64,000 bases of DNA, taken from NCBI GenBank assembly GCA_014323795.1, contig JACONK010000018.1:248001-312000 (forward strand), written 5' to 3'. The DNA comes from Paracoccaceae bacterium (GTDB taxonomy: Bacteria; Pseudomonadota; Alphaproteobacteria; Rhodobacterales; Rhodobacteraceae). The position numbers were made by a program, and so were the translations under genes. Shown one piece after another: positions 1 to 64,000 of the stretch (the stretch's first letter is position 1; the number at the start of each line of letters is the position of its first letter). The notes beneath the pieces were generated by a model, which saw only the letters and a list, made by a program, of their open reading frames with translations, searched no databases and was not told the DNA's origin.

Positions 1-190
1 AACTGTCAAAATCACCGGCAATCGCCGCCGGTTTCAACCCTAGGTCGCCTGCCAGATTGCCACCGCCATCAACGCAAACCAGTGTCGGCGCAAGGTCAAG
101 CACCGCCCGCAAATCAGATTCTCGTACTTCGCCGCCACCCAAAAGCGTCACCTTTGTGGCACCTGCAACAATTTTGCTTAAGGTTTCCAA
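1..190 (-). CDS. thiN: Thiamine diphosphokinase, N-terminal part (runs off the window)
   Basis: About 63 residues are visible on the minus strand; the 3' end is cut by the window edge. The product would phosphorylate thiamine to thiamine diphosphate in the cytoplasm. Visible motifs are a Rossmann-like beta strand with LLGGGE, the CVDGGGN segment (family ADGG-N) and AIAGDFDS, the family's metal-binding GDFDS. No ATG is available after the upstream in-frame stop. I chose a TTG start at 190 because GGAGA lies six bases before it; a GTG slightly upstream is an alternative. The gene is about 130 bp downstream of a TATAAT-containing 19-base motif (321-339) that recurs upstream of the lrp-like gene. 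Confidence 0.8.
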   Translation of the reverse strand, partial: METLSKIVAGATKVTLLGGGEVRESDLRAVLDLAPTLVCVDGGGNLAGDLGLKPAAIAGDFDS

Positions 191-320
191 ATTGGTTCTC
201 CACACGATCCAATTCCGAAAATTTCCGGCCGATTTGCCTAAAAATGGAGTTTTCTGTCAGGTCGGCACGAATTTCGTTCGCAGGTTAAAGCATTAATTGC
301 GAGTGGTGGAATCAAAAAAA

Positions 321-339
321 ATGGGGATTATATATTTGA
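321..339 (-). promoter_or_regulatory. TATAAT-containing 19-base motif, copy 1
   Basis: The minus strand reads TCAAATATATAATCCCCAT, containing a perfect TATAAT box and lying about 130 bp upstream of the thiN start. The identical 19-mer occurs at 60339-60357 upstream of the lrp-like gene, in the matching orientation relative to the gene. A looser variant (TCAGGTATATAACCCCA) is at 872-888. No convincing -35 box is shared, so promoter function is inferred. Confidence 0.45.
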
Positions 340-363
340 TTAGACGCCCGAATACTGCATCCT

Positions 364-655
364 TCACCGCATACATGCCCTGCTTTTGTTTTCCCTGCGC
401 AGCCATGAAAGCGTACAGGTGCTGCCTTGGGGTGTGTTGCAGGGGCCGCACGGCACCACACGGTCTGGCATAGCCATTCGGCCCGCCGTCCGGGCGTGGC
501 AGGTTATGGTCAGGTTCCCGATAGCCGGGTTCATCAAACTTTCTGCCACATCCCCTGCAACGATGGCCGTGCCGGTCGGGCACCATGCGCATACATTTGT
601 GCCCGCGTCCGCCACACCCCCTCCGGTTCCTTCACGCGCTGTCTAATGCGCAAGG
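364..655 (-). pseudogene. Frameshifted HNH-endonuclease-type relic
   Basis: Two minus-strand frames each carry half of an HNH/zinc-knuckle module. From about 592 to 482 one frame reads HRCRGCGRKF and then EPDHNLPRPDGG, matching the C-x2-C and E-x-DH-x-x-P-x-x-GG half of HNH domains. From about 462 to 364 a different frame reads VVPCGPCN followed by TLSWLRRENK, matching the C-x2-C-N second half. A frameshift near 465-480 separates them. Such HNH modules are known from homing-type nucleases and the C-termini of some DNA methyltransferases; no methyltransferase catalytic motif was found upstream. Function is presumably lost. Confidence 0.55.
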
Positions 656-1169
656 GCCGGTGTGTGCACTTCCCCGTCATCGGTGCGGGCGGGTTCTTGC
701 GTCCTGAATCCCTGCAAGCCCGTATAAGGTGAAAGACCGACCGGTTAATCGGCACTTAAAGCCCGATAAAGGAGGCGTTACCCCCCGTATCTGACCCTTG
801 CGCCTGGCCCCGGATTTACATTAAGGCGAAAACCGGGCACCAGTCTTTCTGCCCGGGGGGAAGCTGTATAGTCAGGTATATAACCCCAAAAAAAATCGCA
901 CATTCCCAAACGTACTGGCGAAATTGGTGTGCAGCGGGTATCTTTGCCAGATGGCCGGATTAATCTTTCCGGTTCCGCGGCGCGGACCGGCAAAAATTCA
1001 AAGAGAAAAGGGCCGGCGGCAAGGGTATTTTGGCCGAAGAAGGCTTCATGTCCGGGCATTCCGCGCAGTTTCCTGACACTGTTGGCCTTGTTACGCAGAA
1101 GTTTCGATGATTGTAGATGAAACCGCGCAGCGGCGTTAATGACCCGAAGGCGGATTTCCGGTTTCATGG
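656..1169. other. Non-coding spacer
   Basis: About 500 bp in which I recognise no gene. Open frames on both strands have no family resemblance. The only notable element is the TCAGGTATATAACCCCA sequence at 872-888, which resembles the repeated 19-base motif found at 321-339 and 60339-60357. Confidence 0.4.
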
Positions 1170-1769
1170 ATGGGTGCCCCCATCCGAGCCATGATTTCCC
1201 TGGCCCTTGCCGTTTTCTTTCCCATCGCCACGCCTGGTCCCGGTTTTCTGTTCCTGGCAGGCATGGCGACAGATTTCGGGTTTCGCCGGGCGGTGCCCTG
1301 TCTGGCGCAACTTTTGATCTGCAACACGCTGGTGCTTTTGCTGGTGGCAGGCGGTGTGGCGGCCCTGGTGCTCACCGACCCGGTGACACGGACACCGCTG
1401 ATGATGGCTTCGCTGTGCTATCTGCTTTACCTGGCCGGGCACATCGCATGCGCAGGCTTCCGCATCGCAATAATCGGGGAGAAGCACTGCCCGGACCCTG
1501 TGTGGCGGGGTTATGCCGCCACAATCAACCCCAAAGCCTATGCTGTCAACTCAGTCTTTATCACCAGCTTCCCAATTTACCCGGAGAACTGCCCGGCTGA
1601 AGTCGCAGTTGTCGCAGCCGTCTGGCTGCCCCTGCATCTGGCCTCGGCCTGGTTCGGTGCCACAATTAACCAGTTCGTTCCGCCGCCACGGGCGGTGAAC
1701 ATCGGCCTGGCAACCTCGATACTGCTGGTCGTGGGGCTCACCACGTTTGTAATGGTCGAAAGACCTTAA
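1170..1769 (+). CDS. LysE/RhtB-family amino-acid exporter
   Basis: A 199-residue polytopic membrane protein of the LysE/RhtB export superfamily, which effluxes amino acids or related metabolites. The N-terminal [21 protein letters not shown] segment matches the family signature (TPGP, then a glycine/arginine loop). About five or six hydrophobic segments follow, and [12 protein letters not shown] corresponds to the conserved NPKA motif before the last helices. Length is normal for the family. An internal ATG at 1191 is an equally plausible start since neither has a strong ribosome site. It converges on prfB with a four-base overlap of the ends. Substrate cannot be told from sequence. Confidence 0.75.
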
Positions 1770-2893
1770 TCCTCTGCCCGCACATGATCACGGCTCATGC
1801 CCGCCACGCCCTGGGCCAATACGGCCGCCATGAACGGCGTCAGATCGCCGTCGAGTACGCCCTTCGTGTCCGACGTCTCATACCCGGTGCGCAGATCCTT
1901 TACCATCTGGTAGGGCTGCAGCACGTAGGAGCGGATCTGGTTACCCCAGCCCGCTGCGCCCTTGGCTTCATGCGCCTCGTTAATCGCTGCAGACCGCTTA
2001 TCGAGTTCCATGTGGTAAAGCCTTGATTTCAGGGCTTTCATCGCAATATCGCGGTTCTGGTGTTGGGATTTTTCGGAGCTTGTGACGACGATGCCCGTCG
2101 GATGGTGGGTGATGCGCACCGCCGAGTCAGTCTTGTTCACGTGCTGGCCACCGGCACCTGACGCCCGAAAGGTATCGATGCGGACGTCGGATGGATTCAC
2201 CTCAATCTCAATATTGTCAGCCACGACAGGATAGACCCAGACAGAAGTGAAGCTGGTGTGCCTCTTGGCGGCACTGTCAAACGGGCTGATCCGCACGAGG
2301 CGATGCACACCCGATTCGGATTTAAGCCAGCCGTAGGCGTTGTGACCTTCGATCTTGTAGGCTACTGACTTCAGCCCGGCTTCGTCTCCCGGGCTTTCCG
2401 ACAGGGTTTCAACCCTGTAGCCCTGTCGCTCTGCCCAGCGCAGGTACATTCGGGCAAGCATGGCGGCCCAGTCGCAGCTTTCGGTGCCGCCAGCACCCGC
2501 ATTTATTTCCAAATAGGTGTCGTTGGCGTCCGTTTCTCCGTTCAGGAGGGCTTCCAGTTCTCTCTGCGCGGCGGTTTTGGCAAGTTTCCGGACCGCAGCC
2601 TCCGCCTCTGCCACCACCTCTGAATCACCTTCAATTTCACCGAGTGCGATCAGCTCCACGTTATCAGCGAGATCCTGTTTCAGACCTTTATAGGTATTCA
2701 TCGCGTCGACAAGTGCCTGACGTTCGCGCATCAGCTTCTGCGCTCTAGCCGGGTCGTTCCAAAGGTTCGGATCTTCCGATATCGCATCGAATTCTTCAAG
2801 CCGATGCGCCGCTGTTTCCCAATCCATGCGCTGTGCCAGCAAGTCGAGCGACCTGGCGATCTCCTCAGTCAATCCCTCGATTTCAGCGCGCAT
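1766..2893 (-). CDS. prfB: Peptide chain release factor 2
   Basis: A 375-residue class I release factor that reads UAA/UGA and hydrolyses peptidyl-tRNA on the ribosome. GGQ is at residues 248-250 in the context GAGGQHVNK, and the RF2 stop-recognition tripeptide SPF occurs in [12 protein letters not shown], which separates it from RF1 (PxT). The N-terminal coiled-coil domain is complete. The frame is continuous from ATG to stop, so there is no programmed +1 frameshift of the E. coli type. The start (MRAEIEGL) matches the usual alphaproteobacterial N-terminus. Just upstream lies a short orphan coding tail instead of the cell-wall genes that I remember beside prfB in relatives. Confidence 0.97.
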
Positions 2894-2943
2894 TTGGGGG
2901 GCCCTTCTTCTCGGCCGAATATCTACGGCCCTGATGCGGGTGA

Positions 2944-3057
2944 TTCAAGCCTGCTTCCGCAGGAACCGTGCCTGTACGGCATTCTTGATCATCCAGAGGT
3001 CGAGCGCATCGATGACACGCACACTGGTGCGCAAACCCGCCGGATCAAAGCCATCTC
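2944..3057 (-). pseudogene. Orphan C-terminal coding tail, family unknown
   Basis: After an in-frame TGA, the minus strand gives about 36 codons with coding-like composition, ending LWMIKNAVQARFLRKQA and a TGA at 2944-2946. There is no start codon. A neighbouring frame immediately upstream (about 3058-3150) also reads coding-like (ALYFTVCCPDDLVRIVSEF), suggesting one frameshifted gene end. I cannot assign a family. It sits exactly where genes for PBP1A and an amidase are expected between prfB and rne in many Rhodobacterales (from memory). Confidence 0.3.
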
Positions 3058-3201
3058 CTAATCAACCTCCTGAATTCGGATACAATCCGCACCAGATCGT
3101 CCGGACAACACACGGTAAAATACAGGGCTGCGCCAGCGAAATCATGGATTATCCGATTCCCCGGTCGGTGCTGGCTGTACCACAGTTCAGCTAAAAAGCG
3201 A

Positions 3202-3278
3202 TTGAACTTTCCCAAATTCGCCCATATGCGTTGTTTTCAACAGGCAGGCGAAACCCTGTGTGTTGAGACAGTTTCGCC
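3202..3278 (+). promoter_or_regulatory. Probable rne promoter and leader hairpin
   Basis: TTGAAC (3202-3207), a 17-base spacer and TATGCG (3225-3230) form a plausible sigma-70 promoter reading toward rne. Right after it GGCGAAAC (3247-3254) pairs with the segment ending TTTCGCC (3272-3278), extended by CTGT/ACAG, giving a stable hairpin near the predicted 5' end. The leader would be about 375 nt. Long structured rne leaders are known to mediate autoregulation in enterobacteria; a similar role here is inference. Confidence 0.4.
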
Positions 3279-3613
3279 GGGTGTGGCCCGGGCTGTTCGT
3301 GCCGGAAGACCGGCCCAGGAACACCCGAATACCAAGCTTGGCAGGCCCAGCCGGGCCAACAACCCGAATTGCGGTGCATGGGGCGCAAAACTGCCCCGTG
3401 GCGTCGCCAGAACTTGGCTTGCAGGCGTATATTGCGCCGTGCGGGCCGGAGAAATCGCGATGAGGCGCACTGACGTTTTGGCACCTCTTACTGCGGTCGA
3501 CACTATGTCGGCCAATGCCGCACAACTGTGCACCTTCGCCCTATATTCCCGCACAACCCCTCCCCGGTGCCACTTGGTGCAAGGTTTGTCGGTGTGCGTG
3601 AACGGAACACATC

Positions 3614-6100
3614 ATGGCAAAAAAGATGCTCATCGATGCCACACATGCGGAAGAGACCCGTGTTGTGGTGGTCGACGGAAACAAGGTCGCGGAGTTCGAC
3701 TTTGAATCGCAAAACAAGCACCAGCTCGCTGGCAATATCTATCTGGCAAAAGTCACGCGAGTGGAGCCATCGCTCCAATCCGCGTTTGTGGACTACGGTG
3801 GCAATCGGCATGGATTTCTGGCATTCCCGGAAATCCATCCGGACTACTACCAAATCCCTGTCGCCGACCGGGAAAAGCTGCTGTTGGAAGAAGCGGAATA
3901 TGTACGCCGGCAGGCTGAAGAAGAGGCCCAGCGCGAAGCAACCGCAGAAAAACCCATATCCCGGCACCCCCAGCAGTCTTCGAAGGTGGCAGATGCCCAC
4001 TTGGACGAGGTTTTCCAGTCCGACGTGACCGACTTGGATGAGCCGGATACCAGGATCGTCAATGTGCCCGAAGATAGGGCCGGGGATACCCCAGCAGGAG
4101 CCGAAGCGGCTGTTGAAGCCGTAGAGGTTGAGGGGGAGGAAGACGACGCCCGATCAGAGGCTCGCGTACGCAAACCGCGTGTACGCAGCTACAAGATCCA
4201 AGAGGTCATTAAAGTCCGTCAAATTCTGCTCGTCCAGGTGGTTAAGGAAGAGCGTGGCAACAAAGGTGTTGCGCTCACGACTTACCTGAGTCTTGCCGGG
4301 CGTTACTGCGTATTGATGCCCAATACGGCCCGCGGCGGCGGCGTCTCCCGCAAGATCACCAGCACAACTGACCGCAAGAAACTGAAAGAGATCGCATGCG
4401 ATATCGAAGTACCGGAAGGTGCAGGCCTGATCATCCGCACAGCGGGTGCCAAACGCACAAAGACGGAAATCAAGCGAGACTACGAATACCTGCTGCGCCA
4501 GTGGGAACAGATCCGCGACCTTACGCTGAAATCCATCGCGCCTGCGAAAATATATGAAGAGGGCAACCTCATCAAACGGTCGATCCGCGACCTCTACAAC
4601 CGCGACATCGACGAAATCCTTGTTGAGGGCGAAGCCGGATACCGCGAGGCCAAGGATTACATGAAGATGCTGATGCCAAGCCACGCGGTTCGGGTGAAGC
4701 ACTACACCGACACCATGCCGCTTTATACACGGCATCAGGTCGAAGGCTACCTCGACGCGATGTTCAATCCCACGGTTCATCTGAAATCCGGCGGATACAT
4801 CGTGATTGGCATCACCGAGGCGTTGGTGGCCATCGATGTGAACTCCGGCAAGGCCACCAGGGAAGGTTCTATAGAGGAAACCGCCCTGCGCACCAACCTG
4901 GAAGCCGCCGAAGAAGTGGCACACCAGCTGAAACTGCGGGACCTGGCAGGCCTGATCGTGGTCGACTTCATCGACATGGAAGAGCGTCGCAACAACTCCG
5001 CCGTTGAGAAACGGATCAAGGAAGCGTTGAAGAATGACCGCGCCCGCATTCAGATCGGCCGGATTTCGACCTTTGGCCTGATGGAGATGTCGCGCCAGCG
5101 CCTGCGTCTTGGCATGCTGGAAGCAACAACCCGGCCATGCCCCGCCTGCCATGGCACAGGAATTGTCCGATCTGACGACAGCCATGCCCTGTCCATCCTG
5201 CGTGAACTGGAACAGGAAGGTACGCGCAAGAAATCGCAGGAAGTTATGGTGACCGCGCCTGTAGGTGTCGCGAACTACCTGCTGAACGAGAAACGCGAAC
5301 ACATCGCTATGATCGAAATGCGCTACGGCCTGTTAATCCGCATCAACGCGGACCCGACGCTGATCAGCCCGGACTACAAGATTGAGAAATTCATAATTTC
5401 CTCCCGCCCGGTGCCGAAGCCAGGCCCCCGGACGATCACAATCGACACCGTGGAACCGGTCGAAGCCGGGGAGGTGCCCCAAAAGGTGGAAGAGCCTGAA
5501 GAGGATCGGACGAAAAAGAGGCGGCGGCGGCGCGGCAGCGGCGACCGGCGAACGCAACAGGGTAGCAGTACAGAGACATCGGACGCCAACGCAGCTGACG
5601 AACCGAATGACGGCGATACCTCTGCGGTGACAAAGGACGGCGCAGGATGCGCTGTAACTGCAGACGATACCCCGACTGAAGGAAAACCCAAACGCAAGTC
5701 GCGGCACCGCAGAAGTTCTAAAAAGTCGGATGAGGCGGAGGTCAAAGACGAAGCTGCGGGCGCAGATTCAGAAGTGGTTGCCGAGACTGAGGAGAAGCCC
5801 GGGAAAGCCAGGCGCAAGCGTGGCAGCCGCGGCAGCCGGTCCAAAAAGGCTCGTGCTGCCAACGGAGTTAAATCGGTATCGGGCACCGAAGACGCGCCAG
5901 AAGAAAATCCAAAAATCCAGCTGCGCGGTAAAAAGGACAACGCACCAGGAACTGTCTCTGCTGCTGCCGCACCCACGTCGGAATATCCTGCGTCGGCACA
6001 CAATCCAGAACCCGCTGTGGGCGAAGCCTTGGCAGACCCTACCCCCGTCCCGAAAGATCTGCCAAATCCGAAACGACACGGCTGGTGGTCACGCGGGTAA
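3614..6100 (+). CDS. rne: Ribonuclease E/G
   Basis: An 828-residue endoribonuclease that starts most mRNA decay and processes rRNA and tRNA precursors at the inner face of the membrane. The N-terminal MLIDATHAEETRVVVVDG strand leads into an S1 domain interrupted by a long acidic insert (about residues 95-190), as is usual in Rhodobacterales. The DNase I-like catalytic core carries Asp408 (IDVNSGKATREG) and Asp451 (VVDFIDM); the zinc link is CPACHGTG at Cys509/Cys512. The C-terminal 230 residues are low-complexity, rich in Arg/Lys and acidic residues, the expected RNA-binding and degradosome scaffold. The gene has a roughly 375-nt leader with a hairpin. Confidence 0.97.
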   Translation: MAKKMLIDATHAEETRVVVVDGNKVAEFDFESQNKHQLAGNIYLAKVTRVEPSLQSAFVDYGGNRHGFLAFPEIHPDYYQIPVADREKLLLEEAEYVRRQAEEEAQREATAEKPISRHPQQSSKVADAHLDEVFQSDVTDLDEPDTRIVNVPEDRAGDTPAGAEAAVEAVEVEGEEDDARSEARVRKPRVRSYKIQEVIKVRQILLVQVVKEERGNKGVALTTYLSLAGRYCVLMPNTARGGGVSRKITSTTDRKKLKEIACDIEVPEGAGLIIRTAGAKRTKTEIKRDYEYLLRQWEQIRDLTLKSIAPAKIYEEGNLIKRSIRDLYNRDIDEILVEGEAGYREAKDYMKMLMPSHAVRVKHYTDTMPLYTRHQVEGYLDAMFNPTVHLKSGGYIVIGITEALVAIDVNSGKATREGSIEETALRTNLEAAEEVAHQLKLRDLAGLIVVDFIDMEERRNNSAVEKRIKEALKNDRARIQIGRISTFGLMEMSRQRLRLGMLEATTRPCPACHGTGIVRSDDSHALSILRELEQEGTRKKSQEVMVTAPVGVANYLLNEKREHIAMIEMRYGLLIRINADPTLISPDYKIEKFIISSRPVPKPGPRTITIDTVEPVEAGEVPQKVEEPEEDRTKKRRRRRGSGDRRTQQGSSTETSDANAADEPNDGDTSAVTKDGAGCAVTADDTPTEGKPKRKSRHRRSSKKSDEAEVKDEAAGADSEVVAETEEKPGKARRKRGSRGSRSKKARAANGVKSVSGTEDAPEENPKIQLRGKKDNAPGTVSAAAAPTSEYPASAHNPEPAVGEALADPTPVPKDLPNPKRHGWWSRG

Positions 6101-6495
6101 TTGCCCGGACAGACCCCGGTGGAATCCGGGGAAGACCAAGGGATGCTTTATAACTCTCGACGCACCGTACGTCTGGCCCTGATGAATCGCTGGTCCTTGC
6201 GGGCCTCGGCCAGACCCTTGGCGGGTTTTTCAAAGAGGCACTTTCTGTGTGGCGGCGTGTCTATTCCCGCGCCCCGTGCATGCTGCGCATACTCGCCACA
6301 GGCTACGCGAAAATCAGAAATCCCGTTCAGGCCTCCGTAGTGACAGCAGAACGCCATGCGGTGCAAGACAATTTCAAACAGGTTCAAACAGGCGAAAGTT
6401 CACACAAAACGTGCCCGGCGGCTCTTGCCGCAAGGCGCGACAGACCGGATAAAGCCCGATGATATTCTGTCAGTGTCACACAAGAAAAGGTGAAG
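6101..6495. other. Spacer between rne and the DsbA-family gene
   Basis: About 395 bp without a recognisable gene. One plus-strand frame (about 6180-6330) reads weakly coding-like (VLAGLGQTLGGFFKEAL) but has no start or family match. A GC-rich stretch followed by GGTTTTT near 6215-6230 could end rne transcription. Confidence 0.35.
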
Positions 6496-7248
6496 ATGAT
6501 GAAATTATTTCAAACCGCAGCCCTTGTAACTGCCCTTGCTGCCCCTGTGTCTGCAGGTGGATTGCAAGATATGACCCCTGATGAGCGCGGGACATTCCGG
6601 GCGGAGGTCCGTGCTTACCTTCTGGAAAACCCCGAAGTACTGATCGAGGCTATGGATATCCTGCGCATCCGCGAAGCAGAGGCAGAGGTGCAGGCTGATA
6701 CACGCCTTCTGTCGCAATTCGGCGATGCGATTTACAACGACGGCGTGTCCTGGGTCGGCGGCAATCCGGACGGCGACATCACCATCGTAGAATTTCTCGA
6801 CTATCGCTGCGGCTACTGCCGCCGGGCCTATGGCGAAATACAGGCCATGCTGGCCGAAGACGGCAAAATTCGCCGGGTGGTGAAAGAATTCCCGATCCTG
6901 GGCGAAGATTCCGACGAATCGGCAAAATTGGCACTCGCCACGCTGCAGGTGCTGGGAGACGAGGCTTACGGGCGCATGCATGACGTGCTGATGACCTTTG
7001 AAGGCCCGGTGACAGACCAGACCCTGCCGCTGATTGCCCGGCGTGCGGATATCGATATCGATCAGGTACTACCTGCCATGGAAAGCGACGCAGTAGCGGA
7101 ACACATCGCCTCCATCCGTCTGCTTGCACAGCGGTTGAACGTGACTGGTACGCCTGCTTTCGTGGTCGGTGCAACCATGGTGCGCGGCTACGTGCCCAAA
7201 GACGCTATGAGCCGGATTGTAGCCGAAGAGCGTGAACGGGCCAGGTAA
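6496..7248 (+). CDS. Secreted DsbA-family thiol:disulfide oxidoreductase
   Basis: About 250 residues with an N-terminal signal peptide ending near PVSAG, so periplasmic. A short helical N-terminal extension (residues 25-80) precedes a thioredoxin fold with the redox motif CGYC in DYRCGYCRRAY, and a cis-proline loop VTGTPAFVVG near the C-terminus. This arrangement is that of the Com1/DsbA-like subgroup that oxidises or isomerises disulfides in exported proteins. I prefer ATG at 6496 (AAGG five bases before it) to the in-frame GTG at 6490. Downstream lies the dctB relic; the upstream spacer is empty. Confidence 0.9.
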   Translation: MMKLFQTAALVTALAAPVSAGGLQDMTPDERGTFRAEVRAYLLENPEVLIEAMDILRIREAEAEVQADTRLLSQFGDAIYNDGVSWVGGNPDGDITIVEFLDYRCGYCRRAYGEIQAMLAEDGKIRRVVKEFPILGEDSDESAKLALATLQVLGDEAYGRMHDVLMTFEGPVTDQTLPLIARRADIDIDQVLPAMESDAVAEHIASIRLLAQRLNVTGTPAFVVGATMVRGYVPKDAMSRIVAEERERAR

Positions 7249-7443
7249 AGGGGCACTGCGATTCGGCCATACCCTGGCAAGACGACACTCTGGCCCAAAG
7301 GCAGTTTGGGCAGCGGGCCGGCACCCGGCTGCGCCTCGAAGGCTTTCCTGACCTGCGGAATGCACCTAAAATTTCGGCCTTGGATATAGATACGAATACG
7401 GATTTTAACGCACAGCCCAATAGGGTGCCCCGCATCGGCGTGT

Positions 7444-8472
7444 TTGTATTTTTTTATTTCTGCCCTGCTGATTTGGCGTCGAATTTCTGTTTCGTGGATC
7501 GACCCAAAGATCCCGTTTCAAAGCCGGCGTCTGACTTACTCCGTCTCTTTCGAGGAAATGCGGACATCGGTGAACGCGGTGCTGATGCTGCAGTTGATGG
7601 GCTTCACAAGTCTGACCGCGCTCGGGTTCTATCTGTTGTAGCACCGGGAGATCCGGCAATTCTTCATGTTTCGGGCAGAAAGCCGCGGGATGCGGACACT
7701 GAACCGCAGGAGGAAATCGCCGAACGGGTGCGGATCGAGGGATATTCAGAAGGCCGAACAATCCTTGACGCAATCGTCCGAATCAGCCGTACTTGGGAGG
7801 GCCTGTGCCGCATGTCAGCCATGAGCTGAACCAGCCCCTTGCAGCCATACGGATCTATCTGGCGGGGCCAGGCTGCCAGTGCAACAAAAACACCATGCGG
7901 AGGCCTTGCCATCCTTTCAGCGAATCGACAATTTGATTGCTCGTATAGGAGTGATCACGCGGCAACTGAAACCTTACACCCGCAAGGGGCCGGATGATAT
8001 CGTGCAGCCTGATACGTGCGATTGCGTCTTGGGTCCGCTGTCAATGATGTCACCACAGATTCCCCGGATGCAGGTGCAAATCCCCCAAACCCTGCCGCCA
8101 AACCTGATGCAGGTGATGGGTGACATGGTGCACATTGAACAGGTGAGCGTGAACCCGTTAAGGCATGCGCACCTGATTCCATGAAATGCCACAATGACAG
8201 GCAGTGCGACCTCATTCTGACCAGCGGTGACATCGCAAATTTCGCCGTGCGGGATAACGGGTCCGGTATCGCCAACCTTGATGAGCTGTTCGAGCTCTTC
8301 TACACAACCAATAAACCCGGAGACGGGGTGGGGCCGGGCCTTGCCGTTTCTTTGGGTATTGCCAAGGATCCGGATGGGCGGCTTCTTGCAGGAAACGGGC
8401 GCGAAAGTGGTGCCAATGTTTGAGTCCCTTCTTCCTGGTCCGGATAAAACATCGGTGGAAGCGGTGGGATAA
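7444..8472 (+). pseudogene. Decayed C4-dicarboxylate sensor kinase (DctB-like)
   Basis: Pieces of a membrane histidine kinase are spread over at least three frames. In order: a hydrophobic segment ending FTSLTALGFYLL (to 7641), a coiled-coil-like stretch, the H-box SHELNQPLAAIRIYL (about 7810-7865, the phosphoacceptor His within it), a dimerisation helix RIDNLIARIGVITRQLKPY (7920-7980), a MQVMGDMVHIEQV segment equivalent to the helix before the N-box, and the ATPase G-boxes VRDNGSGIANLDELFELFYTT and VGPGLAVSLGI (8250-8365). Stops and frameshifts lie between all of them, and the N-box asparagine run is altered. The relic ends six bases before the intact dctD, the usual dctBD order. Confidence 0.85.
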
Positions 8473-8477
8473 AAGCC

Positions 8478-9812
8478 ATGGCAGAACAAATTCAAATTGC
8501 CATCGTCGATGATGAAAAAGACACGCGGGAATCGATTTCCCAGTGGCTGACCTTGTCGGGATATCAGACAAAAACGTTTTCGAGTGCTGAGAGCGCACTG
8601 AAGGAAATTGACAGTGATTTTCCCGGGATCATCATCTCGGACATCAAGATGCCTGGAATGGACGGGATCACATTTCTGCAGCGATTGCAGAGTATGGACA
8701 GCCAGCTGCCCGTGATCATGATAACGGGCCATGGCAATATATCCATGGCGGTCGATGCAATGCGCATCGGGGCCTATGATTTCCTGGAAAAGCCGTTCAA
8801 TCCGGATGGGATGGCGGACCTGATAAAGTGTGCCATGCGGACGCGGCTCCTGACACTCGATAACCGTACCCTGCGGCGCGAACTCAGCGACGGCAAGGTT
8901 CTGCTGCGCAAGCTGATGGGATCAAGCCCGGTAATGGCACAACTGCGCGAGAATATCCTCGATCTGGCGCAAGCCGACGGGCATATTCTTGTGTCAGGCG
9001 AGACTGGCACTGGCAAATCGTTGGTCGCCCACGCGCTGCATGCGTGCGGATCACGGGCGGGCAAAAATTTCGTGGTTGTAAATGCTGCCGCTTTTTCAGA
9101 GCCAGAGTTGGCGCGACGCATCTTCGGCCCGATGGATGACGGGCAACCGGCACTGGAAACCTCTCTCGGCGGCACACTTTGCCTTGAAGATATCGAAAGC
9201 CTGCCCGCCAGTATCCAGGCCCGCCTGATTGGCGTGCTGGATGAACACGATAACGCAGCCACTTCGCTCTTGCGGGTCATCGCCATTTCGAATGAGCCGG
9301 AACCGAACAGGCTATTGGAAGATGTCGTGCGGCGGGATCTGTTCTATCGTCTCGCCGCCATGCAGATCACACCCCCGCCGCTGCGAACCCGCGGGGAAGA
9401 CATCCTGCAGATCTTCAACCACTTCATAAAAACCTTTGCAGGGGAATACGGCTGCGAAGGGCCGGAGGTCACCGCGAAAGACGCGGCCCAACTTCTGCAG
9501 GCACCCTGGCCCGGCAACATTCGGCAGCTGATCAACCTCGCGGAACGGGCAGTGCTGCAGTATCGCCAGGGCAGCTATTCGGTCACCTCGCTCCTGACGG
9601 ACGGCGGCGGCGACCTGACACCGGAGATGGTGGCCACCGGCAGGCCACTGAAAGAACACCTGGAGGCATTTGAACGCATGCTCATCGACACCACCATGCG
9701 GCGTCACAAGGGCTCCATCCGATCAGTGATGAAGGAACTAAGCCTGCCGCGGCGAACACTCAACGACAAGATGGCGAAGTACGGGTTGAGCCGGTGTGAT
9801 TATATCGGGTGA
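8478..9812 (+). CDS. dctD: DctD-type response regulator without GAFTGA
   Basis: A 444-residue NtrC-class regulator: receiver domain (residues 5-125; phosphoacceptor Asp55 in SDIKMPG, Thr83, Lys105), AAA+ domain (Walker A GETGTGKS at 174-181; GGTLCLEDIE at the Walker B position; RRDLFYRL with the arginine finger region) and a C-terminal Fis-type helix-turn-helix (SVMKELSLPRRTLNDKM). The normal role is to activate C4-dicarboxylate uptake genes. The GAFTGA loop that contacts sigma-54 is absent: the equivalent stretch reads IFGPMDDGQPALETS. Either this regulator works without sigma-54, as Rhodobacter NtrC does, or it has lost activity. Its cognate kinase gene directly upstream is destroyed. Confidence 0.88.
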   Translation: MAEQIQIAIVDDEKDTRESISQWLTLSGYQTKTFSSAESALKEIDSDFPGIIISDIKMPGMDGITFLQRLQSMDSQLPVIMITGHGNISMAVDAMRIGAYDFLEKPFNPDGMADLIKCAMRTRLLTLDNRTLRRELSDGKVLLRKLMGSSPVMAQLRENILDLAQADGHILVSGETGTGKSLVAHALHACGSRAGKNFVVVNAAAFSEPELARRIFGPMDDGQPALETSLGGTLCLEDIESLPASIQARLIGVLDEHDNAATSLLRVIAISNEPEPNRLLEDVVRRDLFYRLAAMQITPPPLRTRGEDILQIFNHFIKTFAGEYGCEGPEVTAKDAAQLLQAPWPGNIRQLINLAERAVLQYRQGSYSVTSLLTDGGGDLTPEMVATGRPLKEHLEAFERMLIDTTMRRHKGSIRSVMKELSLPRRTLNDKMAKYGLSRCDYIG

Positions 9813-9986
9813 GCAACGGCCCACCGGTGCCAGGACTGCGCACCGCCTCACCCGCCTTTCGCGATCACTGTGCATTGCCGCCACAAGGACGCAAAGAGGG
9901 TGGCGCACAATGCGGGCCACAACGTGTTCCGGCCGAAGATCTGCCACACCTTCCAGCAACGGTGTGCAAAACTGTGCCTCATCCCG

Positions 9987-10707
9987 TTAGACTTTGGGAA
10001 AGTTTGTGATTTCCGCCGCCGTCAGCAGCCTGTCATCGACCAGCCCGTACCAGAACCGCGCAAACGTACCGAACATGTTCACGCCACAACCGTTTTAGCG
10101 AAGTAGCGGCCCTGCCTGTCGCGCCCGAAGTTATAAGGAGCAGAGCCGAGGGGCTTCTTCTCAGCCGCTCGGTTGAACATGAAGTTTTCCCAATCTGCGG
10201 CCCTTTTGCCTCATATGCCACACGGATGTCCCGGTCGCACCACCATATGCACGATGCGCGGGGCCGGGGATGTGGCAAGGTACAGGGGTAATCCATGGGC
10301 CCCTTGGTCGGGTTGAAGCCGAAGTGAGGCATACCCGGCAGCACAAGCACCTCATGGCACGAGGCACCGGACGACATCACGTATACGCCACACACAGCCT
10401 GGGCATACGTCCGCTTGCCAGGCAGCCCGTGGACCTGCCGGAATACCCGGCTGAAATCGTTCCCGGACAGATCGGCATAAATGATCTCGACCGGCTGGTC
10501 CGTCTGTTCCCACACCGTGCGAGCACAAGACTCCCACATATCGAGAAAGGTTGCCCCATCAGCCGCACCCACATCCATCGCACGAAATACACTGCTGCCA
10601 TGTCCCGGTGCCATCCGATCCAATGCATCCGAAACCACCCCTGCCGCCTTATCCATCACCTGCGTGGCACCAATGGTTGCACGGGAGTAATAGCCCGCAC
10701 CCTTCAT
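9987..10707 (-). pseudogene. Decayed SABATH-type SAM-dependent methyltransferase
   Basis: The 5' third is intact (start at 10707, MKGAGYYSRATIGATQ), with the SAM-binding segment RAMDVGAADGATFLDM and then YADLSGNDFSRVFRQVHG, as in plant-like SABATH carboxyl methyltransferases that some Rhodobacterales carry. The remainder is split over frames: RAADWENFMFNRAAEKKPLG and NFGRDRQGRYFAKT (about 10175-10095), then NMFGTFARFWYGLVDDRLLT and TNFPKV with a stop at 9987. At least three frameshifts and an in-frame stop are needed to join the parts. It lies just downstream of the corrinoid-protein gene, on the same strand. Confidence 0.75.
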
Positions 10708-10882
10708 GGCCAGTGAGCCTTTGGTGTCTTTATTCACTCCGGGATTCCCTGTCGTTTCCGGCACCTTCGGCCGAACACGCGATCCGCAGAAACAAAAATA
10801 CGGCTGACATCTGCAGAAGCACATGTCCTGGTCTGCAGCATGCGGCAAGAAATCTTCCGGGCGGCAGGCTTGGGAACCTGAT

Positions 10883-11584
10883 TCAAGTGCGCAGCTGATT
10901 GTGCTTTTTCGCCATGAAACTCTTCGCTGTCTCCACCGCCACAGCGGCGTCGCGGCAGTAGGCATCGGCACCAATAGCCTTTCCGAATTCTTCGTTCAGT
11001 GGTGCACCGCCTACCAGCACAACGTAATCGTCGCGCATGCCCTTCTCAACCATCGTGTCGATCACGACTTTCATGTAGGGCATGGTCGTGGTCAGCAGCG
11101 CGGACATGCCGAGAATGTCATATTCGCCACCTTCAAGTGCTTCAAGATAGTTCTCTACCGGGTTGTTGATACCCAGATCAGTCACTTCGAAGCCCGCACC
11201 TTCCATCATCATCGTCACAAGGTTCTTGCCGATGTCGTGGATGTCGCCCTTCACGGTGCCGATTACCATGGATCCGAGCCGCGGGGCACCGGTCTCTACC
11301 AGCAAGGGCTTCAGGATAGCCATCCCGCCTTTCATGGCATTCGCGGCAAGCAGCACCTCCGGCACAAACAGGATGCCGTCCCGGAAGTCAATGCCGACAA
11401 TCCGCATGCCTTCCACCAGTGCTTCGGTCAGAATCCTGTAAGGTGCCCACCCGCGCTTGAGCAGGACGTGTACTGCTTCTTCGATCTCTTCCTTCAGGCC
11501 GTCATAGAGGTCATCGTGCATCTGGGGGACGAGTTCTTCATCGCTCAACTCGCTCAGAACGATATCATCTTTTTCGTCTGACAC
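10883..11584 (-). CDS. Cobalamin-binding corrinoid protein (methyl carrier)
   Basis: A 233-residue cytoplasmic protein with the two-part architecture of methyltransferase corrinoid proteins: a helical cap domain (residues 25-105, LKRGWAPYRILTEALVEGM) and a Rossmann B12-binding domain with DIHDIGKN (D-x-H-x-x-G, His the lower cobalt ligand), the SALLTTTMPYM strand and VLVGGAP. Start is GTG with GAAGGAG eight bases upstream. In Phaeobacter and relatives a free-standing protein of this type is the B12 subunit of a methionine synthase split over several genes; that is the most likely role. A methylamine-type methyltransferase partner is the alternative. No methyltransferase partner is intact nearby. 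Confidence 0.87.
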   Translation of the reverse strand: MSDEKDDIVLSELSDEELVPQMHDDLYDGLKEEIEEAVHVLLKRGWAPYRILTEALVEGMRIVGIDFRDGILFVPEVLLAANAMKGGMAILKPLLVETGAPRLGSMVIGTVKGDIHDIGKNLVTMMMEGAGFEVTDLGINNPVENYLEALEGGEYDILGMSALLTTTMPYMKVVIDTMVEKGMRDDYVVLVGGAPLNEEFGKAIGADAYCRDAAVAVETAKSFMAKKHNQLRT

Positions 11585-11763
11585 TTAGCCACTCCTTCAA
11601 AAAGATACCCCGGTTAATAACCCAACCACCGTTACCCTGACACAGCCGGGCGGACCGAACACGACAGTTTGCGACACTGGCCGGTAAATCTCCGACACAG
11701 TTCGGCAGGCTTTGCCGCGTGGATTAAGTGTACTCCAACTTGTTCCATCCTTCATTAACGCCG

Positions 11764-12040
11764 TTACCCATTAACAAAGTCACGCAGAAAAACCTGTGGG
11801 CCGCGCCGAACATGTGTGACTGTTACAAAAGATTCTCTCGCCCTGAAGAGGCGTGCATTTGGGGTGTCGCCCGGCACCTGCACCATAAACTCCCCTTCGG
11901 CCTGTTCTCCGACCCCCAACACCTGCTTGTGGCGTACGATTTCGTCCGCCGGACCCAAATTGCCGAAATCTCCCAAAGCATGTTCCCATGCCACTTGCCA
12001 TCAAATGGCAGCACATACTGACCATCGCGGATTTCCATAG
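11764..12040 (-). pseudogene. Coding-like relic of unknown family
   Basis: Within a 740-bp spacer the minus strand shows two overlapping frames that look like one frameshifted gene end: MEIRDGQYVLPFDGKWHGN (12038 downward), then GDFGNLGPADEIVRHKQVL and VQVPGDTPNARLF, ending VFLRDFVNG with a stop at 11764. Codon usage resembles the neighbours. I do not recognise the family. The rest of the spacer (11585-11763 and 12041-12321) holds the corrinoid-gene leader with several TGTCG repeats and nothing else I can name. Confidence 0.3.
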
Positions 12041-12321
12041 GCCGGAAACTGCAACCCTCAAACCCAGGAGTGAATATCTAACGCTTGCCTTAAAACACGT
12101 TATTGCCCGGCAAAGTGCTTGCCGCAACGTTCAGAAAATGTTGGTTCCGGACTTTTGTGAAGGCGGAGTTGCCAGGTTACGGACACAGGATTCCCGGCCA
12201 CGAGCCAACACTTTTTTAACGTGCAGGCCAGCGTATTCCTGTTCCGGCTATAAGTGCTGTACCCACAGGTCGGCACGGACCTTATCGATGGAACAAGGAT
12301 AAAAATACTGCGATAATCCGA

Positions 12322-13692
12322 TCAGTAACTGAATTCCGCGTAAACGTGATCCAGGTTACCATTCCACGGCCCGTCGAATTGCTCTAACAGCTCTGCCGCC
12401 GGGGATTTGCCAGTTTCCACGACTTCTTCCAAAGTGTTCAAAAAATGAGTTTCATCCGGGATAAGGCCTCCGGCCCCCGGACGGGCGCGGGCTTTGAGCC
12501 CTTCCCGGCAGATATGAACACATTCCCGCGCAAGATCAAGCATTTTGAGATCGCTCACATTCGCTTCCAGTCCGTCAACGCCCGCAGCCACCCGCAACGC
12601 TTCGCGTGTTTTCGCGTCAAAACCTTTGGCGAGATCCCAGGCGGCGTCGAGCGCGGTCCGATCATACATAAGTCCCACCCAGAATGCCGACAGGGCGCAA
12701 ATACGCCTCCAGGGGCCACCATCGGCACCGCGCATTTCCATGAACCGCTTGATGCGCGCCTCCGGGAAAATCGTTGTCAGATGGTCAGCCCAATCTGAAA
12801 GGTTAGGTACTACCCCTGGCAGCGCGGGCAATTCGCCTTTCAGGAAATCGCGGAAGGACTGGCCCAGCGCATCAACGTATTCCCCGTCGCGGTAGACAAA
12901 ATACATCGGCACATCAAGCGCGTAGTCCACGTAGCGTTCAAACCCCATGCCATCTTCAAAAACGAAGGCCGGCAAACCGGTGCGGTCCGCATCAAGATCT
13001 CGCCAGATACGCGACCGCCAGGACATGTGCCCTGTCTTCCTGCCCTCAAAGAACGGCGAATTGGCAAAGAGTGCTGTCGCCACCGGCTGCAGGGCCAAGG
13101 CAACGCGGAACTTCTGTACCATGTCCGCCTCGCTTTGGAAATCGAGATTCACCTGGATGCAGGTCGTCCGGTACATCATCTGTGTGCCGTGGGTGCCGAC
13201 ACGACCCATGTAATCGGTCATCAGACGGTAGCGTCCCTTGGGAACCATCGGCATCTGTTCGTGCGTCCAGACCGGTGCCGCACCCAATCCGATGAAACCC
13301 GCACCTATGCGTTCGGCCACGGTTTTCACCTCATCAAGGTGCTGGTTCACCTCGTCACATGTTTCATGGACACTCTCCAGAGGGGCACCTGACAGTTCCA
13401 GCTGTCCGCCGGGTTCGAGCGATACGTTCGCACCGGCCTTCGTCAGTCCGATGATGTTTCCGCCTTCTTCCAGCGGAGCCCAGCCAAATTCGTCGCGCAG
13501 GCCGTCCAGCATGGCCCGAATCGACTGGTCACCATCATACGGCAGCGGCAGCAGGTTTTCCTTGCAGTAGCCGAATTTTTCATGTTCGGTTCCGATACGG
13601 AAGTCTTCGACGGATTTGCAGCCGTTTTCGAGGTATTCTGCAAGCTGGTCGCAGCTTTCGATCAGGCCGCCGCCGGATTGGGGAATAGACAT
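12322..13692 (-). CDS. gshA: Glutamate-cysteine ligase (plant/proteobacterial type)
   Basis: A 456-residue enzyme joining L-glutamate and L-cysteine with ATP, the first step of glutathione synthesis. It belongs to the plant-like class rather than the E. coli class: IGTEHEKFGY near residue 35 and the MTDYMGRVGTHGTQMMYRTT block with TCIQVNLDF are typical, and the length equals the family norm. The frame stays open 88 codons upstream, but the family start is the ATG at 13692 (MSIPQSGGGLIES). The upstream open stretch is a remnant of rsmE. Gamma-glutamyltransferase, which degrades glutathione, is encoded 4 kb away. Confidence 0.96.
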   Translation of the reverse strand: MSIPQSGGGLIESCDQLAEYLENGCKSVEDFRIGTEHEKFGYCKENLLPLPYDGDQSIRAMLDGLRDEFGWAPLEEGGNIIGLTKAGANVSLEPGGQLELSGAPLESVHETCDEVNQHLDEVKTVAERIGAGFIGLGAAPVWTHEQMPMVPKGRYRLMTDYMGRVGTHGTQMMYRTTCIQVNLDFQSEADMVQKFRVALALQPVATALFANSPFFEGRKTGHMSWRSRIWRDLDADRTGLPAFVFEDGMGFERYVDYALDVPMYFVYRDGEYVDALGQSFRDFLKGELPALPGVVPNLSDWADHLTTIFPEARIKRFMEMRGADGGPWRRICALSAFWVGLMYDRTALDAAWDLAKGFDAKTREALRVAAGVDGLEANVSDLKMLDLARECVHICREGLKARARPGAGGLIPDETHFLNTLEEVVETGKSPAAELLEQFDGPWNGNLDHVYAEFSY

Positions 13693-13867
13693 AGGTGACG
13701 CAGGCCTTCCGTTGCTTCGGGTTTGCCATAGGTGATCCGAGGTGCGGCGACGGTCAAGTGGGTTGATTAAAATGATCAGCCGGGGCCGACGTACCCGGAT
13801 TGATTGTAGAAGGCTGCGAAAGTGTCGAAAATCCGGTCCGCGCCATCGGCATTGGCGGGGATTATCA

Positions 13868-14015
13868 GGGTGGCCGTTGAAAATCGCGACCAGCGCACAG
13901 ACATGTTGCCGTATAATCCCAAGCAGGCAGTATGCCTGATCCCGCGACAGTGCCAACTCTTGCCCGAACCCAAGCCGGGCATCTACAAACGGTCTGATCC
14001 TGGCCCGGTCCGTCA
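13868..14015 (-). pseudogene. rsmE: N-terminal stub of 16S rRNA m3U1498 methyltransferase
   Basis: Minus-strand translation gives RIRPFVDARLGFGQELALSR, then DQAYCLLGIIRQHVCALVAI and FNGHP. This matches the N-terminal PUA-like domain of RsmE (x-IRLFVD-x-x-LG ... VPLSRDQAHYLF-VMR ... LFNGRDGEW). No ATG is present, and the SAM-binding knot domain that should follow is missing: after FNGHP only about 55 unrelated codons separate it from gshA, in the same open frame. So rsmE has lost its start and more than two thirds of its length. The ubiA-rsmE-gshA neighbourhood is typical of Rhodobacterales (from memory). Confidence 0.75.
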
Positions 14016-14027
14016 GGGGAATGTCTT

Positions 14028-15002
14028 ATGTCCGAAATCCCGCCAATGCCGGATGGTGGCCGCGTTGCAGACGCAGCTGATAACAACTGGGTAGACCGTT
14101 ACGCGCCAGCTGCCACGCGGCCTTACCTGCGCCTATCGCGGGCGGACCGGCCCGCAGGCACCTGGCTTTTGCTGCTGCCCTGCTGGTGGGGACTGACACT
14201 TGCCATCATGAACGACCCGGCGGGGCCCAGTATCTTTGATCTCTGGATTTTCGCAGGCTGTGGTATCGGTGCCTTTCTCATGCGGGGGGCAGGCTGCACC
14301 TGGAACGACATCACCGACCGTAATTTCGACAAGCGCGTGAAGCGTACCAAGTCGCGCCCGATCCCGTCCGGTGCTGTCGCCGTACGCCAGGCACTTGTCT
14401 GGATGGTTATCCAGGCACTGGCGGCAGCCTTTATCCTTTTCACCTTCAACTGGTTTACCGTGGTGCTCGGTATCGCTTCCCTTGGGCTGATGTGCGTCTA
14501 CCCTTTTGCCAAGCGCTTCACATGGTGGCCGCAGGCATTCCTTGGCCTCGCCTTCAATTGGGGGGCACTTCTGGCCTGGGCCGCCCACCACGGATCGCTC
14601 AGCGTGGCGCCGGGGCTGCTTTACCTCGCGGGTATCTGCTGGACGCTTTTCTACGATACGATCTACGCCCATCAGGACAGTGAGGACGACGCGCTGATCG
14701 GGGTGAAATCCACGGCCCGTCTGTTTGGCCATAATACCCCCCGGGTTCTCCTGTTTTTCCGGATCGCAGCAATATTCTTCCTTATCGGGGCTTGTCTGGT
14801 CGCCCCTGCCCAATTGGTGAAGGAACCGGTCCGCCTGTTTGTGGCACTCGCTGCCGTGTGGGCTTTTGGCGGGCACCTGGGCTGGCAGATACGCAAATTA
14901 GACATCAACGACGGGCTGGTTTGCATGCTTCTCTTCCGGTCAAACCGCGACGCTGGTCTGATTCTGGTTGCTGGCTGGTGGCTTGCGATATTCGCATTCT
15001 AG
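14028..15002 (+). CDS. ubiA: 4-hydroxybenzoate polyprenyltransferase
   Basis: A 324-residue integral membrane prenyltransferase attaching the polyprenyl tail to 4-hydroxybenzoate in ubiquinone synthesis. The first aspartate-rich motif is NDITDRNFD in CTWNDITDRNFDKRVKRTKS, and the second is YAHQDSEDD. Seven to nine hydrophobic helices follow the family pattern, with LSRADRPAGTWLLLLPCWW at the N-terminal membrane entry. The N-terminal 30 residues are a soluble extension. It faces away from the rsmE stub with almost no spacer. Confidence 0.95.
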   Translation: MSEIPPMPDGGRVADAADNNWVDRYAPAATRPYLRLSRADRPAGTWLLLLPCWWGLTLAIMNDPAGPSIFDLWIFAGCGIGAFLMRGAGCTWNDITDRNFDKRVKRTKSRPIPSGAVAVRQALVWMVIQALAAAFILFTFNWFTVVLGIASLGLMCVYPFAKRFTWWPQAFLGLAFNWGALLAWAAHHGSLSVAPGLLYLAGICWTLFYDTIYAHQDSEDDALIGVKSTARLFGHNTPRVLLFFRIAAIFFLIGACLVAPAQLVKEPVRLFVALAAVWAFGGHLGWQIRKLDINDGLVCMLLFRSNRDAGLILVAGWWLAIFAF

Positions 15003-15106
15003 GAACCGACATGTTGTGTCATTGTGACTCTTGATGCAGCTTGTGCCGCGCCCGTGCGGCACTTACATATCTCATGCACGCCAGAGGTCAGGGCAGAACA
15101 CAAACC

Positions 15107-16969
15107 ATGCGGTGCGCCGTACGCTTCTTTTCCGCCATCTGCTTCATGCTGGCCGCATATGCGTCCTGGCTCATATCCGGTTGGGCCGTCACCTATCTGG
15201 AAAATGAAACGCAAACGCATGTGGGCAGTGCCCTGCTGGCATCGGGCCAAAACTGGGCCACGATCCGTACAGACGGCCTTTTGGTACACCTTACCGGCTT
15301 TGCCCCGGATGAGACAGCGCGACTGCGCACGATAGAGGTCATTGGTCAGATGGTCGATACCCGTCGTCTGCATGACAGCACCGCCGTGCTGCAATTGTCT
15401 GGCATCCAGGCACCCCGCTTTTCGCTGGAAGTGCTGCGCAACCGCGACCGCATATCCCTGATCGGGCTTATCCCGGCCCGTGCCGGGCGTGCCGGGATCC
15501 TGGGCCAGGCTGAAGAGATTGTGGACGGCGGCATCGTCACCGACATGCTGGAAAGCGCAGAATATGCCATGCCGGCGGGGTGGCAACAGAACCTTGATTT
15601 CGGTATGACCAGCCTGGCGGCATTACCTCGCTCAAAAATATCGATCACGCCTGAAAATGTCCGCATCACCGCCGTGGCCGAAAGCAGCACAGAAAAAGCG
15701 CAGGTGGAACAATTCCTGACCCGGACAAAGCCGGGCGGGACAAACCTTGTGATGCATATCTCTGCCCCGCGGCCCGTGATCTCCCCTTTCCGGTTTCGTA
15801 TGACCATGTCAGAAAAGGAGGTTCGCCTGCTCGACTGTTCGGCTGATACCGATGCGTCGCGCGCACGGATTTTAAGGGCGGTGGCGAAGGCGGGGCTGGA
15901 AGGTAAGGGCATCTGCAATGTCGGACTGGGTGTGCCCACCACCGACTGGGACGTGGCCGTGATTCAATCCATCGCCGCCATGCGCGACCTGGGCGGCGGT
16001 ACGTTAACTTTCACCGATAGCGACATATCGCTCGTGGCCCGCAATCAGGTCACGCAAGAGGTCTTCGACCAGGTGATCGGCCAGCTGGAAAACGAACTTC
16101 CGCAGCTTTTCTCACTGCATGCAGTGCTACCGCCCGAAGCCCTTAAAGGGGGTGATGCCGCGGGGCAGAAAAAGCCGGAATTCAGCGCCACCCTCAGTCC
16201 GGAAGGCATGGTGCAACTGCGCGGGCGGGTGCCAAATGATCTATCGAAGCAGTCCATCGAGGTTTATGCCAAGTCGCTCTTCGGGGAAAATGACGTCTAC
16301 GAACAGACCCGGATCGATGCGCAACTGCCCGACGGTTGGCCAGGCCGTATCCTCGCAGGACTGGAAGGTCTCTCACAACTTGACCACGGTATCATCATCG
16401 TCCGGGACGATCTGGTATCGATCCGCGGTGTCGGGGCCCGCGAAGACATCCCCGCAGAGGTGTCGCGTATCTTTGCCACCCGGTTGGGGGACGCCCGGGA
16501 TTACAAAATCCAGGTCGCCTTCGATCAGAACCTGATACCCAAGCAACCGGACATCGAATCCAGACTTAAAGCCCGTGATTGTGAAACCCGAATCAACGCA
16601 GTGCTCGACGCCCGGCAGATCGCTTTTGCGCCATCGTCAACAGACATCGAGGCAGAAAGTCGTGATGTGCTCGACGCCATCGCCGAAATCCTGCACGAAT
16701 GCCCGGAGGCGGAGTTTGTGATCGAAGGCCATACTGACAGCCGCGGGCGCGAAGAGATGAACCTGAATCTGTCACAAAACCGGGCAGAGGCGGTGCTCAG
16801 CGGCCTGATTGACCGCCGTGTGCTGACCGCCGGGATTACCGCCAAAGGCTATGGGGAGGCACAGCCGGTCGCCGACAACAGCACAGAGGAAGGCCGCGCC
16901 GCTAACCGGCGCATTGCTTTTCGTCTGCTTCTGCCCGAAACAGAAGCCACCCGGGGAGATGCAGAATGA
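15107..16969 (+). CDS. OmpA-family envelope protein with BON-like repeats
   Basis: About 620 residues. An N-terminal membrane anchor or signal (FFSAICFMLAAYASWLISGWAV) is followed by several alternating beta/alpha repeats resembling BON/secretin-type domains (for example LLVHLTGFAPDETARLRTIE and EGMVQLRGRVPNDLSKQSIE). The C-terminal 130 residues are an OmpA peptidoglycan-binding domain: FVIEGHTDSRGREEMNLNLS and GYGEAQPVADNSTEEGRAANRRIAF. The likely role is tethering the envelope to peptidoglycan. I start it at 15107 because the hydrophobic anchor begins there; the frame is open from 15041. Its stop overlaps the start of the next gene (ATGA), so the two are co-translated. Confidence 0.82.
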   Translation: MRCAVRFFSAICFMLAAYASWLISGWAVTYLENETQTHVGSALLASGQNWATIRTDGLLVHLTGFAPDETARLRTIEVIGQMVDTRRLHDSTAVLQLSGIQAPRFSLEVLRNRDRISLIGLIPARAGRAGILGQAEEIVDGGIVTDMLESAEYAMPAGWQQNLDFGMTSLAALPRSKISITPENVRITAVAESSTEKAQVEQFLTRTKPGGTNLVMHISAPRPVISPFRFRMTMSEKEVRLLDCSADTDASRARILRAVAKAGLEGKGICNVGLGVPTTDWDVAVIQSIAAMRDLGGGTLTFTDSDISLVARNQVTQEVFDQVIGQLENELPQLFSLHAVLPPEALKGGDAAGQKKPEFSATLSPEGMVQLRGRVPNDLSKQSIEVYAKSLFGENDVYEQTRIDAQLPDGWPGRILAGLEGLSQLDHGIIIVRDDLVSIRGVGAREDIPAEVSRIFATRLGDARDYKIQVAFDQNLIPKQPDIESRLKARDCETRINAVLDARQIAFAPSSTDIEAESRDVLDAIAEILHECPEAEFVIEGHTDSRGREEMNLNLSQNRAEAVLSGLIDRRVLTAGITAKGYGEAQPVADNSTEEGRAANRRIAFRLLLPETEATRGDAE

Positions 16970-17307
16970 ACCGGACAGAACTCGTCATCATTATTTCTGT
17001 CGCTTTCTTTCTTACTTTCCTCGCCGGGTGGGTTTTGCGCTGGGCCTATGGGCGGATGCACGCGATGAACTCCGGCAACAGGACCGAAATCGACGCCCTT
17101 GCGAACCGGCTGCATGAGGCGGAAAAGGCCCGCGACGAGGCAATGACCTATACCCGGCAACGCGAACGGGATCTGGCAAACCAGTTGGCCCAGACCGAGG
17201 CAGAGTTAAAGGCTGCGATGGAAGGTTTGGGCGATGCCCGCCGCCAAGTGGGCGAATTGCACGCCCGGGTAGAGGCATTGGCTGAAAGCGACAAGCCCGC
17301 AACATGA
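16966..17307 (+). CDS. Small membrane-anchored coiled-coil protein
   Basis: 113 residues: an N-terminal transmembrane helix (about residues 6-28, VIIISVAFFLTFLAGWVLRW) and then a cytoplasmic or periplasmic coiled coil of about 70 residues (DALANRLHEAEKARDEA, LANQLAQTEAELKAAMEGL). I do not recognise a named family; similar small proteins follow the OmpA-like gene in relatives. The ATGA overlap with the upstream gene indicates translational coupling, so a scaffold role for that envelope protein is a reasonable guess only. Confidence 0.7.
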   Translation: MNRTELVIIISVAFFLTFLAGWVLRWAYGRMHAMNSGNRTEIDALANRLHEAEKARDEAMTYTRQRERDLANQLAQTEAELKAAMEGLGDARRQVGELHARVEALAESDKPAT

Positions 17308-17375
17308 TCCCTTGACCCGTATCTTGGCGCGATATACCATGGGGCTATACCCGACATAATGAAGGAGTGTCCTCG

Positions 17376-19127
17376 ATGCGCATGCCAGCCCTTTTCTTTG
17401 CACTGTTTGCCTTCTCACTGCCCGCGGCGGCGGAAAAGTTCTTTTCTTCCCAGGTCTCGCCCCAGGCGATGGCGGCCTTCGCCGCCCGCGACGCCGGCAG
17501 GTCCACAAAATCTGAAAACTGGATGGTCGCTGCAGCCAACCCCCTGGCGGCAGAGGCGGGTGCCGGGGTGTTGCGCACCGGTGGCACGGCTGCCGATGCC
17601 ATGGTGGCAGTGCAGGCCGTTCTGGGGCTGGTGGAACCGCAGTCCTCCGGTTTCGGCGGCGGAGCGTTTCTTGTCTGGTATGACGCGGCGACCGGGCAAG
17701 TCACCACGCTGGACGGGCGCGAAGCTGCGCCGCTGGGGGTAACGCCGGGGCTGTTTCTGGATGAGGCTGGCCAGCCTCTGAAATTTTTTGACGCGGTTGT
17801 TGGTGGTCGGTCGGTGGGGGTGCCCGCCACACCAGCCCTGATGGAAGAGGCGCACAAACGCTGGGGCAGTGCCAATTGGGCCGGGCTTTTTGAAGATGCT
17901 ATCCGCCTTGCGTCGGAGGGCTTTCCCGTATCCCCCCGCCTTGCCCGATCCATCGAATCAGATGCAGGGCGGCTGGCCCGGTTCGCGAAGACGGCAGCCT
18001 ACTTTATGACAGCAGACGGCACACCCAAACCCGCCGGTACTATTCTGAAAAACCATGCCTATGCGCTGACGTCACGCGCATTCGCCAAAGATGGTGCGCG
18101 GGTCTTTTACTCCGGTCCCCTGGCAGAAAACATCGTGGCAACCGTTCAGGGGGCAGACGGTAACCCCGGTGTTCTTGATCTGACCGACCTTGCGCTTTAC
18201 CGGGTGAAAGAGCGTCCTGCCGTCTGCGCCCCCTACCGGGAGCATCAGGTCTGCGGGATGGGTCCGCCATCGTCCGGGGGGCTGACGGTGGCGCAAATCC
18301 TCGGGTTACTGGCACCCTTTGACCTTGCCAAACTTGGGCCGGACAGCCCGGAAAGCTGGCGCCTGATCGGCGACGCCTCCCGCCTCGCCTTCGCGGACCG
18401 GGGCCGCTACATGGCCGACAGTGACTTTGTTCCGGTACCTGTCAAAGGATTGATTGACCCCGCCTATTTGTCCGGTCGCGCAGCACTGCTGCGCACGGAG
18501 ACCGCCTTGCCGGAGGTGAGCCCCGGTGACCCATCCTGGGACCACGGGCATCTGCGCACCTATGCAGATGATGAGAGCCTGGAACTGCCATCCACCTCCC
18601 ACATCTCCATTGTCGACAGCTATGGCAATGCCCTGTCGATGACAACGACGGTGGAAAACGCCTTCGGTTCCCGCCTGATGGCGGGCGGTTTCATCCTCAA
18701 CAATGAGCTGACGGATTTTTCCTTTCGCACCCACCGCGCCGGGCAGCCCATTGCCAATTCGGTGGCACCAGGCAAACGTCCGCGGTCATCCATGGCACCG
18801 ACGATTGTTCTGAAAGACGGCAAGCTAGTGCTGGTAATCGGCAGTCCTGGCGGGTCGCGAATCATCGGCTATGTGGCAAAGACGATCATCGCTCATATAG
18901 ATTGGGGAATGGATATACAGGCTGCGATCAGCCTGCCCCACCTGTCGAACCGTTTCGGCACCTACGATCTGGAACCGGACGCCGCGCAGTTAAAGGGACC
19001 GCTGGAGGCAATAGGGTTTGAGACAAACATGCGCCCACTGACCTCTGGCCTGCACGGAATTGCGGTTGGCGACGGCTTGGAAGGCGGCGCAGACCCGCGG
19101 CGGGAAGGGATTGCGCTGGGGGAATAA
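17376..19127 (+). CDS. ggt: Gamma-glutamyltransferase, periplasmic
   Basis: A 583-residue autoprocessing Ntn-hydrolase that cleaves the gamma-glutamyl bond of glutathione and transfers or hydrolyses glutamate. A signal peptide ends near LPAAAEKFF. The large subunit holds SSGFGGGAFLVWYD, and the small subunit would begin at the Thr of STSHISIVDSYGNALSMTTT, the catalytic nucleophile after self-cleavage. GPPSSGGLTVAQILGLL and SPGGSRIIGYV are further family blocks. ATG at 17376 is the start (AAGGAG eight bases upstream) rather than GTG at 17367. It converges on rpsD; a shared hairpin terminator lies between. Confidence 0.95.
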   Translation: MRMPALFFALFAFSLPAAAEKFFSSQVSPQAMAAFAARDAGRSTKSENWMVAAANPLAAEAGAGVLRTGGTAADAMVAVQAVLGLVEPQSSGFGGGAFLVWYDAATGQVTTLDGREAAPLGVTPGLFLDEAGQPLKFFDAVVGGRSVGVPATPALMEEAHKRWGSANWAGLFEDAIRLASEGFPVSPRLARSIESDAGRLARFAKTAAYFMTADGTPKPAGTILKNHAYALTSRAFAKDGARVFYSGPLAENIVATVQGADGNPGVLDLTDLALYRVKERPAVCAPYREHQVCGMGPPSSGGLTVAQILGLLAPFDLAKLGPDSPESWRLIGDASRLAFADRGRYMADSDFVPVPVKGLIDPAYLSGRAALLRTETALPEVSPGDPSWDHGHLRTYADDESLELPSTSHISIVDSYGNALSMTTTVENAFGSRLMAGGFILNNELTDFSFRTHRAGQPIANSVAPGKRPRSSMAPTIVLKDGKLVLVIGSPGGSRIIGYVAKTIIAHIDWGMDIQAAISLPHLSNRFGTYDLEPDAAQLKGPLEAIGFETNMRPLTSGLHGIAVGDGLEGGADPRREGIALGE

Positions 19128-19203
19128 ATCCCAAGGGCGCATATCTGTGATGAAAATGTGGTGCATCGTTGGCCGAATGCCCGGCGGATTTGCATCCCAA
19201 AAC

Positions 19204-19235
19204 AAAAAGGTCGCGCCACACCGGGCGACCTTTTT
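19204..19235. terminator. Bidirectional intrinsic terminator between ggt and rpsD
   Basis: AAAAAGGTCGC (19204-19214) and GCGACCTTTTT (19225-19235) form a perfect 11-bp stem with a 10-base loop. The T-tract on one strand and the A-tract on the other allow termination in both directions, fitting the convergent ggt and rpsD genes. Confidence 0.85.
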
Positions 19236-19250
19236 GCGTAGTCGCACCAA

Positions 19251-19871
19251 TCAGTTCTGGGCGTAGTATTCGATGACCAGGTTCGGTTCCATCATCACCG
19301 GGTAGGGCACGTCGGAAAGCCCCGGTATGCGCACGAATGTGGCAGTTTTCCTGGTTGTGTCCACGTTTACATAGTCGCAGAAGTCACGTTCCTGGCTCGA
19401 CATGCTCCCGATTACCATTGCCATGTCTTTCGACCGGTCGCGAACCTCAATCACGTCGCCTTCTTTCACGCGACAGGACGGGATGTTCACCTTCCTGCCG
19501 TTCACTTTCAGGTGGCCATGGTTAACAAATTGGCGCGCAGCAAAGATGGTTGGCACGAATTTCGCACGGTAGACAACAGCATCCAGCCGCCGCTCCAGCA
19601 GGCCGATCATGTTTTCACCGGTGTCGCCTTTCAGACGAACGGCTTCGGCGTAGATGCGGCGAAATTGCTTTTCAGTCAGGTCGCCGTAGTAGCCCTTCAG
19701 CTTCTGCTTGGCGCGCAACTGGATGCCGAAGTCGCTCAGCTTGCCCTTGCGACGCTGTCCGTGAACACCGGGGCCATATTCACGACGGTTGACCGGGGAT
19801 TTCGGACGTCCCCAGATGTTTTCGCCCATCCGGCGATCAATTTTATATTTGGCAGACGTGCGTTTGGTCAC
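19251..19871 (-). CDS. rpsD: 30S ribosomal protein S4
   Basis: A 206-residue primary 16S rRNA-binding protein that nucleates 30S assembly. The N-terminus [20 protein letters not shown] and the S4 RNA-binding domain ([38 protein letters not shown]) are typical of the alphaproteobacterial form, which lacks the N-terminal zinc motif. The start is GTG at 19871 with AGGAG about eight bases upstream. It stands alone, as in most alphaproteobacteria, and is closed by the hairpin at 19204-19235. Confidence 0.97.
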
Positions 19872-20258
19872 GGCTGATCTCCTCTTTCAGATTCAGGAGG
19901 GCGTTGTCCTCTTCCCGGATTTGGCCGGGATGACAGGGATCTCCTCGCGAAGGCCACCAACACCAATGAAGCCACCATTGTAGCGATTGTATTAATGCCG
20001 ACAAGCGCGAATCAGACCTTGCTCCACACGCTCAGGGGAACCGGTTACGGGCCTGCTACTGGTGGAGCAATCCGAAAACCCCGGGCAGCCCCGACCCGCC
20101 ACAAACGGAGCCGGAACAGCCAGGCAGATTATCAGCACCAATTCCAGGAGGCGTTCCATCGCCCGATGAACCGGTTTTATCTTTCCGGTCGTTGTGGCGC
20201 ATGCGGGAGGATTTACGCAGATTTGGCGGTCAGGGCAGCAGGATGTGCCGTGCCGCGG
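19872..20258. other. Spacer and leader region of rpsD
   Basis: About 390 bp upstream of rpsD and downstream of nrdJ. I see no gene or confident regulatory element beyond the rpsD ribosome site. A long 5' leader for rpsD is possible, as S4 autoregulates through leaders in other bacteria, but no matching fold was identified. Confidence 0.35.
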
Positions 20259-22769
20259 TCAGCTGCACCCGGAATACCCGCAATCAGGGCAGGTCCGGCA
20301 CCCTTCGATCATCTGTATACCGAACCCGCCGCAAGACGGGCAAGAGATACCGCACCCGGGGGGTTCCATCCCGCTCGTTCCTGTCCGGGGATTCGTTTTC
20401 AAATGCCGATCTTCACCATCGATAAAGCCGATGCGCACCATGTGCTCCTCAATAACACCGCCGATGGCCGCAATTATGGACGGGATGTATTTGCCCTGTA
20501 TCCAGGCCCCGCCGCGCGGGTCAAAAACTGCCTTCAACTCTTCTACCACAAAGGACACATCACCCCCGCGCCGAAAGACAGCGGAAATCATCCGCGTCAG
20601 TGCCAGGGTCCAGGCGTAGTGTTCCATATTCCTGGAGTTCACAAACACCTCAAACGGGCGCCGCTGGCCACTTTGCACGATGTCATTGATCGTGATGTAA
20701 AGTGCGTGGCCAGATTCCGGCCACTTCATTTTGTAGGTATGCCCGTCGAGCGCGACAGGCCGGTCGAGCGGCTCCGCAATATAAACCACGTCGCCGCGGG
20801 CCCGGGGCGGGGCGGGAACCTCCCCCGCTATATCTGCCGGAATTGAGGAACCGCTTCCGGACAACAACCAACCCGCAGGCAGATCGAAGCCTTTGGAGAT
20901 AATGTCTGCATTCTCACGGGAGATCTCATGCGCACCGGTGGCCCAGCTGTTATACTGTATGAATGCCACCCCGAGCGATTCCGCTGCCGCCCTTTGCGTG
21001 GAATACCCTGCGCGTCTTTGGGCCCACAACAGCCTTTCTTTGGTACCAGGCAAATCAGGATAGCCTTCCTGTGTTTCCGATACCTCAAGCACTGCCCCGG
21101 TTACGTCGTTCGGGCGGTAGGTCGTACACCCTTTGCAGCCAGTGGCATAGGCCTCCATGTAGACATCTTTGAACGCGTCAAAACCGATGTCCGCGGGCAC
21201 GTTGATCGTCTTTGAGATGCTCGAATCCACCCAGCACTGGGCTGCTGCCTGCATGCGCACGTGATCATCGGGTGCCAGTTCCTGGGCACTGACGAAATAA
21301 TCCGGGTACGGCGTGCCGTCCTTCAGCTCCCTCCATTTGGCAACAGCATAATCCTCCACTTTTTCTTCCGTTCTTGTTCCGTCGTTCTGCAGAATCTTGC
21401 GGGTGCAGGAAAAGGCAAAGATCGGTTCGATCCCGCTCGATACATTACCGGCGTAAAGGCTGATCGTCCCGGTCGGTGCGACGGATGTCAGCAACGCGTT
21501 GCGGATGCCGTGCCGGGCGATGAGCTCTCGCACGTCCTCGTCCATATCAAGCATCGTTTCGCTATTCAGGAACTTCCTGGCGTCAAACAACGGGAAAGCA
21601 CCCTTTTCCTCTGCCAGTCGTGCGCTGGCCGAATAGGCCGCCCGGGCGATCCGCTTCATCCATTCTCCGGTTTTGGCCGCGGCTTCCTTACTGCCGTACC
21701 GCAAACCGCACATCATGAGCGCGTCAGCGAGGCCCGTAACCCCCAACCCGATGCGCCGTTTGGCCTGCGCTTCCGCCCGCTGTTCTTCCAGCGGGAAGTG
21801 CGAAACATCAATCACATTGTCCATCATCCGCACAGCCGCGGTTACCAGATCATCGAGTGCTGTCCGGCAGACGTGGGCCTTCTTTTCAAAGGGGTACAAA
21901 ACCAGACGGGCAAGGTTGATCGACCCCAGCAGACAGGCACCATAGGGCGGCAGGGGCTGTTCGCCGCAGGGGTTGGTTGCCGTAATCGTTTCGCAATACC
22001 GCAGATTATTTCGCTGGTTGATTCGGTCGATGAATATAACGCCCGGTTCTGCATAGTGATACGTCGCCTTCATGATCCGGTTCCACAAATCACGGGTCGG
22101 AACCGTCTTCATCACCTTATCACGCCAGACCAGATCCCACGGGGCGTCGGCCTTCACCGCTTCCATGAAGGCATCGGTGACGAGTACCGACAGGTTGAAC
22201 ATCCGCAACCGCGCACTGTCCTGCTTGACCTCGATGAAGTCTTCGATATCCGGATGGTCACAGCGCATGGTGGCCATCATCGCGCCCCGGCGGGAGCCGG
22301 CAGACATGATCGTGCGGCACATGGCATCCCAAACGTCCATGAATGACAGGGGGCCGGAGGCATCGGCACCCACGCCCGCGACCGGTGCGCCCCTGGGCCG
22401 GATGGTGGAAAAATCATACCCGATCCCGCCCCCCTGCTGCATGGTCAGCGCGGCCTCTTTCAGCATGTCAAAGATACCGCCCATGCTGTCGGGGACCGTG
22501 CCCATGACGAAACAGTTGAACAGCGTGACTGACCGACCGGTTCCTGCCCCGGCAAGAATGCGACCTGCGGGCAGGAACTTGAAATCTTCCAGGGCACCGT
22601 AGAATTTCGGCACCCAAACCTCCGGCGTTTTTTCCGCGGCAGCGAGTGCGCGGGCTACCCGGTACCAACTATCCTCCACCGTTTTATCCATGACTTTCCC
22701 GCCCGATTCCCTGAAGCGGTATTTCATGTCCCAAATCTGCTCGGCAATCGGGGTGGAAAAACGGGGCAT
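20259..22769 (-). CDS. nrdJ: Class II (adenosylcobalamin) ribonucleotide reductase with embedded HTH
   Basis: An 836-residue B12-dependent reductase making deoxyribonucleotides independently of oxygen. The ten-stranded barrel carries VTLFNCFVMG (first cysteine), TATNPCGEQPL (catalytic Cys and Glu) and SVAPTGTISLYAG; the C-terminus has a zinc-ribbon-like, redox-active cysteine cluster (CPSCGG ... CRTCPDCGYSGC). An extra module at about residues 575-638 (bases 20856-21047) reads TKERLLWAQRRAGYSTQRAA and ends FDLPAGWLLSG, the pattern of a Cro/CI-type helix-turn-helix. It lies between the barrel and the C-terminal domain. A regulatory or DNA-tethering role is inference. Confidence 0.93.
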   Translation of the reverse strand: MPRFSTPIAEQIWDMKYRFRESGGKVMDKTVEDSWYRVARALAAAEKTPEVWVPKFYGALEDFKFLPAGRILAGAGTGRSVTLFNCFVMGTVPDSMGGIFDMLKEAALTMQQGGGIGYDFSTIRPRGAPVAGVGADASGPLSFMDVWDAMCRTIMSAGSRRGAMMATMRCDHPDIEDFIEVKQDSARLRMFNLSVLVTDAFMEAVKADAPWDLVWRDKVMKTVPTRDLWNRIMKATYHYAEPGVIFIDRINQRNNLRYCETITATNPCGEQPLPPYGACLLGSINLARLVLYPFEKKAHVCRTALDDLVTAAVRMMDNVIDVSHFPLEEQRAEAQAKRRIGLGVTGLADALMMCGLRYGSKEAAAKTGEWMKRIARAAYSASARLAEEKGAFPLFDARKFLNSETMLDMDEDVRELIARHGIRNALLTSVAPTGTISLYAGNVSSGIEPIFAFSCTRKILQNDGTRTEEKVEDYAVAKWRELKDGTPYPDYFVSAQELAPDDHVRMQAAAQCWVDSSISKTINVPADIGFDAFKDVYMEAYATGCKGCTTYRPNDVTGAVLEVSETQEGYPDLPGTKERLLWAQRRAGYSTQRAAAESLGVAFIQYNSWATGAHEISRENADIISKGFDLPAGWLLSGSGSSIPADIAGEVPAPPRARGDVVYIAEPLDRPVALDGHTYKMKWPESGHALYITINDIVQSGQRRPFEVFVNSRNMEHYAWTLALTRMISAVFRRGGDVSFVVEELKAVFDPRGGAWIQGKYIPSIIAAIGGVIEEHMVRIGFIDGEDRHLKTNPRTGTSGMEPPGCGISCPSCGGFGIQMIEGCRTCPDCGYSGCS

Positions 22770-22901
22770 CGGCAGTATCTCCCTAGGCGCGGACGGGTGT
22801 GACGATTATCAAATCCTGGCGGACACGTCCAGAATTTGGATACGTTCACAATCGCGTGGCGGGGCACACGAAATCCGCGATACCTGGCCGAAGGGAGACC
22901 G

Positions 22902-23336
22902 ATGAAACATGAACCTTTGAATCTTGTCAAACTCTGTGTCGGGGCCGAACGGGTGGAGGATTTGATTCATTGGCAGCAGCAGCCGTGCGCCAAGGGGCCG
23001 GATGGCCTGCCGTGCCATGTCACGCGGATGTGGCCGAAACGTGCGGATGAACTTCTGAACGGCGGGTCGCTTTACTGGGTGTTCAAGGGTGTTGTGCTGG
23101 CCCGCCAGACGATCCTGCGGTTTGACGGGGTGGACCGCGGCGACGGGATCATGCGCTGCGGCATCGTGCTTGATCCAAGGGTAATCCGGGTGGCGGCTGT
23201 GCCGAAACGCCCGTTCCAGGGGTGGCGATACCTGCGCCCGCAGGAGGCCCCGCACGACCTGCACGAGGCCCGCCAGGATGAGGATCTCCTTCCCCCCGCC
23301 ATGCACACCGCCCTGGCCGCACTTGGCGTCCGGTAA
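22902..23336 (+). CDS. DUF1489 family protein
   Basis: A 144-residue soluble protein of unknown function, near-universal in alphaproteobacteria. Recognised by the block LVKLCVGAERVEDLIHWQ, HVTRMWPKRADELLNGGSLY, WVFKGVVLARQTIL, IVLDPRVIRV and PFQGWRYLRPQEAPHDL. ATG at 22902 is preceded by GGGAG, and the upstream extension of the frame lacks family similarity. It is divergent from nrdJ with about 130 bp between, so the two may share a promoter region. Confidence 0.9.
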   Translation: MKHEPLNLVKLCVGAERVEDLIHWQQQPCAKGPDGLPCHVTRMWPKRADELLNGGSLYWVFKGVVLARQTILRFDGVDRGDGIMRCGIVLDPRVIRVAAVPKRPFQGWRYLRPQEAPHDLHEARQDEDLLPPAMHTALAALGVR

Positions 23337-23438
23337 CATCCGTGCCGTCGGGCGGGCGGCGGAAATTGGCCCCCTTGCCATGCTGATGCAATGTGTTAGA
23401 ATGGGCAGGAGCAACAATCGGGGATATCTAATGAAAAA

Positions 23439-23837
23439 ATGACGCTGACAGAGGCCTTTGCCGCCGCCGGTTTCACATTAAGGAACCCTCGGTGCGATTG
23501 GTCAGCCATGTCAGATGACGGTAAGAAAGTCGCGCTGACAGTCTGGTCCGATGAAATCAACAAATCCCGCGCTCCCTGGTCATACGGCGATATTGCCGCG
23601 CAAAAATTGGCCATTTGGCAAAACAGGGCAGGAAACAGCGTTCGGAAACGTCATCTGCGCCATGTGCGAAATCATTGTGACGGGCGGGCAGAGCTTGTGC
23701 TTGTCACAGCGCAAGACGTGACCGCGGAACCCCGAAAGGTTGAACGGGCACGCCCCTGGCCGGAAAGAACCGGTGTTCTGCAGGAATTTGATGAAACAAC
23801 AGGCGAGTTCCGGATGGATTTAATCCCGACGCGTTAA
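23439..23837 (+). CDS. Hypothetical protein, 132 residues
   Basis: A soluble protein without a family I can name. It begins TEAFAAAGFTLRNPRCDWSA and continues KVALTVWSDEI; further segments include RKRHLRHVRNHCDG and ELVLVTAQDVTAEPRKVERA, ending DETTGEFRMDL. Proteins of this layout (a ..NP..W.. opening, a W-x-DE/E-x loop and a closing DE-TG-F) recur in accessory regions of proteobacteria, sometimes beside restriction or mobile genes. Codon usage is normal. The ribosome site is weak, so the start is uncertain. Confidence 0.6.
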   Translation: MTLTEAFAAAGFTLRNPRCDWSAMSDDGKKVALTVWSDEINKSRAPWSYGDIAAQKLAIWQNRAGNSVRKRHLRHVRNHCDGRAELVLVTAQDVTAEPRKVERARPWPERTGVLQEFDETTGEFRMDLIPTR

Positions 23838-23920
23838 TTAAAGTCGTGGCGGTGCGGGTCTTGACAGAGGTGGTGCAAATACAAAGGCGCGGGCCGAAAC
23901 ATCCCGCCCAGGGCAACCGG

Positions 23921-24709
23921 TTACTTTTCCAGTGCCGCCAGGCGCCTGGAAATTTCATCGAGCCGGGCCATCAGCGCATCCCGGTGGGCATCCGTCGCTT
24001 CGTTTTCTTCGGTGTGGTGGGCATCCTGCATGGAATTCACGATCAGACCGACCAAAAGGTTCACGACCGCAAAGGTGGTCATCAGAATGAAGGGCACAAA
24101 GAACGCCCAGGCGTAGGGGTATTTTTCCATCACCGGGCGCACAATGCCCATCGACCAGCTTTCCAGCGTCATGATCTGGAACAGCGAATAGGCGGACCGA
24201 CCGATGGTGCCGAACCATTCATCAAAGTCGGCTCCAAACAGTTTCGTCGCCATAACCGCGCCGATGTAGAATATGATCGCCATCAGAAAGATCACGCTTG
24301 CCATCCCTGGCAGAGCTTTCAGAAAGCCTTCGATCACGCGCCGCAGGCTGGGGGCAAAACTGATCAGCCGCAGCACCCGCAGCACCCGCAGGGCCCGCAG
24401 CACACTCAGCCCGTCTTCGTTTGGCGCAAGAGAGATACCGACCACGATGAAATCAAAGATATTCCAGGCATTGGCGAAGAACCGCCAGCCATAGGCGAAC
24501 AGTTTCAGCAGCAGCTCCACCACGAAAATCGCAAGGCAAACCTGATCGATGGCACCAATCCAGTCGCCAAAAAAAGATCGCGCCGTCCCGGATGTATCAA
24601 GCCCCAGAACCACCGCATTGAGCGCGATTGTGGCCAGTACGCCATTGCGCACAGGTGCGGATTCGACCAAGGTGCGCACCTTGCCACGCAGGGTTTGAAA
24701 AGCATTCAT
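23921..24709 (-). CDS. Voltage-gated sodium channel (NaChBac/NavAb type)
   Basis: A 262-residue single-domain, six-helix ion channel expected to form a homotetramer in the inner membrane. S1-S3 carry conserved acidic residues (FVVELLLKL, NIFDFIVVG). S4 has arginines every third residue (VLRALRVLRVLRLISF, Arg105 to Arg114). The selectivity filter TLESWSM at 181-187 equals that of NavAb and fits Na+ selectivity. S6 is TTFAVVNLLVGLIVNSM, followed by a C-terminal coiled coil (MARLDEISRRLAALEK), the family's tetramerisation helix. Marine roseobacters commonly have such channels, linked to motility and pH homeostasis in other bacteria. Confidence 0.95.
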   Translation of the reverse strand: MNAFQTLRGKVRTLVESAPVRNGVLATIALNAVVLGLDTSGTARSFFGDWIGAIDQVCLAIFVVELLLKLFAYGWRFFANAWNIFDFIVVGISLAPNEDGLSVLRALRVLRVLRLISFAPSLRRVIEGFLKALPGMASVIFLMAIIFYIGAVMATKLFGADFDEWFGTIGRSAYSLFQIMTLESWSMGIVRPVMEKYPYAWAFFVPFILMTTFAVVNLLVGLIVNSMQDAHHTEENEATDAHRDALMARLDEISRRLAALEK

Positions 24710-24721
24710 AGCCCCGCCTTA

Positions 24722-25063
24722 TAAGGCGATTTGCACCGCTCGCAACGAACTTTCCCGGCCTTCGGGCGGGGTTGCAGAAAGACTTTTCCTGCGAAGTCTG
24801 CCAATAAGACAGTCATGATCGTGGGTAACAGGAACCGGTCCCGGGCAGGGTTCAACAGGTGCGACAGGGTTGCCCCAGCCCATATCCGGAAGGGCCGAAG
24901 GGCCAATTTCAGCACAGACTGTGGCATCGGAAGCGCACCGATAACGGGTCGCGGAAACCACACGGATAATGCGGCCCTGTGCGCCGGGGCCCAAACCGTA
25001 TGGCAGGGTTGTCAGCATGATGATGTTCGGACCAGGGCTGAACATCTGAAGGGCAGGAAACGG
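24722..25063 (-). pseudogene. Decayed LysE-family exporter
   Basis: Directly after cca the minus strand reads ALIPFPALQMFSPGPNIIML in one frame, matching the first helix and SPGPN signature of LysE/RhtB transporters, then loses similarity. A second frame resumes with IGALPMPQSVLKLALRPF and IWAGATLSHLL, resembling the third helix (LKWAGAAYLLYLAW), and ends with a hydrophobic stretch. The middle is deleted and at least one frameshift is needed. The first frame overlaps the cca stop, suggesting it was once translationally coupled. Confidence 0.6.
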
Positions 25064-25065
25064 GA

Positions 25066-26214
25066 TCAGGGCGCAAATCGTTCCGCCAAAAGATGCGCCC
25101 TGGTGGCCGTGAATTCGGATGCGATCCAGCGGGCCTCCAGCTGCCGCAGGCACTTTCCCAGTGCCTTGCCGGAGAGTGCCGGCAAATCCCCCGCCGCCAC
25201 GGGGAAGCGGGCCCCGGCCCCGCACATGATTATCCCTGTCGTTTCGGGGTGAAGCGGCTGCCGGGCCAGCACCGCGTTGATGATTGCAGCGTCCCAGGCG
25301 GATTCAACGCCGTGCCGATACGCGGCCTCATGCAAGGGTAATCCGGTGACAGTTTGAACTGCCTGCAACCTCCGGGCCGCTGATTTTGAAAGCCGCAGGT
25401 CGGCATCAGACCCGCCAATCGCCGCAAGTCTGCGCAACCAGTCGGGGGCCAGACCCGCAGTGGCTTCCAGCAGCACAACTGATCCGAGCACCCGGGCAGA
25501 CGCCCCCGGCAGGATCTGCCCCAGTGCACCGCATTGTTCCATCACCGCTGTCGCCTGCACCGGATCGGGTGCCGCCAGCAATTTGGCGAGTTCTGCCGTG
25601 ATGCGTTCCCTCGACAGGTTCGGCAGGCCGTCCACCGCGGCAGCGACGGCCACCAGTGCCTCGGGGTCGGGCCCCGCAGACTTGTCGCCATACCAGGCAT
25701 GAAGCCTGAAGAACCGCAGAATGCGCAAACGGTCCTCTGCAATCCGGCGGACCGGGTCTTCGATAAATCGCACCCGCCGGCTGCGCAAATCTTCAAGGCC
25801 GCCAGCCGGATCCAGCACCTGTCCGCCGGCACCCGCATAAAGCGCGTTCATGGTGAAATCCCGGCGCAGGGCATCCTCTTCGATACTGTCAGCAAAGGTC
25901 ACCACCGCATGGCGGCCGTCAGTGGCCACGTCGCGGCGGTAGGTTGTCACCTCAAACCCCTGGCCATCGGCCACGACGGTGACCGTGCCGTGGTTTGCCC
26001 CCGTCGGTACAGCCTTCAGGCCTGCGGCCCGGGCGGCGGCAGTGGTCTGATCAGGGTGTGCGTTGGTGGCGATATCGATGTCGGTTGCAGGGATGCCCAG
26101 AACAGCGTTACGTACGCAACCACCGACAAAGTATGACTCAAATCCTGCGGCCTGAAGTGCCGCGATTACCGCCTGCACAGGCGGATGATCCAGCCAGACC
26201 GGAGTGATCTTCAT
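25066..26214 (-). CDS. cca: CCA tRNA nucleotidyltransferase
   Basis: A 382-residue class II nucleotidyltransferase that builds or repairs the CCA end of tRNAs (a poly(A) polymerase role cannot be excluded from sequence). The head has FVGGCVRNAVLG and the DIDIATNAHPD metal-binding aspartates; the neck shows EEDALRRDFTMNALY and RRIAEDRLRILRFFRLHA, used in nucleotide selection; the helical body follows. Its start overlaps the stop of the upstream NUDIX gene by four bases (ATGA), so they form an operon. This pairing is usual in Rhodobacterales. Confidence 0.93.
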   Translation of the reverse strand: MKITPVWLDHPPVQAVIAALQAAGFESYFVGGCVRNAVLGIPATDIDIATNAHPDQTTAAARAAGLKAVPTGANHGTVTVVADGQGFEVTTYRRDVATDGRHAVVTFADSIEEDALRRDFTMNALYAGAGGQVLDPAGGLEDLRSRRVRFIEDPVRRIAEDRLRILRFFRLHAWYGDKSAGPDPEALVAVAAAVDGLPNLSRERITAELAKLLAAPDPVQATAVMEQCGALGQILPGASARVLGSVVLLEATAGLAPDWLRRLAAIGGSDADLRLSKSAARRLQAVQTVTGLPLHEAAYRHGVESAWDAAIINAVLARQPLHPETTGIIMCGAGARFPVAAGDLPALSGKALGKCLRQLEARWIASEFTATRAHLLAERFAP

Positions 26215-26822
26215 CGTACCCGTTCCAAATGCTCGGTAAACAGTCGCAGCATCCGTGCAGTCGCACCCCAGATATAATAAGGGCCATACGGCACGACATA
26301 ATAAAACCGCCTCTGTTCGCGCCAGAGGCGACTCTCGACCAGAAAATTTTCAGCCTGTGTGACATGGATAAGCGGAATCTCAAAAATCTCTGCCACCTCC
26401 CCTGACGCCGGCACGGGCCGGAAAGCCGGATCGATCCGCGCCACGACAGGCCGCACCTCAAATGCTGTCATGGTTCTGTGGCACGGCAGGTGGCCCAAAA
26501 TCTGCGCCGCAGCGGCGGGCAGGCCTATTTCCTCCTTCGCTTCGCGCAGGGCCGCAGCCTCAGCGGTTGGGTCTTCCGGGTCCATCTTACCGCCGGGAAA
26601 GGCGATCTGGCCCGGGTGGTGTTTCAAATGGCTTGCGCGCTTCGTCAGGATCACGTTCAATCCGTGCGCCCGCTCAACCAGTGGCACAAGGACAGAGGCC
26701 GGGCGATATGTCATGATCACCGCCGCCCGGCTGTTCAGGTTAAAGTCGGACGACCCCGCGCCCTTGCCCGGCGCAAGGGCAGCGCGAACATGATCCCATC
26801 CGATGCCGGTTTCAGCCGGCAT
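26211..26822 (-). CDS. NUDIX hydrolase, CoA pyrophosphatase type
   Basis: A 203-residue NUDIX hydrolase. The UPF0035 signature VILTKRASHLKHHPGQIAFP precedes the NUDIX box GGKMDPEDPTAEAAALREAK followed by EEIGL; this combination marks CoA/acyl-CoA diphosphatases that cleave CoA to phosphopantetheine and 3',5'-ADP. I start it at 26822 (MPAETGIGW); an upstream ATG in the same frame at 26870 adds residues with no family match. It overlaps cca by four bases. Housekeeping of CoA pools is the expected role. Confidence 0.87.
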   Translation of the reverse strand: MPAETGIGWDHVRAALAPGKGAGSSDFNLNSRAAVIMTYRPASVLVPLVERAHGLNVILTKRASHLKHHPGQIAFPGGKMDPEDPTAEAAALREAKEEIGLPAAAAQILGHLPCHRTMTAFEVRPVVARIDPAFRPVPASGEVAEIFEIPLIHVTQAENFLVESRLWREQRRFYYVVPYGPYYIWGATARMLRLFTEHLERVR

Positions 26823-27265
26823 TGTCGGCCTCAGGGCCCGGGGTGGCCTGGTTCGGACCGTAATGTGCACCGCAAAACCAACAGACGACAGTGATGCGGT
26901 GGCCCCCGTGGCCAGTGTGGCGATATCCCTGGCCGGACAGGCAGGACAACGTTATCCCGCCGCACGTTGGGATGTTGGATGGCCATGGTCGGCTGCCTTG
27001 CCAAGCCTGCCGGATAATGCGTATTGGGGCCATGTGTATATCAGGGTCGCATGAAAAGGGCAGACGAATATCTGACCAGGGTGATCGGGTAAACGTGATT
27101 TTAACTTTTTAACCATAGCGGGATGCGCTCCCTTTTCATCCCCTTCCAATCATCCTGTGATCCGGAAAAGAAAAATGAGGGGTTTATACGGTAAAGTCCC
27201 AAATTGTTCTTGATAGTCCTGAATTTTAATTTTTTAGTAAAGCTGCAAGATGAGGATTAAACGCA
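26823..27265. other. Spacer upstream of the NUDIX gene
   Basis: About 440 bp with no recognisable gene. From about 27090 the sequence becomes AT-rich (TTTTAACTTTTTAACC, TTTTAATTTTTTAG), unlike the surrounding GC-rich DNA, and leads into insertion-sequence debris. Confidence 0.4.
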
Positions 27266-27336
27266 ATGTACAAGGCACATGGCAAGACGCACCGTAAAGG
27301 TATCAGTCTCAAAAGCCCATGAGAATGTTTCCTAAA
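27266..27336 (+). pseudogene. Start of an IS1595-type transposase, degraded
   Basis: ATG at 27266 opens MYKAHGKTHRKGISLKSP before a stop; one frame over, MRMFPKQM follows. Together they resemble the conserved N-terminus of IS1595-family transposases (x-GKAHRKGISL-x-x-x-x-MFP). The rest of the transposase is absent. The following open frame 27319-27525 (Ser/Ala/Lys-rich, ending SSAMKRLANR) has no family match and is probably debris. Confidence 0.4.
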
Positions 27337-27526
27337 CAAATGTCCAACATGACAGAAAAGGAACGGGTGAAGGCTGCTGTTGTGGACAGCAGCGCAAAGA
27401 TCGGGGGCAGGGTTTCTGTGTCAACGGCCAAGTCAAAATCATTTTCCAGCGCGAAGACGATTAAAATTCTACGGGAGGCTTCGGCCAAGCGCAGCAGCGC
27501 AATGAAGCGGTTGGCCAATAGGTAGG

Positions 27527-27698
27527 CACCACTACCGCGTCACGCTTGCCGATGCCCTGGAAGCCCATAAGGAAGCAGTGTCATATGGTGGTTGTCCGGG
27601 CATCCTGAGCCTGGACCTGATTGAATCAGCGATCAGCCGTCCATACTCTGACTACTACGGGAAGATCGGGATGAAAGCCGCAGTGATCCTGAATATTG
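27527..27698 (+). pseudogene. Truncated Doc/Fic-type toxin relic
   Basis: With no start codon, the plus strand reads HHYRVTLADALEAHKEAVSY, GGCPGILSLDLIESAISRP, YSDYYGKI and MKAAVILNI. This matches the first half of Doc-like Fic proteins (VTLADALAIH ... GGSPGVRDLGLLESALARP ... YY-x-DI-x-EKAAAL). The catalytic HPFxDGNKR motif that should follow is missing; the similarity stops about 150 bp before argG. So it is the inert front half of a death-on-curing toxin, without recognisable antitoxin. Confidence 0.6.
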
Positions 27699-27846
27699 GA
27701 GAGCGTGGTCGGCAACCGTGGTTTTATCGCCGGAAACAATTGCCAAAATTTCTGCCAGGGGCTGACCTGACAGCAACCCTGTGCTCTTGTCCAGCCTCGC
27801 AAAGATCAATAGAGGGCGGAAAACCCTTGCAGACTGGCGAAACCCT

Positions 27847-29073
27847 ATGGCATCTCCGAAAAAAGTTGTGCTGGCCTACTCCGGTGGTCTCGACACTTCG
27901 ATCATCCTGAAATGGCTGCAAACCGAATACGGTTGCGAGGTGGTAACCTTCACCGCTGACCTCGGCCAGGGGGAGGAGCTGGCACCCGCCCGCAAAAAGG
28001 CGGAGCTGCTCGGCGTCAGGCCCGAAAACATCTACATCGAAGATGTCCGCGAAGAATTTGTGCGCGACTTCGTCTTTCCGATGTTCCGTGCGAATGCGGT
28101 TTACGAAGGGCTTTATCTGCTGGGCACCGCCATCGCACGCCCGCTGATTTCCAGGCGGCTCGTTGAAATCGCCGCAGAAACCGATGCCGATGCCGTGGCT
28201 CATGGTGCCACGGGCAAAGGCAACGACCAGGTGCGGTTCGAACTTGCCGCCTACGCCCTGAATCCGGAGATCAAGGTGATCGCCCCCTGGCGGGAATGGA
28301 ACATCTCCAGCCGCACAAAACTGCTGGAATTCGCCGAAGCCAACCAGATCCCCATCGCCAGGGATAAGTGCGGTGAGGCACCGTTTTCGGTCGATGCAAA
28401 CCTTCTGCACACATCCTCGGAAGGCAAGGTGCTCGAAGATCCGGCAGAACCCGCACCAGACTATGTCTACCAGCACACGGTGCATCCGGAAGACGCACCC
28501 GATACCCCTGAACACATTGAAATCACATTCAAAAAAGGTGATGCGGTGGCAATCAACGGCCAAACTATGTCGCCCGCCACAGTGCTGACCGGGCTGAACG
28601 AACATGGTGCCAGGCATGGCGTTGGTCGGCTCGACCTTGTCGAAGGGCGCTACGTCGGTATGAAGTCCCGCGGCGTCTACGAAACGCCCGGCGGCACGAT
28701 TCTGCTGGCGGCCCACCGTGGCATCGAATCCATCACGCTTGACCGCGGGGCGGCACACCTGAAGGATGAGCTGATGCCGCGCTATGCGGAACTCATCTAT
28801 AACGGCTACTGGTTCAGCCCCGAACGCGAAATGCTGCAGGCCGCCATCGACCACAGCCAGGGTCGCGTGAACGGAACCGTGCGCGTGAAGCTCTACAAAG
28901 GGTCTGCAACCGTGGCGGGCCGCTGGTCCGACGACACGCTCTATTCCAAACAGCACGTCACCTTTGAAGAGGACGCAGGCACCTATGACCAGGCAGATGC
29001 GGCCGGCTTTATTAAACTAAACGCGCTGCGCCTGAAATTAATTGCTGCCCGTAATCGGAAATTACCGGAATAA
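27847..29073 (+). CDS. argG: Argininosuccinate synthase
   Basis: A 408-residue cytoplasmic enzyme that condenses citrulline and aspartate with ATP, the penultimate step of arginine synthesis. The PP-loop [18 protein letters not shown] is at the N-terminus; [13 protein letters not shown] and PREWN-like [17 protein letters not shown] follow, as do [18 protein letters not shown] and [20 protein letters not shown]. Length equals the family norm. Start at 27847 ([14 protein letters not shown]); the upstream 22 codons have no similarity. No other arginine gene is near. Confidence 0.97.
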
Positions 29074-29674
29074 TGCTGGCACAAACGTTTTCGGCCAGGC
29101 TTTAAAGCTGGGCGGCAAGAAAAACAGATGCAAATTATAATGCCAAACATACTCGCAGACATCGAAGGTCGCCACCAAAACTGTGTCAAACAGCGTGAAA
29201 CGGGACCACAAAGGTGCCCTGGCGGGGCTGTAGTTCCGGTGTGTCCGGAAAACAGGAAGTTTGACATTGGAAAGCTGATAAAACTCTTCCGTCGTGCATT
29301 CGCCCGGGGTGTCAGTGAAGCAGTCCGACTGAAGCCAACACGCCGGTCCACCGGTCAAATACTCGGGACCAGTTGATAAAATCCAGAGGCAGAGGAGGAG
29401 ATCAGGCACTCCGAACAAGGCGGCGGCACTGCCCGATGACCCGGGAAAGCCTGCCGATGCCTACGGCACAGAGGGTGGTGCGGATGGTGCGTCAAACTGG
29501 CTTAACCGGGCCACGGATGCTTGCGCATTTGCCCGAGGTGCCGGTGAAGGTGCAACCTCATCAATCACCGCAATCGGCGGGGCTGCGTGTGGCATGCGCC
29601 CGAGGTGTTGTCCAGGCCGCCAGGCTTGTGGTGGCATTCGTCCGGGATGTCAGCCACATCCCCGGTAAATCTAT
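29074..29674. other. Spacer with a possible degraded copy of the next gene
   Basis: About 600 bp. From roughly 29480 to 29545 the DNA resembles the segment 29953-30012 of the downstream membrane-protein gene: one frame reads GGADGASNWLNRATDA against GADSAPNRFNPPADPE, with about 70 percent base identity by eye over 60 bases. It may be an old partial tandem duplication. No intact gene is visible. Confidence 0.3.
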
Positions 29675-30412
29675 ATGGTATGGAAATACAAATTTGTTAC
29701 CTGCGCCGTGTCTTTCATAGTTAGTGTATTGTTTGGCATAGCGAACATCTACACCTTGCTGAATCAAGGGACGATACAGTTACAGGGCGTTGAGATAAGA
29801 GAAGCCCCGCACGGCGACGGACCCGGAGCCGAAGCCGGGAACGCCCCACTGCCGCCGCAACCACCAGTCCGCCCCGGCGCGGCGGCGGATGCACCTTACT
29901 GACTGACGCGTGACACGGCCCCCGAACCCGCACCACACACGCCGGACAAATTGGGGGCGGATAGTGCGCCAAACCGGTTCAACCCGCCCGCGGACCCTGA
30001 GGTCATCTTGCCCCTCCGTGACACGGATAGCCCGCCAAACCAGCCCACCCTGAACGTATCCGGCGATGCACATGTCCACCACCATTCTGCAACAGCCCAT
30101 GACTTTGACGCGATCAAAAGGCTGAATGACGCTGACCCTGAACTTGCACGGCAAATTCTTGAGGATAAAAAATCAGAGGCGGTGCGTGAGAAAGTCTTTA
30201 AACTGTGGGAAAAAGTGATTGAGAACACCTTCGAACTAATAAAAACGGTGCTGAAGGTGGCGCTTGCCATAGCCTTGCTTGTAGCCATATTCTTCTTTGC
30301 GATTGGTTCTCTTGGCGGTGGTGAAAAAAATTTGTATAATATTGAAGCTATAGTAGCAGCAGCAATATTTATCGGGGGCGTGGGGGGTGTTGCTTACATG
30401 ATGAAGCGTTAG
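29675..30412 (+). pseudogene. Three-helix membrane protein gene interrupted by one in-frame TGA
   Basis: A single frame of 246 codons runs from ATG at 29675 to the stop at 30412 with only one interruption, TGA at 29900-29902 (codon 76). Before it are a transmembrane helix (VTCAVSFIVSVLFGIANIY) and a Pro/Ala-rich linker; after it the linker continues (DTAPEPAPHTPDKLGADSAP), then NVSGDAHVHHHSATAHDFDA, a charged helix and two membrane helices (VALAIALLVAIFFFAIG; AIVAAAIFIGGVGGVAYMM). I do not recognise the family. A recent nonsense mutation, read-through, or a sequencing error are all possible; no selenocysteine element was sought successfully. Confidence 0.55.
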
Positions 30413-30482
30413 GGCAGCGAAGGCCCGCGGCACAACGGCACCGGAAAACCGCGGCCAAGGGTGCAACAGCCGCCAGCCCTGT

Positions 30483-31481
30483 TCAGGCCACGCCCAGGGT
30501 CAGCAGCCGGTTGAGCGTGACCACGCCCACTGGCCTGCCCGCGTTGATCGCAAAGGCGGCGGCGATTTTGTTCGATTGAAGCACATGCAGTGCACGGGCG
30601 GACAGGTGTGCAGGTTCCAAAACGATGGACCCTGGCGTCATCAGACGGTCCGCCTTTGCCTCCCACAACGTGGCTTTCATGGTGCCTTCGGACCGGCTTT
30701 CCAGATAGCGGCGGATGTCCCCGTCAGTGATCACGCCCGCCAGGCTTCCGTCCGGGCCGCACACACCGCAGATGCCCAGGGATTTCTTCGAAATCTCTCC
30801 CAGTGCATCGATCAACGGGGTATCCGGCCGCACCAGCGGCATCCTGTCCCCGGTGATCATGATGTCAGACACCGGCGTCAGCGCAGCCCCCAGTTTACCC
30901 CCCGGGTGAAAATCGCGAAAGTTTTCTTCAGAAAACCCGCGCTCACGCAGGAGCGTGAGCGCCAGTGCATCACCAAGGGCCATCTGCAACAGCGTAGATG
31001 TCGTCGGGGCCAGGTTGTGCGGGCAGGCCTCCGGCACCCTGGGCAGCACCAGGGCCACGTCCGATGATCGCGCCAGCGAGCTTGTCGCCACGCTGGTGAT
31101 TGAAATCACCGGCACACCAAAGCGGCGTGCGTATTGCAGAATATCCGACAGTTCCCGCGTTTCGCCGGACCAGCTGACCAGCAGAACGACATCGTTGCCC
31201 GAAATCATGCCGAGGTCGCCGTGCGATGCTTCCGCCGGGTGCACGAAACAGGCAGGTGTGCCGGTCGACGAAAAGGTTGCCGCCAGCTTGCGCCCGACAA
31301 GGCCGCTTTTGCCTACACCCGCCACGATCAGCCGGCCTTCCAGCCCGTCAAACAGGTCAAGTGCCTTGTCCACCGCCCCCGGCAACGGGCCGTCCTGCAG
31401 TGCCTCTGTCAGTGCTGCCAGGCCAACGGTATCGGCTGCCATGACGCCCAGCATGGATTGCCTGCGATTAAACATGCGCAT
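30483..31481 (-). CDS. kdsD: Arabinose-5-phosphate isomerase (KpsF/GutQ family)
   Basis: A 332-residue enzyme converting ribulose-5-phosphate to arabinose-5-phosphate, the precursor of Kdo. An N-terminal SIS domain (GRLIVAGVGKSGLVGRKLAA, VLLVSWSGETRELSDIL, AEASHGDLGM) is followed by two CBS domains (LVRPDTPLIDALGEISKKS; GVITDGDIRRYL). It starts just after the GT29-like gene in the same direction, downstream of waaA, so Kdo supply and Kdo transfer are co-transcribed. The KdsD assignment rests on this lipid A context; a generic SIS isomerase is the alternative. Confidence 0.9.
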   Translation of the reverse strand: MRMFNRRQSMLGVMAADTVGLAALTEALQDGPLPGAVDKALDLFDGLEGRLIVAGVGKSGLVGRKLAATFSSTGTPACFVHPAEASHGDLGMISGNDVVLLVSWSGETRELSDILQYARRFGVPVISITSVATSSLARSSDVALVLPRVPEACPHNLAPTTSTLLQMALGDALALTLLRERGFSEENFRDFHPGGKLGAALTPVSDIMITGDRMPLVRPDTPLIDALGEISKKSLGICGVCGPDGSLAGVITDGDIRRYLESRSEGTMKATLWEAKADRLMTPGSIVLEPAHLSARALHVLQSNKIAAAFAINAGRPVGVVTLNRLLTLGVA

Positions 31482-31485
31482 GGTT

Positions 31486-32112
31486 CTAGGCCGGGACCGG
31501 ATGCAAGACAACCCTCGGGTCGGTGGCAATCAGGGCCTCCACAACCGCCCGTTCAGCGGCCCAGTCATGGGGCACCTGGTCTGCTGTACGGCGGCCGGAT
31601 TCTGACAGCGACGCAAAAAAATCAAAACCGTACAGGTCGATCCGCGCAGCCCCGGAGCGCACCGCCAGATCGATCACTAAAATCCCGGTGCTGGGTGCCG
31701 AACCGAGCCTGTCCGCAAGCGCATGCCAATCCGCCACCGGGTGGCGATAAAATCCGGGTCGCGCCGCAATCCGCCACCGCAGACGCTTGCGTGCCCGGGT
31801 CATCCAAAGAACGCGGGTCGGGGCGCGATCCTCCAGAACGGTCTCTTTCACCGGCATCCCCAGGGCCAGCCAATCCGTCTTTGACCCATGTGACCCTGCA
31901 TCAGGCATCGGTGCCTTGTGCATGCGCACCACAATGGCATGGTTGTCGATCTCTGCCCCATAGCCGGAGGCCGCGAGGCGGCGCGCATTGCCGACAATGG
32001 CCACACTGCGGCCGTCCAGCTCTGCCAGAACGTCCGCCTGCAAGGCTGAATAAGGCGCAAGTGCCGCCTCCCCCCGGATGGCTACCCGCAGCAGAAACCC
32101 GAGCTGCCGCAT
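31486..32112 (-). CDS. GT29-like (sialyltransferase-fold) glycosyltransferase
   Basis: A 208-residue protein with the L-motif-like start RSVAIVGNARRLAASGYG and AEIDNHAIVVRMHKAP, then GSKTDWLALGMP and a second block GILVIDLAVRSGAARIDLYG, as in family 29 glycosyltransferases (sialyltransferase-type, GT-A variant fold). It probably adds a sugar, possibly a nine-carbon or Kdo-like acid, to lipopolysaccharide. Its ATG overlaps the waaA stop (TGATG), and kdsD follows after four bases, so it belongs to the envelope operon. Acceptor and donor are unknown. Confidence 0.75.
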   Translation of the reverse strand: MRQLGFLLRVAIRGEAALAPYSALQADVLAELDGRSVAIVGNARRLAASGYGAEIDNHAIVVRMHKAPMPDAGSHGSKTDWLALGMPVKETVLEDRAPTRVLWMTRARKRLRWRIAARPGFYRHPVADWHALADRLGSAPSTGILVIDLAVRSGAARIDLYGFDFFASLSESGRRTADQVPHDWAAERAVVEALIATDPRVVLHPVPA

Positions 32113-33347
32113 CAGGCCAGCCCCAGTTTTTCGCTGATCCGCGCGAACGTGTCATGCAAATCACCCGGGGGTGGAAGGGCCTGCCCGGCCTGGCGCACCA
32201 GTTCGCCCGCGTGGTCAAAGGCCTCTGCCATCGCCCTTGCCAAGTCAGCGGCGGTATCAACCCGCACATAAGCACCCGCCGCCGCCAAGATCCGATACTC
32301 AGCCATAAAATTTGCCGTATGCGGCCCGGCCAGGATTGCACTCCCGCCTCTTATCGGCTCGTAAGGGGTGTGCCCGCCGATATCGGGCGGAAGCGATCCG
32401 CCCACAAAGGTCACGGCAGCCAGGCCATAAAGCCCCGGCTGCACACCAAGTTCGTCAATAATCACAACCTGATTTCCGGCAGGGGTACCTGACACGTCCG
32501 ACAGCGGCACCGGGTCCAGGGCCACGCGGCGCACAAGTGCCGCCACCTCTTGCAGGCGCCGGGGATGGCGGGGTGACAGGATCAACCGCACATCCGGGCG
32601 CTGCTTGCGCAGGGTGCAATAGGCGCGCAGCACCTCCGCCTCCTCCGGCGGGTGGGTAGAGGCCGCCAGCAGCGTCCGGTCCCGCCTGAACACGCCAGCC
32701 AAATCCGCACGGACTGAAGGCAGATCAACCATCGCCTTCAGATTGCGCGTTATCTCAATCTTCGCAGGGGGTACGCCCAGGGTCTGCAGGTTTGTCACCG
32801 TCGCACTGCTCTGCGCAAAAAAATAACTGAAGTGCCCAAGATGCAGCGCATCCGCCCCAAGCCGCTGCACCATGGCCAGGCTTTTGTCCGATAACCGCCC
32901 ATTCAGAAAGATCGACGGCGTCCCCGCCGCAGCCAGTGCGGCAAAGCGGTTCGGCCACAATTCCGCCTCCACATTGATGAAAGCAACCGGTGACCACGCC
33001 GCCATGAACCGCGCCACGACCTGCGGCACATCGATGGGTGCCACCTGCCCGAAGGCGCGCACATCATCCCATGTCGCCAATACCGGCAGCGCGCGTTCGT
33101 TATTGACAGTAACCACCAGGTGATGGGCCGAATGCCGTGCACTCAGGTAAGCCAGCACAGGACGAATGGCCGTCAGTTCCCCCAGCGAGGCCGTGTGCAC
33201 CCAGATAATCGGCACATTCGGCACCTCCACCGTCGCCCGGCCCAAACGGTTGCGGGTGACCTCCCGCGGGGTTTGACCAATCAGTGCTGATAGTCGCACC
33301 CACAAGAACAGCAGCACGGACACCATCGCCGTCAGAAACCGGATCAA
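32112..33347 (-). CDS. waaA: Kdo transferase
   Basis: About 411 residues, GT-B fold, adding Kdo residues to lipid IVA at the inner membrane. An N-terminal hydrophobic anchor precedes VPIIWVHTASLGELTAIRPV, where WaaA proteins carry the catalytic Glu, and FINVEAELWPNRFAALAAAG; the C-terminal half has STHPPEEAEVL, LILSPRHPRRLQEV, FVGGSLPPDIGGHTPYEP and AILAGPHTANF. The start is uncertain: a TTG at 33347 overlaps the lpxL stop (TTGA), suggesting coupling, and an ATG lies at 33326. Between lpxL and the GT29-like gene in one operon. Confidence 0.93.
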   Translation of the reverse strand: MIRFLTAMVSVLLFLWVRLSALIGQTPREVTRNRLGRATVEVPNVPIIWVHTASLGELTAIRPVLAYLSARHSAHHLVVTVNNERALPVLATWDDVRAFGQVAPIDVPQVVARFMAAWSPVAFINVEAELWPNRFAALAAAGTPSIFLNGRLSDKSLAMVQRLGADALHLGHFSYFFAQSSATVTNLQTLGVPPAKIEITRNLKAMVDLPSVRADLAGVFRRDRTLLAASTHPPEEAEVLRAYCTLRKQRPDVRLILSPRHPRRLQEVAALVRRVALDPVPLSDVSGTPAGNQVVIIDELGVQPGLYGLAAVTFVGGSLPPDIGGHTPYEPIRGGSAILAGPHTANFMAEYRILAAAGAYVRVDTAADLARAMAEAFDHAGELVRQAGQALPPPGDLHDTFARISEKLGLA

Positions 33348-34216
33348 CAGACGCTCTTCCAGCGCTTGTGCAGCCAGTACCACTGGCCCGGATAAGCGTT
33401 GATCCACGCAGCAACGCGGGTGTTGAACTCAGCCATCATCTCAAGCGGGTCTGACGGCGGGATCGGAGTCTCAAAGGTTATGTCAACCCTTGTTTTGCAC
33501 ACCCGCAGGCCAAATGCGGGCACCAGCGGTACGTCAAATTTCAACGCCAGTTCTGCCGGTGAAGTGGTAGTCGGGGTCGAATACCCAAGAAACGGTATAT
33601 CCGGCCCGGACTGCTGGTACTGATCCGCCAGAATCGCAAAGAACCCGCCTTTCCTGATATGTCGCACCATCCGGATTGTGCCTGCCAGCCCGCGCGGCAC
33701 AATCGGTTCGCCGCCTTCGCGGATGCCCGCCAGAAAGTGCGGCTCGTAATAGGGGTTGGAATTTCTGCGATAGACCGCCCCGGTTTCCATCCCGTTGGTC
33801 TTGAGCCAGTGGCGGATTGCCTCCCACTGACCAAAGTGGGCGGAGACGATGATAGCCCCCTTTCCCGCCTCCCGTGCAGCTCGCAGCGCATTGATTCCCG
33901 GTCCCGTGGCCGAAAACCGGTCCGCATGCCTGGCAAAGTCACGGTTGTGCAGGATTTCTGTCAGCGTACGGCCTATATTGCGGCCCACCTGCCCGGCAAT
34001 AGACGCACGCGCAGCCGCATTCATATCCGGGTAGACCCGCGTCAGCCCTTCATCCACGCGACGACGGAATGGTGGCAGATAACGCACCGCAAACCCGATC
34101 ACCGCACCCGCCAAACGCAACCGTGCGTCAAAAGGCAGCCAGTGCGACAAGCCAAACAAGATGGCCACGGGCATATATTGGCAAAAATACCGGATCTTTG
34201 ACGTGGCAACGGCCAT
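33344..34216 (-). CDS. lpxL: Lipid A acyltransferase (LpxL/HtrB family)
   Basis: A 290-residue membrane-associated acyltransferase that adds a secondary acyl chain to Kdo-lipid A. The H-x4-E catalytic motif is HFGQWE in GAIIVSAHFGQWEAIRHWL; the N-terminal helix (PVAILFGLSHWLPF) anchors it; GFFAILADQYQQSGPDIPFL corresponds to the conserved DQ block. First gene of the lpxL-waaA-GT29-kdsD operon. The name reflects the family; LpxM is not excluded. Confidence 0.9.
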   Translation of the reverse strand: MAVATSKIRYFCQYMPVAILFGLSHWLPFDARLRLAGAVIGFAVRYLPPFRRRVDEGLTRVYPDMNAAARASIAGQVGRNIGRTLTEILHNRDFARHADRFSATGPGINALRAAREAGKGAIIVSAHFGQWEAIRHWLKTNGMETGAVYRRNSNPYYEPHFLAGIREGGEPIVPRGLAGTIRMVRHIRKGGFFAILADQYQQSGPDIPFLGYSTPTTTSPAELALKFDVPLVPAFGLRVCKTRVDITFETPIPPSDPLEMMAEFNTRVAAWINAYPGQWYWLHKRWKSVC

Positions 34217-34348
34217 GCCTGCCTTCTAGGCCAGCCCGCCGGGTGATGCAATCGTGCAGCCAACGTCACGTATCGCACTTGCTTAATTAAGGTTTCGTCA
34301 ACCTGCAACACTTGGTTAAACAGGAATCTATTACCGCCGGAGCAGCTC

Positions 34349-36403
34349 ATGCACGACCCCCAGCCCAGCCTTTCCGTGTTGTCCGGGGTTTTCGGTTTCG
34401 ACAGCTTCCGCGATGGGCAAAAGGAAGTGGTAGAGGCTATTATTACCGGCAAGGACACGCTCGTCATCATGCCCACTGGCGGCGGCAAATCGCTTTGCTA
34501 TCAGTTGCCCGCCCTGTGCCGCGACGGGTTGACCGTGGTTATCAGCCCGCTGATCGCACTCATGCGCGATCAGGTGCGTGCGCTTCGGGCAGCGGGTGTG
34601 GAGGCCGCCGCACTTTCTTCTGGAAACACCGAAGAGGAAACGGAAAACGCCTTTCGAATGATGGAAGCGGGGCGTCTCAAAATCCTCTACATCGCGCCTG
34701 AACGGCTGAAGAACCCGGCAACATCCCGGATGTTGCGCCGGGCCGGCACAACACTTATCGCGGTTGACGAAGCCCACTGCATCAGCCAATGGGGTCACGA
34801 TTTCCGCCCCGATTACCTGCGGCTTGGCACCTTGCGCAAAGATCTCGGTGTGCCGCTGGTTGCGCTGACCGCTACAGCTGACGCCGAAACCCGGGCAGAG
34901 ATCGTGAACCGCCTCTTCGACGGCATCCGGCCCGCAACTTTCCTGCACGGCTTTGACCGGCCCAACCTGTACCTCGCCTTCGCACCGAAAAATCAGCCGC
35001 GCCGGCAGATACTGTCCTTTGTCGCCGCCCGGCCTAGGCAATCAGGCATCGTCTACTGCGCCAGCCGCAACAAATGCGAAAATCTGGCCACCGCGCTGCG
35101 GGCTGAAGGCCATCGGGCGATTCCCTACCATGCGGGCATGGAACGCGCCGCCCGCTGCCTGGCAGAGACCCGCTTCCAACGCGAAGATGGGCTGATTATG
35201 GTTGCGACCATCGCCTTTGGTATGGGGATAGACAAACCTGACATCCGCTGGATCGCCCACGCCGACCTTCCAAAGTCGATTGAGGCCTATTACCAGGAAA
35301 TCGGCCGTGCGGGCCGCGACGGGGCACCGGCGGATACGCTCACGCTTTATGGTGCGGAAGATATCCGCCTGCGCCGGTCCCAGATTGACGAAGGGCGTGC
35401 ACCCCCGGAGCGGAAAGAAGCGGACCACGCCCGCCTGAATGCGCTCCTCGGATTGGCAGAGGCCCGCCGCTGCCGCCGCCGTATCCTTCTGCGCTACTTC
35501 GGGGATGAGGCGGACAGATGCAACAACTGCGATCTATGCATTATGCCACCCGGCATTTTTGACGGTACCCAGGCCGTGCGAAAAGCACTTTCCGCCGCAC
35601 TGCGCACGGGCGAATGGTTCGGGGCAGGTCACCTGATCGACGTTCTGACTGGCAACACCACCGACAAGATACGCAATCGCAAACACAATGACCTGCCCAC
35701 CTTCGGGGCGGGTCAGGAATACGACCGCCGCCAGTGGCAAGCGATTTTTCGCCAGATGCTGGGTTACGACCTTTTTCGCCCGGACCCGGCCCGCCATGGT
35801 GCCCTGCGCATGACCGAGACCGCCCGCCCGATCCTGCGCGGCGAGGAAAGCATCGAGTTGCGCCAGGACACCATCAGCCAGGCCAAGGGTCGCGACTGGC
35901 GTGTGAAAGCAATTGTTGCAGAGGAGGATGAACCGCTATTCGCCGCACTCAAGGCCAAAAGACGGGAACTGGCAGAAGCGATGAACGCCCCGGCCTACGT
36001 TGTTTTCCCGGATATAACGCTGATCGAAATGACCCGGGCGCGGCCCCAAAATCCTGACGAATTTGCCCGGCTCCCCGGCGTCGGGAGAAAAAAGCTGGAA
36101 CGCTATGGCAAGATATTTCTCCAGGTCATCAATGGTGCCTCAGAAGAGATGCATCCCGCCCGACGCAAGCTCGCCGGACGCGAGTCCGGTACGCTTTTTG
36201 ACCGCTTGCAGGCTGCTCAAGTGCGGCTTGCAAGAGGAAAGAACGGGTTCGATAAATACCTCAGCTGCGACAGCCGTACGCTCGCCCGCATCGCAGCACA
36301 ACGTCCGGCTTCAATACCGGAACTGTCTCGAATCGCGGGGGTTGGGGACGTAAATGCGGAACGGTTCGGCAAGGCTTTTCTTGCAGAAATCACGGATGAA
36401 TGA
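34349..36403 (+). CDS. recQ: ATP-dependent DNA helicase RecQ with two HRDC domains
   Basis: A 684-residue 3'-5' superfamily 2 helicase in recombination and replication-fork repair. Motif I VIMPTGGGKSLCYQLPA, motif II DEAHCISQWGHDFRPDY, motif VI EIGRAGRDG; the zinc-binding domain has RILLRYFGDEADRCNNCDLC; then a winged-helix domain. The C-terminus holds two HRDC domains (about residues 535-600 and 620-684: EFARLPGVGRKKLERYG and ELSRIAGVGDVNAERFG), where E. coli has one. ATG at 34349 is preceded by GGAG seven bases away. Confidence 0.95.
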   Translation: MHDPQPSLSVLSGVFGFDSFRDGQKEVVEAIITGKDTLVIMPTGGGKSLCYQLPALCRDGLTVVISPLIALMRDQVRALRAAGVEAAALSSGNTEEETENAFRMMEAGRLKILYIAPERLKNPATSRMLRRAGTTLIAVDEAHCISQWGHDFRPDYLRLGTLRKDLGVPLVALTATADAETRAEIVNRLFDGIRPATFLHGFDRPNLYLAFAPKNQPRRQILSFVAARPRQSGIVYCASRNKCENLATALRAEGHRAIPYHAGMERAARCLAETRFQREDGLIMVATIAFGMGIDKPDIRWIAHADLPKSIEAYYQEIGRAGRDGAPADTLTLYGAEDIRLRRSQIDEGRAPPERKEADHARLNALLGLAEARRCRRRILLRYFGDEADRCNNCDLCIMPPGIFDGTQAVRKALSAALRTGEWFGAGHLIDVLTGNTTDKIRNRKHNDLPTFGAGQEYDRRQWQAIFRQMLGYDLFRPDPARHGALRMTETARPILRGEESIELRQDTISQAKGRDWRVKAIVAEEDEPLFAALKAKRRELAEAMNAPAYVVFPDITLIEMTRARPQNPDEFARLPGVGRKKLERYGKIFLQVINGASEEMHPARRKLAGRESGTLFDRLQAAQVRLARGKNGFDKYLSCDSRTLARIAAQRPASIPELSRIAGVGDVNAERFGKAFLAEITDE

Positions 36404-36603
36404 ATCTGACCGTGCTCCGGACATGATCCGAAACCCCACGGAATGCACCGGGAAGTACAGAAATCATGCCTGGGACAGGGGCACCCGGATTTCACTCACA
36501 CCAGATTGACCGAATTCTACCGCCACCCCTTGGAACCTTCCGTGCTGTTTGTTATCCTGGATCTCAACACGAAGGGATGTCTTTTAAAAGGAGGGCAACC
36601 CAG

Positions 36604-37368
36604 ATGCTGGCCGTACTGTCGCCTGCCAAGAAGCTCGACTTTTCGCCGGTTGCGGAAGATATCATCGGAACCCTGCCGGAATTCCAGGAAGATGCCGGCA
36701 AGCTCGCCCGTGCGGCCAGTCGACTGACGATCTCCGACTTGCGATCACTGATGGGTATTTCCCAGGATATTGCCAGGCTGAACAAGGCGCGCTTCAGGGA
36801 TTTTGCCGACCTGCCTGACGCTCAAAACTCAAAACAGGCGCTTCTGGCCTTTGCTGGCGGCACCTACACTGGCCTGCAGGCGGCGAGATTCACAGCTGAC
36901 GACCGCGCCTATGCGCAGAACCACCTGCGCATCCTGTCCGGGCTGTACGGCCTTTTGCGGCCGCTCGACCGCATCCAGCCGTACCGGCTGGAAATGGGAT
37001 CCCGACTGAAAACCCGCAACGGCCCGCACCTCTACGCCTACTGGGGCGCACGTCTGGCGGAGGCCCTGGATACCGCCGCAGACGGCGCACCAGTGGTATG
37101 CCTGGCCAGCCAGGAATACTTCAAGGCCGCGAATGAGGCGCGGATGACCTCGCCCGTAATCCACGTCGCCTTCAAAGAGGAGCGCAATAAAAAACTGTCG
37201 ATGATCAGCTTCTTCGCCAAACGCGCACGCGGTGCCATGGCCCGCTACATAATCACCGAACGCGTGGACCAGGCAGAGGGGCTTAAAGACTTCGACCGGG
37301 ACGGCTACCGTTTCCGCAAGAATCTGTCCGAACACAACAGGCTCGTATTCTCCCGCGCCGCCAGCTAG
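36604..37368 (+). CDS. yaaA: Peroxide stress protein YaaA (DUF328)
   Basis: A 254-residue cytoplasmic protein that limits free iron and DNA damage under peroxide stress in E. coli. Recognised by MLAVLSPAKKLDF at the start, AFAGGTYTGLQAARFTADD, LRILSGLYGLLRPLDRIQPY, LEMGSRLKTRNGPHLYAYWG, NLAS-like CLASQEYFKA and SFFAKRARGAMARYI. Start at 36604, with AGGAGG nine bases upstream; the open frame further upstream has no similarity. It follows recQ after 200 bp, perhaps as a stress-repair neighbour by chance. Confidence 0.93.
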   Translation: MLAVLSPAKKLDFSPVAEDIIGTLPEFQEDAGKLARAASRLTISDLRSLMGISQDIARLNKARFRDFADLPDAQNSKQALLAFAGGTYTGLQAARFTADDRAYAQNHLRILSGLYGLLRPLDRIQPYRLEMGSRLKTRNGPHLYAYWGARLAEALDTAADGAPVVCLASQEYFKAANEARMTSPVIHVAFKEERNKKLSMISFFAKRARGAMARYIITERVDQAEGLKDFDRDGYRFRKNLSEHNRLVFSRAAS

Positions 37369-37600
37369 ACGCACGGCACCGGGTTGCTGACCCAACGCCT
37401 GTTCCGCAAACGATGCAGCCAGCACCAGGGGATGAAGAACCACCGCCCCGGTTGTTACGGACACTTTAGTCAGATGTACCGCCCGTCGGGGCGTATCTGT
37501 TTCCGGAATTCGGGTCCGGCAACCTGCGTAACGCCGGTAACCGGTTCAGGCCGGATCAGTCACACGAACCTGGAAAAGGTCAGCAGCCGGGGCAATCGCA

Positions 37601-38164
37601 TCACTCCACCCTGATATGGAAAATCGCCCAGACCCAGCGGTCGTCGGGCATATCCTTGAGTTCTGTGCGTTCCGCCCGCGGAAAGATGATCTGCGTGGGG
37701 CCGAAATCGCCGATAGAAAACGGCTCGCCATTGCGTTTCATGGCCAGTATGGCACCCTGTTCCAGCATCTCTGCCAGCGGTGCCTCTATCGTATAGCCGT
37801 CGAGTGCCTGGATTGTCACCTTGTCCCCGAACGCACCTGCCGCCTTAAGCACATCGGCAAGCAACGGCCCTTCGTAGGTGGAGAGATCCCCGCCCATCGG
37901 GTAGGCCGCACGCACCGTCCTGGACGGCAGTTTTTCAAGCGTCGCCGCATCAAACGTTATCGCCTTGTCAAAAGCCACATCGTTGTATCCGAATAATCGG
38001 TCAGAGTTTTCATCGAAGGCCTCGCGGTTGGTGTTTTCCACGTTGCCAGTGACGGTCAGAATGCCAATCTGTTGCGCTTCTGCCGGGGCTGTCAGGCCCA
38101 AGGCAACCACGGTTGCCACGGCTGCAATGAAGGCCTGCGTCCTGTTTTGCCAATTTCTGGACAT
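37601..38164 (-). CDS. Periplasmic protein with molybdopterin-oxidoreductase-like fold
   Basis: 187 residues: a signal peptide (AAVATVVALGLTAPAEA) and a domain related to the sulfite-oxidase-type molybdopterin-binding fold (ILTVTGNVENTN, TYEGPLLADVLKAAGA, VTIQALDGYTIEAPLAEM, GDFGPTQIIFPR). The conserved cysteine that ligates molybdenum is missing, so it is probably a sensor or carrier rather than an enzyme. Such genes are common in roseobacters, often near GGDEF/EAL or kinase genes, none of which is present here. ATG is preceded by AGGAG. Confidence 0.75.
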   Translation of the reverse strand: MSRNWQNRTQAFIAAVATVVALGLTAPAEAQQIGILTVTGNVENTNREAFDENSDRLFGYNDVAFDKAITFDAATLEKLPSRTVRAAYPMGGDLSTYEGPLLADVLKAAGAFGDKVTIQALDGYTIEAPLAEMLEQGAILAMKRNGEPFSIGDFGPTQIIFPRAERTELKDMPDDRWVWAIFHIRVE

Positions 38165-38255
38165 CCTGTTTCTCCTGATTCCCGGTGCGTTTTCATGTCC
38201 TGTGCCGAAAACGGCACACCCTGCTTACATGGGAGATGGTTAACCAAATATTAAT

Positions 38256-38396
38256 TTAACGGAACAGGAATTCCCCGCCCGCGCATATAATGACCAACGC
38301 CATGATGCTGGTGCGGGTTAATCCTTTACGTTCGCTGAAATACCCCACGATGACCGCAATCACTGCCGATCCGAAGAGTTGCAGGGCTATCCTGGC
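38256..38396 (-). pseudogene. C-terminal tail of an MFS-type transporter
   Basis: Starting inside the 3' end of purK in another frame, the minus strand reads [40 protein letters not shown] and LFR with a stop at 38256. The two hydrophobic helices and the QxFGSAxxA pattern suit the last helices of drug/H+ antiporters of the Bcr/CflA group. Nothing of the upstream transporter remains. Its fusion point lies at the purK C-terminus, so a deletion joined the two genes. Confidence 0.5.
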
Positions 38397-39465
38397 AGGT
38401 TTTCACGATTCGGTTAATGTGACCCATCTTGCGACCCGGTTTTGCTTCTGCCTTGCCATAGAGGTGTACGCCCACGGCCGGATCCGCGGACAGGGCACCG
38501 ACGTCGCCGATCTCTGCCCCGATCAGGTTGGTCATGACCACGTTCGAATGGCGCGTCCCGTCGCCCAACGGCCAGCCGGCGATGGCACGGATGTGCTGTT
38601 CAAACTGGCAGGCCACGCAGCCGTTCTGCGTCCAGTGGCCGGAGTTGTGAACCCGTGGCGCGATCTCGTTTACCAGCAAGCCTTGCGGGGTGACAAACAT
38701 TTCCACCCCCATGACACCGACGTAGCCGAGCGCGTTCATGATGCGGCCTGCCAGCAGCACAGCGTCGGTCACCAGGCTGTGCGGGACAGCCGCGGGCACG
38801 GTGGTGGTGTGCAGAATGCCATCGCGGTGGATATTTTCACCGGGGTCAAAGCAGACCATACGCCCGTCCTGGTCACGGGCACCGATGACACTGATTTCCC
38901 TGGAGAAATCAACGAACCCTTCAAGCACTGAAGGTACCTCTTTGAGTGCGGTCCAGGCCATCGCCGCCTGTTCCGGTTTTTTTAACCGCACCTGACCCTT
39001 GCCGTCATAGCCCAGGCGGCGGGTTTTCAGGATCGCCGGCACACCAACGGTATCCACGGCGGCGGCAAGGTCCGCGCCGCTTTCAACATTCGCGTAAGGT
39101 GCGCAGGACATGCCAAGGTCGGTCAGAAAATCTTTTTCCAGGATGCGATCCTGGCTGATGCGCAGGGCATCCCGGTTCGGGTGGATGGGACAAAGCATCT
39201 CAACGAGGTCGAGCGCGGCGGGCGGGATATTCTCGAACTCATAGGTTACGATATCTACCGCCTCGGCAAAGGCTTGCAGGGCTTCTGCATCGTCGTAGGG
39301 TTTCTGCACGTGGGCATTGGCGACATGGCTCGCCGGGCAATCACTGCCGGGTTCATAGATGCAGATCTTGAACCCCAGACGGCTGGCTGCCACCGACAGC
39401 ATCCGCCCGAGCTGGCCACCGCCAAGGATGCCGATCACGCTGCCGGGTGCCAGCGGTTCAGCCAT
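38326..39465 (-). CDS. purK: 5-(carboxyamino)imidazole ribonucleotide synthase
   Basis: A 379-residue ATP-grasp enzyme that carboxylates AIR with bicarbonate and ATP in purine synthesis. [20 protein letters not shown] is the nucleotide-binding start; [46 protein letters not shown] and [13 protein letters not shown] are family blocks. The expected C-terminus is near KMGHINRIV; about 25 residues beyond it are unrelated and come from read-in into an MFS relic, so the native stop was probably lost. ATG at 39465 overlaps the end of purE by eight bases. Confidence 0.93.
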
Positions 39466-39946
39466 CGGAGGGGTGTTCCGGGACTGACGCGGACAGATCC
39501 GCACGCCATTTGTCAACACGTGCTGCGAGTGCGACATCACCATTGGCAAGGATCGAGGCAGCCATCAAACCTGCATTGGCGGCACCCGCTTCCCCAATCG
39601 CCATCGTGCCCACGGGAAAGCCGCGGGGCATCTGGACGATGGAACAGAGACTGTCGATACCCGATAACGCACCCGTCTGCACCGGGACGCCGAGCACAGG
39701 TAAACGGGTCTTTGAAGCCATCATACCGGGCAGATGCGCGGCCCCGCCCGCGCCCGCGATGATCACCCGCACCCCCCGGTCCAGGGCGGTTTTACCATAG
39801 TTCCAAAGCCGGTCGGGTGTGCGATGTGCGGATATGATCCTGGTCTCATACGCCACGCCGAGCTCGTCGAGAATGTCGGCGGCGCGCTTCATTGTTGCCC
39901 AGTCAGACTGGCTGCCCATGATGATGCCAACGCTGATGTCGCCCAT
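39458..39946 (-). CDS. purE: N5-CAIR mutase
   Basis: A 162-residue octameric class I PurE that moves the carboxylate from N5-CAIR to CAIR. The signature [34 protein letters not shown] and [20 protein letters not shown] are complete. First gene of purEK. A weak promoter (TTGCCC, 16 bases, TATACT at 39983-39978 on the minus strand) lies just upstream, giving a leader of about 25 nt. Confidence 0.96.
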
Positions 39947-39983
39947 TGTCCCGCTCTGCCCGGCGCAAAGAGCGGGCAGTATA

Positions 39984-40092
39984 AACGGAAGCTGCGGGGG
40001 GGCAAGGGCTTGTTGTCGGGTGGGGAATCGCGCCCAAAGGCCCGGATCGCCTCATCGAGGGCGCGGTATTTCACGCGCAACTGTCTGATCCT
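39984..40092 (-). pseudogene. Possible YdcH/DUF465 relic upstream of purE
   Basis: The minus strand reads [20 protein letters not shown] and a little further SFRLYCPLF, resembling the small coiled-coil DUF465 proteins (LRxxHRALDEAI ... LKxxKLRLKDxI) that precede purE in relatives (from memory). The second half has lost its heptads and a frameshift is needed. Weak evidence. Confidence 0.3.
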
Positions 40093-40229
40093 GGATGCGC
40101 AAAATACCCCCCTTCGCAGGGCCACCGGGATATTCTATTCATTCACACGACTTGCGGTCAAACCCGGAGCGATTCCGGATAATGGCCATCATCGCAAGGA
40201 TCACGCTGGCGGCGCAGATTAGGAAAATC

Positions 40230-40258
40230 CTTGAAAATCAGACTCGCCACCCCCATAT
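40230..40258 (+). promoter_or_regulatory. Sigma-32 (RpoH) heat-shock promoter of the hsp20 operon
   Basis: CTTGAAA (40230-40236), 14 bases, then CCCCATAT (40251-40258) match the RpoH consensus CTTGAAA-N13-17-CCCCATNT without mismatch. It lies 68 bp before the hsp20 start and on the same strand, so heat induction of the operon is very likely. Confidence 0.8.
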
Positions 40259-40325
40259 TTCTTTTCAGGTTACCAATAACGGAACTCATCACACCGGAAG
40301 TCGCCTAACGTAAAAGGGTTGACCT

Positions 40326-40745
40326 ATGACCAAGATATCCTTTGCCTCTCACCCGTTTTTACTGGGTTTTGAGCAACTCGACCGCCTGGTGGAACGCACA
40401 GCCAAGTCCAGCAACGAAGGCTATCCCCCCTACAACATTGAACAGGGTTCGGAACACAGCTACCGTATCACCTTGGCCGTGGCCGGATTTCGGCAGGAAG
40501 ATTTGTCGATCACGCTGGAAGACAGCCAGCTGGTGATCTGCGGTCGCCAGACAGACGAAAGCGAAAGCCGCATATTCCTGCATCGCGGCATCGCCGCACG
40601 GCAATTCCAACGCTCCTTTGTGCTGGCAGATGGCGTCGAAGTCGCCGGTGCATCTTTGGAAAACGGGCTGTTGCACCTGGACCTGCGGCGTCAGGCACCG
40701 GAGACTGTTGTGCAGACAATTCAGATCAGCAAAGGTGACAAATGA
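40326..40745 (+). CDS. Small heat-shock protein, Hsp20/IbpA type
   Basis: A 139-residue alpha-crystallin-domain holdase that binds unfolding proteins. The domain spans about residues 35-128: YNIEQGSEHSYRITLAVAGF, ITLEDSQLVICGRQ, the loop with RIFLHRGIAARQFQRSF, and GLLHLDLRR; the C-terminal IXI-like anchor is IQI. The N-terminus SFASHPFLLGFEQLDRL is the IbpA/HspH type. It is preceded by a perfect sigma-32 promoter and overlaps the DUF1150 gene. Confidence 0.93.
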   Translation: MTKISFASHPFLLGFEQLDRLVERTAKSSNEGYPPYNIEQGSEHSYRITLAVAGFRQEDLSITLEDSQLVICGRQTDESESRIFLHRGIAARQFQRSFVLADGVEVAGASLENGLLHLDLRRQAPETVVQTIQISKGDK

Positions 40746-40972
40746 TGGATACGAAGATCAGATTCCCCGAAACACATCCGGAACGGACAGTCTATGTACG
40801 CAGCGTCAAACACGATGAACTGCCGAAAGAGCTGAAGGCCCAGGTCGCGCCGGGCAAAAATCTCTTTGCCATTCATAAGGCGGATGGGGAATGCCTTGCC
40901 CTGACACGTGATCGATACGTGGCGTTTGCCATGGCACGGAGCAACGAAATGGCACCTGTCTCGGTTCACTGA
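40742..40972 (+). CDS. DUF1150 family protein
   Basis: A 76-residue small protein of the alphaproteobacterial DUF1150 family, almost always found directly after an Hsp20 gene. Visible features: YVRSVKHDELPKELKAQV, LFAIHKADGECLALTRDR and FAMARSNEMAPVSVH. It overlaps hsp20 at ATGA and shares its heat-shock promoter, so a helper role in the same stress response is inferred. Biochemical function is not known to me. Confidence 0.88.
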   Translation: MMDTKIRFPETHPERTVYVRSVKHDELPKELKAQVAPGKNLFAIHKADGECLALTRDRYVAFAMARSNEMAPVSVH

Positions 40973-40993
40973 TCCCGGCGGTCACGAAAATCC

Positions 40994-41019
40994 CGGGCAC
41001 AACTTTGCGGTTGTGCCCG
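40994..41019 (+). terminator. Hairpin after the hsp20-DUF1150 operon
   Basis: CGGGCACAAC (40994-41003) pairs perfectly with GTTGTGCCCG (41010-41019) around a six-base loop. No T-tract follows, so termination strength is uncertain, but position and stability suit an operon end. Confidence 0.55.
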
Positions 41020-41348
41020 CATCACGCCTGACCGGGTGGACAAGCAGCGCATAAAGACAGGTGGTGGCGGATTGTGCGTTTGACCGAATGAATGCATTTA
41101 TATCCCCAACCCTTCTGTGGGAAGGGCTTTGGTGGATGTACGGTGCTGGCGGCTTCCCCATAAACGGCTGAATGCGGCTGGTCCGGGGTGAATTCTGTCT
41201 CAATGTGGCAGGGAAGCCGCCACCCCTGTGGCGCAACTCCGGCAAACGCTGCATTACCGGCAAATCCTTGCCGACTGGAATACCGGATTATCAAAAAGAC
41301 AGGAAACGCCCGAAAGTAATTCCCGGCTTTTACACATACGCGGGGGCA
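41020..41348. other. Spacer between the heat-shock and PAPS operons
   Basis: About 330 bp with no recognisable gene. It contains a small CCCTTCTGTGGGAAGGG hairpin near 41108-41124. The last 100 bp approach the convergent end of the sulfate-activation gene. Confidence 0.35.
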
Positions 41349-43100
41349 TCAGCCGGAAATGAGTCCCATGTTTTCCAGTTTCAGGAGGATCTGCTGTGCG
41401 CAGGTATCAACGTGCAGGTTTTCTGTTTCCAGCCTCAGCTCCGGCTGTTCCGGAACATCGTAAACGTCTGAAATACCCGTGAACTCTTTAATTTTGCCCA
41501 GGCGTGCGAGCCTGTAGAGCCCCTTGCGGTCGCGCCGTTCGCATTCTTCAATGGACGTGGCGACATGGATCTCCACGAAAGCACCGTAGGCTTCTACCTC
41601 TTCGCGGACAGCGCGGCGCGTTGTGGCGTAGGGCGCAATCGGTGCGCAGATCGCGATACCGCCGTTCTTCGTGATCTCGGAGGCCACATAGCCAATGCGG
41701 CGGATGTTGATATCCCGGTGTTCTCTGGAAAACCCGAGTTCGGACGACAGATTTTTGCGCACGATATCCCCGTCAAGCAACGTCACCGGGCGACCCCCAA
41801 TCTCCATCAGTTTGACCAAAAGCGCGTTGGCGATGGTTGACTTTCCGGACCCTGAGAAGCCAGTGAAGAAGACAGTGAATCCCTGCCGGTTGCGCGGCGG
41901 ATAGCGCTTGCGCAGTTCATCCAACACTTCAGGAAAAGAGAACCATTCCGGGATCTCCAGCCCTTCACGCAGTCGGCGGCGCAATTCTGTGCCGGACAGG
42001 TTAAGGATGGTGACCCTGTCCTTGTCCGCAATCTCATCCGCAGGTTCGTACTGGGCGCGATCCTGAACGTAGACCATCTGTTTGAAGCCCACCATTTTTA
42101 TGCCCATTTCTTCCTCGTGTTCCCGGAAAATATCCTGCGCGTCATAAGGCCCGTAGAAATCCTCCCCCGCCCGGTTCTTGCCCGGGCCCGCATGATCGCG
42201 CCCCACGATGAAATGGGTGCAGCCGTGGTTTTTACGGATCAGACCGTGCCAGACAGCCTCTCGCGGGCCAGCCATACGCATGGCGAGGTTAAGAAGGCTC
42301 ATGGCCGTGGTTGCTCCCGGATATTTACCAAGCACCGCCTCATAACAGCGCACACGGGTGAAATGGTCCACGTCTCCCGGCTTCGTCAGGCCTACAACCG
42401 GGTGTAGCAGCAGGTTGGCCTGGCTGTCCTTTGCCGCGCGGAACGTCAGTTCCTGGTGGGCGCGATGCAGCGGGTTGCGGGTCTGGAAGGCCACAATCTT
42501 GCGCCAGCCGAGCTTGCGGAAATGGGCCCGCAGCTCATTCGGTGTGTCGCGACGACTGCGAAAATCATAGTGCACCGGCTTCTGGATGCCAGTGACCGGA
42601 CCACCCAAATAGACCGTGCCGGCTACATTGTGCAGATAGTTTACCGCCGGATGCGCATCGTCATCGGCACCAAATATCTTCTTGGCCTCATGCACCTTGT
42701 CCGGTATCCATCGGTCCGTCACGGTCATAGCGGCGAGGATCACCCCTTCCTGATCGCGCAGGGCGATATCCTGGCCCAACTCAATCGCGCCGGCAAACTC
42801 CTGACTTACGTCCAGCGTAATCGGTATCGGCCAAAGCGCACCATCGGCCAGACGCATATTATCCACAACGCCGACATAGTCAGCCTGACCCAGGAATCCC
42901 TTGAGGGGGCTGAAACCACCGTTCATCAAAAGTTCCAGGTCGCAGACCTGGCGCGGGGTCAGATACCAGCCCGGAAGTACCGCCACCTCTGCCTTCAATT
43001 TACAGGCACTGTCGTATGAAACATAAAGTTCGGGAATGGGACCATAGGGCGGATGTTCAATTCGGAAAGTTTCGGTCGAGAAGGTCGGAATTGTGGGCAT
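41349..43100 (-). CDS. Bifunctional sulfate adenylyltransferase / APS kinase
   Basis: A 583-residue fusion making PAPS from sulfate and two ATP. The N-terminal ATP sulfurylase carries QTRNPLHRAH at 206-215 (ATP-binding HxGH-like) and VGRDHAGPG; the C-terminal APS kinase carries the P-loop GFSGSGKST at about 414-422, LDGDIVRKNLSSELGFSRE and ICAPIAPYATTRR. ATG at 43100 is used; a TTG precedes it. This fusion type is common in roseobacters. Its direct neighbour (12 bp upstream) is a sulfotransferase, so the PAPS may be consumed as a sulfonyl donor instead of, or besides, assimilation; no PAPS reductase gene is in the window. Confidence 0.95.
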   Translation of the reverse strand: MPTIPTFSTETFRIEHPPYGPIPELYVSYDSACKLKAEVAVLPGWYLTPRQVCDLELLMNGGFSPLKGFLGQADYVGVVDNMRLADGALWPIPITLDVSQEFAGAIELGQDIALRDQEGVILAAMTVTDRWIPDKVHEAKKIFGADDDAHPAVNYLHNVAGTVYLGGPVTGIQKPVHYDFRSRRDTPNELRAHFRKLGWRKIVAFQTRNPLHRAHQELTFRAAKDSQANLLLHPVVGLTKPGDVDHFTRVRCYEAVLGKYPGATTAMSLLNLAMRMAGPREAVWHGLIRKNHGCTHFIVGRDHAGPGKNRAGEDFYGPYDAQDIFREHEEEMGIKMVGFKQMVYVQDRAQYEPADEIADKDRVTILNLSGTELRRRLREGLEIPEWFSFPEVLDELRKRYPPRNRQGFTVFFTGFSGSGKSTIANALLVKLMEIGGRPVTLLDGDIVRKNLSSELGFSREHRDINIRRIGYVASEITKNGGIAICAPIAPYATTRRAVREEVEAYGAFVEIHVATSIEECERRDRKGLYRLARLGKIKEFTGISDVYDVPEQPELRLETENLHVDTCAQQILLKLENMGLISG

Positions 43101-43112
43101 CAAGGTACTTTC

Positions 43113-43865
43113 TCAGACAGTTTTCGATACGCGAATGCGGTGTCGGAACAGATGATCATAATGTGGTTTCATGCGGCGATATATGCGGCGTACGCGTTCA
43201 GGCGTATTTTCCAGATCCACATACTTGCGCTTTTGCGGCGTCAGACCGGTAGACTTGGCCAGATTGGCATGGAACGACCCGCCATCCCACCAGCTATGCA
43301 CCGACTGATCACCGCTCGCCTGCCAGGTGAGTGCCTCGGCAATGAAGGGAAGGCTCACGGCGTCGCAAAAGGCGGCTGTCATGTCACGGGGATTTTCCAG
43401 CAGATCATCGCTGTCGATCACGGCCGGACAGGTGCCGTGCAACGCGGTAAGCAGGTCAAACAGCGCACGCTGTTCGGGAAAGCCGCATTCAAGCTCGTTG
43501 AAATCCGGCCATTTATCGTACATAGAGGTGGTCGTTTTTGCCGGATCACGGATCAGGAACGCATGGGTGAAATGCGACAGGAAGGCCGCATCCCACATGT
43601 GACTGACAGAATGCGCGAAGTCCTTGATAAAGACCGATCCCTTCCCGGCCCGCGCCCGGATATTGTCCCACACGCTTTCAATCGTCAGGCCCGGCGTTGT
43701 CACGTCGCCTGCCCGGAACCGCGGCCACATCGGGTCTTCGCCCTGATACCATGCCTCGCAGAAAGGCTCGTGCAGGCAGTCAAGATCACCGCGCTGGCGC
43801 ATCATCCATTCAAACGCGGTCGAGGTGGAGCGGGGGACCGCCCACAAGGCAACTATCCTGTGCAT
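43113..43865 (-). CDS. Sulfotransferase-like protein
   Basis: A 250-residue P-loop sulfotransferase-fold protein. The 5'-phosphosulfate loop is ALWAVPRSTSTAFEWMMRQR at the N-terminus, followed by LHEPFCEAWYQGEDP; the 3'-phosphate region has FLIRDPAKTTTSMYDKW, with the Arg-Asp-Pro and Ser expected for PAPS binding. It would move a sulfonyl group from PAPS to a small molecule. It is sandwiched between a racemase-fold enzyme (four-base gap) and the PAPS synthase (12-base gap), all on one strand, so the three form one operon. The acceptor is unknown; a kinase-like or inactive member cannot be ruled out. Confidence 0.82.
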   Translation of the reverse strand: MHRIVALWAVPRSTSTAFEWMMRQRGDLDCLHEPFCEAWYQGEDPMWPRFRAGDVTTPGLTIESVWDNIRARAGKGSVFIKDFAHSVSHMWDAAFLSHFTHAFLIRDPAKTTTSMYDKWPDFNELECGFPEQRALFDLLTALHGTCPAVIDSDDLLENPRDMTAAFCDAVSLPFIAEALTWQASGDQSVHSWWDGGSFHANLAKSTGLTPQKRKYVDLENTPERVRRIYRRMKPHYDHLFRHRIRVSKTV

Positions 43866-43869
43866 GGTT

Positions 43870-44706
43870 TCAGCCTTTCAGGGAGGACAGCAGGCTGCCC
43901 TGTTCGGTGGCAGGCGCAATCCCGAGGGATTTGAAAATACGCCAGTACAGCGCGGTGTCATGGCCAATGACCGGGGTGCCAAGTCGCGCTTCAAGTGCCA
44001 CTTCATGGTGCACCGGGCGCTGCGCCAGGCCATCGGAGGGACGGCGGTAATTGGACATACCGTTGATCAGATAGGCATCCGCACCGGGCGCCCGTTCAGC
44101 GGTGTAGTCAAAGGACTTCCACAACAGATCCTCGTCAAAGCACCAGATGCAGTCATCGATTTCCTTCTGGCTGCCGAACCAGCCCTGGTCCAGGAAATTC
44201 CCGGCCCAGACTACATCAAAGCCCGCCTCCCTAAGAAAGCCGACGGTGCCCTGGTACCAGGCCGTGCGGTGATAGCAGGCGTTCAGGGCCACTTTCTCAA
44301 CATTGCGATCATGCAGGGCCTCAACCATGGCGTAGCCTGCCATGTGAAAGGGCGTCTCATACCTGTCGGTCAGCATCTCGCAATGCCGGCGGATGCCCGC
44401 AACCCCCAGGCCACTGGCATGGACCCAGTTTGAGCCCACCTGGCCACAGACATCCGCACCGTTATTGGCCATGCATTCGACGAATTCTTCCAGCAGGCCA
44501 AAGTGCTTTTTCCGCTGGTCCAGCCTGTGCGCATAGTCCGGCACATGGAGCATCCGCCCATGTACGCCCACGCTGCGCGGGGCCATGCGCAGAAAATCCG
44601 ACGGTGCCGCGTCAAAATCATGGGGCGGGGCGGTAAACCCCACCTGGTGCGGGAAGAGCCTGACCCGGGGATTCGCCCATTTGGCAGGTTTCTGATAGGC
44701 AGACAT
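43870..44706 (-). CDS. Asp/Glu racemase-fold enzyme (maleate isomerase / arylmalonate decarboxylase type)
   Basis: A 278-residue cytoplasmic enzyme of the Asp/Glu racemase superfamily. It has the start VRLFPHQVGFTAPPHDFDAA, the first cysteine-side region CMANNGADVCGQVGSNWVHA, and the second-half block VEKVALNACYHRTAWYQGTV with GFDVVWAGNFLDQGWFG; the paired cysteines (NGADVCGQ and LNACYHR) sit where the two catalytic cysteines occur in the family. Possible reactions are decarboxylation, isomerisation or racemisation of a dicarboxylate. ATG at 44706 is chosen. It is the first gene of the sulfotransferase-PAPS operon and diverges from a LysR gene. A decayed relative lies at 58979-59168. Confidence 0.75.
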   Translation of the reverse strand: MSAYQKPAKWANPRVRLFPHQVGFTAPPHDFDAAPSDFLRMAPRSVGVHGRMLHVPDYAHRLDQRKKHFGLLEEFVECMANNGADVCGQVGSNWVHASGLGVAGIRRHCEMLTDRYETPFHMAGYAMVEALHDRNVEKVALNACYHRTAWYQGTVGFLREAGFDVVWAGNFLDQGWFGSQKEIDDCIWCFDEDLLWKSFDYTAERAPGADAYLINGMSNYRRPSDGLAQRPVHHEVALEARLGTPVIGHDTALYWRIFKSLGIAPATEQGSLLSSLKG

Positions 44707-44788
44707 GCTGGTTTCGTGTACCGGAAAGTATCGCTGCGGAGAGTGTCCGGGAACCGCCGTTAAAGACAATTGCTTTTGACGACCGGCA

Positions 44789-44810
44789 GACATATCAGAA
44801 ATGATATGTC
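44789..44810. promoter_or_regulatory. Perfect palindrome over the LysR start codon
   Basis: GACATATCA (44789-44797), four bases GAAA, then TGATATGTC (44802-44810): a perfect 9-4-9 inverted repeat. The ATG of the LysR gene (44806-44808) lies inside the right arm, and the divergent operon begins 83 bp to the left. It fits an operator at which the LysR protein represses itself and controls the sulfotransferase operon. Binding is inferred. Confidence 0.6.
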
Positions 44811-45705
44811 CAGGCGGCGCTATACCCCCCCGTCAAACAGCGCACTTGTCGCCTTTGAGGCGGCGGCACGGCTGCAGGGCTTTGCCCGGGCGGCCGCAGA
44901 GCTGAACACCTCGCAACCGGCCATCAGCCGCCATATCCGTAATCTTGAAATCCGGTTCGGGACCAGACTTTTTGATCGCCGGGGGCAGCGGATCACGCTC
45001 ACCCGAAAGGGGCGCGCATTTTATGCGGCGGTCGTGCAGTCCATGACCGCACTGCAGGACGCCATTGAAATGCTGGTGACACACGATCGGGATGTGACAA
45101 TCGCATGTTCGCATTCCGTGTCGCATCTTCTGCTCATGCCACGCTTTGCGCACCTGCGGCGCACCCTGGGATCCCAGGCTGATCTGCGGCTTTTAACTGT
45201 TGAGTACACTCTGCTGGATGCAGCCATCAACAGCGGTGCTGATATCATTTTCGAATATACATCGGCACCGCCGAAAGAACCCTATGTCGTTGTGTGCCGG
45301 GAAGAGGTCAAACCGGTCGGCACGCCGGGCATCATCGAACAGGCGCACAGTGCACTGACCATGGGGGTCGCCGCCCCGCCGCTGCTCCGATTGCAAAAGA
45401 CGAACTATGGCTGGATGGACTGGTCTGACTGGTGTTCGGCACACCCGGATTTTGGCACCTGGCCTGAAGGCGAGGAATTTGACAGCTACGTCTATCTGCT
45501 GGATGCCGCAGTGCGCGGTTCGGGACTGGCCTTGGGGTGGCGCGGATTTGTTGAACACTACATCATGCGCGGGGATCTCGCCGCGTTGCCGGGTGCCTGG
45601 TACTCCAAAGACACGCGGATCATCGCCAGGGCGACCCGTCCGGGACAAAATACCCCCGCCGTGCGGAAGTGCCTGCATGTGCTGGGTAATCTTACTGAAA
45701 ATTGA
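44806..45705 (+). CDS. LysR-family regulator of the sulfotransferase operon
   Basis: A 299-residue GcvA-like LysR protein: winged helix-turn-helix (ALVAFEAAARLQGFARAAAE, LNTSQPAISRHIRNLEIRFG, RLFDRRGQRITLT) and a two-lobed periplasmic-binding-type effector domain (from about residue 90, VTIACSHSVSHLLLMPRF). Start at 44806; a TTG 36 bases upstream is in frame. It is divergent from the racemase-fold/sulfotransferase/PAPS operon, the usual layout of a LysR gene and its target, and its start codon is inside a 22-base palindrome. The inducer is unknown, plausibly the operon's substrate. Confidence 0.9.
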   Translation: MSRRRYTPPSNSALVAFEAAARLQGFARAAAELNTSQPAISRHIRNLEIRFGTRLFDRRGQRITLTRKGRAFYAAVVQSMTALQDAIEMLVTHDRDVTIACSHSVSHLLLMPRFAHLRRTLGSQADLRLLTVEYTLLDAAINSGADIIFEYTSAPPKEPYVVVCREEVKPVGTPGIIEQAHSALTMGVAAPPLLRLQKTNYGWMDWSDWCSAHPDFGTWPEGEEFDSYVYLLDAAVRGSGLALGWRGFVEHYIMRGDLAALPGAWYSKDTRIIARATRPGQNTPAVRKCLHVLGNLTEN

Positions 45706-45882
45706 TGGAGTAGAGGTAAATTGAAGCAACGGGCTTTGGTCATATCCCGAAAAATCAAAGCACGTCGGAATTCGCCAATGCTGCCTTGATTATGGCAGGA
45801 GACGCGCCTTCATAACCCATGGGATCGGTTATTTCATTTGGCTACAAGGCGTCAGAACAAAGATGAATGATTCGCCTGTTCT

Positions 45883-46818
45883 CTAGTTCTGAACAGAGCA
45901 GGTTTCTACAGCCCGTTTGAATTCCTCGATTGCATAGTCCCAAATTGCTTTTCCAACATCTGAATTCGGCGCAAGAATATCAACCCCATGATACGCCCCC
46001 TTGAAGACCTGGAGCCTGGCGTCGACGCCGAAAGACCGCAGAAGGTCAAAATAGGCTAAATTCTGACCCAGAAATCCGTCATGATCACCGATAAATCCAA
46101 CCGCTGGCGGCAAGCCATGTAATGCTTTGGCACGTGCCGGTACAGAGTAATTTGGCGGGTCTGCTATGGCTTGCCCAAGGTAGAGTTTCCAACCCAGCCG
46201 GTTTTTCGTTTTGCTCCAGGCGAGAAGCGAATTCTCAATCTCTGTCCATTGGTCCGGTCGGTCATCAAGCATCGCGTACAACGGGAATTGGCATGCAATC
46301 CCGACCTCACCCTTGTCGCGGGCCATTTGGCAAAGTGACGCGGTTAAACCACCCCCGGCACTCTCACCCATGATAAAAATCTGGTCTAAGCGTCCGCCGA
46401 GGTTCCTGGCGTTGTCCCGCAGCCATATAAGAGCATCATAACAGTCGTATAATGCAGCCGGAAACGGTGCTTTCAGCGAGACCCGATAATCTGGCATTAC
46501 GAAGATGCCCGGTGCCGCGGAAATGTACCGGCGCACAATCTCATAATCCTGCTCTGGCACTCCGGCGGCGTAGCCGCCGCCATGAATATGCAGGACAACC
46601 GGCATGTTCATGGCTGTTTTTTTCGGCCTAACGACGACGAGCCGCACTTTTCCACCGTCGCGCCGGGGAATGCGGAGTTTTTCAACGTGAAGGGCGGATG
46701 GTGGCCGCACAAACCGGGTCAGCCTCAAGGCCGCGTACATCATCCGAAGCCCCAGCCTTGTGTCAGGAAAGGTCTTTAAGGCACGGTAGCCAAGGGTATT
46801 TGCCGTTGGGTCAATCAT
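45883..46818 (-). CDS. Alpha/beta hydrolase, hormone-sensitive-lipase type
   Basis: A 311-residue esterase of the HSL (family IV) group. The oxyanion motif HIHGGGYAAG, the nucleophile elbow GESAGGG (GDSAGG in most relatives), the acid GDHDGF and the His in GAYHGVD are all present. It hydrolyses ester bonds of small or lipid substrates. The region around it is somewhat more AT-rich than the window average. It is next to a tetR relic and two SDR genes, a neighbourhood suggesting a small catabolic cluster. Confidence 0.88.
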   Translation of the reverse strand: MIDPTANTLGYRALKTFPDTRLGLRMMYAALRLTRFVRPPSALHVEKLRIPRRDGGKVRLVVVRPKKTAMNMPVVLHIHGGGYAAGVPEQDYEIVRRYISAAPGIFVMPDYRVSLKAPFPAALYDCYDALIWLRDNARNLGGRLDQIFIMGESAGGGLTASLCQMARDKGEVGIACQFPLYAMLDDRPDQWTEIENSLLAWSKTKNRLGWKLYLGQAIADPPNYSVPARAKALHGLPPAVGFIGDHDGFLGQNLAYFDLLRSFGVDARLQVFKGAYHGVDILAPNSDVGKAIWDYAIEEFKRAVETCSVQN

Positions 46819-46846
46819 AGCGGATTACTCGCAGTTGTACGACACG

Positions 46847-47395
46847 TCAGTTTCGAAAAAGAATCTGCACAACGCGGTTCATCTCGTTGCCAAACTCCTG
46901 TGAGGTCCGGGTGTTGAGCATGATACCTTTAGCAGCCGAGTTCAGTGCATTGGCCTGCTCAATCGCCAAATCCATCGAATCCGACAGACCGATATCTACC
47001 AGAAAATCTACAAGATTCAGCATTAGGTCGCCTTCCAAATCCTTGCCGAAGGTCTTGGCATATCGCATCCCCGCGTCAAGTATTTCCGCCCCATGGGAGG
47101 TAGTGCCGATGATCGGAACAACTTCACTGACCAGTGTTCAAAAAACGCACACAACTTTTACTTTGGGTCAGGATTATTCCCATTTTTCAAAGCATCAAGT
47201 GCATCATCGATACCTTTCCCGATGAAAGATGCCAGTACCCGCTTAAAAGCACCTTCCCTGGATCAGAAGCGTTTATAGATGTACTGCTACTGCCGTGATA
47301 TCCCGGCAGATTGTGCAATGTCTTCCCTCGAGGTTTTCCACACTTCGTACCGGGCAAAAATCATCAGTATTTCTTTCGGGTCTATATCCTCTCTT
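46847..47395 (-). pseudogene. Decayed TetR-family regulator
   Basis: The helix-turn-helix half reads DPKEILMIFARYEVWKTSRE, DIAQSAGISRQ, then (after a stop) YIYKRF, then a stop, then SREGAFKRVLASFIGKGIDD and ALDALKNGNNPDPK before another stop; the next frame supplies SHGAEILDAGMRYAKTFGKD and the C-terminus ending at 46847. This is the layout of alphaproteobacterial TetR regulators (HTH ARYGVRKTSMEDIAQAAGVS; ligand domain SPHGAEILDAG). At least three in-frame stops and one frameshift destroy it. It lies between the hydrolase and the divergent SDR genes, the usual place for their repressor. Confidence 0.8.
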
Positions 47396-47440
47396 CACGA
47401 ATTACTGTGAACATAACGGGTATTTTTGTGATCTTATCGA

Positions 47441-47469
47441 TTGACAAAAATTACTGCCAAATTTAGGCT
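47441..47469 (+). promoter_or_regulatory. Probable promoter of the SDR pair
   Basis: TTGACA (47441-47446), a 17-base spacer and TAGGCT (47464-47469) lie 43 bp before the first SDR start. The -35 is perfect and the -10 weak. With the neighbouring tetR gene destroyed, this promoter may now be unrepressed (inference). Confidence 0.45.
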
Positions 47470-47511
47470 ACATTCCTATACAGACCCCCTTCTCCGTCCA
47501 GGGAAATCGTA

Positions 47512-48459
47512 ATGTCACATTCTCTTTTCCCAAACTCCGGGGTCCGCGCATGGAATGTCAACCGGCTTCCGGACCTGTCGGGCAAGACTTACCTCATCAC
47601 CGGCGGCAACCAGGGCCTTGGTTTTGAGGCCGGAAAACACCTGGGCCGGAAAGGCGCAAACCTGATCCTTGCCAGCCGCTCGGCTGATAAGGCCCGGAGG
47701 GCCGCATCAGACCTGGAAACCCGTATGAAGGGCAACGTCCATATCGTGCAGCTTGACCTGAGTGATTTGTCATCGGTGCGCAAAGCGGCCGAAGACGTGC
47801 ACCAGCGTTTCAAAAAGATTGACGGGCTGATCAACAATGCGGGTGTTATGCAAACGCCGGAACTCAAGACCAAAGACGGCTTTGAAATGCAGATGGGTAC
47901 CAATCATCTCGGGCATTTCCTTTTCACCGGGCTGCTTTTGGGCCTCGTGGAAGCTGCGGCTGGCCGGATCGTGACCCTGACCAGCATCGCCAACCGTTCG
48001 GGCGCAATGAACCTTGACGACCTCATGTCATCAAGGCACTACACGCCGACCGGGGCCTATGTGCAGTCCAAACTGGCGAACCTGATTTTCGCGCTCGATC
48101 TTGATCGTCGCCTGAAAGAAGCCAACAGTACCGCAATCTCAATCGGGTGCCACCCCGGCTATTCCAACACTGGTCTGCAAAGCAGCGGACCTGCCGGTTT
48201 GCTGAACATAATCTATAAAATCACAAACCCGCTCTTTGCACAGCCTCCGGCGCAAGGTGCGTTGCCAACCGTTCTGTCGGCCGCCGGCACCGAGGCACGG
48301 CGCGGCCACTATTACGGCCCTGGCAGGATGCGCGAGTTTCGTGGCCTGCCCGGCGATGCCAAAATCCCTGACGGCGCGAAAGATCAGGCCGTTTGGAAGC
48401 GGCTCTGGGATATGAGCGAAGATCTTGTCAGTTTCAAATGGACCATTCCGGCCAAGTGA
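47512..48459 (+). CDS. Short-chain dehydrogenase, retinol-dehydrogenase-like
   Basis: A 315-residue NAD(P)-dependent oxidoreductase. The cofactor motif is TGGNQGLG (TGxxxGxG), NNAGV follows, and the catalytic pair is Tyr/Lys in GAYVQSKLAN, with LTSIANRSG containing the catalytic Ser. The sequence is close to the long-chain retinol/WW-domain oxidoreductase-like SDRs, acting on hydrophobic alcohols or ketones. It is the first of two SDR genes 27 bp apart, downstream of a TTGACA promoter. Confidence 0.88.
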   Translation: MSHSLFPNSGVRAWNVNRLPDLSGKTYLITGGNQGLGFEAGKHLGRKGANLILASRSADKARRAASDLETRMKGNVHIVQLDLSDLSSVRKAAEDVHQRFKKIDGLINNAGVMQTPELKTKDGFEMQMGTNHLGHFLFTGLLLGLVEAAAGRIVTLTSIANRSGAMNLDDLMSSRHYTPTGAYVQSKLANLIFALDLDRRLKEANSTAISIGCHPGYSNTGLQSSGPAGLLNIIYKITNPLFAQPPAQGALPTVLSAAGTEARRGHYYGPGRMREFRGLPGDAKIPDGAKDQAVWKRLWDMSEDLVSFKWTIPAK

Positions 48460-48486
48460 TCCCCGGCCCCTAAAAAAGGACGCACA

Positions 48487-49311
48487 GTGCAGGAATTTCA
48501 GGACAAAGTTGTGGTTATCACCGGCGGTGCCACGGGCATCGGCTTCTCGCTGGCCAGGCAGCTCGGCCAGGAGGGTGCCCGTCTGATCCTTGCCGGACGG
48601 CGCCAGGATCGCCTGGATGAGGCGGTCGCGGAATTGGCCGGGTGTGGCATCCGGGCCATGGGCAGGCCCTGCGACGTGACCGTTCCTGCCGATGTTGAAG
48701 GGCTCGCCGACTTTGCCTGGGATCGCTGCGGCCAAGTGGATGCGATCATCAACAACGCGGGCATTCCGCCGGTTATCAGTACTACCATCAACGCCAAACC
48801 CGAAGACATTGAGCGCAATTTTAAAGTAAACGTGTTTGGTGTATGGAATGGGGTTTCGGTCTTCGGAAAGCGCTTTATCAAAGCCGGACATCCGTCAGGT
48901 ATCTATGCCGTCGGATCCGAAAACAGCCTGTTTTTCGGTGCACCCGGTGGTGCCATGTATGTTGCCGCGAAGCACGCATTGCATGGCATGATGGACGCAT
49001 TGCGCAGTGAAGCACCTGAGTTCCTCAGGATTGGGCTCATACTCCCCGGTTTCGTTAAATCCGAGATCGGTGACAATATGGATACTGCCATGGATACGGA
49101 TCGGTACACGCGCATGGTCGTGGAGCAAATCAGACAGGGTGAATTTTACATTGTCTCTCACGCTCACAACATGGTGCATATCAACAAGCGCTACCAGGAA
49201 ATCACCGCCGCATATGCGAAATATGCACCGCGCTATAAGGGCGACGAGGAATTCGACCTCCTGACCATGCTGGGCTCAGGCGATGGATCTGCGATTCTCG
49301 GACCCCGATAA
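48487..49311 (+). CDS. Short-chain dehydrogenase, classical type
   Basis: A 274-residue SDR. TGGATGIG is the cofactor motif, NNAGIPP the structural motif, and GSENSLFFGAPGGAMYVAAK includes the catalytic Ser, Tyr and Lys (YVAAK). Start is GTG with AAGGA seven bases upstream. It follows the first SDR closely, so both probably serve one pathway with the alpha/beta hydrolase. Substrate unknown. Confidence 0.87.
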   Translation: MQEFQDKVVVITGGATGIGFSLARQLGQEGARLILAGRRQDRLDEAVAELAGCGIRAMGRPCDVTVPADVEGLADFAWDRCGQVDAIINNAGIPPVISTTINAKPEDIERNFKVNVFGVWNGVSVFGKRFIKAGHPSGIYAVGSENSLFFGAPGGAMYVAAKHALHGMMDALRSEAPEFLRIGLILPGFVKSEIGDNMDTAMDTDRYTRMVVEQIRQGEFYIVSHAHNMVHINKRYQEITAAYAKYAPRYKGDEEFDLLTMLGSGDGSAILGPR

Positions 49312-49420
49312 ATGGCCCCGGGACAGAAGCCGATCCGTCTGTCGGGATGCCGCAACCATAAGGCCGGACAGATGAAGACCACGCGGCAGGTTTGCCAATC
49401 CCTTGTGCGAGGCTTGGGCC

Positions 49421-49942
49421 ATGACCGGTTTTTTTAGATTTGCGGTGCGCACGCCGGTGCTGATCGCAAGCCTGATCGGCACACTGGTGCTTCTGCTTCT
49501 GGTGTTTCCGAATCTGCCCGTTGGCGGACCAACCCTGGATACGCAGATCCGCTACGATTTCGCACACGCACATGCGCTGCTGGAACACTACGGGGAGGCG
49601 GGGCGCCGGATGTATGTGCGCGCATCGCTAACTTTAGATACGATTTTGCCAATGTTTTACGCGACCTGCTTTAGCGGGCTGATCTGTCGTTTCAGCCCCC
49701 TGCCAGGGCTGCGCCGCTGCGCATATCTGCCAATACTGACGGCTCTTTTCGATCTCGGCGAGAATGCGCAGGTGATGGCCATGCTGATTCAATACCCGGA
49801 TATATCTGAATGGCAGGTACAATGCGCTTCGGCCTTCACACAGATCAAATGGCTGTTGGCTGCCCTCTCCATACTCTGCGCGGCAGTTTTCGTGATGAGT
49901 GCCGCAATTGTGCGCATCGCTGCAAGGATGCACACAATTTAA
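49421..49942 (+). CDS. Four-helix membrane protein of unknown function
   Basis: A 173-residue protein with four predicted membrane helices (LIASLIGTLVLLLLVFPNL; TILPMFYATCFSGLICRF; AYLPILTALFDLGENAQVMA; IKWLLAALSILCAAVFVMS). The pattern, with YDFAHAHALLEHYGEAGRRM between helices one and two and an acidic LGEN in helix three, is a recurring hypothetical family in bacteria. Starts at 49421. Follows the SDR pair after 110 bp. Confidence 0.65.
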   Translation: MTGFFRFAVRTPVLIASLIGTLVLLLLVFPNLPVGGPTLDTQIRYDFAHAHALLEHYGEAGRRMYVRASLTLDTILPMFYATCFSGLICRFSPLPGLRRCAYLPILTALFDLGENAQVMAMLIQYPDISEWQVQCASAFTQIKWLLAALSILCAAVFVMSAAIVRIAARMHTI

Positions 49943-49977
49943 CGCAGCGGGCCGTTATCGGCCTTCGGCCGGGGCAC

Positions 49978-50715
49978 CTAAGCAGCTGCTGCGCGGGGGG
50001 ATGTTTCTACGTCTGCCCGAACAAACAGGCGCGGGTATTGCGCCCGTCCGTTTATACGGAAAACGCGGCCGGTGATTGAACCGGTGTCAATCCACCGCCC
50101 CACAGTTTCCGCCTGGAGACGATTTACATACCCAACCGTCTCACCACCTCTGCGCGCCAGCCTGATCGCATTCGGATCGCGTTCATTGGCCCGCTCACGT
50201 TCAAAGAAGATAGGCTCGGACTGCTCCAACTGATTGGAATCCGCGTAATAACGATAACCTGCCACATCGAATACGTAAGAAAAGCGGCCTTCAAAGCCTT
50301 CAAATGTCTCACATATCTCAAAGCTGTCACCGGTCAGCCGCGCACCTGTATAGGCTAACAATGTCAGGTCTGTGCAGCCCCCCTGGTCGGGCGGGAGGCC
50401 ACAGTCGCGCGAGAGACCAAAACGCTCCAGGATTTCGGGAAAGTCAGCGCGTTGACGCGAGGGAAGGCAGCGTACCAGAACCCTGGACGCGATGCGATCC
50501 AAATCACGCGACCCGATTGGAAGGCCGGGATACCCGTTGAAGCCATCTTCACGAGCCGAGGCGAGGTGTGCCGGGTCGAGCTACCGGAATTTTATAACGT
50601 TTGAACCCTGGACAAGCTCCGCCACCGCATGCCGATCACGGCTTCCGGATCCGTCCAGTGGACGCTGCCACACCAGAAGGGCACGTCGGGTCGGGATCGG
50701 GTTCTCTATCAACAT
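49978..50715 (-). pseudogene. HIRAN-domain protein gene with one in-frame TAG
   Basis: A single frame of 246 codons runs from ATG at 50715 to the stop at 49978, broken only by TAG at 50581-50583 (codon 45). The N-terminus reads MLIENPIPTRRALLVWQRPL; after the TAG come GLPIGSRDLDRIASRVLVRC and the C-terminal HIRAN domain (FFERERANERDPNAIRLARR, GETVGYVNRLQAETVGRW, GRAQYPRLFVRADV). HIRAN domains bind DNA ends or damaged DNA. The ATG overlaps the stop of the upstream HipA-like kinase gene (TGATG), so they are coupled. A shorter protein from ATG at 50502 could still contain HIRAN. Whether the TAG is real is undecided. Confidence 0.7.
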
Positions 50716-51656
50716 CAGGCTTTGCACAGCACGTTCCTAATGCGTTCCACGCCTATCTGCAACATGGCATATATATGTTGACGCCGCCTTTCTGAAAGGG
50801 AGTAAGGGTCCGGCAGGGGTATTCGTTCTGCGATTGTATTCATAAGGTGCCCCACGGCATCGATATCGACCCCTTTCGCCCTTTCGAACCGGTGTCTGCC
50901 TTCCGGATAGTGTCGCGGGAACGCGATGCATACGTCTTCGAAGGTGCCACCGCATTTTTCAGGCTTATCCAGCCGCAGATGGTGGCGTCCTTTCTGCCGT
51001 TGTTTTTCCAGGTGCGCGGCTTTCAATTTGCCATCGGCATCAAAGGCGCGGTCCAATCTGACCTTCTCAGTGCCACACTCCAGGCTTGATCCGTTATCAT
51101 AAAGCGGGGCCATCCGAACGCCTTTTGGCCCCTCAATGATGGCCCAGTTTTCAGCATGACGGTCCGTGTTGGAGATCAGGGTATCCAGTGCGAGCCCCCG
51201 GGCCCAGAAATCCATGAAGTCGTCCCGCTTCAAATCCTTATCCAGAAGGCCGTCACATACCCGAATAATCAATGGCAGAGTGTGCCTGGTACCCTTAACC
51301 ACATCAAAATCAGGGTCGACCCGGGTACAGAACTGCCAGCCCTCCGTGAAAGTCTCGCTCTCAGGTTCGTAGACATATCGCAAAAGGTTGCCATGTCTGT
51401 TTCCCAGACAGGCTATGGAAGTATGCTGAACGTCCCAACCGAGAAGATCACCTGCGATGCAGGAGGCAAGCAATTCCGACCACACCTGATGTTCCCTGTG
51501 CTTCCCGGGGAACTTGTAAATATGATGAAGACCCGTTTTGGGATCGATTAACGTTGCCTTTTCTCTGGATCCGGTTGGAACCTCTTCTTCCCGACTCCAA
51601 TCATCGAAATCGATGACTTGTGAGACATCTATATACGAAGGATGGCCCATGTTCAC
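50715..51656 (-). CDS. HipA-like protein kinase
   Basis: A 313-residue kinase-fold protein resembling the HipA C-terminal domain but shorter than HipA (about 440 residues). ATP-site residues are visible: Lys48 in HHIYKFPGK, Glu61 in QVWSELLAS, the catalytic loop ISNTDRHAENWAII (Asp165, Asn170) and the metal-binding Asp187 in MAPLYDNGSSL. HipA kinases phosphorylate proteins such as GltX and act in toxin-antitoxin systems; here the target is unknown and no HipB-like HTH antitoxin is adjacent. Instead a HIRAN-domain gene is translationally coupled downstream. The gene is preceded by IS3 debris. Confidence 0.8.
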   Translation of the reverse strand: MNMGHPSYIDVSQVIDFDDWSREEEVPTGSREKATLIDPKTGLHHIYKFPGKHREHQVWSELLASCIAGDLLGWDVQHTSIACLGNRHGNLLRYVYEPESETFTEGWQFCTRVDPDFDVVKGTRHTLPLIIRVCDGLLDKDLKRDDFMDFWARGLALDTLISNTDRHAENWAIIEGPKGVRMAPLYDNGSSLECGTEKVRLDRAFDADGKLKAAHLEKQRQKGRHHLRLDKPEKCGGTFEDVCIAFPRHYPEGRHRFERAKGVDIDAVGHLMNTIAERIPLPDPYSLSERRRQHIYAMLQIGVERIRNVLCKA

Positions 51657-51679
51657 CCGCTCTGATTATGGGTCCGGCA

Positions 51680-51965
51680 CGGCATCAGCTGAAAGAAGTT
51701 CCCGGCCACAGCGTTATCGTGGTAATTGCCCCTACGGCTCATCGAGTGTTCCAATCCATGCTTGCGCAGAAAGGTGGCCCACGCACGGCTTGCGAACGGA
51801 GCACCTTGATCAGAATGGATGAGCAGGCCCGGATCTGGTTTTCGCCGCCGGATTGCCGGCTGATACCGGGCCGGTCGGCCACTTCCTTGACCGAATACCC
51901 CGCTCCGTGATCTGCGCCACAGCGTTGATCTTGAACTCGTCCGAATACCGAATTGGCCCTGACAT
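51680..51965 (-). mobile_element. IS3-family insertion sequence remnant
   Basis: OrfA begins at 51965 with MSGPIRYSDEFKINAVAQIT followed by ERG, then shifts frame to YSVKEVADRPGISRQS, matching the helix-turn-helix of IS3 OrfA. OrfB survives as HSDQGAPFASRAWATFLRKH, GLEHSMSRRGNYHDNAVAGN and FFQL, the end of the DDE domain; the catalytic Glu expected in NAVAESFF is replaced (AVAGNFF). Over 700 bp between the two are deleted. No terminal repeats could be assigned. It cannot transpose. Confidence 0.8.
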
Positions 51966-52023
51966 TTACAGCGTTCCTTGCTGCCAAATTACCAGGAAAA
52001 GCGTTTGCAAATCCAGGGGCAGC

Positions 52024-53076
52024 TCAGGCGTCGCCAATCGGAAAAGGTACGCGGCCCGGAACGCGGGCCTTGTTGAACTCCCGCAGGCGGGCAAATACGT
52101 CGACTCCCATCTGCCTGTATGCATCGAGAATATCTACCATCACCCAGTTTTCGCGGATCTTGCCGCGCTCCATGCGCCAGAAATCCAAGGATCGCATGGT
52201 TATCCGCCTGGAGGTAGGGGCAATCCCCATCCAGCCGTTGTGGGTGATTGTCTGGATCATATTGGGCCAGCCTGTGACTGCAGCATAATCCCCGTCACCA
52301 AAGAAATGATACTTAATGTCGTCAACGTATTGACCCCGGTCAGGCATGGCGTTGATGAACGGGATTTGATGCCAGTTTCTGAACCCCCTTATGCCGCGTC
52401 CGGTTCCGATTCCTGCGGGGCCATACCAGTTGGCCCTGTCGCTCCAGAAACGCGGCATCTCCATGACCTCGGGCCCGCCAAGCCGCGGATGCCTTTTCAT
52501 GTGCCGGAGCATGGCCACAATATGATTGCACGATGCATTGGAACGCTCTTCGTCCCGCGGCCCCCGGACAATGCCGTCATTGGTTGCGGGCCCCGGAATG
52601 CAGAACTCCAGGCCCAGAGACGGTGCCATGGGCCAGGCTTTGGCCTGCATCATGACCTCGGGAATATCCCAAAGTGCCTGTATTTCAATCACGGCACCAT
52701 CTTTAATCCGGTAGAACTCATGAAAGCGCATGTGCGTCAGATGTCCGGTTGGCGGAATATCCAGCCAGGGACCGACAAAGGTGCCGATATAATGACCGCC
52801 GGATCCCACCCAGTTGTCGCCATGTTCGGTGCGCCCGCCCATAACGATCCAATCTCGCCGCTCAAGGTCGGGCATGGCGGAAAAGAGCGGCGCGTAACAG
52901 ACGTCATAGAACGCCCGGGGACCGGTCAGATCGCCAAAAGGATGTGGCATATGAATGATCGCATCCGGGCCGATCACCGCATCCAGGGCCGTGCGTACGC
53001 GGGCCTCGTCAAAATCGATCATCGCGCTGCGCAAACCGGCGACAAGTGCCTTATTTTCTGAATGAACGTCAATCAT
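52024..53076 (-). CDS. Tandem SnoaL-like (NTF2-fold) protein
   Basis: A 350-residue protein of two NTF2/SnoaL-like domains (about residues 5-160 and 180-340). Domain one has VIGPDAIIHMPHPFGDLTGP, FVGPWLDIPPTGHLTHMRFH and GAVIEIQALWDIP; domain two has RNWHQIPFINAMPDRGQY, HNGWMGIAPTSRRITMRSLD and FWRMERGKIRENWVMVDILD. SnoaL-type cyclases or lyases act on small polar or polyketide substrates. It is the last gene of the ABC transporter operon (25 bp after the second permease), so it probably acts on the imported compound. Exact reaction unknown. Confidence 0.78.
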   Translation of the reverse strand: MIDVHSENKALVAGLRSAMIDFDEARVRTALDAVIGPDAIIHMPHPFGDLTGPRAFYDVCYAPLFSAMPDLERRDWIVMGGRTEHGDNWVGSGGHYIGTFVGPWLDIPPTGHLTHMRFHEFYRIKDGAVIEIQALWDIPEVMMQAKAWPMAPSLGLEFCIPGPATNDGIVRGPRDEERSNASCNHIVAMLRHMKRHPRLGGPEVMEMPRFWSDRANWYGPAGIGTGRGIRGFRNWHQIPFINAMPDRGQYVDDIKYHFFGDGDYAAVTGWPNMIQTITHNGWMGIAPTSRRITMRSLDFWRMERGKIRENWVMVDILDAYRQMGVDVFARLREFNKARVPGRVPFPIGDA

Positions 53077-53101
53077 CTCTTGGGCATGGCCTGGGGGTAT
53101 G

Positions 53102-53983
53102 CTACCCTTTCACGGCACCAGCGGTCAGACCGCTTACAATCTGACGCTGGAAAAACAGGATGAGCACAAACAGCGGTGCCGTAGCCGATACAACGGCAGC
53201 GACCGCATACATGACCTTGCCCTCGACCTGGGTCGTCCCGAGGAAACTGTTGATGGCGGGAATAATGGTCTCGTTTTCCTCGTTCAGCAGCATCGCCGTC
53301 ACGGTAAAATCGTTATAGGCGAGCAGGAAGCTGAACAGACCGGTGGTAATGACACCGGGCCACATCACGGGAACGATTACACGCCCGAAGGCCTGGAAGC
53401 GCGTACAGCCATCCACCATGGCACTTTCATCTAGATCCTTGGGAATGTTGAGAAAGAAGGAATGCAGCATCCACAAAGTGAACGGCTGATTGATAGCCAC
53501 CAGCACAATGATAGTCGTTGGAATCTTCCCCCAGATGTTCCATTCAAAGAATGGCAGCAGATAGCCGGATACCAGCGTGATATGGGGCATGGCCCGGAAG
53601 ACCAGGGCGGCCATAAGCAGCCAGAACGCATATCGGAATCCGGAACGTGCCAGCGCGTAGCCTCCCAGCGTCCCGAAAGTGAGCGAAATGACGACAGTGA
53701 AAAATACGACAATACCTGTGTTGATGACATTCTCCCAGAATCCTTCGATCACCCAGGCACCGTGATAACCTGCACCAGTGAAGGCATCGCCGGTCTCTCT
53801 GGTTGTGTTGATGCCCCATAGGGCGTTGGTCCAGTCCGCTTTCGAAAAAAAGTCTGCCTGTACTTTGAAACTGCCCCAGAACGTCCAGAGGAATGGAAAA
53901 GCAGCGATAATCAGCCACAAGCCGACAAGAAGGAATGCAATCAGCCTGCCCGGGGTCAACCGGTTTTCAAGTTGGGTTGCCAT
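53102..53983 (-). CDS. Carbohydrate-type ABC permease (MalG-like)
   Basis: A 293-residue inner-membrane permease with six predicted helices. The EAA loop that docks the ATPase reads DLDESAMVDGCTRFQAFGRV. The C-terminus (FFQRQIVSGLTAGAVKG) is typical of MalG/UgpE-type proteins. A periplasmic loop of about 60 residues after helix one is longer than usual. It pairs with the upstream MalF-like permease (nine bases between). Confidence 0.92.
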   Translation of the reverse strand: MATQLENRLTPGRLIAFLLVGLWLIIAAFPFLWTFWGSFKVQADFFSKADWTNALWGINTTRETGDAFTGAGYHGAWVIEGFWENVINTGIVVFFTVVISLTFGTLGGYALARSGFRYAFWLLMAALVFRAMPHITLVSGYLLPFFEWNIWGKIPTTIIVLVAINQPFTLWMLHSFFLNIPKDLDESAMVDGCTRFQAFGRVIVPVMWPGVITTGLFSFLLAYNDFTVTAMLLNEENETIIPAINSFLGTTQVEGKVMYAVAAVVSATAPLFVLILFFQRQIVSGLTAGAVKG

Positions 53984-53992
53984 GAGCCGCCC

Positions 53993-55024
53993 TCAATGTG
54001 CCTTGCGGTTGAAATCGCGCCAGGTGCGGATCAGCACTGGTGTCAGCAGGATGATCACACCTATGATCGTCAGGATGGATGTGGCCCCGGCCGAGCCATA
54101 GAGCGGGTTCCCGCTCTCTCTTAGATCGTTGAAGATGATCCAGCTCAGCGATCTGGCGTGGGCCTCTGCAGAGAAGCTCACAATCGGTTCAAACACGCGA
54201 AAATTATCCATCAGAAGCATCAGCGTAACAAAGGCCACCAGCGGCATCAGGTGTGGCACTGTCACATGGATGGTACTTTGCCACCCGGTTGCCCCATCGA
54301 CCCGTGCGGCCTCTAGCACGTCCCCCGGCACGGTTTGCAGCCCGGCATAGAAGGTGATGAAACTGAAGGGCAGCGTATGCCAGATGCCATAGACGATCAG
54401 CATAGTCCAGGTGAGCGGCGCGGAGGCTTTGAGGCTCAAATTGGGATCATCAAAAATTAACTGTATCGTCGCACCGATAACGCCGTCGCCATCAACCATC
54501 CAGAACAAGATCAGAGATCCTACGAGAGGCGTCACCAGAAACGGCAGCAGCGACACAAAGATTGACGGGCCCTTGATCAGTCCGGGCAGCCGGTTGACAC
54601 CCAGCGCGATGGCCATGCCCAGAAGAATCACCATGGGCGTCACGACAGCGGTATAGGTCAGCGTAAAGGCCAAGGCACGGTAGAAGGGCAAATCGCCAAC
54701 TGTGCGCCGGAACTCTCCGAAGGTGGCACTATCGGCCCAGGCAGCCCCGATTTCGGCCACCGCCAGATGGGATCGGTTGATATACGTATCGAAACCGTTG
54801 AATTGGCCCAGAGGTTTTTCCTCGCGCAATTTTTCAGTGGCTTCTATGTCAATTGACGTCGATTCAGTGCATCCAAACGGGCCACAGCTTTCCGATACCA
54901 CGAGTACCTGTTCATGCTCCACAAAAAGCGACTGCACAAACACCGATACAATCGGCAGTGCAATGAAAAGAAGCATTGAGGTGAGTGTTGGAAGGACGAA
55001 CCAAAAGAAGGTTCGGTGTTTCAT
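53993..55024 (-). CDS. Carbohydrate-type ABC permease (MalF-like)
   Basis: A 343-residue permease with a first helix (FFWFVLPTLTSMLLFIALPI), a periplasmic insert of about 80 residues carrying two cysteines (VSESCGPFGC), and five further helices. The EAA loop reads GDVLEAARVDGATGWQSTIH. Starts at 55024. Forms the heterodimeric channel with the MalG-like partner downstream; substrate-binding and ATPase genes precede it in the operon. Confidence 0.92.
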   Translation of the reverse strand: MKHRTFFWFVLPTLTSMLLFIALPIVSVFVQSLFVEHEQVLVVSESCGPFGCTESTSIDIEATEKLREEKPLGQFNGFDTYINRSHLAVAEIGAAWADSATFGEFRRTVGDLPFYRALAFTLTYTAVVTPMVILLGMAIALGVNRLPGLIKGPSIFVSLLPFLVTPLVGSLILFWMVDGDGVIGATIQLIFDDPNLSLKASAPLTWTMLIVYGIWHTLPFSFITFYAGLQTVPGDVLEAARVDGATGWQSTIHVTVPHLMPLVAFVTLMLLMDNFRVFEPIVSFSAEAHARSLSWIIFNDLRESGNPLYGSAGATSILTIIGVIILLTPVLIRTWRDFNRKAH

Positions 55025-55099
55025 GGCGCGTATCCGACGGAAAATACAGTTCAATGGAGAGAGGTGCGGGATGCGCACCTCTCTCCCGGTTAGCAGGAT

Positions 55100-56344
55100 T
55101 TACTGGAGGAAACCCGCTTCTTTGGCAGCCGTCACATAAGCTGCTTCGGCATCCGCCAGTGCCTTTTCCGCACTTTCGTTACCTGAAAGGAAGTCGGTCA
55201 GTTCGGCACCCAACGCGTTATGCATCAGGCCGATCTGCGGGATCATCGGATAAGGAACCGCGCCCCCTTGTGCCGTTGCCGCGACACCCGCAGCCGCAGG
55301 GCCGGGAGTAAACCCCTCAAGCAGCCAGACGGCGTCATCATTGTTCGCGGCAACCATTTCCGGCGTCAAGGCATTGGCCAAAGCGGCGAAGGTGGCCTCT
55401 GCCGCGGCATCCGGCACATTTTTCGAGATCGTGAAGCCATCCCACCAGAGCGTTGCCCCCGGTACGCCACCGGGTTTGACCGACGGTGCTGCGGACAGAA
55501 CCGTATTGGATGTAACTTCCCGGGTAGCCCCTTCATCATCAAGAATGGCGGCACCACGTGATCCCCACATGATCCCGAGAGCCGCCTCCCCCGCTTCCCA
55601 GATGCCTTGAGTCTCGTTTGAGGCATGGGTCAGGTGATCAGGGTGAGCATATTCAGCCAGTGCCTTGAGCGTCTCAAGTGCTGCGATGCCTGCCGCACTG
55701 TTGATCATCGGCTCTGCCGTTCCCGGCTTAAAGAACGCGCCGCCATGGGCGAGGAAAACCAGGTTGAAAGATTCGCCGACATTCCAGCCCGTCTTCAGGT
55801 TCATGACGATGGGATAGTCCATGATCCCTGCTGCCCGGATCGCTTTTGCAGCCGCGATCACCTCGTCATAGGTAGCGGGGATTTCAAAAATGCCCGCTTC
55901 TTCAAGTATGTCGGTCCGGCTGAAAAGATGCTGCGCGTTTGCCATGAAGGCCACAGCCATTATGTTATCGTCAATCCTTATCAGCAGATTCTCCGGCAGG
56001 TTCTGGCCATACCTGGCGACCAGATCGTTGAGCGGCCGAACCAGACCGTCGTTCATGAGCTGGGTCAGCGTCGAGTTGGCGACGATGACGCTCGTATATT
56101 CCGCAGGGTTCGGGGTGAGTGCGGCGTTCATGATCTGACGCGCTTCGGTGGTGTGGTTGCGTGTGAACTCCCCTGCGGCGTCCGCACATTTTTCCTCTGC
56201 GGAATCCACTACGGCATGAATTGCCGGGAAGTCGCTTGCAAGGATCCTGATCGATTCTCCGCCTGGGCCGCATTCGACCGCGTAGGAGGCTGACCCCAAA
56301 AAACCGGAGATTATTCCGGCTGCAAAAAGTCCCTTAGTGTTCAT
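55100..56344 (-). CDS. ABC transporter substrate-binding protein (CUT1-like)
   Basis: A 414-residue periplasmic solute-binding protein. The signal peptide is GLFAAGIISGFLGSASYAVE. The mature part follows the sugar-binding family 1 pattern: YTSVIVANSTLTQLMNDGLV, RPLNDLVARYG, FSRTDILEEAGI, PATYDEVIAAAKAI, LWWDGFTISKNVPDAAAEAT and a C-terminal helix. A Cys pair (ECGPGG and EKCAD) near the N-terminus may form a disulfide. Ligand unknown; sugar, polyol or a related polar compound. Start at 56344 overlaps the ATPase gene by 11 bases. Confidence 0.9.
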   Translation of the reverse strand: MNTKGLFAAGIISGFLGSASYAVECGPGGESIRILASDFPAIHAVVDSAEEKCADAAGEFTRNHTTEARQIMNAALTPNPAEYTSVIVANSTLTQLMNDGLVRPLNDLVARYGQNLPENLLIRIDDNIMAVAFMANAQHLFSRTDILEEAGIFEIPATYDEVIAAAKAIRAAGIMDYPIVMNLKTGWNVGESFNLVFLAHGGAFFKPGTAEPMINSAAGIAALETLKALAEYAHPDHLTHASNETQGIWEAGEAALGIMWGSRGAAILDDEGATREVTSNTVLSAAPSVKPGGVPGATLWWDGFTISKNVPDAAAEATFAALANALTPEMVAANNDDAVWLLEGFTPGPAAAGVAATAQGGAVPYPMIPQIGLMHNALGAELTDFLSGNESAEKALADAEAAYVTAAKEAGFLQ

Positions 56345-57440
56345 TCTGGTTTCCCTTTTGAAGGTTGGTTTCGGCACACTTTCCGGTAGCTAAATCGCTA
56401 ATCCGTGTTCCGCTTTCGGTATTGAAAAAATGGAATTGCTCCGGAGGCACAGAGATTGAGATCATGTCTCCGATCCCGGCACGAAAAGTCTTGTCTGCCT
56501 TGACAGAAACAAGAGTACCGCCGATGCGAACCGAGGCCATAGTGGCATCCCCGAGAAGTTCCATCGTGTAAATCGGTGCGGTTATCTGCCCGCCGGTTTC
56601 GACGACGCCAGCGTCTTCGGCACGGAATCCGAGCGTGTATTTTCCGTCGGGCAGGGAAATATCCTTTACGCTGACCGCATCTGCCCGGAACATACCCTGA
56701 ACCACCGCACCTTCAACCAGGTTCATTGCCGGGTTGCCGATGAAACTGGCAACAAACGTGTTGGCAGGCATGTCATAGATTTGAACCGGCGTACCCACCT
56801 GTTGGACGACCCCCTGTTTCATAATCACAACCCGGTCGGCAAGCGTCATGGCCTCCACCTGATCATGGGTCACATATATGGTTGTGACCTTTAGCTCATG
56901 GCTCAGGTTCTTGATCTGGGCGCGGGTTGAAACCCGCAGCTTTGCATCCAGATTCGACAGCGGTTCATCCATCAGGAAAACGTTAGGTTCCCGTACAATC
57001 GCCCGGGCAAGCGCGACGCGCTGACGCTGACCACCCGATAGTTCGGCCGGGCGGCGATGCAGGAAATCATCCAGTTCGACCATCGCACTTGCCCGGCGCA
57101 CCTTGGCGTCATGCAAGGACGGGTCAACGCCCCTCACCTTTAAGGGAAAGCGGATATTTTCGTAGACGTTCTTGTTGGGATAGAGCGCGTAACTTTGAAA
57201 AACCATTGCGACATCGCGCTCTTTTGGCTCCAGCTCATTGACGACTTTGCCGTCTATCAGAATTTCGCCTTCCGAGGCATCTTCAAGCCCCGCGATCATC
57301 CGCATCGTCGTGGTCTTGCCGCAACCCGACGGACCGAGCAGCACCAGAAACTCCCGATCCTTAATGGTCAGATCAAAGTTTTCAACACCGACGAATCCCC
57401 CCCATCTTTTACCCAGATTGCGCAGCTGGATTTCCGCCAT
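56334..57440 (-). CDS. ABC transporter ATPase (MalK/UgpC type)
   Basis: A 368-residue ATPase. Walker A GPSGCGKTT, Q-loop FQSYALYPNKNVYENI, signature LSGGQRQRVALARAIV, Walker B NVFLMDEPLSNLDAKLR, switch His in YVTHDQVEAM. The C-terminal 130 residues are a TOBE/MOP regulatory domain (YTLGFRAEDAGVVE, ISVPPEQFHFFNTESGTRIS). First gene of the operon ATPase, binding protein, MalF, MalG, SnoaL; divergent from a LysR gene 80 bp away. Start at 57440. Confidence 0.95.
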   Translation of the reverse strand: MAEIQLRNLGKRWGGFVGVENFDLTIKDREFLVLLGPSGCGKTTTMRMIAGLEDASEGEILIDGKVVNELEPKERDVAMVFQSYALYPNKNVYENIRFPLKVRGVDPSLHDAKVRRASAMVELDDFLHRRPAELSGGQRQRVALARAIVREPNVFLMDEPLSNLDAKLRVSTRAQIKNLSHELKVTTIYVTHDQVEAMTLADRVVIMKQGVVQQVGTPVQIYDMPANTFVASFIGNPAMNLVEGAVVQGMFRADAVSVKDISLPDGKYTLGFRAEDAGVVETGGQITAPIYTMELLGDATMASVRIGGTLVSVKADKTFRAGIGDMISISVPPEQFHFFNTESGTRISDLATGKCAETNLQKGNQNEH

Positions 57441-57519
57441 AAACACCTCCCGCACGGAATACGCCCTGCTTGGACGGAGGGTAGACCAGGAATGGATTTT
57501 AAGATAATGAATTTATTTC

Positions 57520-58482
57520 ATGTCAGATATAAATGATATTGATATCAGACTCATTGACGCCACGCTCCTGCTCGTCTTCCTGGGCGTAATGCGCCACCGC
57601 AAAGCGACCGCGGTTGCGGCTGAAATGGGGTTAACGCAACCCGCTGTCAGCCATGCCTTGAAACGGCTTCGTAATATATACAATGATCCCCTTTTTCTAA
57701 GACGTCCCCAGGGTTTGGAGCCTACGTCCCTGGCCTTTGAACTGGAGCCCAGGGTACGCAAGATCCTGGCCCTTATTTCTGAAACCATGTCGGGGTTTGA
57801 AAAATTTGACCCGTCCACAGCATCAACCGACCTTCGCATCGGGGCCTTCGACTACGAGTTGACAGACATTATTCCAAAACTTGTTACGGAATTGCGCCAG
57901 GACAGCCCTGACATAGGCGTCCATGCTTTTCCGATATACAATCGCACTGCGCTTGATGCCCTGGCGCATGGCACAATTGACCTGTCGGTCGGTTATTTTG
58001 ATTTCCCGACAAAAGGAGACGCACCATTCGTCGTGCATGACCTGTTTGCGGAGAGATATGTTTTGGCGGGGCGGCAGGGACATCCGATTTTTGCGCAGGC
58101 CCTGACCCTGCAGACCATATCCGCAGCCAGGCACCTGTTGCTGTCTCCGACCGGTCTGGCCCGGAATTTCGTAGACCATGCATTGCATTTGCAAGGGTAT
58201 CGCAGGCTTATTCAAACCATTGTGCCGTCGCTTTTCCCGGCATTGTCAATTATTGAGAATTCAGACCTTGTCGTTACGTTGCCGGAACGGGTTGCCCGGG
58301 GCAACGCGCACAGGTTCAACCTCAGCTATGCGTCCCTTCCGTTTGAGGGCGGGACATTTAAACTGCAAGCGGTCTGGCATATCCGGGATGCCAAAAATCC
58401 GTTGCATAAATGGCTCCTGGATAAAATACGCCGCCTTTCGGGCAGCGGTCTTGCCGGACAAGGAGCGCGCACAGATCTCTGA
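57520..58482 (+). CDS. LysR-family regulator of the ABC operon
   Basis: A 320-residue NodD-like LysR protein. The helix-turn-helix is AVAAEMGLTQPAVSHALKRL with RNIYNDPLFLRRPQGLEPTS; the effector domain follows (LRIGAFDYELTDIIPKL). It diverges from the ABC transporter operon, so it probably senses the imported compound. A small inverted repeat, ATGAA-TTTAT-TTCAT (57507-57521), overlaps its start codon, reminiscent of the palindrome over the other LysR start in this window but much shorter. Confidence 0.9.
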   Translation: MSDINDIDIRLIDATLLLVFLGVMRHRKATAVAAEMGLTQPAVSHALKRLRNIYNDPLFLRRPQGLEPTSLAFELEPRVRKILALISETMSGFEKFDPSTASTDLRIGAFDYELTDIIPKLVTELRQDSPDIGVHAFPIYNRTALDALAHGTIDLSVGYFDFPTKGDAPFVVHDLFAERYVLAGRQGHPIFAQALTLQTISAARHLLLSPTGLARNFVDHALHLQGYRRLIQTIVPSLFPALSIIENSDLVVTLPERVARGNAHRFNLSYASLPFEGGTFKLQAVWHIRDAKNPLHKWLLDKIRRLSGSGLAGQGARTDL

Positions 58483-58626
58483 CCTGCGGACGCATCGATC
58501 ATTTGTCTTTGCCCGGCCCGCTTGCAAGACCAGGGGCCTGGCAGGTGCTCACAGCAGGCAGGCTTTCCGCGCAGGTCTGCGAATAAGCGGATAACCTGGA
58601 ATCGTTTGTCGTTGGCAAGGCGCGTT

Positions 58627-58660
58627 CCGGACGGGCCGCTTCCTGAAACGACCCGTCCGG
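58627..58660 (+). terminator. Hairpin downstream of the LysR gene
   Basis: CCGGACGGG (58627-58635) pairs with CCCGTCCGG (58652-58660) across a 16-base loop. No T-tract follows. It may end the LysR transcript. The surrounding 58483-58978 holds no gene I can recognise. Confidence 0.4.
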
Positions 58661-58978
58661 GGCGGGTGTGCCCCGCAGGACAAGCCGCAATCGCGGAAAT
58701 ATCCTTCCCGCTGTGGCACCGGGCAACCCGGAACCCGGCGTCAACCCGCTGGCCTGTGCGTCACAGGTTCCTGCGGTCCAGGCACTAAAGGCAGGGCGGC
58801 GCAGGGGCCGCCTCCGGTGTCGCAATTCCGCTGCCTGCCAAAGGGGGCAGGCCGGCCATGGGCACCGGCGGCGGGCAGGGCGAATCAAAGAACGCGCCGC
58901 GGATGCTTTCTGCACGAAGGCTGAAACAGCACTCCGCTTTGCGACCCACAATACGACCGAACCCCTTCCCATAGCACC

Positions 58979-59168
58979 GGGCGTTGCGCAACCCCATCGG
59001 CGGGGCGGCGATAATAGACAGGCCGTTCCTCATCAAGGCACTGTATGCAGTCATCTATTTCCTGCCGACTCATGAACCGTCCCTGATCGAAAAAGTTCCC
59101 GGTCCGGACCACTGGCATGGATGCGGTTTGAGGCTGCCTGATGGGGGAAGACTGATCTGTTTTTCCAT
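58979..59168 (-). pseudogene. Internally deleted relic of a racemase-fold gene
   Basis: Minus-strand frames contain RSVFPHQ and SNRIHASG, then GNFFDQGRFMSRQEIDDCIQ followed by CLDEE, then YYRRPADGVAQRPV. These match in order RVRLFPHQ, SNWVHASG, GNFLDQGWFGSQKEIDDCIW with CFDED, and NYRRPSDGLAQRPV of the intact enzyme encoded at 43870-44706. The segments between them, including both catalytic cysteines, are deleted or frame-shifted. The 5' remnant runs into the 3' end of trxB. Confidence 0.75.
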
Positions 59169-60119
59169 CTATAATGCGCAAGCGTCTTCAGCCAGGAACC
59201 GTTCTGCATCGAGTGCCGCCATACAGCCCATCCCGGCACTCGTGACCGCCTGGCGATATATGTGATCCGTGATGTCGCCGGCCGCGAACACCCCGGGAAC
59301 AGAGGTCTGCGTGGTGCCGGGTCTTGTCACCACGTAACCTCCCCTGTGCGTTTCAACCTGGTCAATCACCAGATCGCTGGCCGGGGTATGACCGATAGCC
59401 ACAAACACGCCCTTGCATGGGATTTCCGTGATTTTGCCGGTTTTGGTGTGCTTTACCCGGACAGCTTCGACACCGGGCGGCATGTCAGAGCCGATAATCT
59501 CATCGACTTCGTGAAACCACATCGGTTTAATCTTTTCGTGATTCAGCAAGCGCTGCTGCAACACCTTTTCGGCCCGCAACTCGTTACGGCGGTGGATCAG
59601 CGTGATCCCGGATGCGAAATTGGTCAAAAATAGCGCTTCTTCCACGGCCGTGTTACCGCCGCCGATTACCACGATCTCTTGCCCGCGGTAGAAAAATCCG
59701 TCGCAGGTCGCACAGGCCGATACGCCAAAGCCCTTGAACATCTCTTCAGACGGCAGACCCAGCCACCTGGCCCGCGCACCGGTCGCCAGCACCACTGCAT
59801 CGCAGGTATAGGTCGTGCCACTGTCACCCCTGGCCGTGAACGGCCGCTTCGACAGATCAAGGGACGCGATGATATCGCCCATCACCCTACACCCCGTGGC
59901 CCTGGTGTGTGCCTCCATCCGGGCCATCAGGTCGGGGCCCTGGATTTCCGTATCGCCTGGCCAGTTTTCCACCTCGGTTGTGATTGTCAGCTGGCCACCC
60001 GGTTCACCCCCCTGCACCAGGATCGGCTCCAGCATGGCGCGCGCCGCATAAATACCCGCAGTACAGCCTGCGGGGCCGGAACCGATGATCAAAAGGCGGG
60101 TGTGGCGGGTATCTGACAC
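59169..60119 (-). CDS. trxB: Thioredoxin-disulfide reductase
   Basis: A 316-residue flavoenzyme that reduces thioredoxin with NADPH. FAD site IIGSGPAGCTAGIYAARA and GGQLTITTEVENWPG; redox motif CATC at Cys136-Cys139 in SACATCDGFFYRG; NADPH site VIGGGNTAVEEALFL; C-terminal FAD block GVFAAGDITDHIYRQAVTSA. Start is GTG at 60119 with AAGGA upstream. The last few residues (DACAL) differ from the usual end and run into the racemase relic, so the original stop may have been replaced. Confidence 0.95.
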   Translation of the reverse strand: MSDTRHTRLLIIGSGPAGCTAGIYAARAMLEPILVQGGEPGGQLTITTEVENWPGDTEIQGPDLMARMEAHTRATGCRVMGDIIASLDLSKRPFTARGDSGTTYTCDAVVLATGARARWLGLPSEEMFKGFGVSACATCDGFFYRGQEIVVIGGGNTAVEEALFLTNFASGITLIHRRNELRAEKVLQQRLLNHEKIKPMWFHEVDEIIGSDMPPGVEAVRVKHTKTGKITEIPCKGVFVAIGHTPASDLVIDQVETHRGGYVVTRPGTTQTSVPGVFAAGDITDHIYRQAVTSAGMGCMAALDAERFLAEDACAL

Positions 60120-60145
60120 AGGCGATATCCTTGCTCAGCGAGGCC

Positions 60146-60174
60146 AGTATAGTTCTGCCACGGGCGGATGAAAA
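60146..60174 (-). promoter_or_regulatory. Probable trxB promoter
   Basis: On the minus strand TTTTCA (60174-60169), 17 bases and TATACT (60151-60146) lie about 30 bp before the trxB GTG. Four of six -35 and five of six -10 bases match the sigma-70 consensus. Confidence 0.4.
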
Positions 60175-60338
60175 GGCCAAAACACAGCGGCGCAAGCCGG
60201 ATGCCTGCTTTCAGGAGGTACATCAGGGGATTACAGGCCTGACCATACGCTTTTCCGCCTCGGGCGACACGCCTGCCTCCCGGCTTGCGCACAAGGGGCA
60301 GATACGGTGGAGAGCGGTCCCTGCAACACACTCACTGG

Positions 60339-60357
60339 TCAAATATATAATCCCCAT
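60339..60357 (+). promoter_or_regulatory. TATAAT-containing 19-base motif, copy 2
   Basis: TCAAATATATAATCCCCAT, identical over 19 bases to the minus-strand copy at 321-339. It lies 64 bp upstream of the lrp-like start and reads in the gene's direction, as the other copy does for thiN. The TATAAT box is at 60346-60351. Confidence 0.5.
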
Positions 60358-60420
60358 AACTTTATTGCGCAGGCCGGGCGCACTGCGTAATGCTCGCCGC
60401 ACCCTGGGAAAGACGTTTTC

Positions 60421-60915
60421 ATGCCGACCATCAAGCTTGATCAGATTGATCGCCATATCCTGGCGGCACTGCAGGCTGACGGGCGGATGACCAACGTTGC
60501 ACTGGCCGGGCGTTTGGGTATCTCCGCCCCGCCTTGCCTGCGCCGTGTGCGTACCCTGGAAAAACATGGTCTTATCAAGGGGTATCACGCGGATGTAGAC
60601 GACAGGGAGCTGGGATTTGAGGTCAAGGTCTTCGCCCTGGTGGGCCTTCATTCCCAGGCGGAGGCAGACTTTGTTGCCTTTGAAGAGGCCTGCCGCGGCT
60701 GGCCGCTCGTCCGTGAATGCCATATGCTGAACGGAGAGATTGACTTCATCCTGAAATGCGTGGCCCCCGACCTGACATCTTTCCAGTCTTTCCTGACCGG
60801 CCACCTTACAGCCGCGGAAAACGTGGCAAGCGTCAAGACATCCCTTGTAATCCGCGGCGCGAAAGACCTGCCCGGTGTCCCGTTTGATGTGCTGGAAGAC
60901 CGGATAGAGGGATGA
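60421..60915 (+). CDS. Lrp/AsnC-family transcriptional regulator
   Basis: A 164-residue DNA-binding protein: N-terminal winged helix (LDQIDRHILAALQADGRMTN, VALAGRLGISAPPCLRRVRT) and C-terminal RAM/AsnC ligand domain (FEVKVFALVGLHSQAEADF, VRECHMLNGEIDFILKCVA). It senses amino acids or related ligands. Divergent from trxB, a pairing usual in Rhodobacterales. A TATAAT-containing motif lies 64 bp upstream. Confidence 0.93.
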   Translation: MPTIKLDQIDRHILAALQADGRMTNVALAGRLGISAPPCLRRVRTLEKHGLIKGYHADVDDRELGFEVKVFALVGLHSQAEADFVAFEEACRGWPLVRECHMLNGEIDFILKCVAPDLTSFQSFLTGHLTAAENVASVKTSLVIRGAKDLPGVPFDVLEDRIEG

Positions 60916-61364
60916 TTTGTATTGATGCGGTAAACACGACACAGATCCGGACAGCACCCGGTTTTGCCGCACCCTCCATACCACAGGCCCTGGGCAAAAG
61001 TTCCCGCCCGATCTGTGTTGCAATCTTTGGGCAAACAGCGTTTCCACCGGTGGCCCGGCCCGCCAGATCCGGTTAATGCGCAAAAGCGGCTGCATGTCGG
61101 GATCATGGATCGCTTCGGAGACCTTTTCCCGCAACGCAGCCGGAGGCAGCAGATTTAATCACCGCCTCCGGCATCCCGAAATAGCAAGATCAGCATACGC
61201 TCAAACACCTGCGCCGCTTCTGCCAGGGCACACACCCGGGCGGCCTGCGGGCCGGATGGACACAGGCGGTGCCAGGCCGTCCTGTTTGTGCTCCGCTTTG
61301 TTCATAAATCTGATTTGGCGTGACCCGCAGGAACGGGCTAAAACAAATGCCGTATTTACTGCAT
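60916..61364. other. Spacer after the lrp-like gene
   Basis: About 450 bp without a recognisable gene or clear repeat. Open frames on both strands have no family match. Confidence 0.4.
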
Positions 61365-61772
61365 TTATTCCGGGCGCGCCCACAACCCGGGTTCCGCAAG
61401 CTCTATGGAGTTGCCCGCCGGGTCGCGAACATAGATGGAGCGTGCGCCATTGGGCCAGAAAAAGTCTGCCTCAATCTCAACCCCTTTGCCCGCCAGATGT
61501 TCGGCCCACCTGTCCATGCGGTTCCTAGGGACGCGAAAGCACATATGCCCCGGCCCCCTGGCCCCGTGGGCAGGCACAGGCAGGTCCGCGCTTACAACCC
61601 TGGATGCCCCGGGGTTGAAGATCAGAAGCATGCCTGGTCCACAACCAAAGAACACGTGGCGCCCGGGCACACGCAGCACCTCTTCCAGGCCCAACACCTC
61701 CGCGTAAAACTGCGCCGCTGCATCGAGGTCGTCTGCATAAATCGCGGTTTCCAGAATGGCGTCGGGTTTCAT
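61365..61772 (-). CDS. VOC-family metalloenzyme (glyoxalase/dioxygenase fold)
   Basis: A 135-residue protein of paired beta-alpha-beta-beta-beta units. LETAIYADDLDAAAQFYAEV is the first unit, GPGHMCFRV the second with a metal-ligand His, and SIYVRDPAGNSIELAE the closing strand with the metal-ligand Glu. It binds a divalent metal and could be a glyoxalase, lyase or resistance protein. Stands alone between two spacers; substrate unknown. Confidence 0.85.
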   Translation of the reverse strand: MKPDAILETAIYADDLDAAAQFYAEVLGLEEVLRVPGRHVFFGCGPGMLLIFNPGASRVVSADLPVPAHGARGPGHMCFRVPRNRMDRWAEHLAGKGVEIEADFFWPNGARSIYVRDPAGNSIELAEPGLWARPE

Positions 61773-62477
61773 GGCAGCCCTTTCCCTGATCGGTTACATC
61801 CGGCATGGCCCGGGCAGGCCTGTGCGGCAAGGATTAATGTTCACCGCGCCACAGCCGGGAAAGATACTGTGCAACGGGTTCGCATATAACCGGCCGGGCC
61901 CCGGCCCGCGGTTATCTATGCCAGCCGGGCTCCGGCGGATGATAATCGTGATGTTTCACGAACCTGGCCACGGTTTTGCGGCACGTGCCACAGGCGGGAA
62001 GGCATCGGAACCGGTTCTTTTCCGCACGAAGACCGGTTAGCCGGCACCCGGGCGGCAGTTTTTCCGGATGTGGCGGGCACCCCCGGCGCATTACTGATCA
62101 GGATTGCGCTTTTCCTGCGGCTGTGCGGAACCGGGCCGACTGTGTGATGTCGCTGTGTGATGTCGGCGGTTTGCGGCATTTTATGTGCCGGGACATCTTT
62201 ACCGCGGTCTGACCGGCGCGGTGATGGGTGCCGTGGCACACTTTCTGCCCCGGGCGGCCAGCGACCTGGCCCTGCCGGTCATCGGGACTGGTTCAATGCC
62301 CATGTGGCACGGGACATCTGCGCGGACACCATCCGACCCTGCCGCGGCTGCGGGGCCACACTCTGCCAGGCCATCGCCTGCAGTTGCGGCACAGGGATGA
62401 TATATATCGGGGCCTTCTTTCCGCGGCTTGCCCTATCGGGCATCACAGCCGCTGCACACGCATCCCGGGGCTGGTCA
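61773..62477. other. Long spacer, no recognised gene
   Basis: About 700 bp between the VOC gene and trpB. Several open frames exist, none with a family match; one plus-strand frame has a run of cysteines (RPCRGCGATLCQAIACSCG, about 62335-62395) that I could not assign. A short direct repeat GTGTGATGTCG occurs at 62139-62165. Confidence 0.4.
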
Positions 62478-63707
62478 CTATTCCCGGTCCATCTGCCAGC
62501 CCAGATGATCGGCAACCGTGAAGATATCCTTGTCGCCGCGCCCGCACATGTTCATGACCAGGATATGATCCCCGGGCAGGGTCGGTGCCAGTTTGCGCAC
62601 ATGGGCCAGTGCGTGAGCTGGTTCAAGCGCGGGAATAATCCCTTCCGTCCGACAGCAAAACCGGAAGGCTTCGAGCGCCTCGTCATCCGTCACGCTGACA
62701 TACTCCGCCCGGCCGGCATCGTGCAGCCAGGCGTGCTCCGGCCCGATACCGGGATAATCGAGCCCCGCGGAAATCGAATGCCCTTCCAGGATCTGCCCGG
62801 CGGCATCTTGCAACAGATATGTCCGGTTGCCGTGCAGCACCCCCGGGCGCCCGCCGGTCAGCGATGCGCAATGCTCCATCCTGTCGTTCACACCCTTGCC
62901 ACCGGCCTCCACGCCGATGATGCGCACGGAAGGGTCATCAAGGAACGGATGGAACAGCCCCATGGCATTTGACCCGCCACCTATGCAGGCCACCAGGCTG
63001 TCGGGCAGGCGGTTTTCCGCCTCCTGTATCTGAGCCCTGGTCTCTTTGCCGATGATCGCCTGGAAATCACGCACCATGGCCGGATAGGGGTGCGGGCCAG
63101 CAACCGTACCGATGCAATAGAAGGTTTCATCCACATAGGTCACCCAGTCGCGCAGGGCATCGTTCATGGCGTCTTTCAGGGTTCCGCGGCCGGAAATGAC
63201 GGGTCTGACCTCTGCGCCCAGCATCTTCATCCGGAATACGTTCGGTTTCTGCCGCTCCACATCGTGGGCACCCATGTAAACGATGCACTTCAGCCCGAAC
63301 TTCGCGCAGACTGTCGCCGTCGCCACCCCGTGCTGGCCTGCACCGGTTTCCGCTATGATCCGCTGCTTGCCCATGCGCTTGGCAAGCAGGATCTGCCCCA
63401 GCACGTTGTTGATCTTGTGCGCACCGGTATGGTTCAGCTCATCGCGCTTGTAGTAGATCCTGGCCCCGCCAAGGGCTTCGGTCACGCGGGAGGCAAAATA
63501 GAGCGGCGACGGACGGCCCACGTAGTGCTTCCACAGGTGATCCATTTCCGCCCAGAAATCCGGATCTGTTCTGGCTTTATCATACTCTGCCTCAAGATCG
63601 AGTATCAGGGGCATCAGAGTCTCGGACACGAAGCGCCCGCCGAAATTGCCGAAACGGCCCTTTTCATCCGGACCGGTGGTGTAGGAATTGCGCATTTCAG
63701 CGGACAT
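62478..63707 (-). CDS. trpB: Tryptophan synthase beta chain
   Basis: A 409-residue PLP enzyme that joins indole and serine to tryptophan. [17 protein letters not shown] at the start, Lys98 in [12 protein letters not shown] as the PLP-binding lysine, the catalytic Glu in [11 protein letters not shown], and the phosphate-binding GGGSNAMG. Start at 63707 ([10 protein letters not shown]). It follows trpF on the same strand after about 150 bp, the normal alphaproteobacterial order; trpA is not directly downstream here. Confidence 0.97.
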
Positions 63708-63858
63708 CGCGCCCTCGCCTGGCTGACATGATCCGGAAATAGCCCGCTCCCTGCCGGGGTAAAGCCCCTCCCCCTGCGCCAAAATGGGCATGCCGGGGCT
63801 GCGGGATCGCTGGCGCGTATCGTACCCGGACCTGTCGGGATAAGGGTATTATGGCGGC

Positions 63859-64000
63859 TTACGGGCGCACGGGCACTGCCCGCCCCCCCAGGGCAGCCTG
63901 CAGAAAGGCACGGATGCGGGCCGGGTCTTTCACGCCGGGGCTGCTTTCCAGGCTGGAAGAGACATCCAGTTGGGTCACACCGGTCGCCGTGACAGCTGCT
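63859..64000 (-). CDS. trpF: Phosphoribosylanthranilate isomerase, C-terminal part
   Basis: About 46 residues at the window edge; the 5' part lies outside. The visible end reads VTQLDVSSSLESSPGVKDPA and RIRAFLQAALGG, which is the TrpF phosphate-binding and C-terminal block (DVSSGVESSPGxKD). It isomerises PRA to CdRP in tryptophan synthesis. Stop at 63859-63861; trpB follows. Confidence 0.9.
   Translation of the reverse strand, partial: AAVTATGVTQLDVSSSLESSPGVKDPARIRAFLQAALGGRAVPVRP

Follow-up and report, generated by a model that had tools for sequence, protein, structure and literature searches.

In the window analysed here, a 64,000-nucleotide stretch of a Paracoccaceae genome (contig JACONK010000018.1), a sulfotransferase gene sits between a racemase-fold gene and a PAPS synthase gene, which raises the question of what compound receives the sulfate and whether that sulfate is kept or spent. 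A first-pass annotation had described three genes on one strand with a divergent LysR gene, possibly a dedicated sulfonation operon, and the open reading frames agree with that layout. The minus strand carries RAC (ORF 43870-44793), whose product belongs to the Asp/Glu-racemase superfamily and has an arylmalonate-decarboxylase-like fold without either catalytic cysteine; SULF (43113..43865), encoding a sulfotransferase (PF19798, Sulfotransfer_5) with PRSTST and IRDP..S motifs; and satC (41349..43103), encoding a fused ATP sulfurylase/APS kinase, that is, a PAPS synthase. The LysR-type regulator gene lysR (ORF 44770-45705, plus strand) diverges from RAC. The gaps are as originally noted, 4 bp between RAC and SULF and 12 bp between SULF and satC if the second codon of satC (an ATG) is taken as its start. 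RAC probably begins at a conserved start at 44706, residue 30 of its ORF, because the first 29 residues have pLDDT values below 50 and are unmatched in most alignment rows; lysR probably begins at 44806, the ATG preceding its conserved part.

satC and the supply of PAPS

The assignment of satC as a fusion is well founded: it has PUA_2, ATP-sulfurylase and APS-kinase domains and scores 994.8 bits against NF004040 (cut-off 669). The accompanying suggestion that this copy serves sulfonation rather than assimilation fails, because the search of a genome estimated to be 98% complete found no satC besides this one, satC retains a conserved neighbourhood, and a PAPS-reductase-like gene lies on another contig. 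The genome has two PF01507 matches; going by motifs, we take one to be a PAPS-dependent CysH and the other to be DndC-like, and neither to be CysD-like. Genes for hsp20 and DUF1150 (40326..40972, plus strand) adjoin satC in 13 of 15 stretches from the same genus, and trxB-lrp-like genes lie directly 5' of it in 11 of the 15. In the window, a presumed thioredoxin-reductase-like gene (trxB; 59169-60119, minus strand), named from its Pfam domain, and an Lrp/AsnC gene (lrp; 60421-60915, plus strand) are separated from satC by a segment of about 16 kb (43104..59168). SULF, RAC and lysR occupy the satC edge of this segment, and beyond lysR it holds genes for an abhydrolase, two SDRs, HIRAN and HipA_C proteins, a SnoaL protein, a sugar-type ABC transporter and another LysR.

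Beside the assimilatory PAPS synthase no other was found in the window's genome, and copy number and neighbours rule out satC as a dedicated PAPS synthase there; a second, RAC-SULF-linked satC copy is present in two relatives (the genomes of loci L006 and L015). Across the best 80 of 134 RAC loci found, which form the locus set used throughout, PAPS-making genes lie beside RAC-SULF in 13, and satC follows SULF in 8, although two of these 8 rest on short matches, of 33 and 39 residues, where a contig ends. Linkage to PAPS-making genes changes nine times on a 75-row RAC tree, as a raw count made without a shuffle control. A separate clade of RAC-linked satC was not supported (5 changes against a shuffled mean of 5.6). 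On whether satC may have been transferred together with RAC-SULF, the trees give no firm verdict: the window falls inside its genus in a 17-row tree of purK and hsp20 (100/99) and outside it, on a long branch, in a 21-row tree of satC (95/93), where a genus clade was not rejected by the AU test (p 0.132).

RAC lacks the cysteines of its superfamily

The sole Pfam match of RAC is Amdase (PF17645), at 21.6 bits and thus below the cut-off of 25.9, and the nearest characterized folds in Foldseek searches are arylmalonate decarboxylase (2vlb, E 5.9e-12) and maleate isomerase (4fq5, E 1.6e-10). Among solved structures, sequence comparison (E 3.5e-23) and Foldseek (26% identity) both place nearest to RAC 4ix1, the uncharacterized OPAG_01669 of Rhodococcus opacus, which by our reading of the alignment likewise lacks both cysteines. 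Two-cysteine racemases and maleate isomerases carry their catalytic cysteines in CTS and SC(T/G) loops. When RAC was aligned with AMDase-like proteins by hhalign (9 of 15 fetched loci used), these positions fell on G120 and G245, both of which are glycine in 75 of 75 RAC sequences; Gly245 also stands in place of the single catalytic cysteine of arylmalonate decarboxylase, which we take to be Cys188. RAC without both cysteines is therefore not expected to perform the usual cysteine chemistry of the family. It shares with arylmalonate decarboxylase and maleate cis-trans isomerase the fold and alignable loops around the presumed carboxylate site, but differs from both in its two glycines, its sub-cut-off Pfam score and its extra conserved insertions, the DQGW and NYRRPSDG regions. 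Among 47 aligned RAC sequences, 83 columns are invariant, several of them within presumed active-site loops.

These residues bear directly on the first-pass proposal that RAC prepares or alters a dicarboxylate-like acceptor by racemization or isomerization, that SULF sulfates it and that satC is the dedicated PAPS source. The superfamily fold of RAC and the place of satC within the operon are compatible with that proposal, but glycine at both catalytic positions would rule out a working racemase, and satC, the only copy found, has kept its conserved neighbours; we consider the proposal highly improbable.

RAC and SULF as a pair

Conserved synteny of all three genes had been suggested as a check; it holds for RAC and SULF, whereas the three-gene order is the exception. 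In every one of the best 80 of 134 loci, SULF is the next gene 3' of RAC and has the same orientation, with a median gap of 2 bp and 28 overlaps under our choice of starts. RAC is present in 12 of 198 genomes of the family, and a SULF match above 390 bits occurs in 11 of the 198, all of them RAC-bearing and each with SULF adjoining RAC, the next match being at 173 bits; in the twelfth genome RAC is cut by a contig end, so that adjacency holds in 11 of 11 testable genomes. A gene-order survey found SULF at 14 of 15 RAC places, the exception (G280) lacking SULF and having a RAC that is broken into two pieces and interrupted by a stop codon within the matched region. Such strict pairing and frequent overlap of start and stop suggest consecutive steps on one compound. 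The pair recurs in Alpha- and Gammaproteobacteria that are mostly marine, judging by record titles, and RAC was found in 3 of 299 genomes of the phylum, the window included, all three from the window's family. Among 72,556 plasmid records RAC had no match at E 1e-20, and SULF had 5 weak matches in the plasmid records searched (up to 35.7%). No description of the pair was found in titles and abstract openings among the matches listed from a mostly open-access literature without preprints.

SULF matches Sulfotransfer_5 at E 2.2e-17, and the earlier assignment of a PAPS-type enzyme is supported by its alignment, in which P11, R12, S13, T16 and R106 are kept in 74 of 74 sequences and S114 in 73 of 74. 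In PAPS-dependent sulfotransferases, a PRSxT-type motif forms the 5'-phosphosulfate loop and an R..S motif binds the 3'-phosphate; by family and motifs, SULF is thus predicted to transfer sulfate from PAPS. SULF profile matches extend to 120 of the 198 family genomes, with paralogues at 75-173 bits widespread. Foldseek ranked tyrosylprotein sulfotransferase first, CurM second, an olefin-synthase domain seventh and retinol dehydratase 17th and 19th, at modest TM-scores (0.4-0.6) that make any sub-type assignment of SULF tentative. CurM, the olefin-synthase sulfotransferases and retinol dehydratase, which have this fold in common with SULF, couple sulfation to elimination, the first two on carrier-bound acyl chains and the last on retinol; the sequence similarity of CurM to SULF is marginal (E 0.023).

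The top structural match could mean that the target of SULF is a macromolecule, such as a polysaccharide or a tyrosine in a protein, with RAC, in which the known catalytic residues are missing, as a non-catalytic binding or regulatory partner. We regard this as very unlikely, because the recurrent neighbours are small-molecule enzymes, with betaine-type transporters in a few loci, and the invariant RAC columns include several in presumed active-site loops.

Possible betaine-type gene clusters around the pair

The gene context of RAC-SULF points to betaine-type compounds as the acceptor class. A Rieske gene (RieskeA), whose best PDB match is carnitine monooxygenase (6y8j, E 1.9e-62), lies near the pair in 33 of the best 80 of 134 loci, 32 at at least 56% identity to the representative and one (L031) at 35%, and is usually accompanied by demethylation-type genes. 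A FAD/GcvT-type gene, which we take to be dimethylglycine-dehydrogenase-like (DMGDH-like), also occurs in 33 of these 80, in some at only 26-37%; MDR, RpiR and CMD genes occur in 31, 28 and 26. The names RpiR, CMD and betaine-aldehyde-dehydrogenase-like come from NCBIfam matches below cut-off or from plasmid annotation, and GFA, without an NCBIfam match, is presumptively labelled. RieskeA was not found within 7 kb flanks in 47 of the best 80 loci, where many contigs end early. Cluster enolases are matched by the cis-3-hydroxyproline dehydratase model at scores under the cut-off, and their PDB matches, 2pmq and 4h2h, are presumably HpbD, of the proline-betaine and hydroxyproline-betaine systems. 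To our knowledge, no catabolic system for carnitine, proline betaine or hydroxyproline betaine, such as those with CntA or HpbD, has been described with a sulfotransferase.

An FrhB-like gene is present in 20 of the best 80 of 134 loci, and in one locus (L020) glycine-betaine-type ABC transporter genes come after the series RAC-SULF-satC-frhB. A requirement for FrhB was set aside, since the gene had no match in the window's genome in a search made without a positive control. A dddQ-like gene occurs in 7 of the best 80 loci, 6 of which also have the MDR gene. An MDR-family gene is linked to dddQ in roseobacters (SPO1593 in Ruegeria pomeroyi, ISM_14095 in Roseovarius nubinhibens; PMC3338564), a linkage that some RAC-SULF loci share, and the excerpted description of that roseobacter cluster mentions no sulfotransferase or racemase-fold gene (PMC3338564).

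The window's genome has such a cluster on a different contig (C37), comprising RieskeA (70%), RpiR, DMGDH-like, ADH, dddQ-like (28%), enolase, aminotransferase and CMD genes, and this cluster is without RAC-SULF. Plasmid clusters with RieskeA also lacked the pair (4 of 4 examined, out of 7 matches), which shows that the module is dispensable for the core pathway. The variation of neighbours between loci and these four plasmids could indicate other chemistry within osmolyte metabolism, in which sulfation traps a reactive intermediate or SULF does not touch the substrate of RAC, but the strict pairing and overlap described above argue for consecutive steps on one compound, and we judge such a role unlikely.

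A divergent regulator and its box

The divergent lysR encodes HTH_1 and LysR_substrate domains and is accompanied by a conserved box. The inverted repeat GACATATCA-GAAA-TGATATGTC (44789..44810), which we read as a LysR box of the T-N11-A type, overlaps the lysR start and precedes the conserved start of RAC by about 83-104 bp; it is the sole match in the window at one mismatch or fewer (0.04 expected). Of the best 80 of 134 loci, 19 carry ATATC-N6-GATAT in front of RAC, and among 16 lysR-RAC intergenic regions 13 contain the strict form of the box and 3 a degenerate one.

The best NCBIfam model of lysR is the choline-sulfate utilization regulator (TIGR03418). This would fit an alternative interpretation in which the sulfated compound is an end product: the cell would export a sulfate ester, an O-sulfated betaine or another, or retain it as an osmolyte, with RAC making or changing its precursor. 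In keeping with this, RAC precedes SULF in the operon, and the window's pair stands apart from the catabolic cluster. We consider this rather unlikely because lysR scores less than half of the regulator cut-off (153.8 against 324.8 bits) and because the Rieske gene, near the pair in 33 of the best 80 loci and mostly with a FAD/GcvT-type gene, looks catabolic.

A tentative model

We therefore tentatively favour, as plausible though short of probable, the reading that RAC-SULF is an obligate PAPS-dependent two-enzyme module extending marine catabolism of a betaine-type osmolyte, a quaternary ammonium compound bearing a carboxylate, within which it would perhaps be an optional PAPS-dependent step of sulfation-activated elimination. 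SULF would use PAPS to sulfate a hydroxyl group, either on the substrate itself or on an intermediate. RAC, which appears to keep the loop region that binds carboxylate in arylmalonate decarboxylase, would most likely act on the sulfated product and expel sulfate by elimination, perhaps with decarboxylation; candidate residues, placed by alignment, include the invariant Tyr174/His175, Asn122 and His125. The product would then pass to the carnitine-monooxygenase-like Rieske enzyme and the FAD/GcvT-type enzyme, which would demethylate and oxidize it, and a class III aminotransferase encoded in some of the clusters may act on it as well. In the window's lineage the module lies beside the PAPS synthase gene, outside the Rieske cluster, and would be controlled by its own LysR and box.

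A more specific version, possible but doubtful, is that SULF acts on a hydroxylated betaine, for instance hydroxyproline betaine or carnitine, and converts its hydroxyl to a sulfate leaving group, which the cysteine-less AMDase-fold enzyme expels without CoA activation, that the dehydroxylated betaine enters Rieske/DMGDH demethylation, and that the roseobacter dddQ cluster is at least partly one of betaine degradation.

Together these patterns point to a so far undescribed sulfation step in betaine-type breakdown clusters. The predicted gene set, with its conserved regulator and operator, is testable, RAC represents a cysteine-less branch of a well-studied enzyme superfamily, and Rieske/DMGDH clusters with and without RAC-SULF offer a natural comparison. 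The pair lies near clusters that may consume algal osmolytes, some with a dddQ-like gene, and PAPS spent on breaking down a compound would, if true, be an unusual strategy.

RAC and SULF form a strict gene pair

Open reading frames confirmed three genes on the minus strand, the racemase-fold (arylmalonate-decarboxylase-like) gene RAC (43870..44706), the sulfotransferase gene SULF (43113..43865) and satC (41349..43103), together with the divergent gene lysR (44806..45705, plus strand), at the positions where the first-pass annotation had proposed a dedicated sulfonation operon. Family searches identified SULF as a Sulfotransfer_5 protein, satC as a bifunctional PAPS synthase (fused ATP sulfurylase/APS kinase), lysR as a LysR-type regulator and RAC as a diverged Asp/Glu racemase superfamily protein, scoring under the cut-off of the Pfam arylmalonate decarboxylase model. 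The conserved part of RAC starts at 44706, and the first 29 residues of its reading frame have pLDDT <50 in the predicted model.

Searching genome contigs yielded 134 RAC relatives, the best 80 of which, a choice biased toward close relatives, were used as the set of loci. SULF lies 3′ of RAC on the same strand in 80/80 (one SULF copy is truncated where its contig ends and another is split in two), with a median gap of 2 bp; the gap is ≤30 bp in 73/80, and 28 pairs overlap under our choice of starts. Because these loci had been picked on RAC, SULF was searched independently in a second sample of 198 family genomes. RAC was present in 12 of these and SULF matches >390 bits in 11, all of them RAC genomes in which the two matches share a strand and lie ≤170 bp apart; in the twelfth genome, RAC is truncated where its contig stops. 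The next SULF-like match falls to 173 bits, paralogues at 75–173 bits being common (the SULF profile matched in 120/198). An order-level survey found RAC in 14/196 genomes and SULF beside 14 of 15 RAC places, the exception (genome G280) being a RAC that is split into two pieces, contains a stop within the matched region and has no SULF within the fetched 3.3 kb. RAC and SULF are thus a strict pair, and the synteny on which the operon proposal depended is conserved for these two genes.

Several variants were seen. Contig 11 of G280 (L097, L099) carries a cluster without SULF, in which RAC has the internal stop and the aldehyde dehydrogenase match is in two pieces. A parallel system on contig 31 of G302 (L098) has a second RAC (51%) and SULF (46%) near RieskeB- and dimethylglycine-dehydrogenase-like (DMGDH-like) genes, and L030 and L033 have an additional SULF paralogue (47% and 45%) upstream of RAC. 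The window's own genome holds a second, broken SULF-like remnant (contig C10:25641-26248; L148:8642-9249), which adjoins a paralogous enolase–ADH–DMGDH-like cluster, divergent from a RieskeB-type Rieske gene.

The lysR–RAC intergenic region contains ATATCA-GAAA-TGATAT, and the window has no other match to it with up to one mismatch (0.04 expected). In a scan that left out L084–L099, 19/80 loci have ATATC-N6-GATAT upstream of RAC, and L020 and L105 also have it elsewhere; L021, L022 and L041 show degenerate forms. By record titles, both Alpha- and Gammaproteobacteria (L028, L053) are among the 19 loci. The putative LysR box is present in one part of the RAC–SULF family.

Residues of RAC and SULF

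The RAC model (mean pLDDT 88.5) matched 4ix1 first, then arylmalonate decarboxylase and maleate isomerase. Although the fold is alike, alignment with nine arylmalonate-decarboxylase-like and isomerase-like proteins placed Gly120 at the first Cys position (CTS loop) and Gly245 at the second (SCG loop), and both are Gly in 75/75 RAC sequences; judged by these residues, RAC is not a racemase. Also invariant in all 75 are S121, N122, W123, H125, N171, Y174, H175, W179, N199, Q203, W217, N248, R259 and D279. This pattern suggests that RAC has kept its carboxylate-binding loops and changed its chemistry, and its invariant Trp residues could suit a substrate with a quaternary ammonium group.

In line with the PAPS-type sulfotransferase first annotated, SULF keeps its PAPS motifs in all or all but one of 74 sequences, with Asp107 lower (70/74). 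Its model (pLDDT 91.5) resembles tyrosylprotein sulfotransferases and the CurM and olefin-synthase sulfotransferase domains, with retinol dehydratase lower, all at modest TM-scores. CurM (E 0.023) is the only sulfotransferase among 34 PDB matches of the SULF profile, so any sub-type would be tentative.

PAPS supply

The presence of satC in 164/198 family genomes, versus 12/198 for RAC, makes the former core and the latter accessory. Among 15 same-genus stretches, satC has hsp20–DUF1150 on one side in 13 and the pair of thioredoxin-reductase-like and Lrp genes on the opposite side in 11; 9 have both. The window keeps hsp20 and DUF1150 at their usual place, whereas the thioredoxin-reductase-like and Lrp genes lie ~16 kb off, so a segment edged by SULF–RAC–lysR parts them from satC. 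This 16 kb segment also encodes a HIRAN-domain protein with a HipA_C-domain protein close by (49978-50502 and 50715-51656); at 52024-58482 it holds genes for a SnoaL-like protein and a sugar-type ABC transporter, as well as a LysR gene in divergent orientation. In L100:4119-6188 and other same-genus loci, the satC frame is open ~115 codons further upstream and there reads, by fusion or by chance, like a MarR-type winged-helix protein.

The window's genome has two PF01507 matches. One is CysH-like, with a C-terminal ECGLH and without the CC pair, and we take it to be PAPS-dependent; the other (L003:958-2271, contig C22) resembles DndC and may be a DNA phosphorothioation gene. Given that a single satC was found in this genome, that a CysH-like gene lies elsewhere in it and that hsp20–DUF1150 is kept, satC must serve assimilation too, contrary to the suggestion that this copy may serve sulfonation rather than assimilation.

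The proposed three-gene order held for RAC–SULF but not for satC, which follows the pair in 8/80 loci (L006, L013, L015, L019, L020, L033, L036 and L037), L013 and L036 being counted from short matches at contig ends only. Copy number was looked up in these eight genomes: a second full-length satC lies elsewhere in those of L006 and L015, two partial matches were found for L033 (6.1 Mb assembly), two fragments that may belong to a single gene for L019, one satC each for L037 and L020, and none at E 1e-30 for L013 and L036. An APS kinase gene lies beside the pair in five further loci (L031, L042, L047, L052 and L053), fused to an eEF1A-C-like domain in the two cases opened, L052 and L053. These fusions (L052:5927-6976 and L053:4563-5789; by similarity also L047:4700-5749) encode proteins 349 and 408 residues long, in which no GTPase domain was matched. 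Adjacency to PAPS genes requires 9 changes on the RAC tree; the pair is repeatedly linked to PAPS genes.

Possible betaine-type gene context

Neighbour genes were scored with representative proteins, so that counts depend on the representatives and thresholds chosen, and they are lower bounds because the flanks spanned 7 kb and a large share of contigs was truncated. A carnitine-monooxygenase-like Rieske gene (RieskeA) occurs in 33/80 RAC loci (32 at ≥56% identity) and a DMGDH-like gene in 33/80 (some at only 26–37%), followed by MDR (31), RpiR (28), CMD (26), FrhB-like (20), aldehyde dehydrogenase (18), GFA (our own name; 15) and a dddQ-like cupin (7). For R. pomeroyi and R. nubinhibens, a 2012 paper (PMC3338564) notes linkage of dddQ with an MDR gene, which fits the RieskeA-type cluster. 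The best PDB match of RieskeA is carnitine monooxygenase, the cluster enolases match a cis-3-hydroxyproline dehydratase model with a score under cut-off, and in L020 glycine-betaine-type ABC transporter genes come after the order RAC–SULF–satC–frhB. Adjacency to RieskeA requires 6 changes on the RAC tree.

RieskeA relatives also occur on seven plasmids. The four opened, at 67–80% identity, all carry a cluster of Rieske, FAD-dependent oxidoreductase, CMD, enolase and class III aminotransferase genes, and RAC–SULF is absent from all four. Contig C37 of the window's genome likewise has a Rieske cluster (RieskeA at 70% identity, CMD directly after), with no RAC–SULF in the slot between RieskeA and CMD where relatives have the pair. 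Its aminotransferase is 84% identical to the one on a Ruegeria plasmid; for the plasmid enzyme, taurine:2-oxoglutarate aminotransferase is the nearest relative in the PDB. Near this cluster, beside a sucC-like gene, are two tandem proteins (L147:5294-6418 and 6431-7540) with an N-terminus that we take, from its motif, to be sulfotransferase-like; the first has no NCBIfam match.

The RAC–SULF pair thus recurs close to clusters that resemble betaine-demethylation ones. Its likeliest role, in which the substrate, the order of reactions and the elimination are inferred, is a PAPS-dependent step in which RAC would expel sulfate and which would let such clusters use a hydroxylated betaine; in the main alternative, the sulfate ester would itself be the end product.
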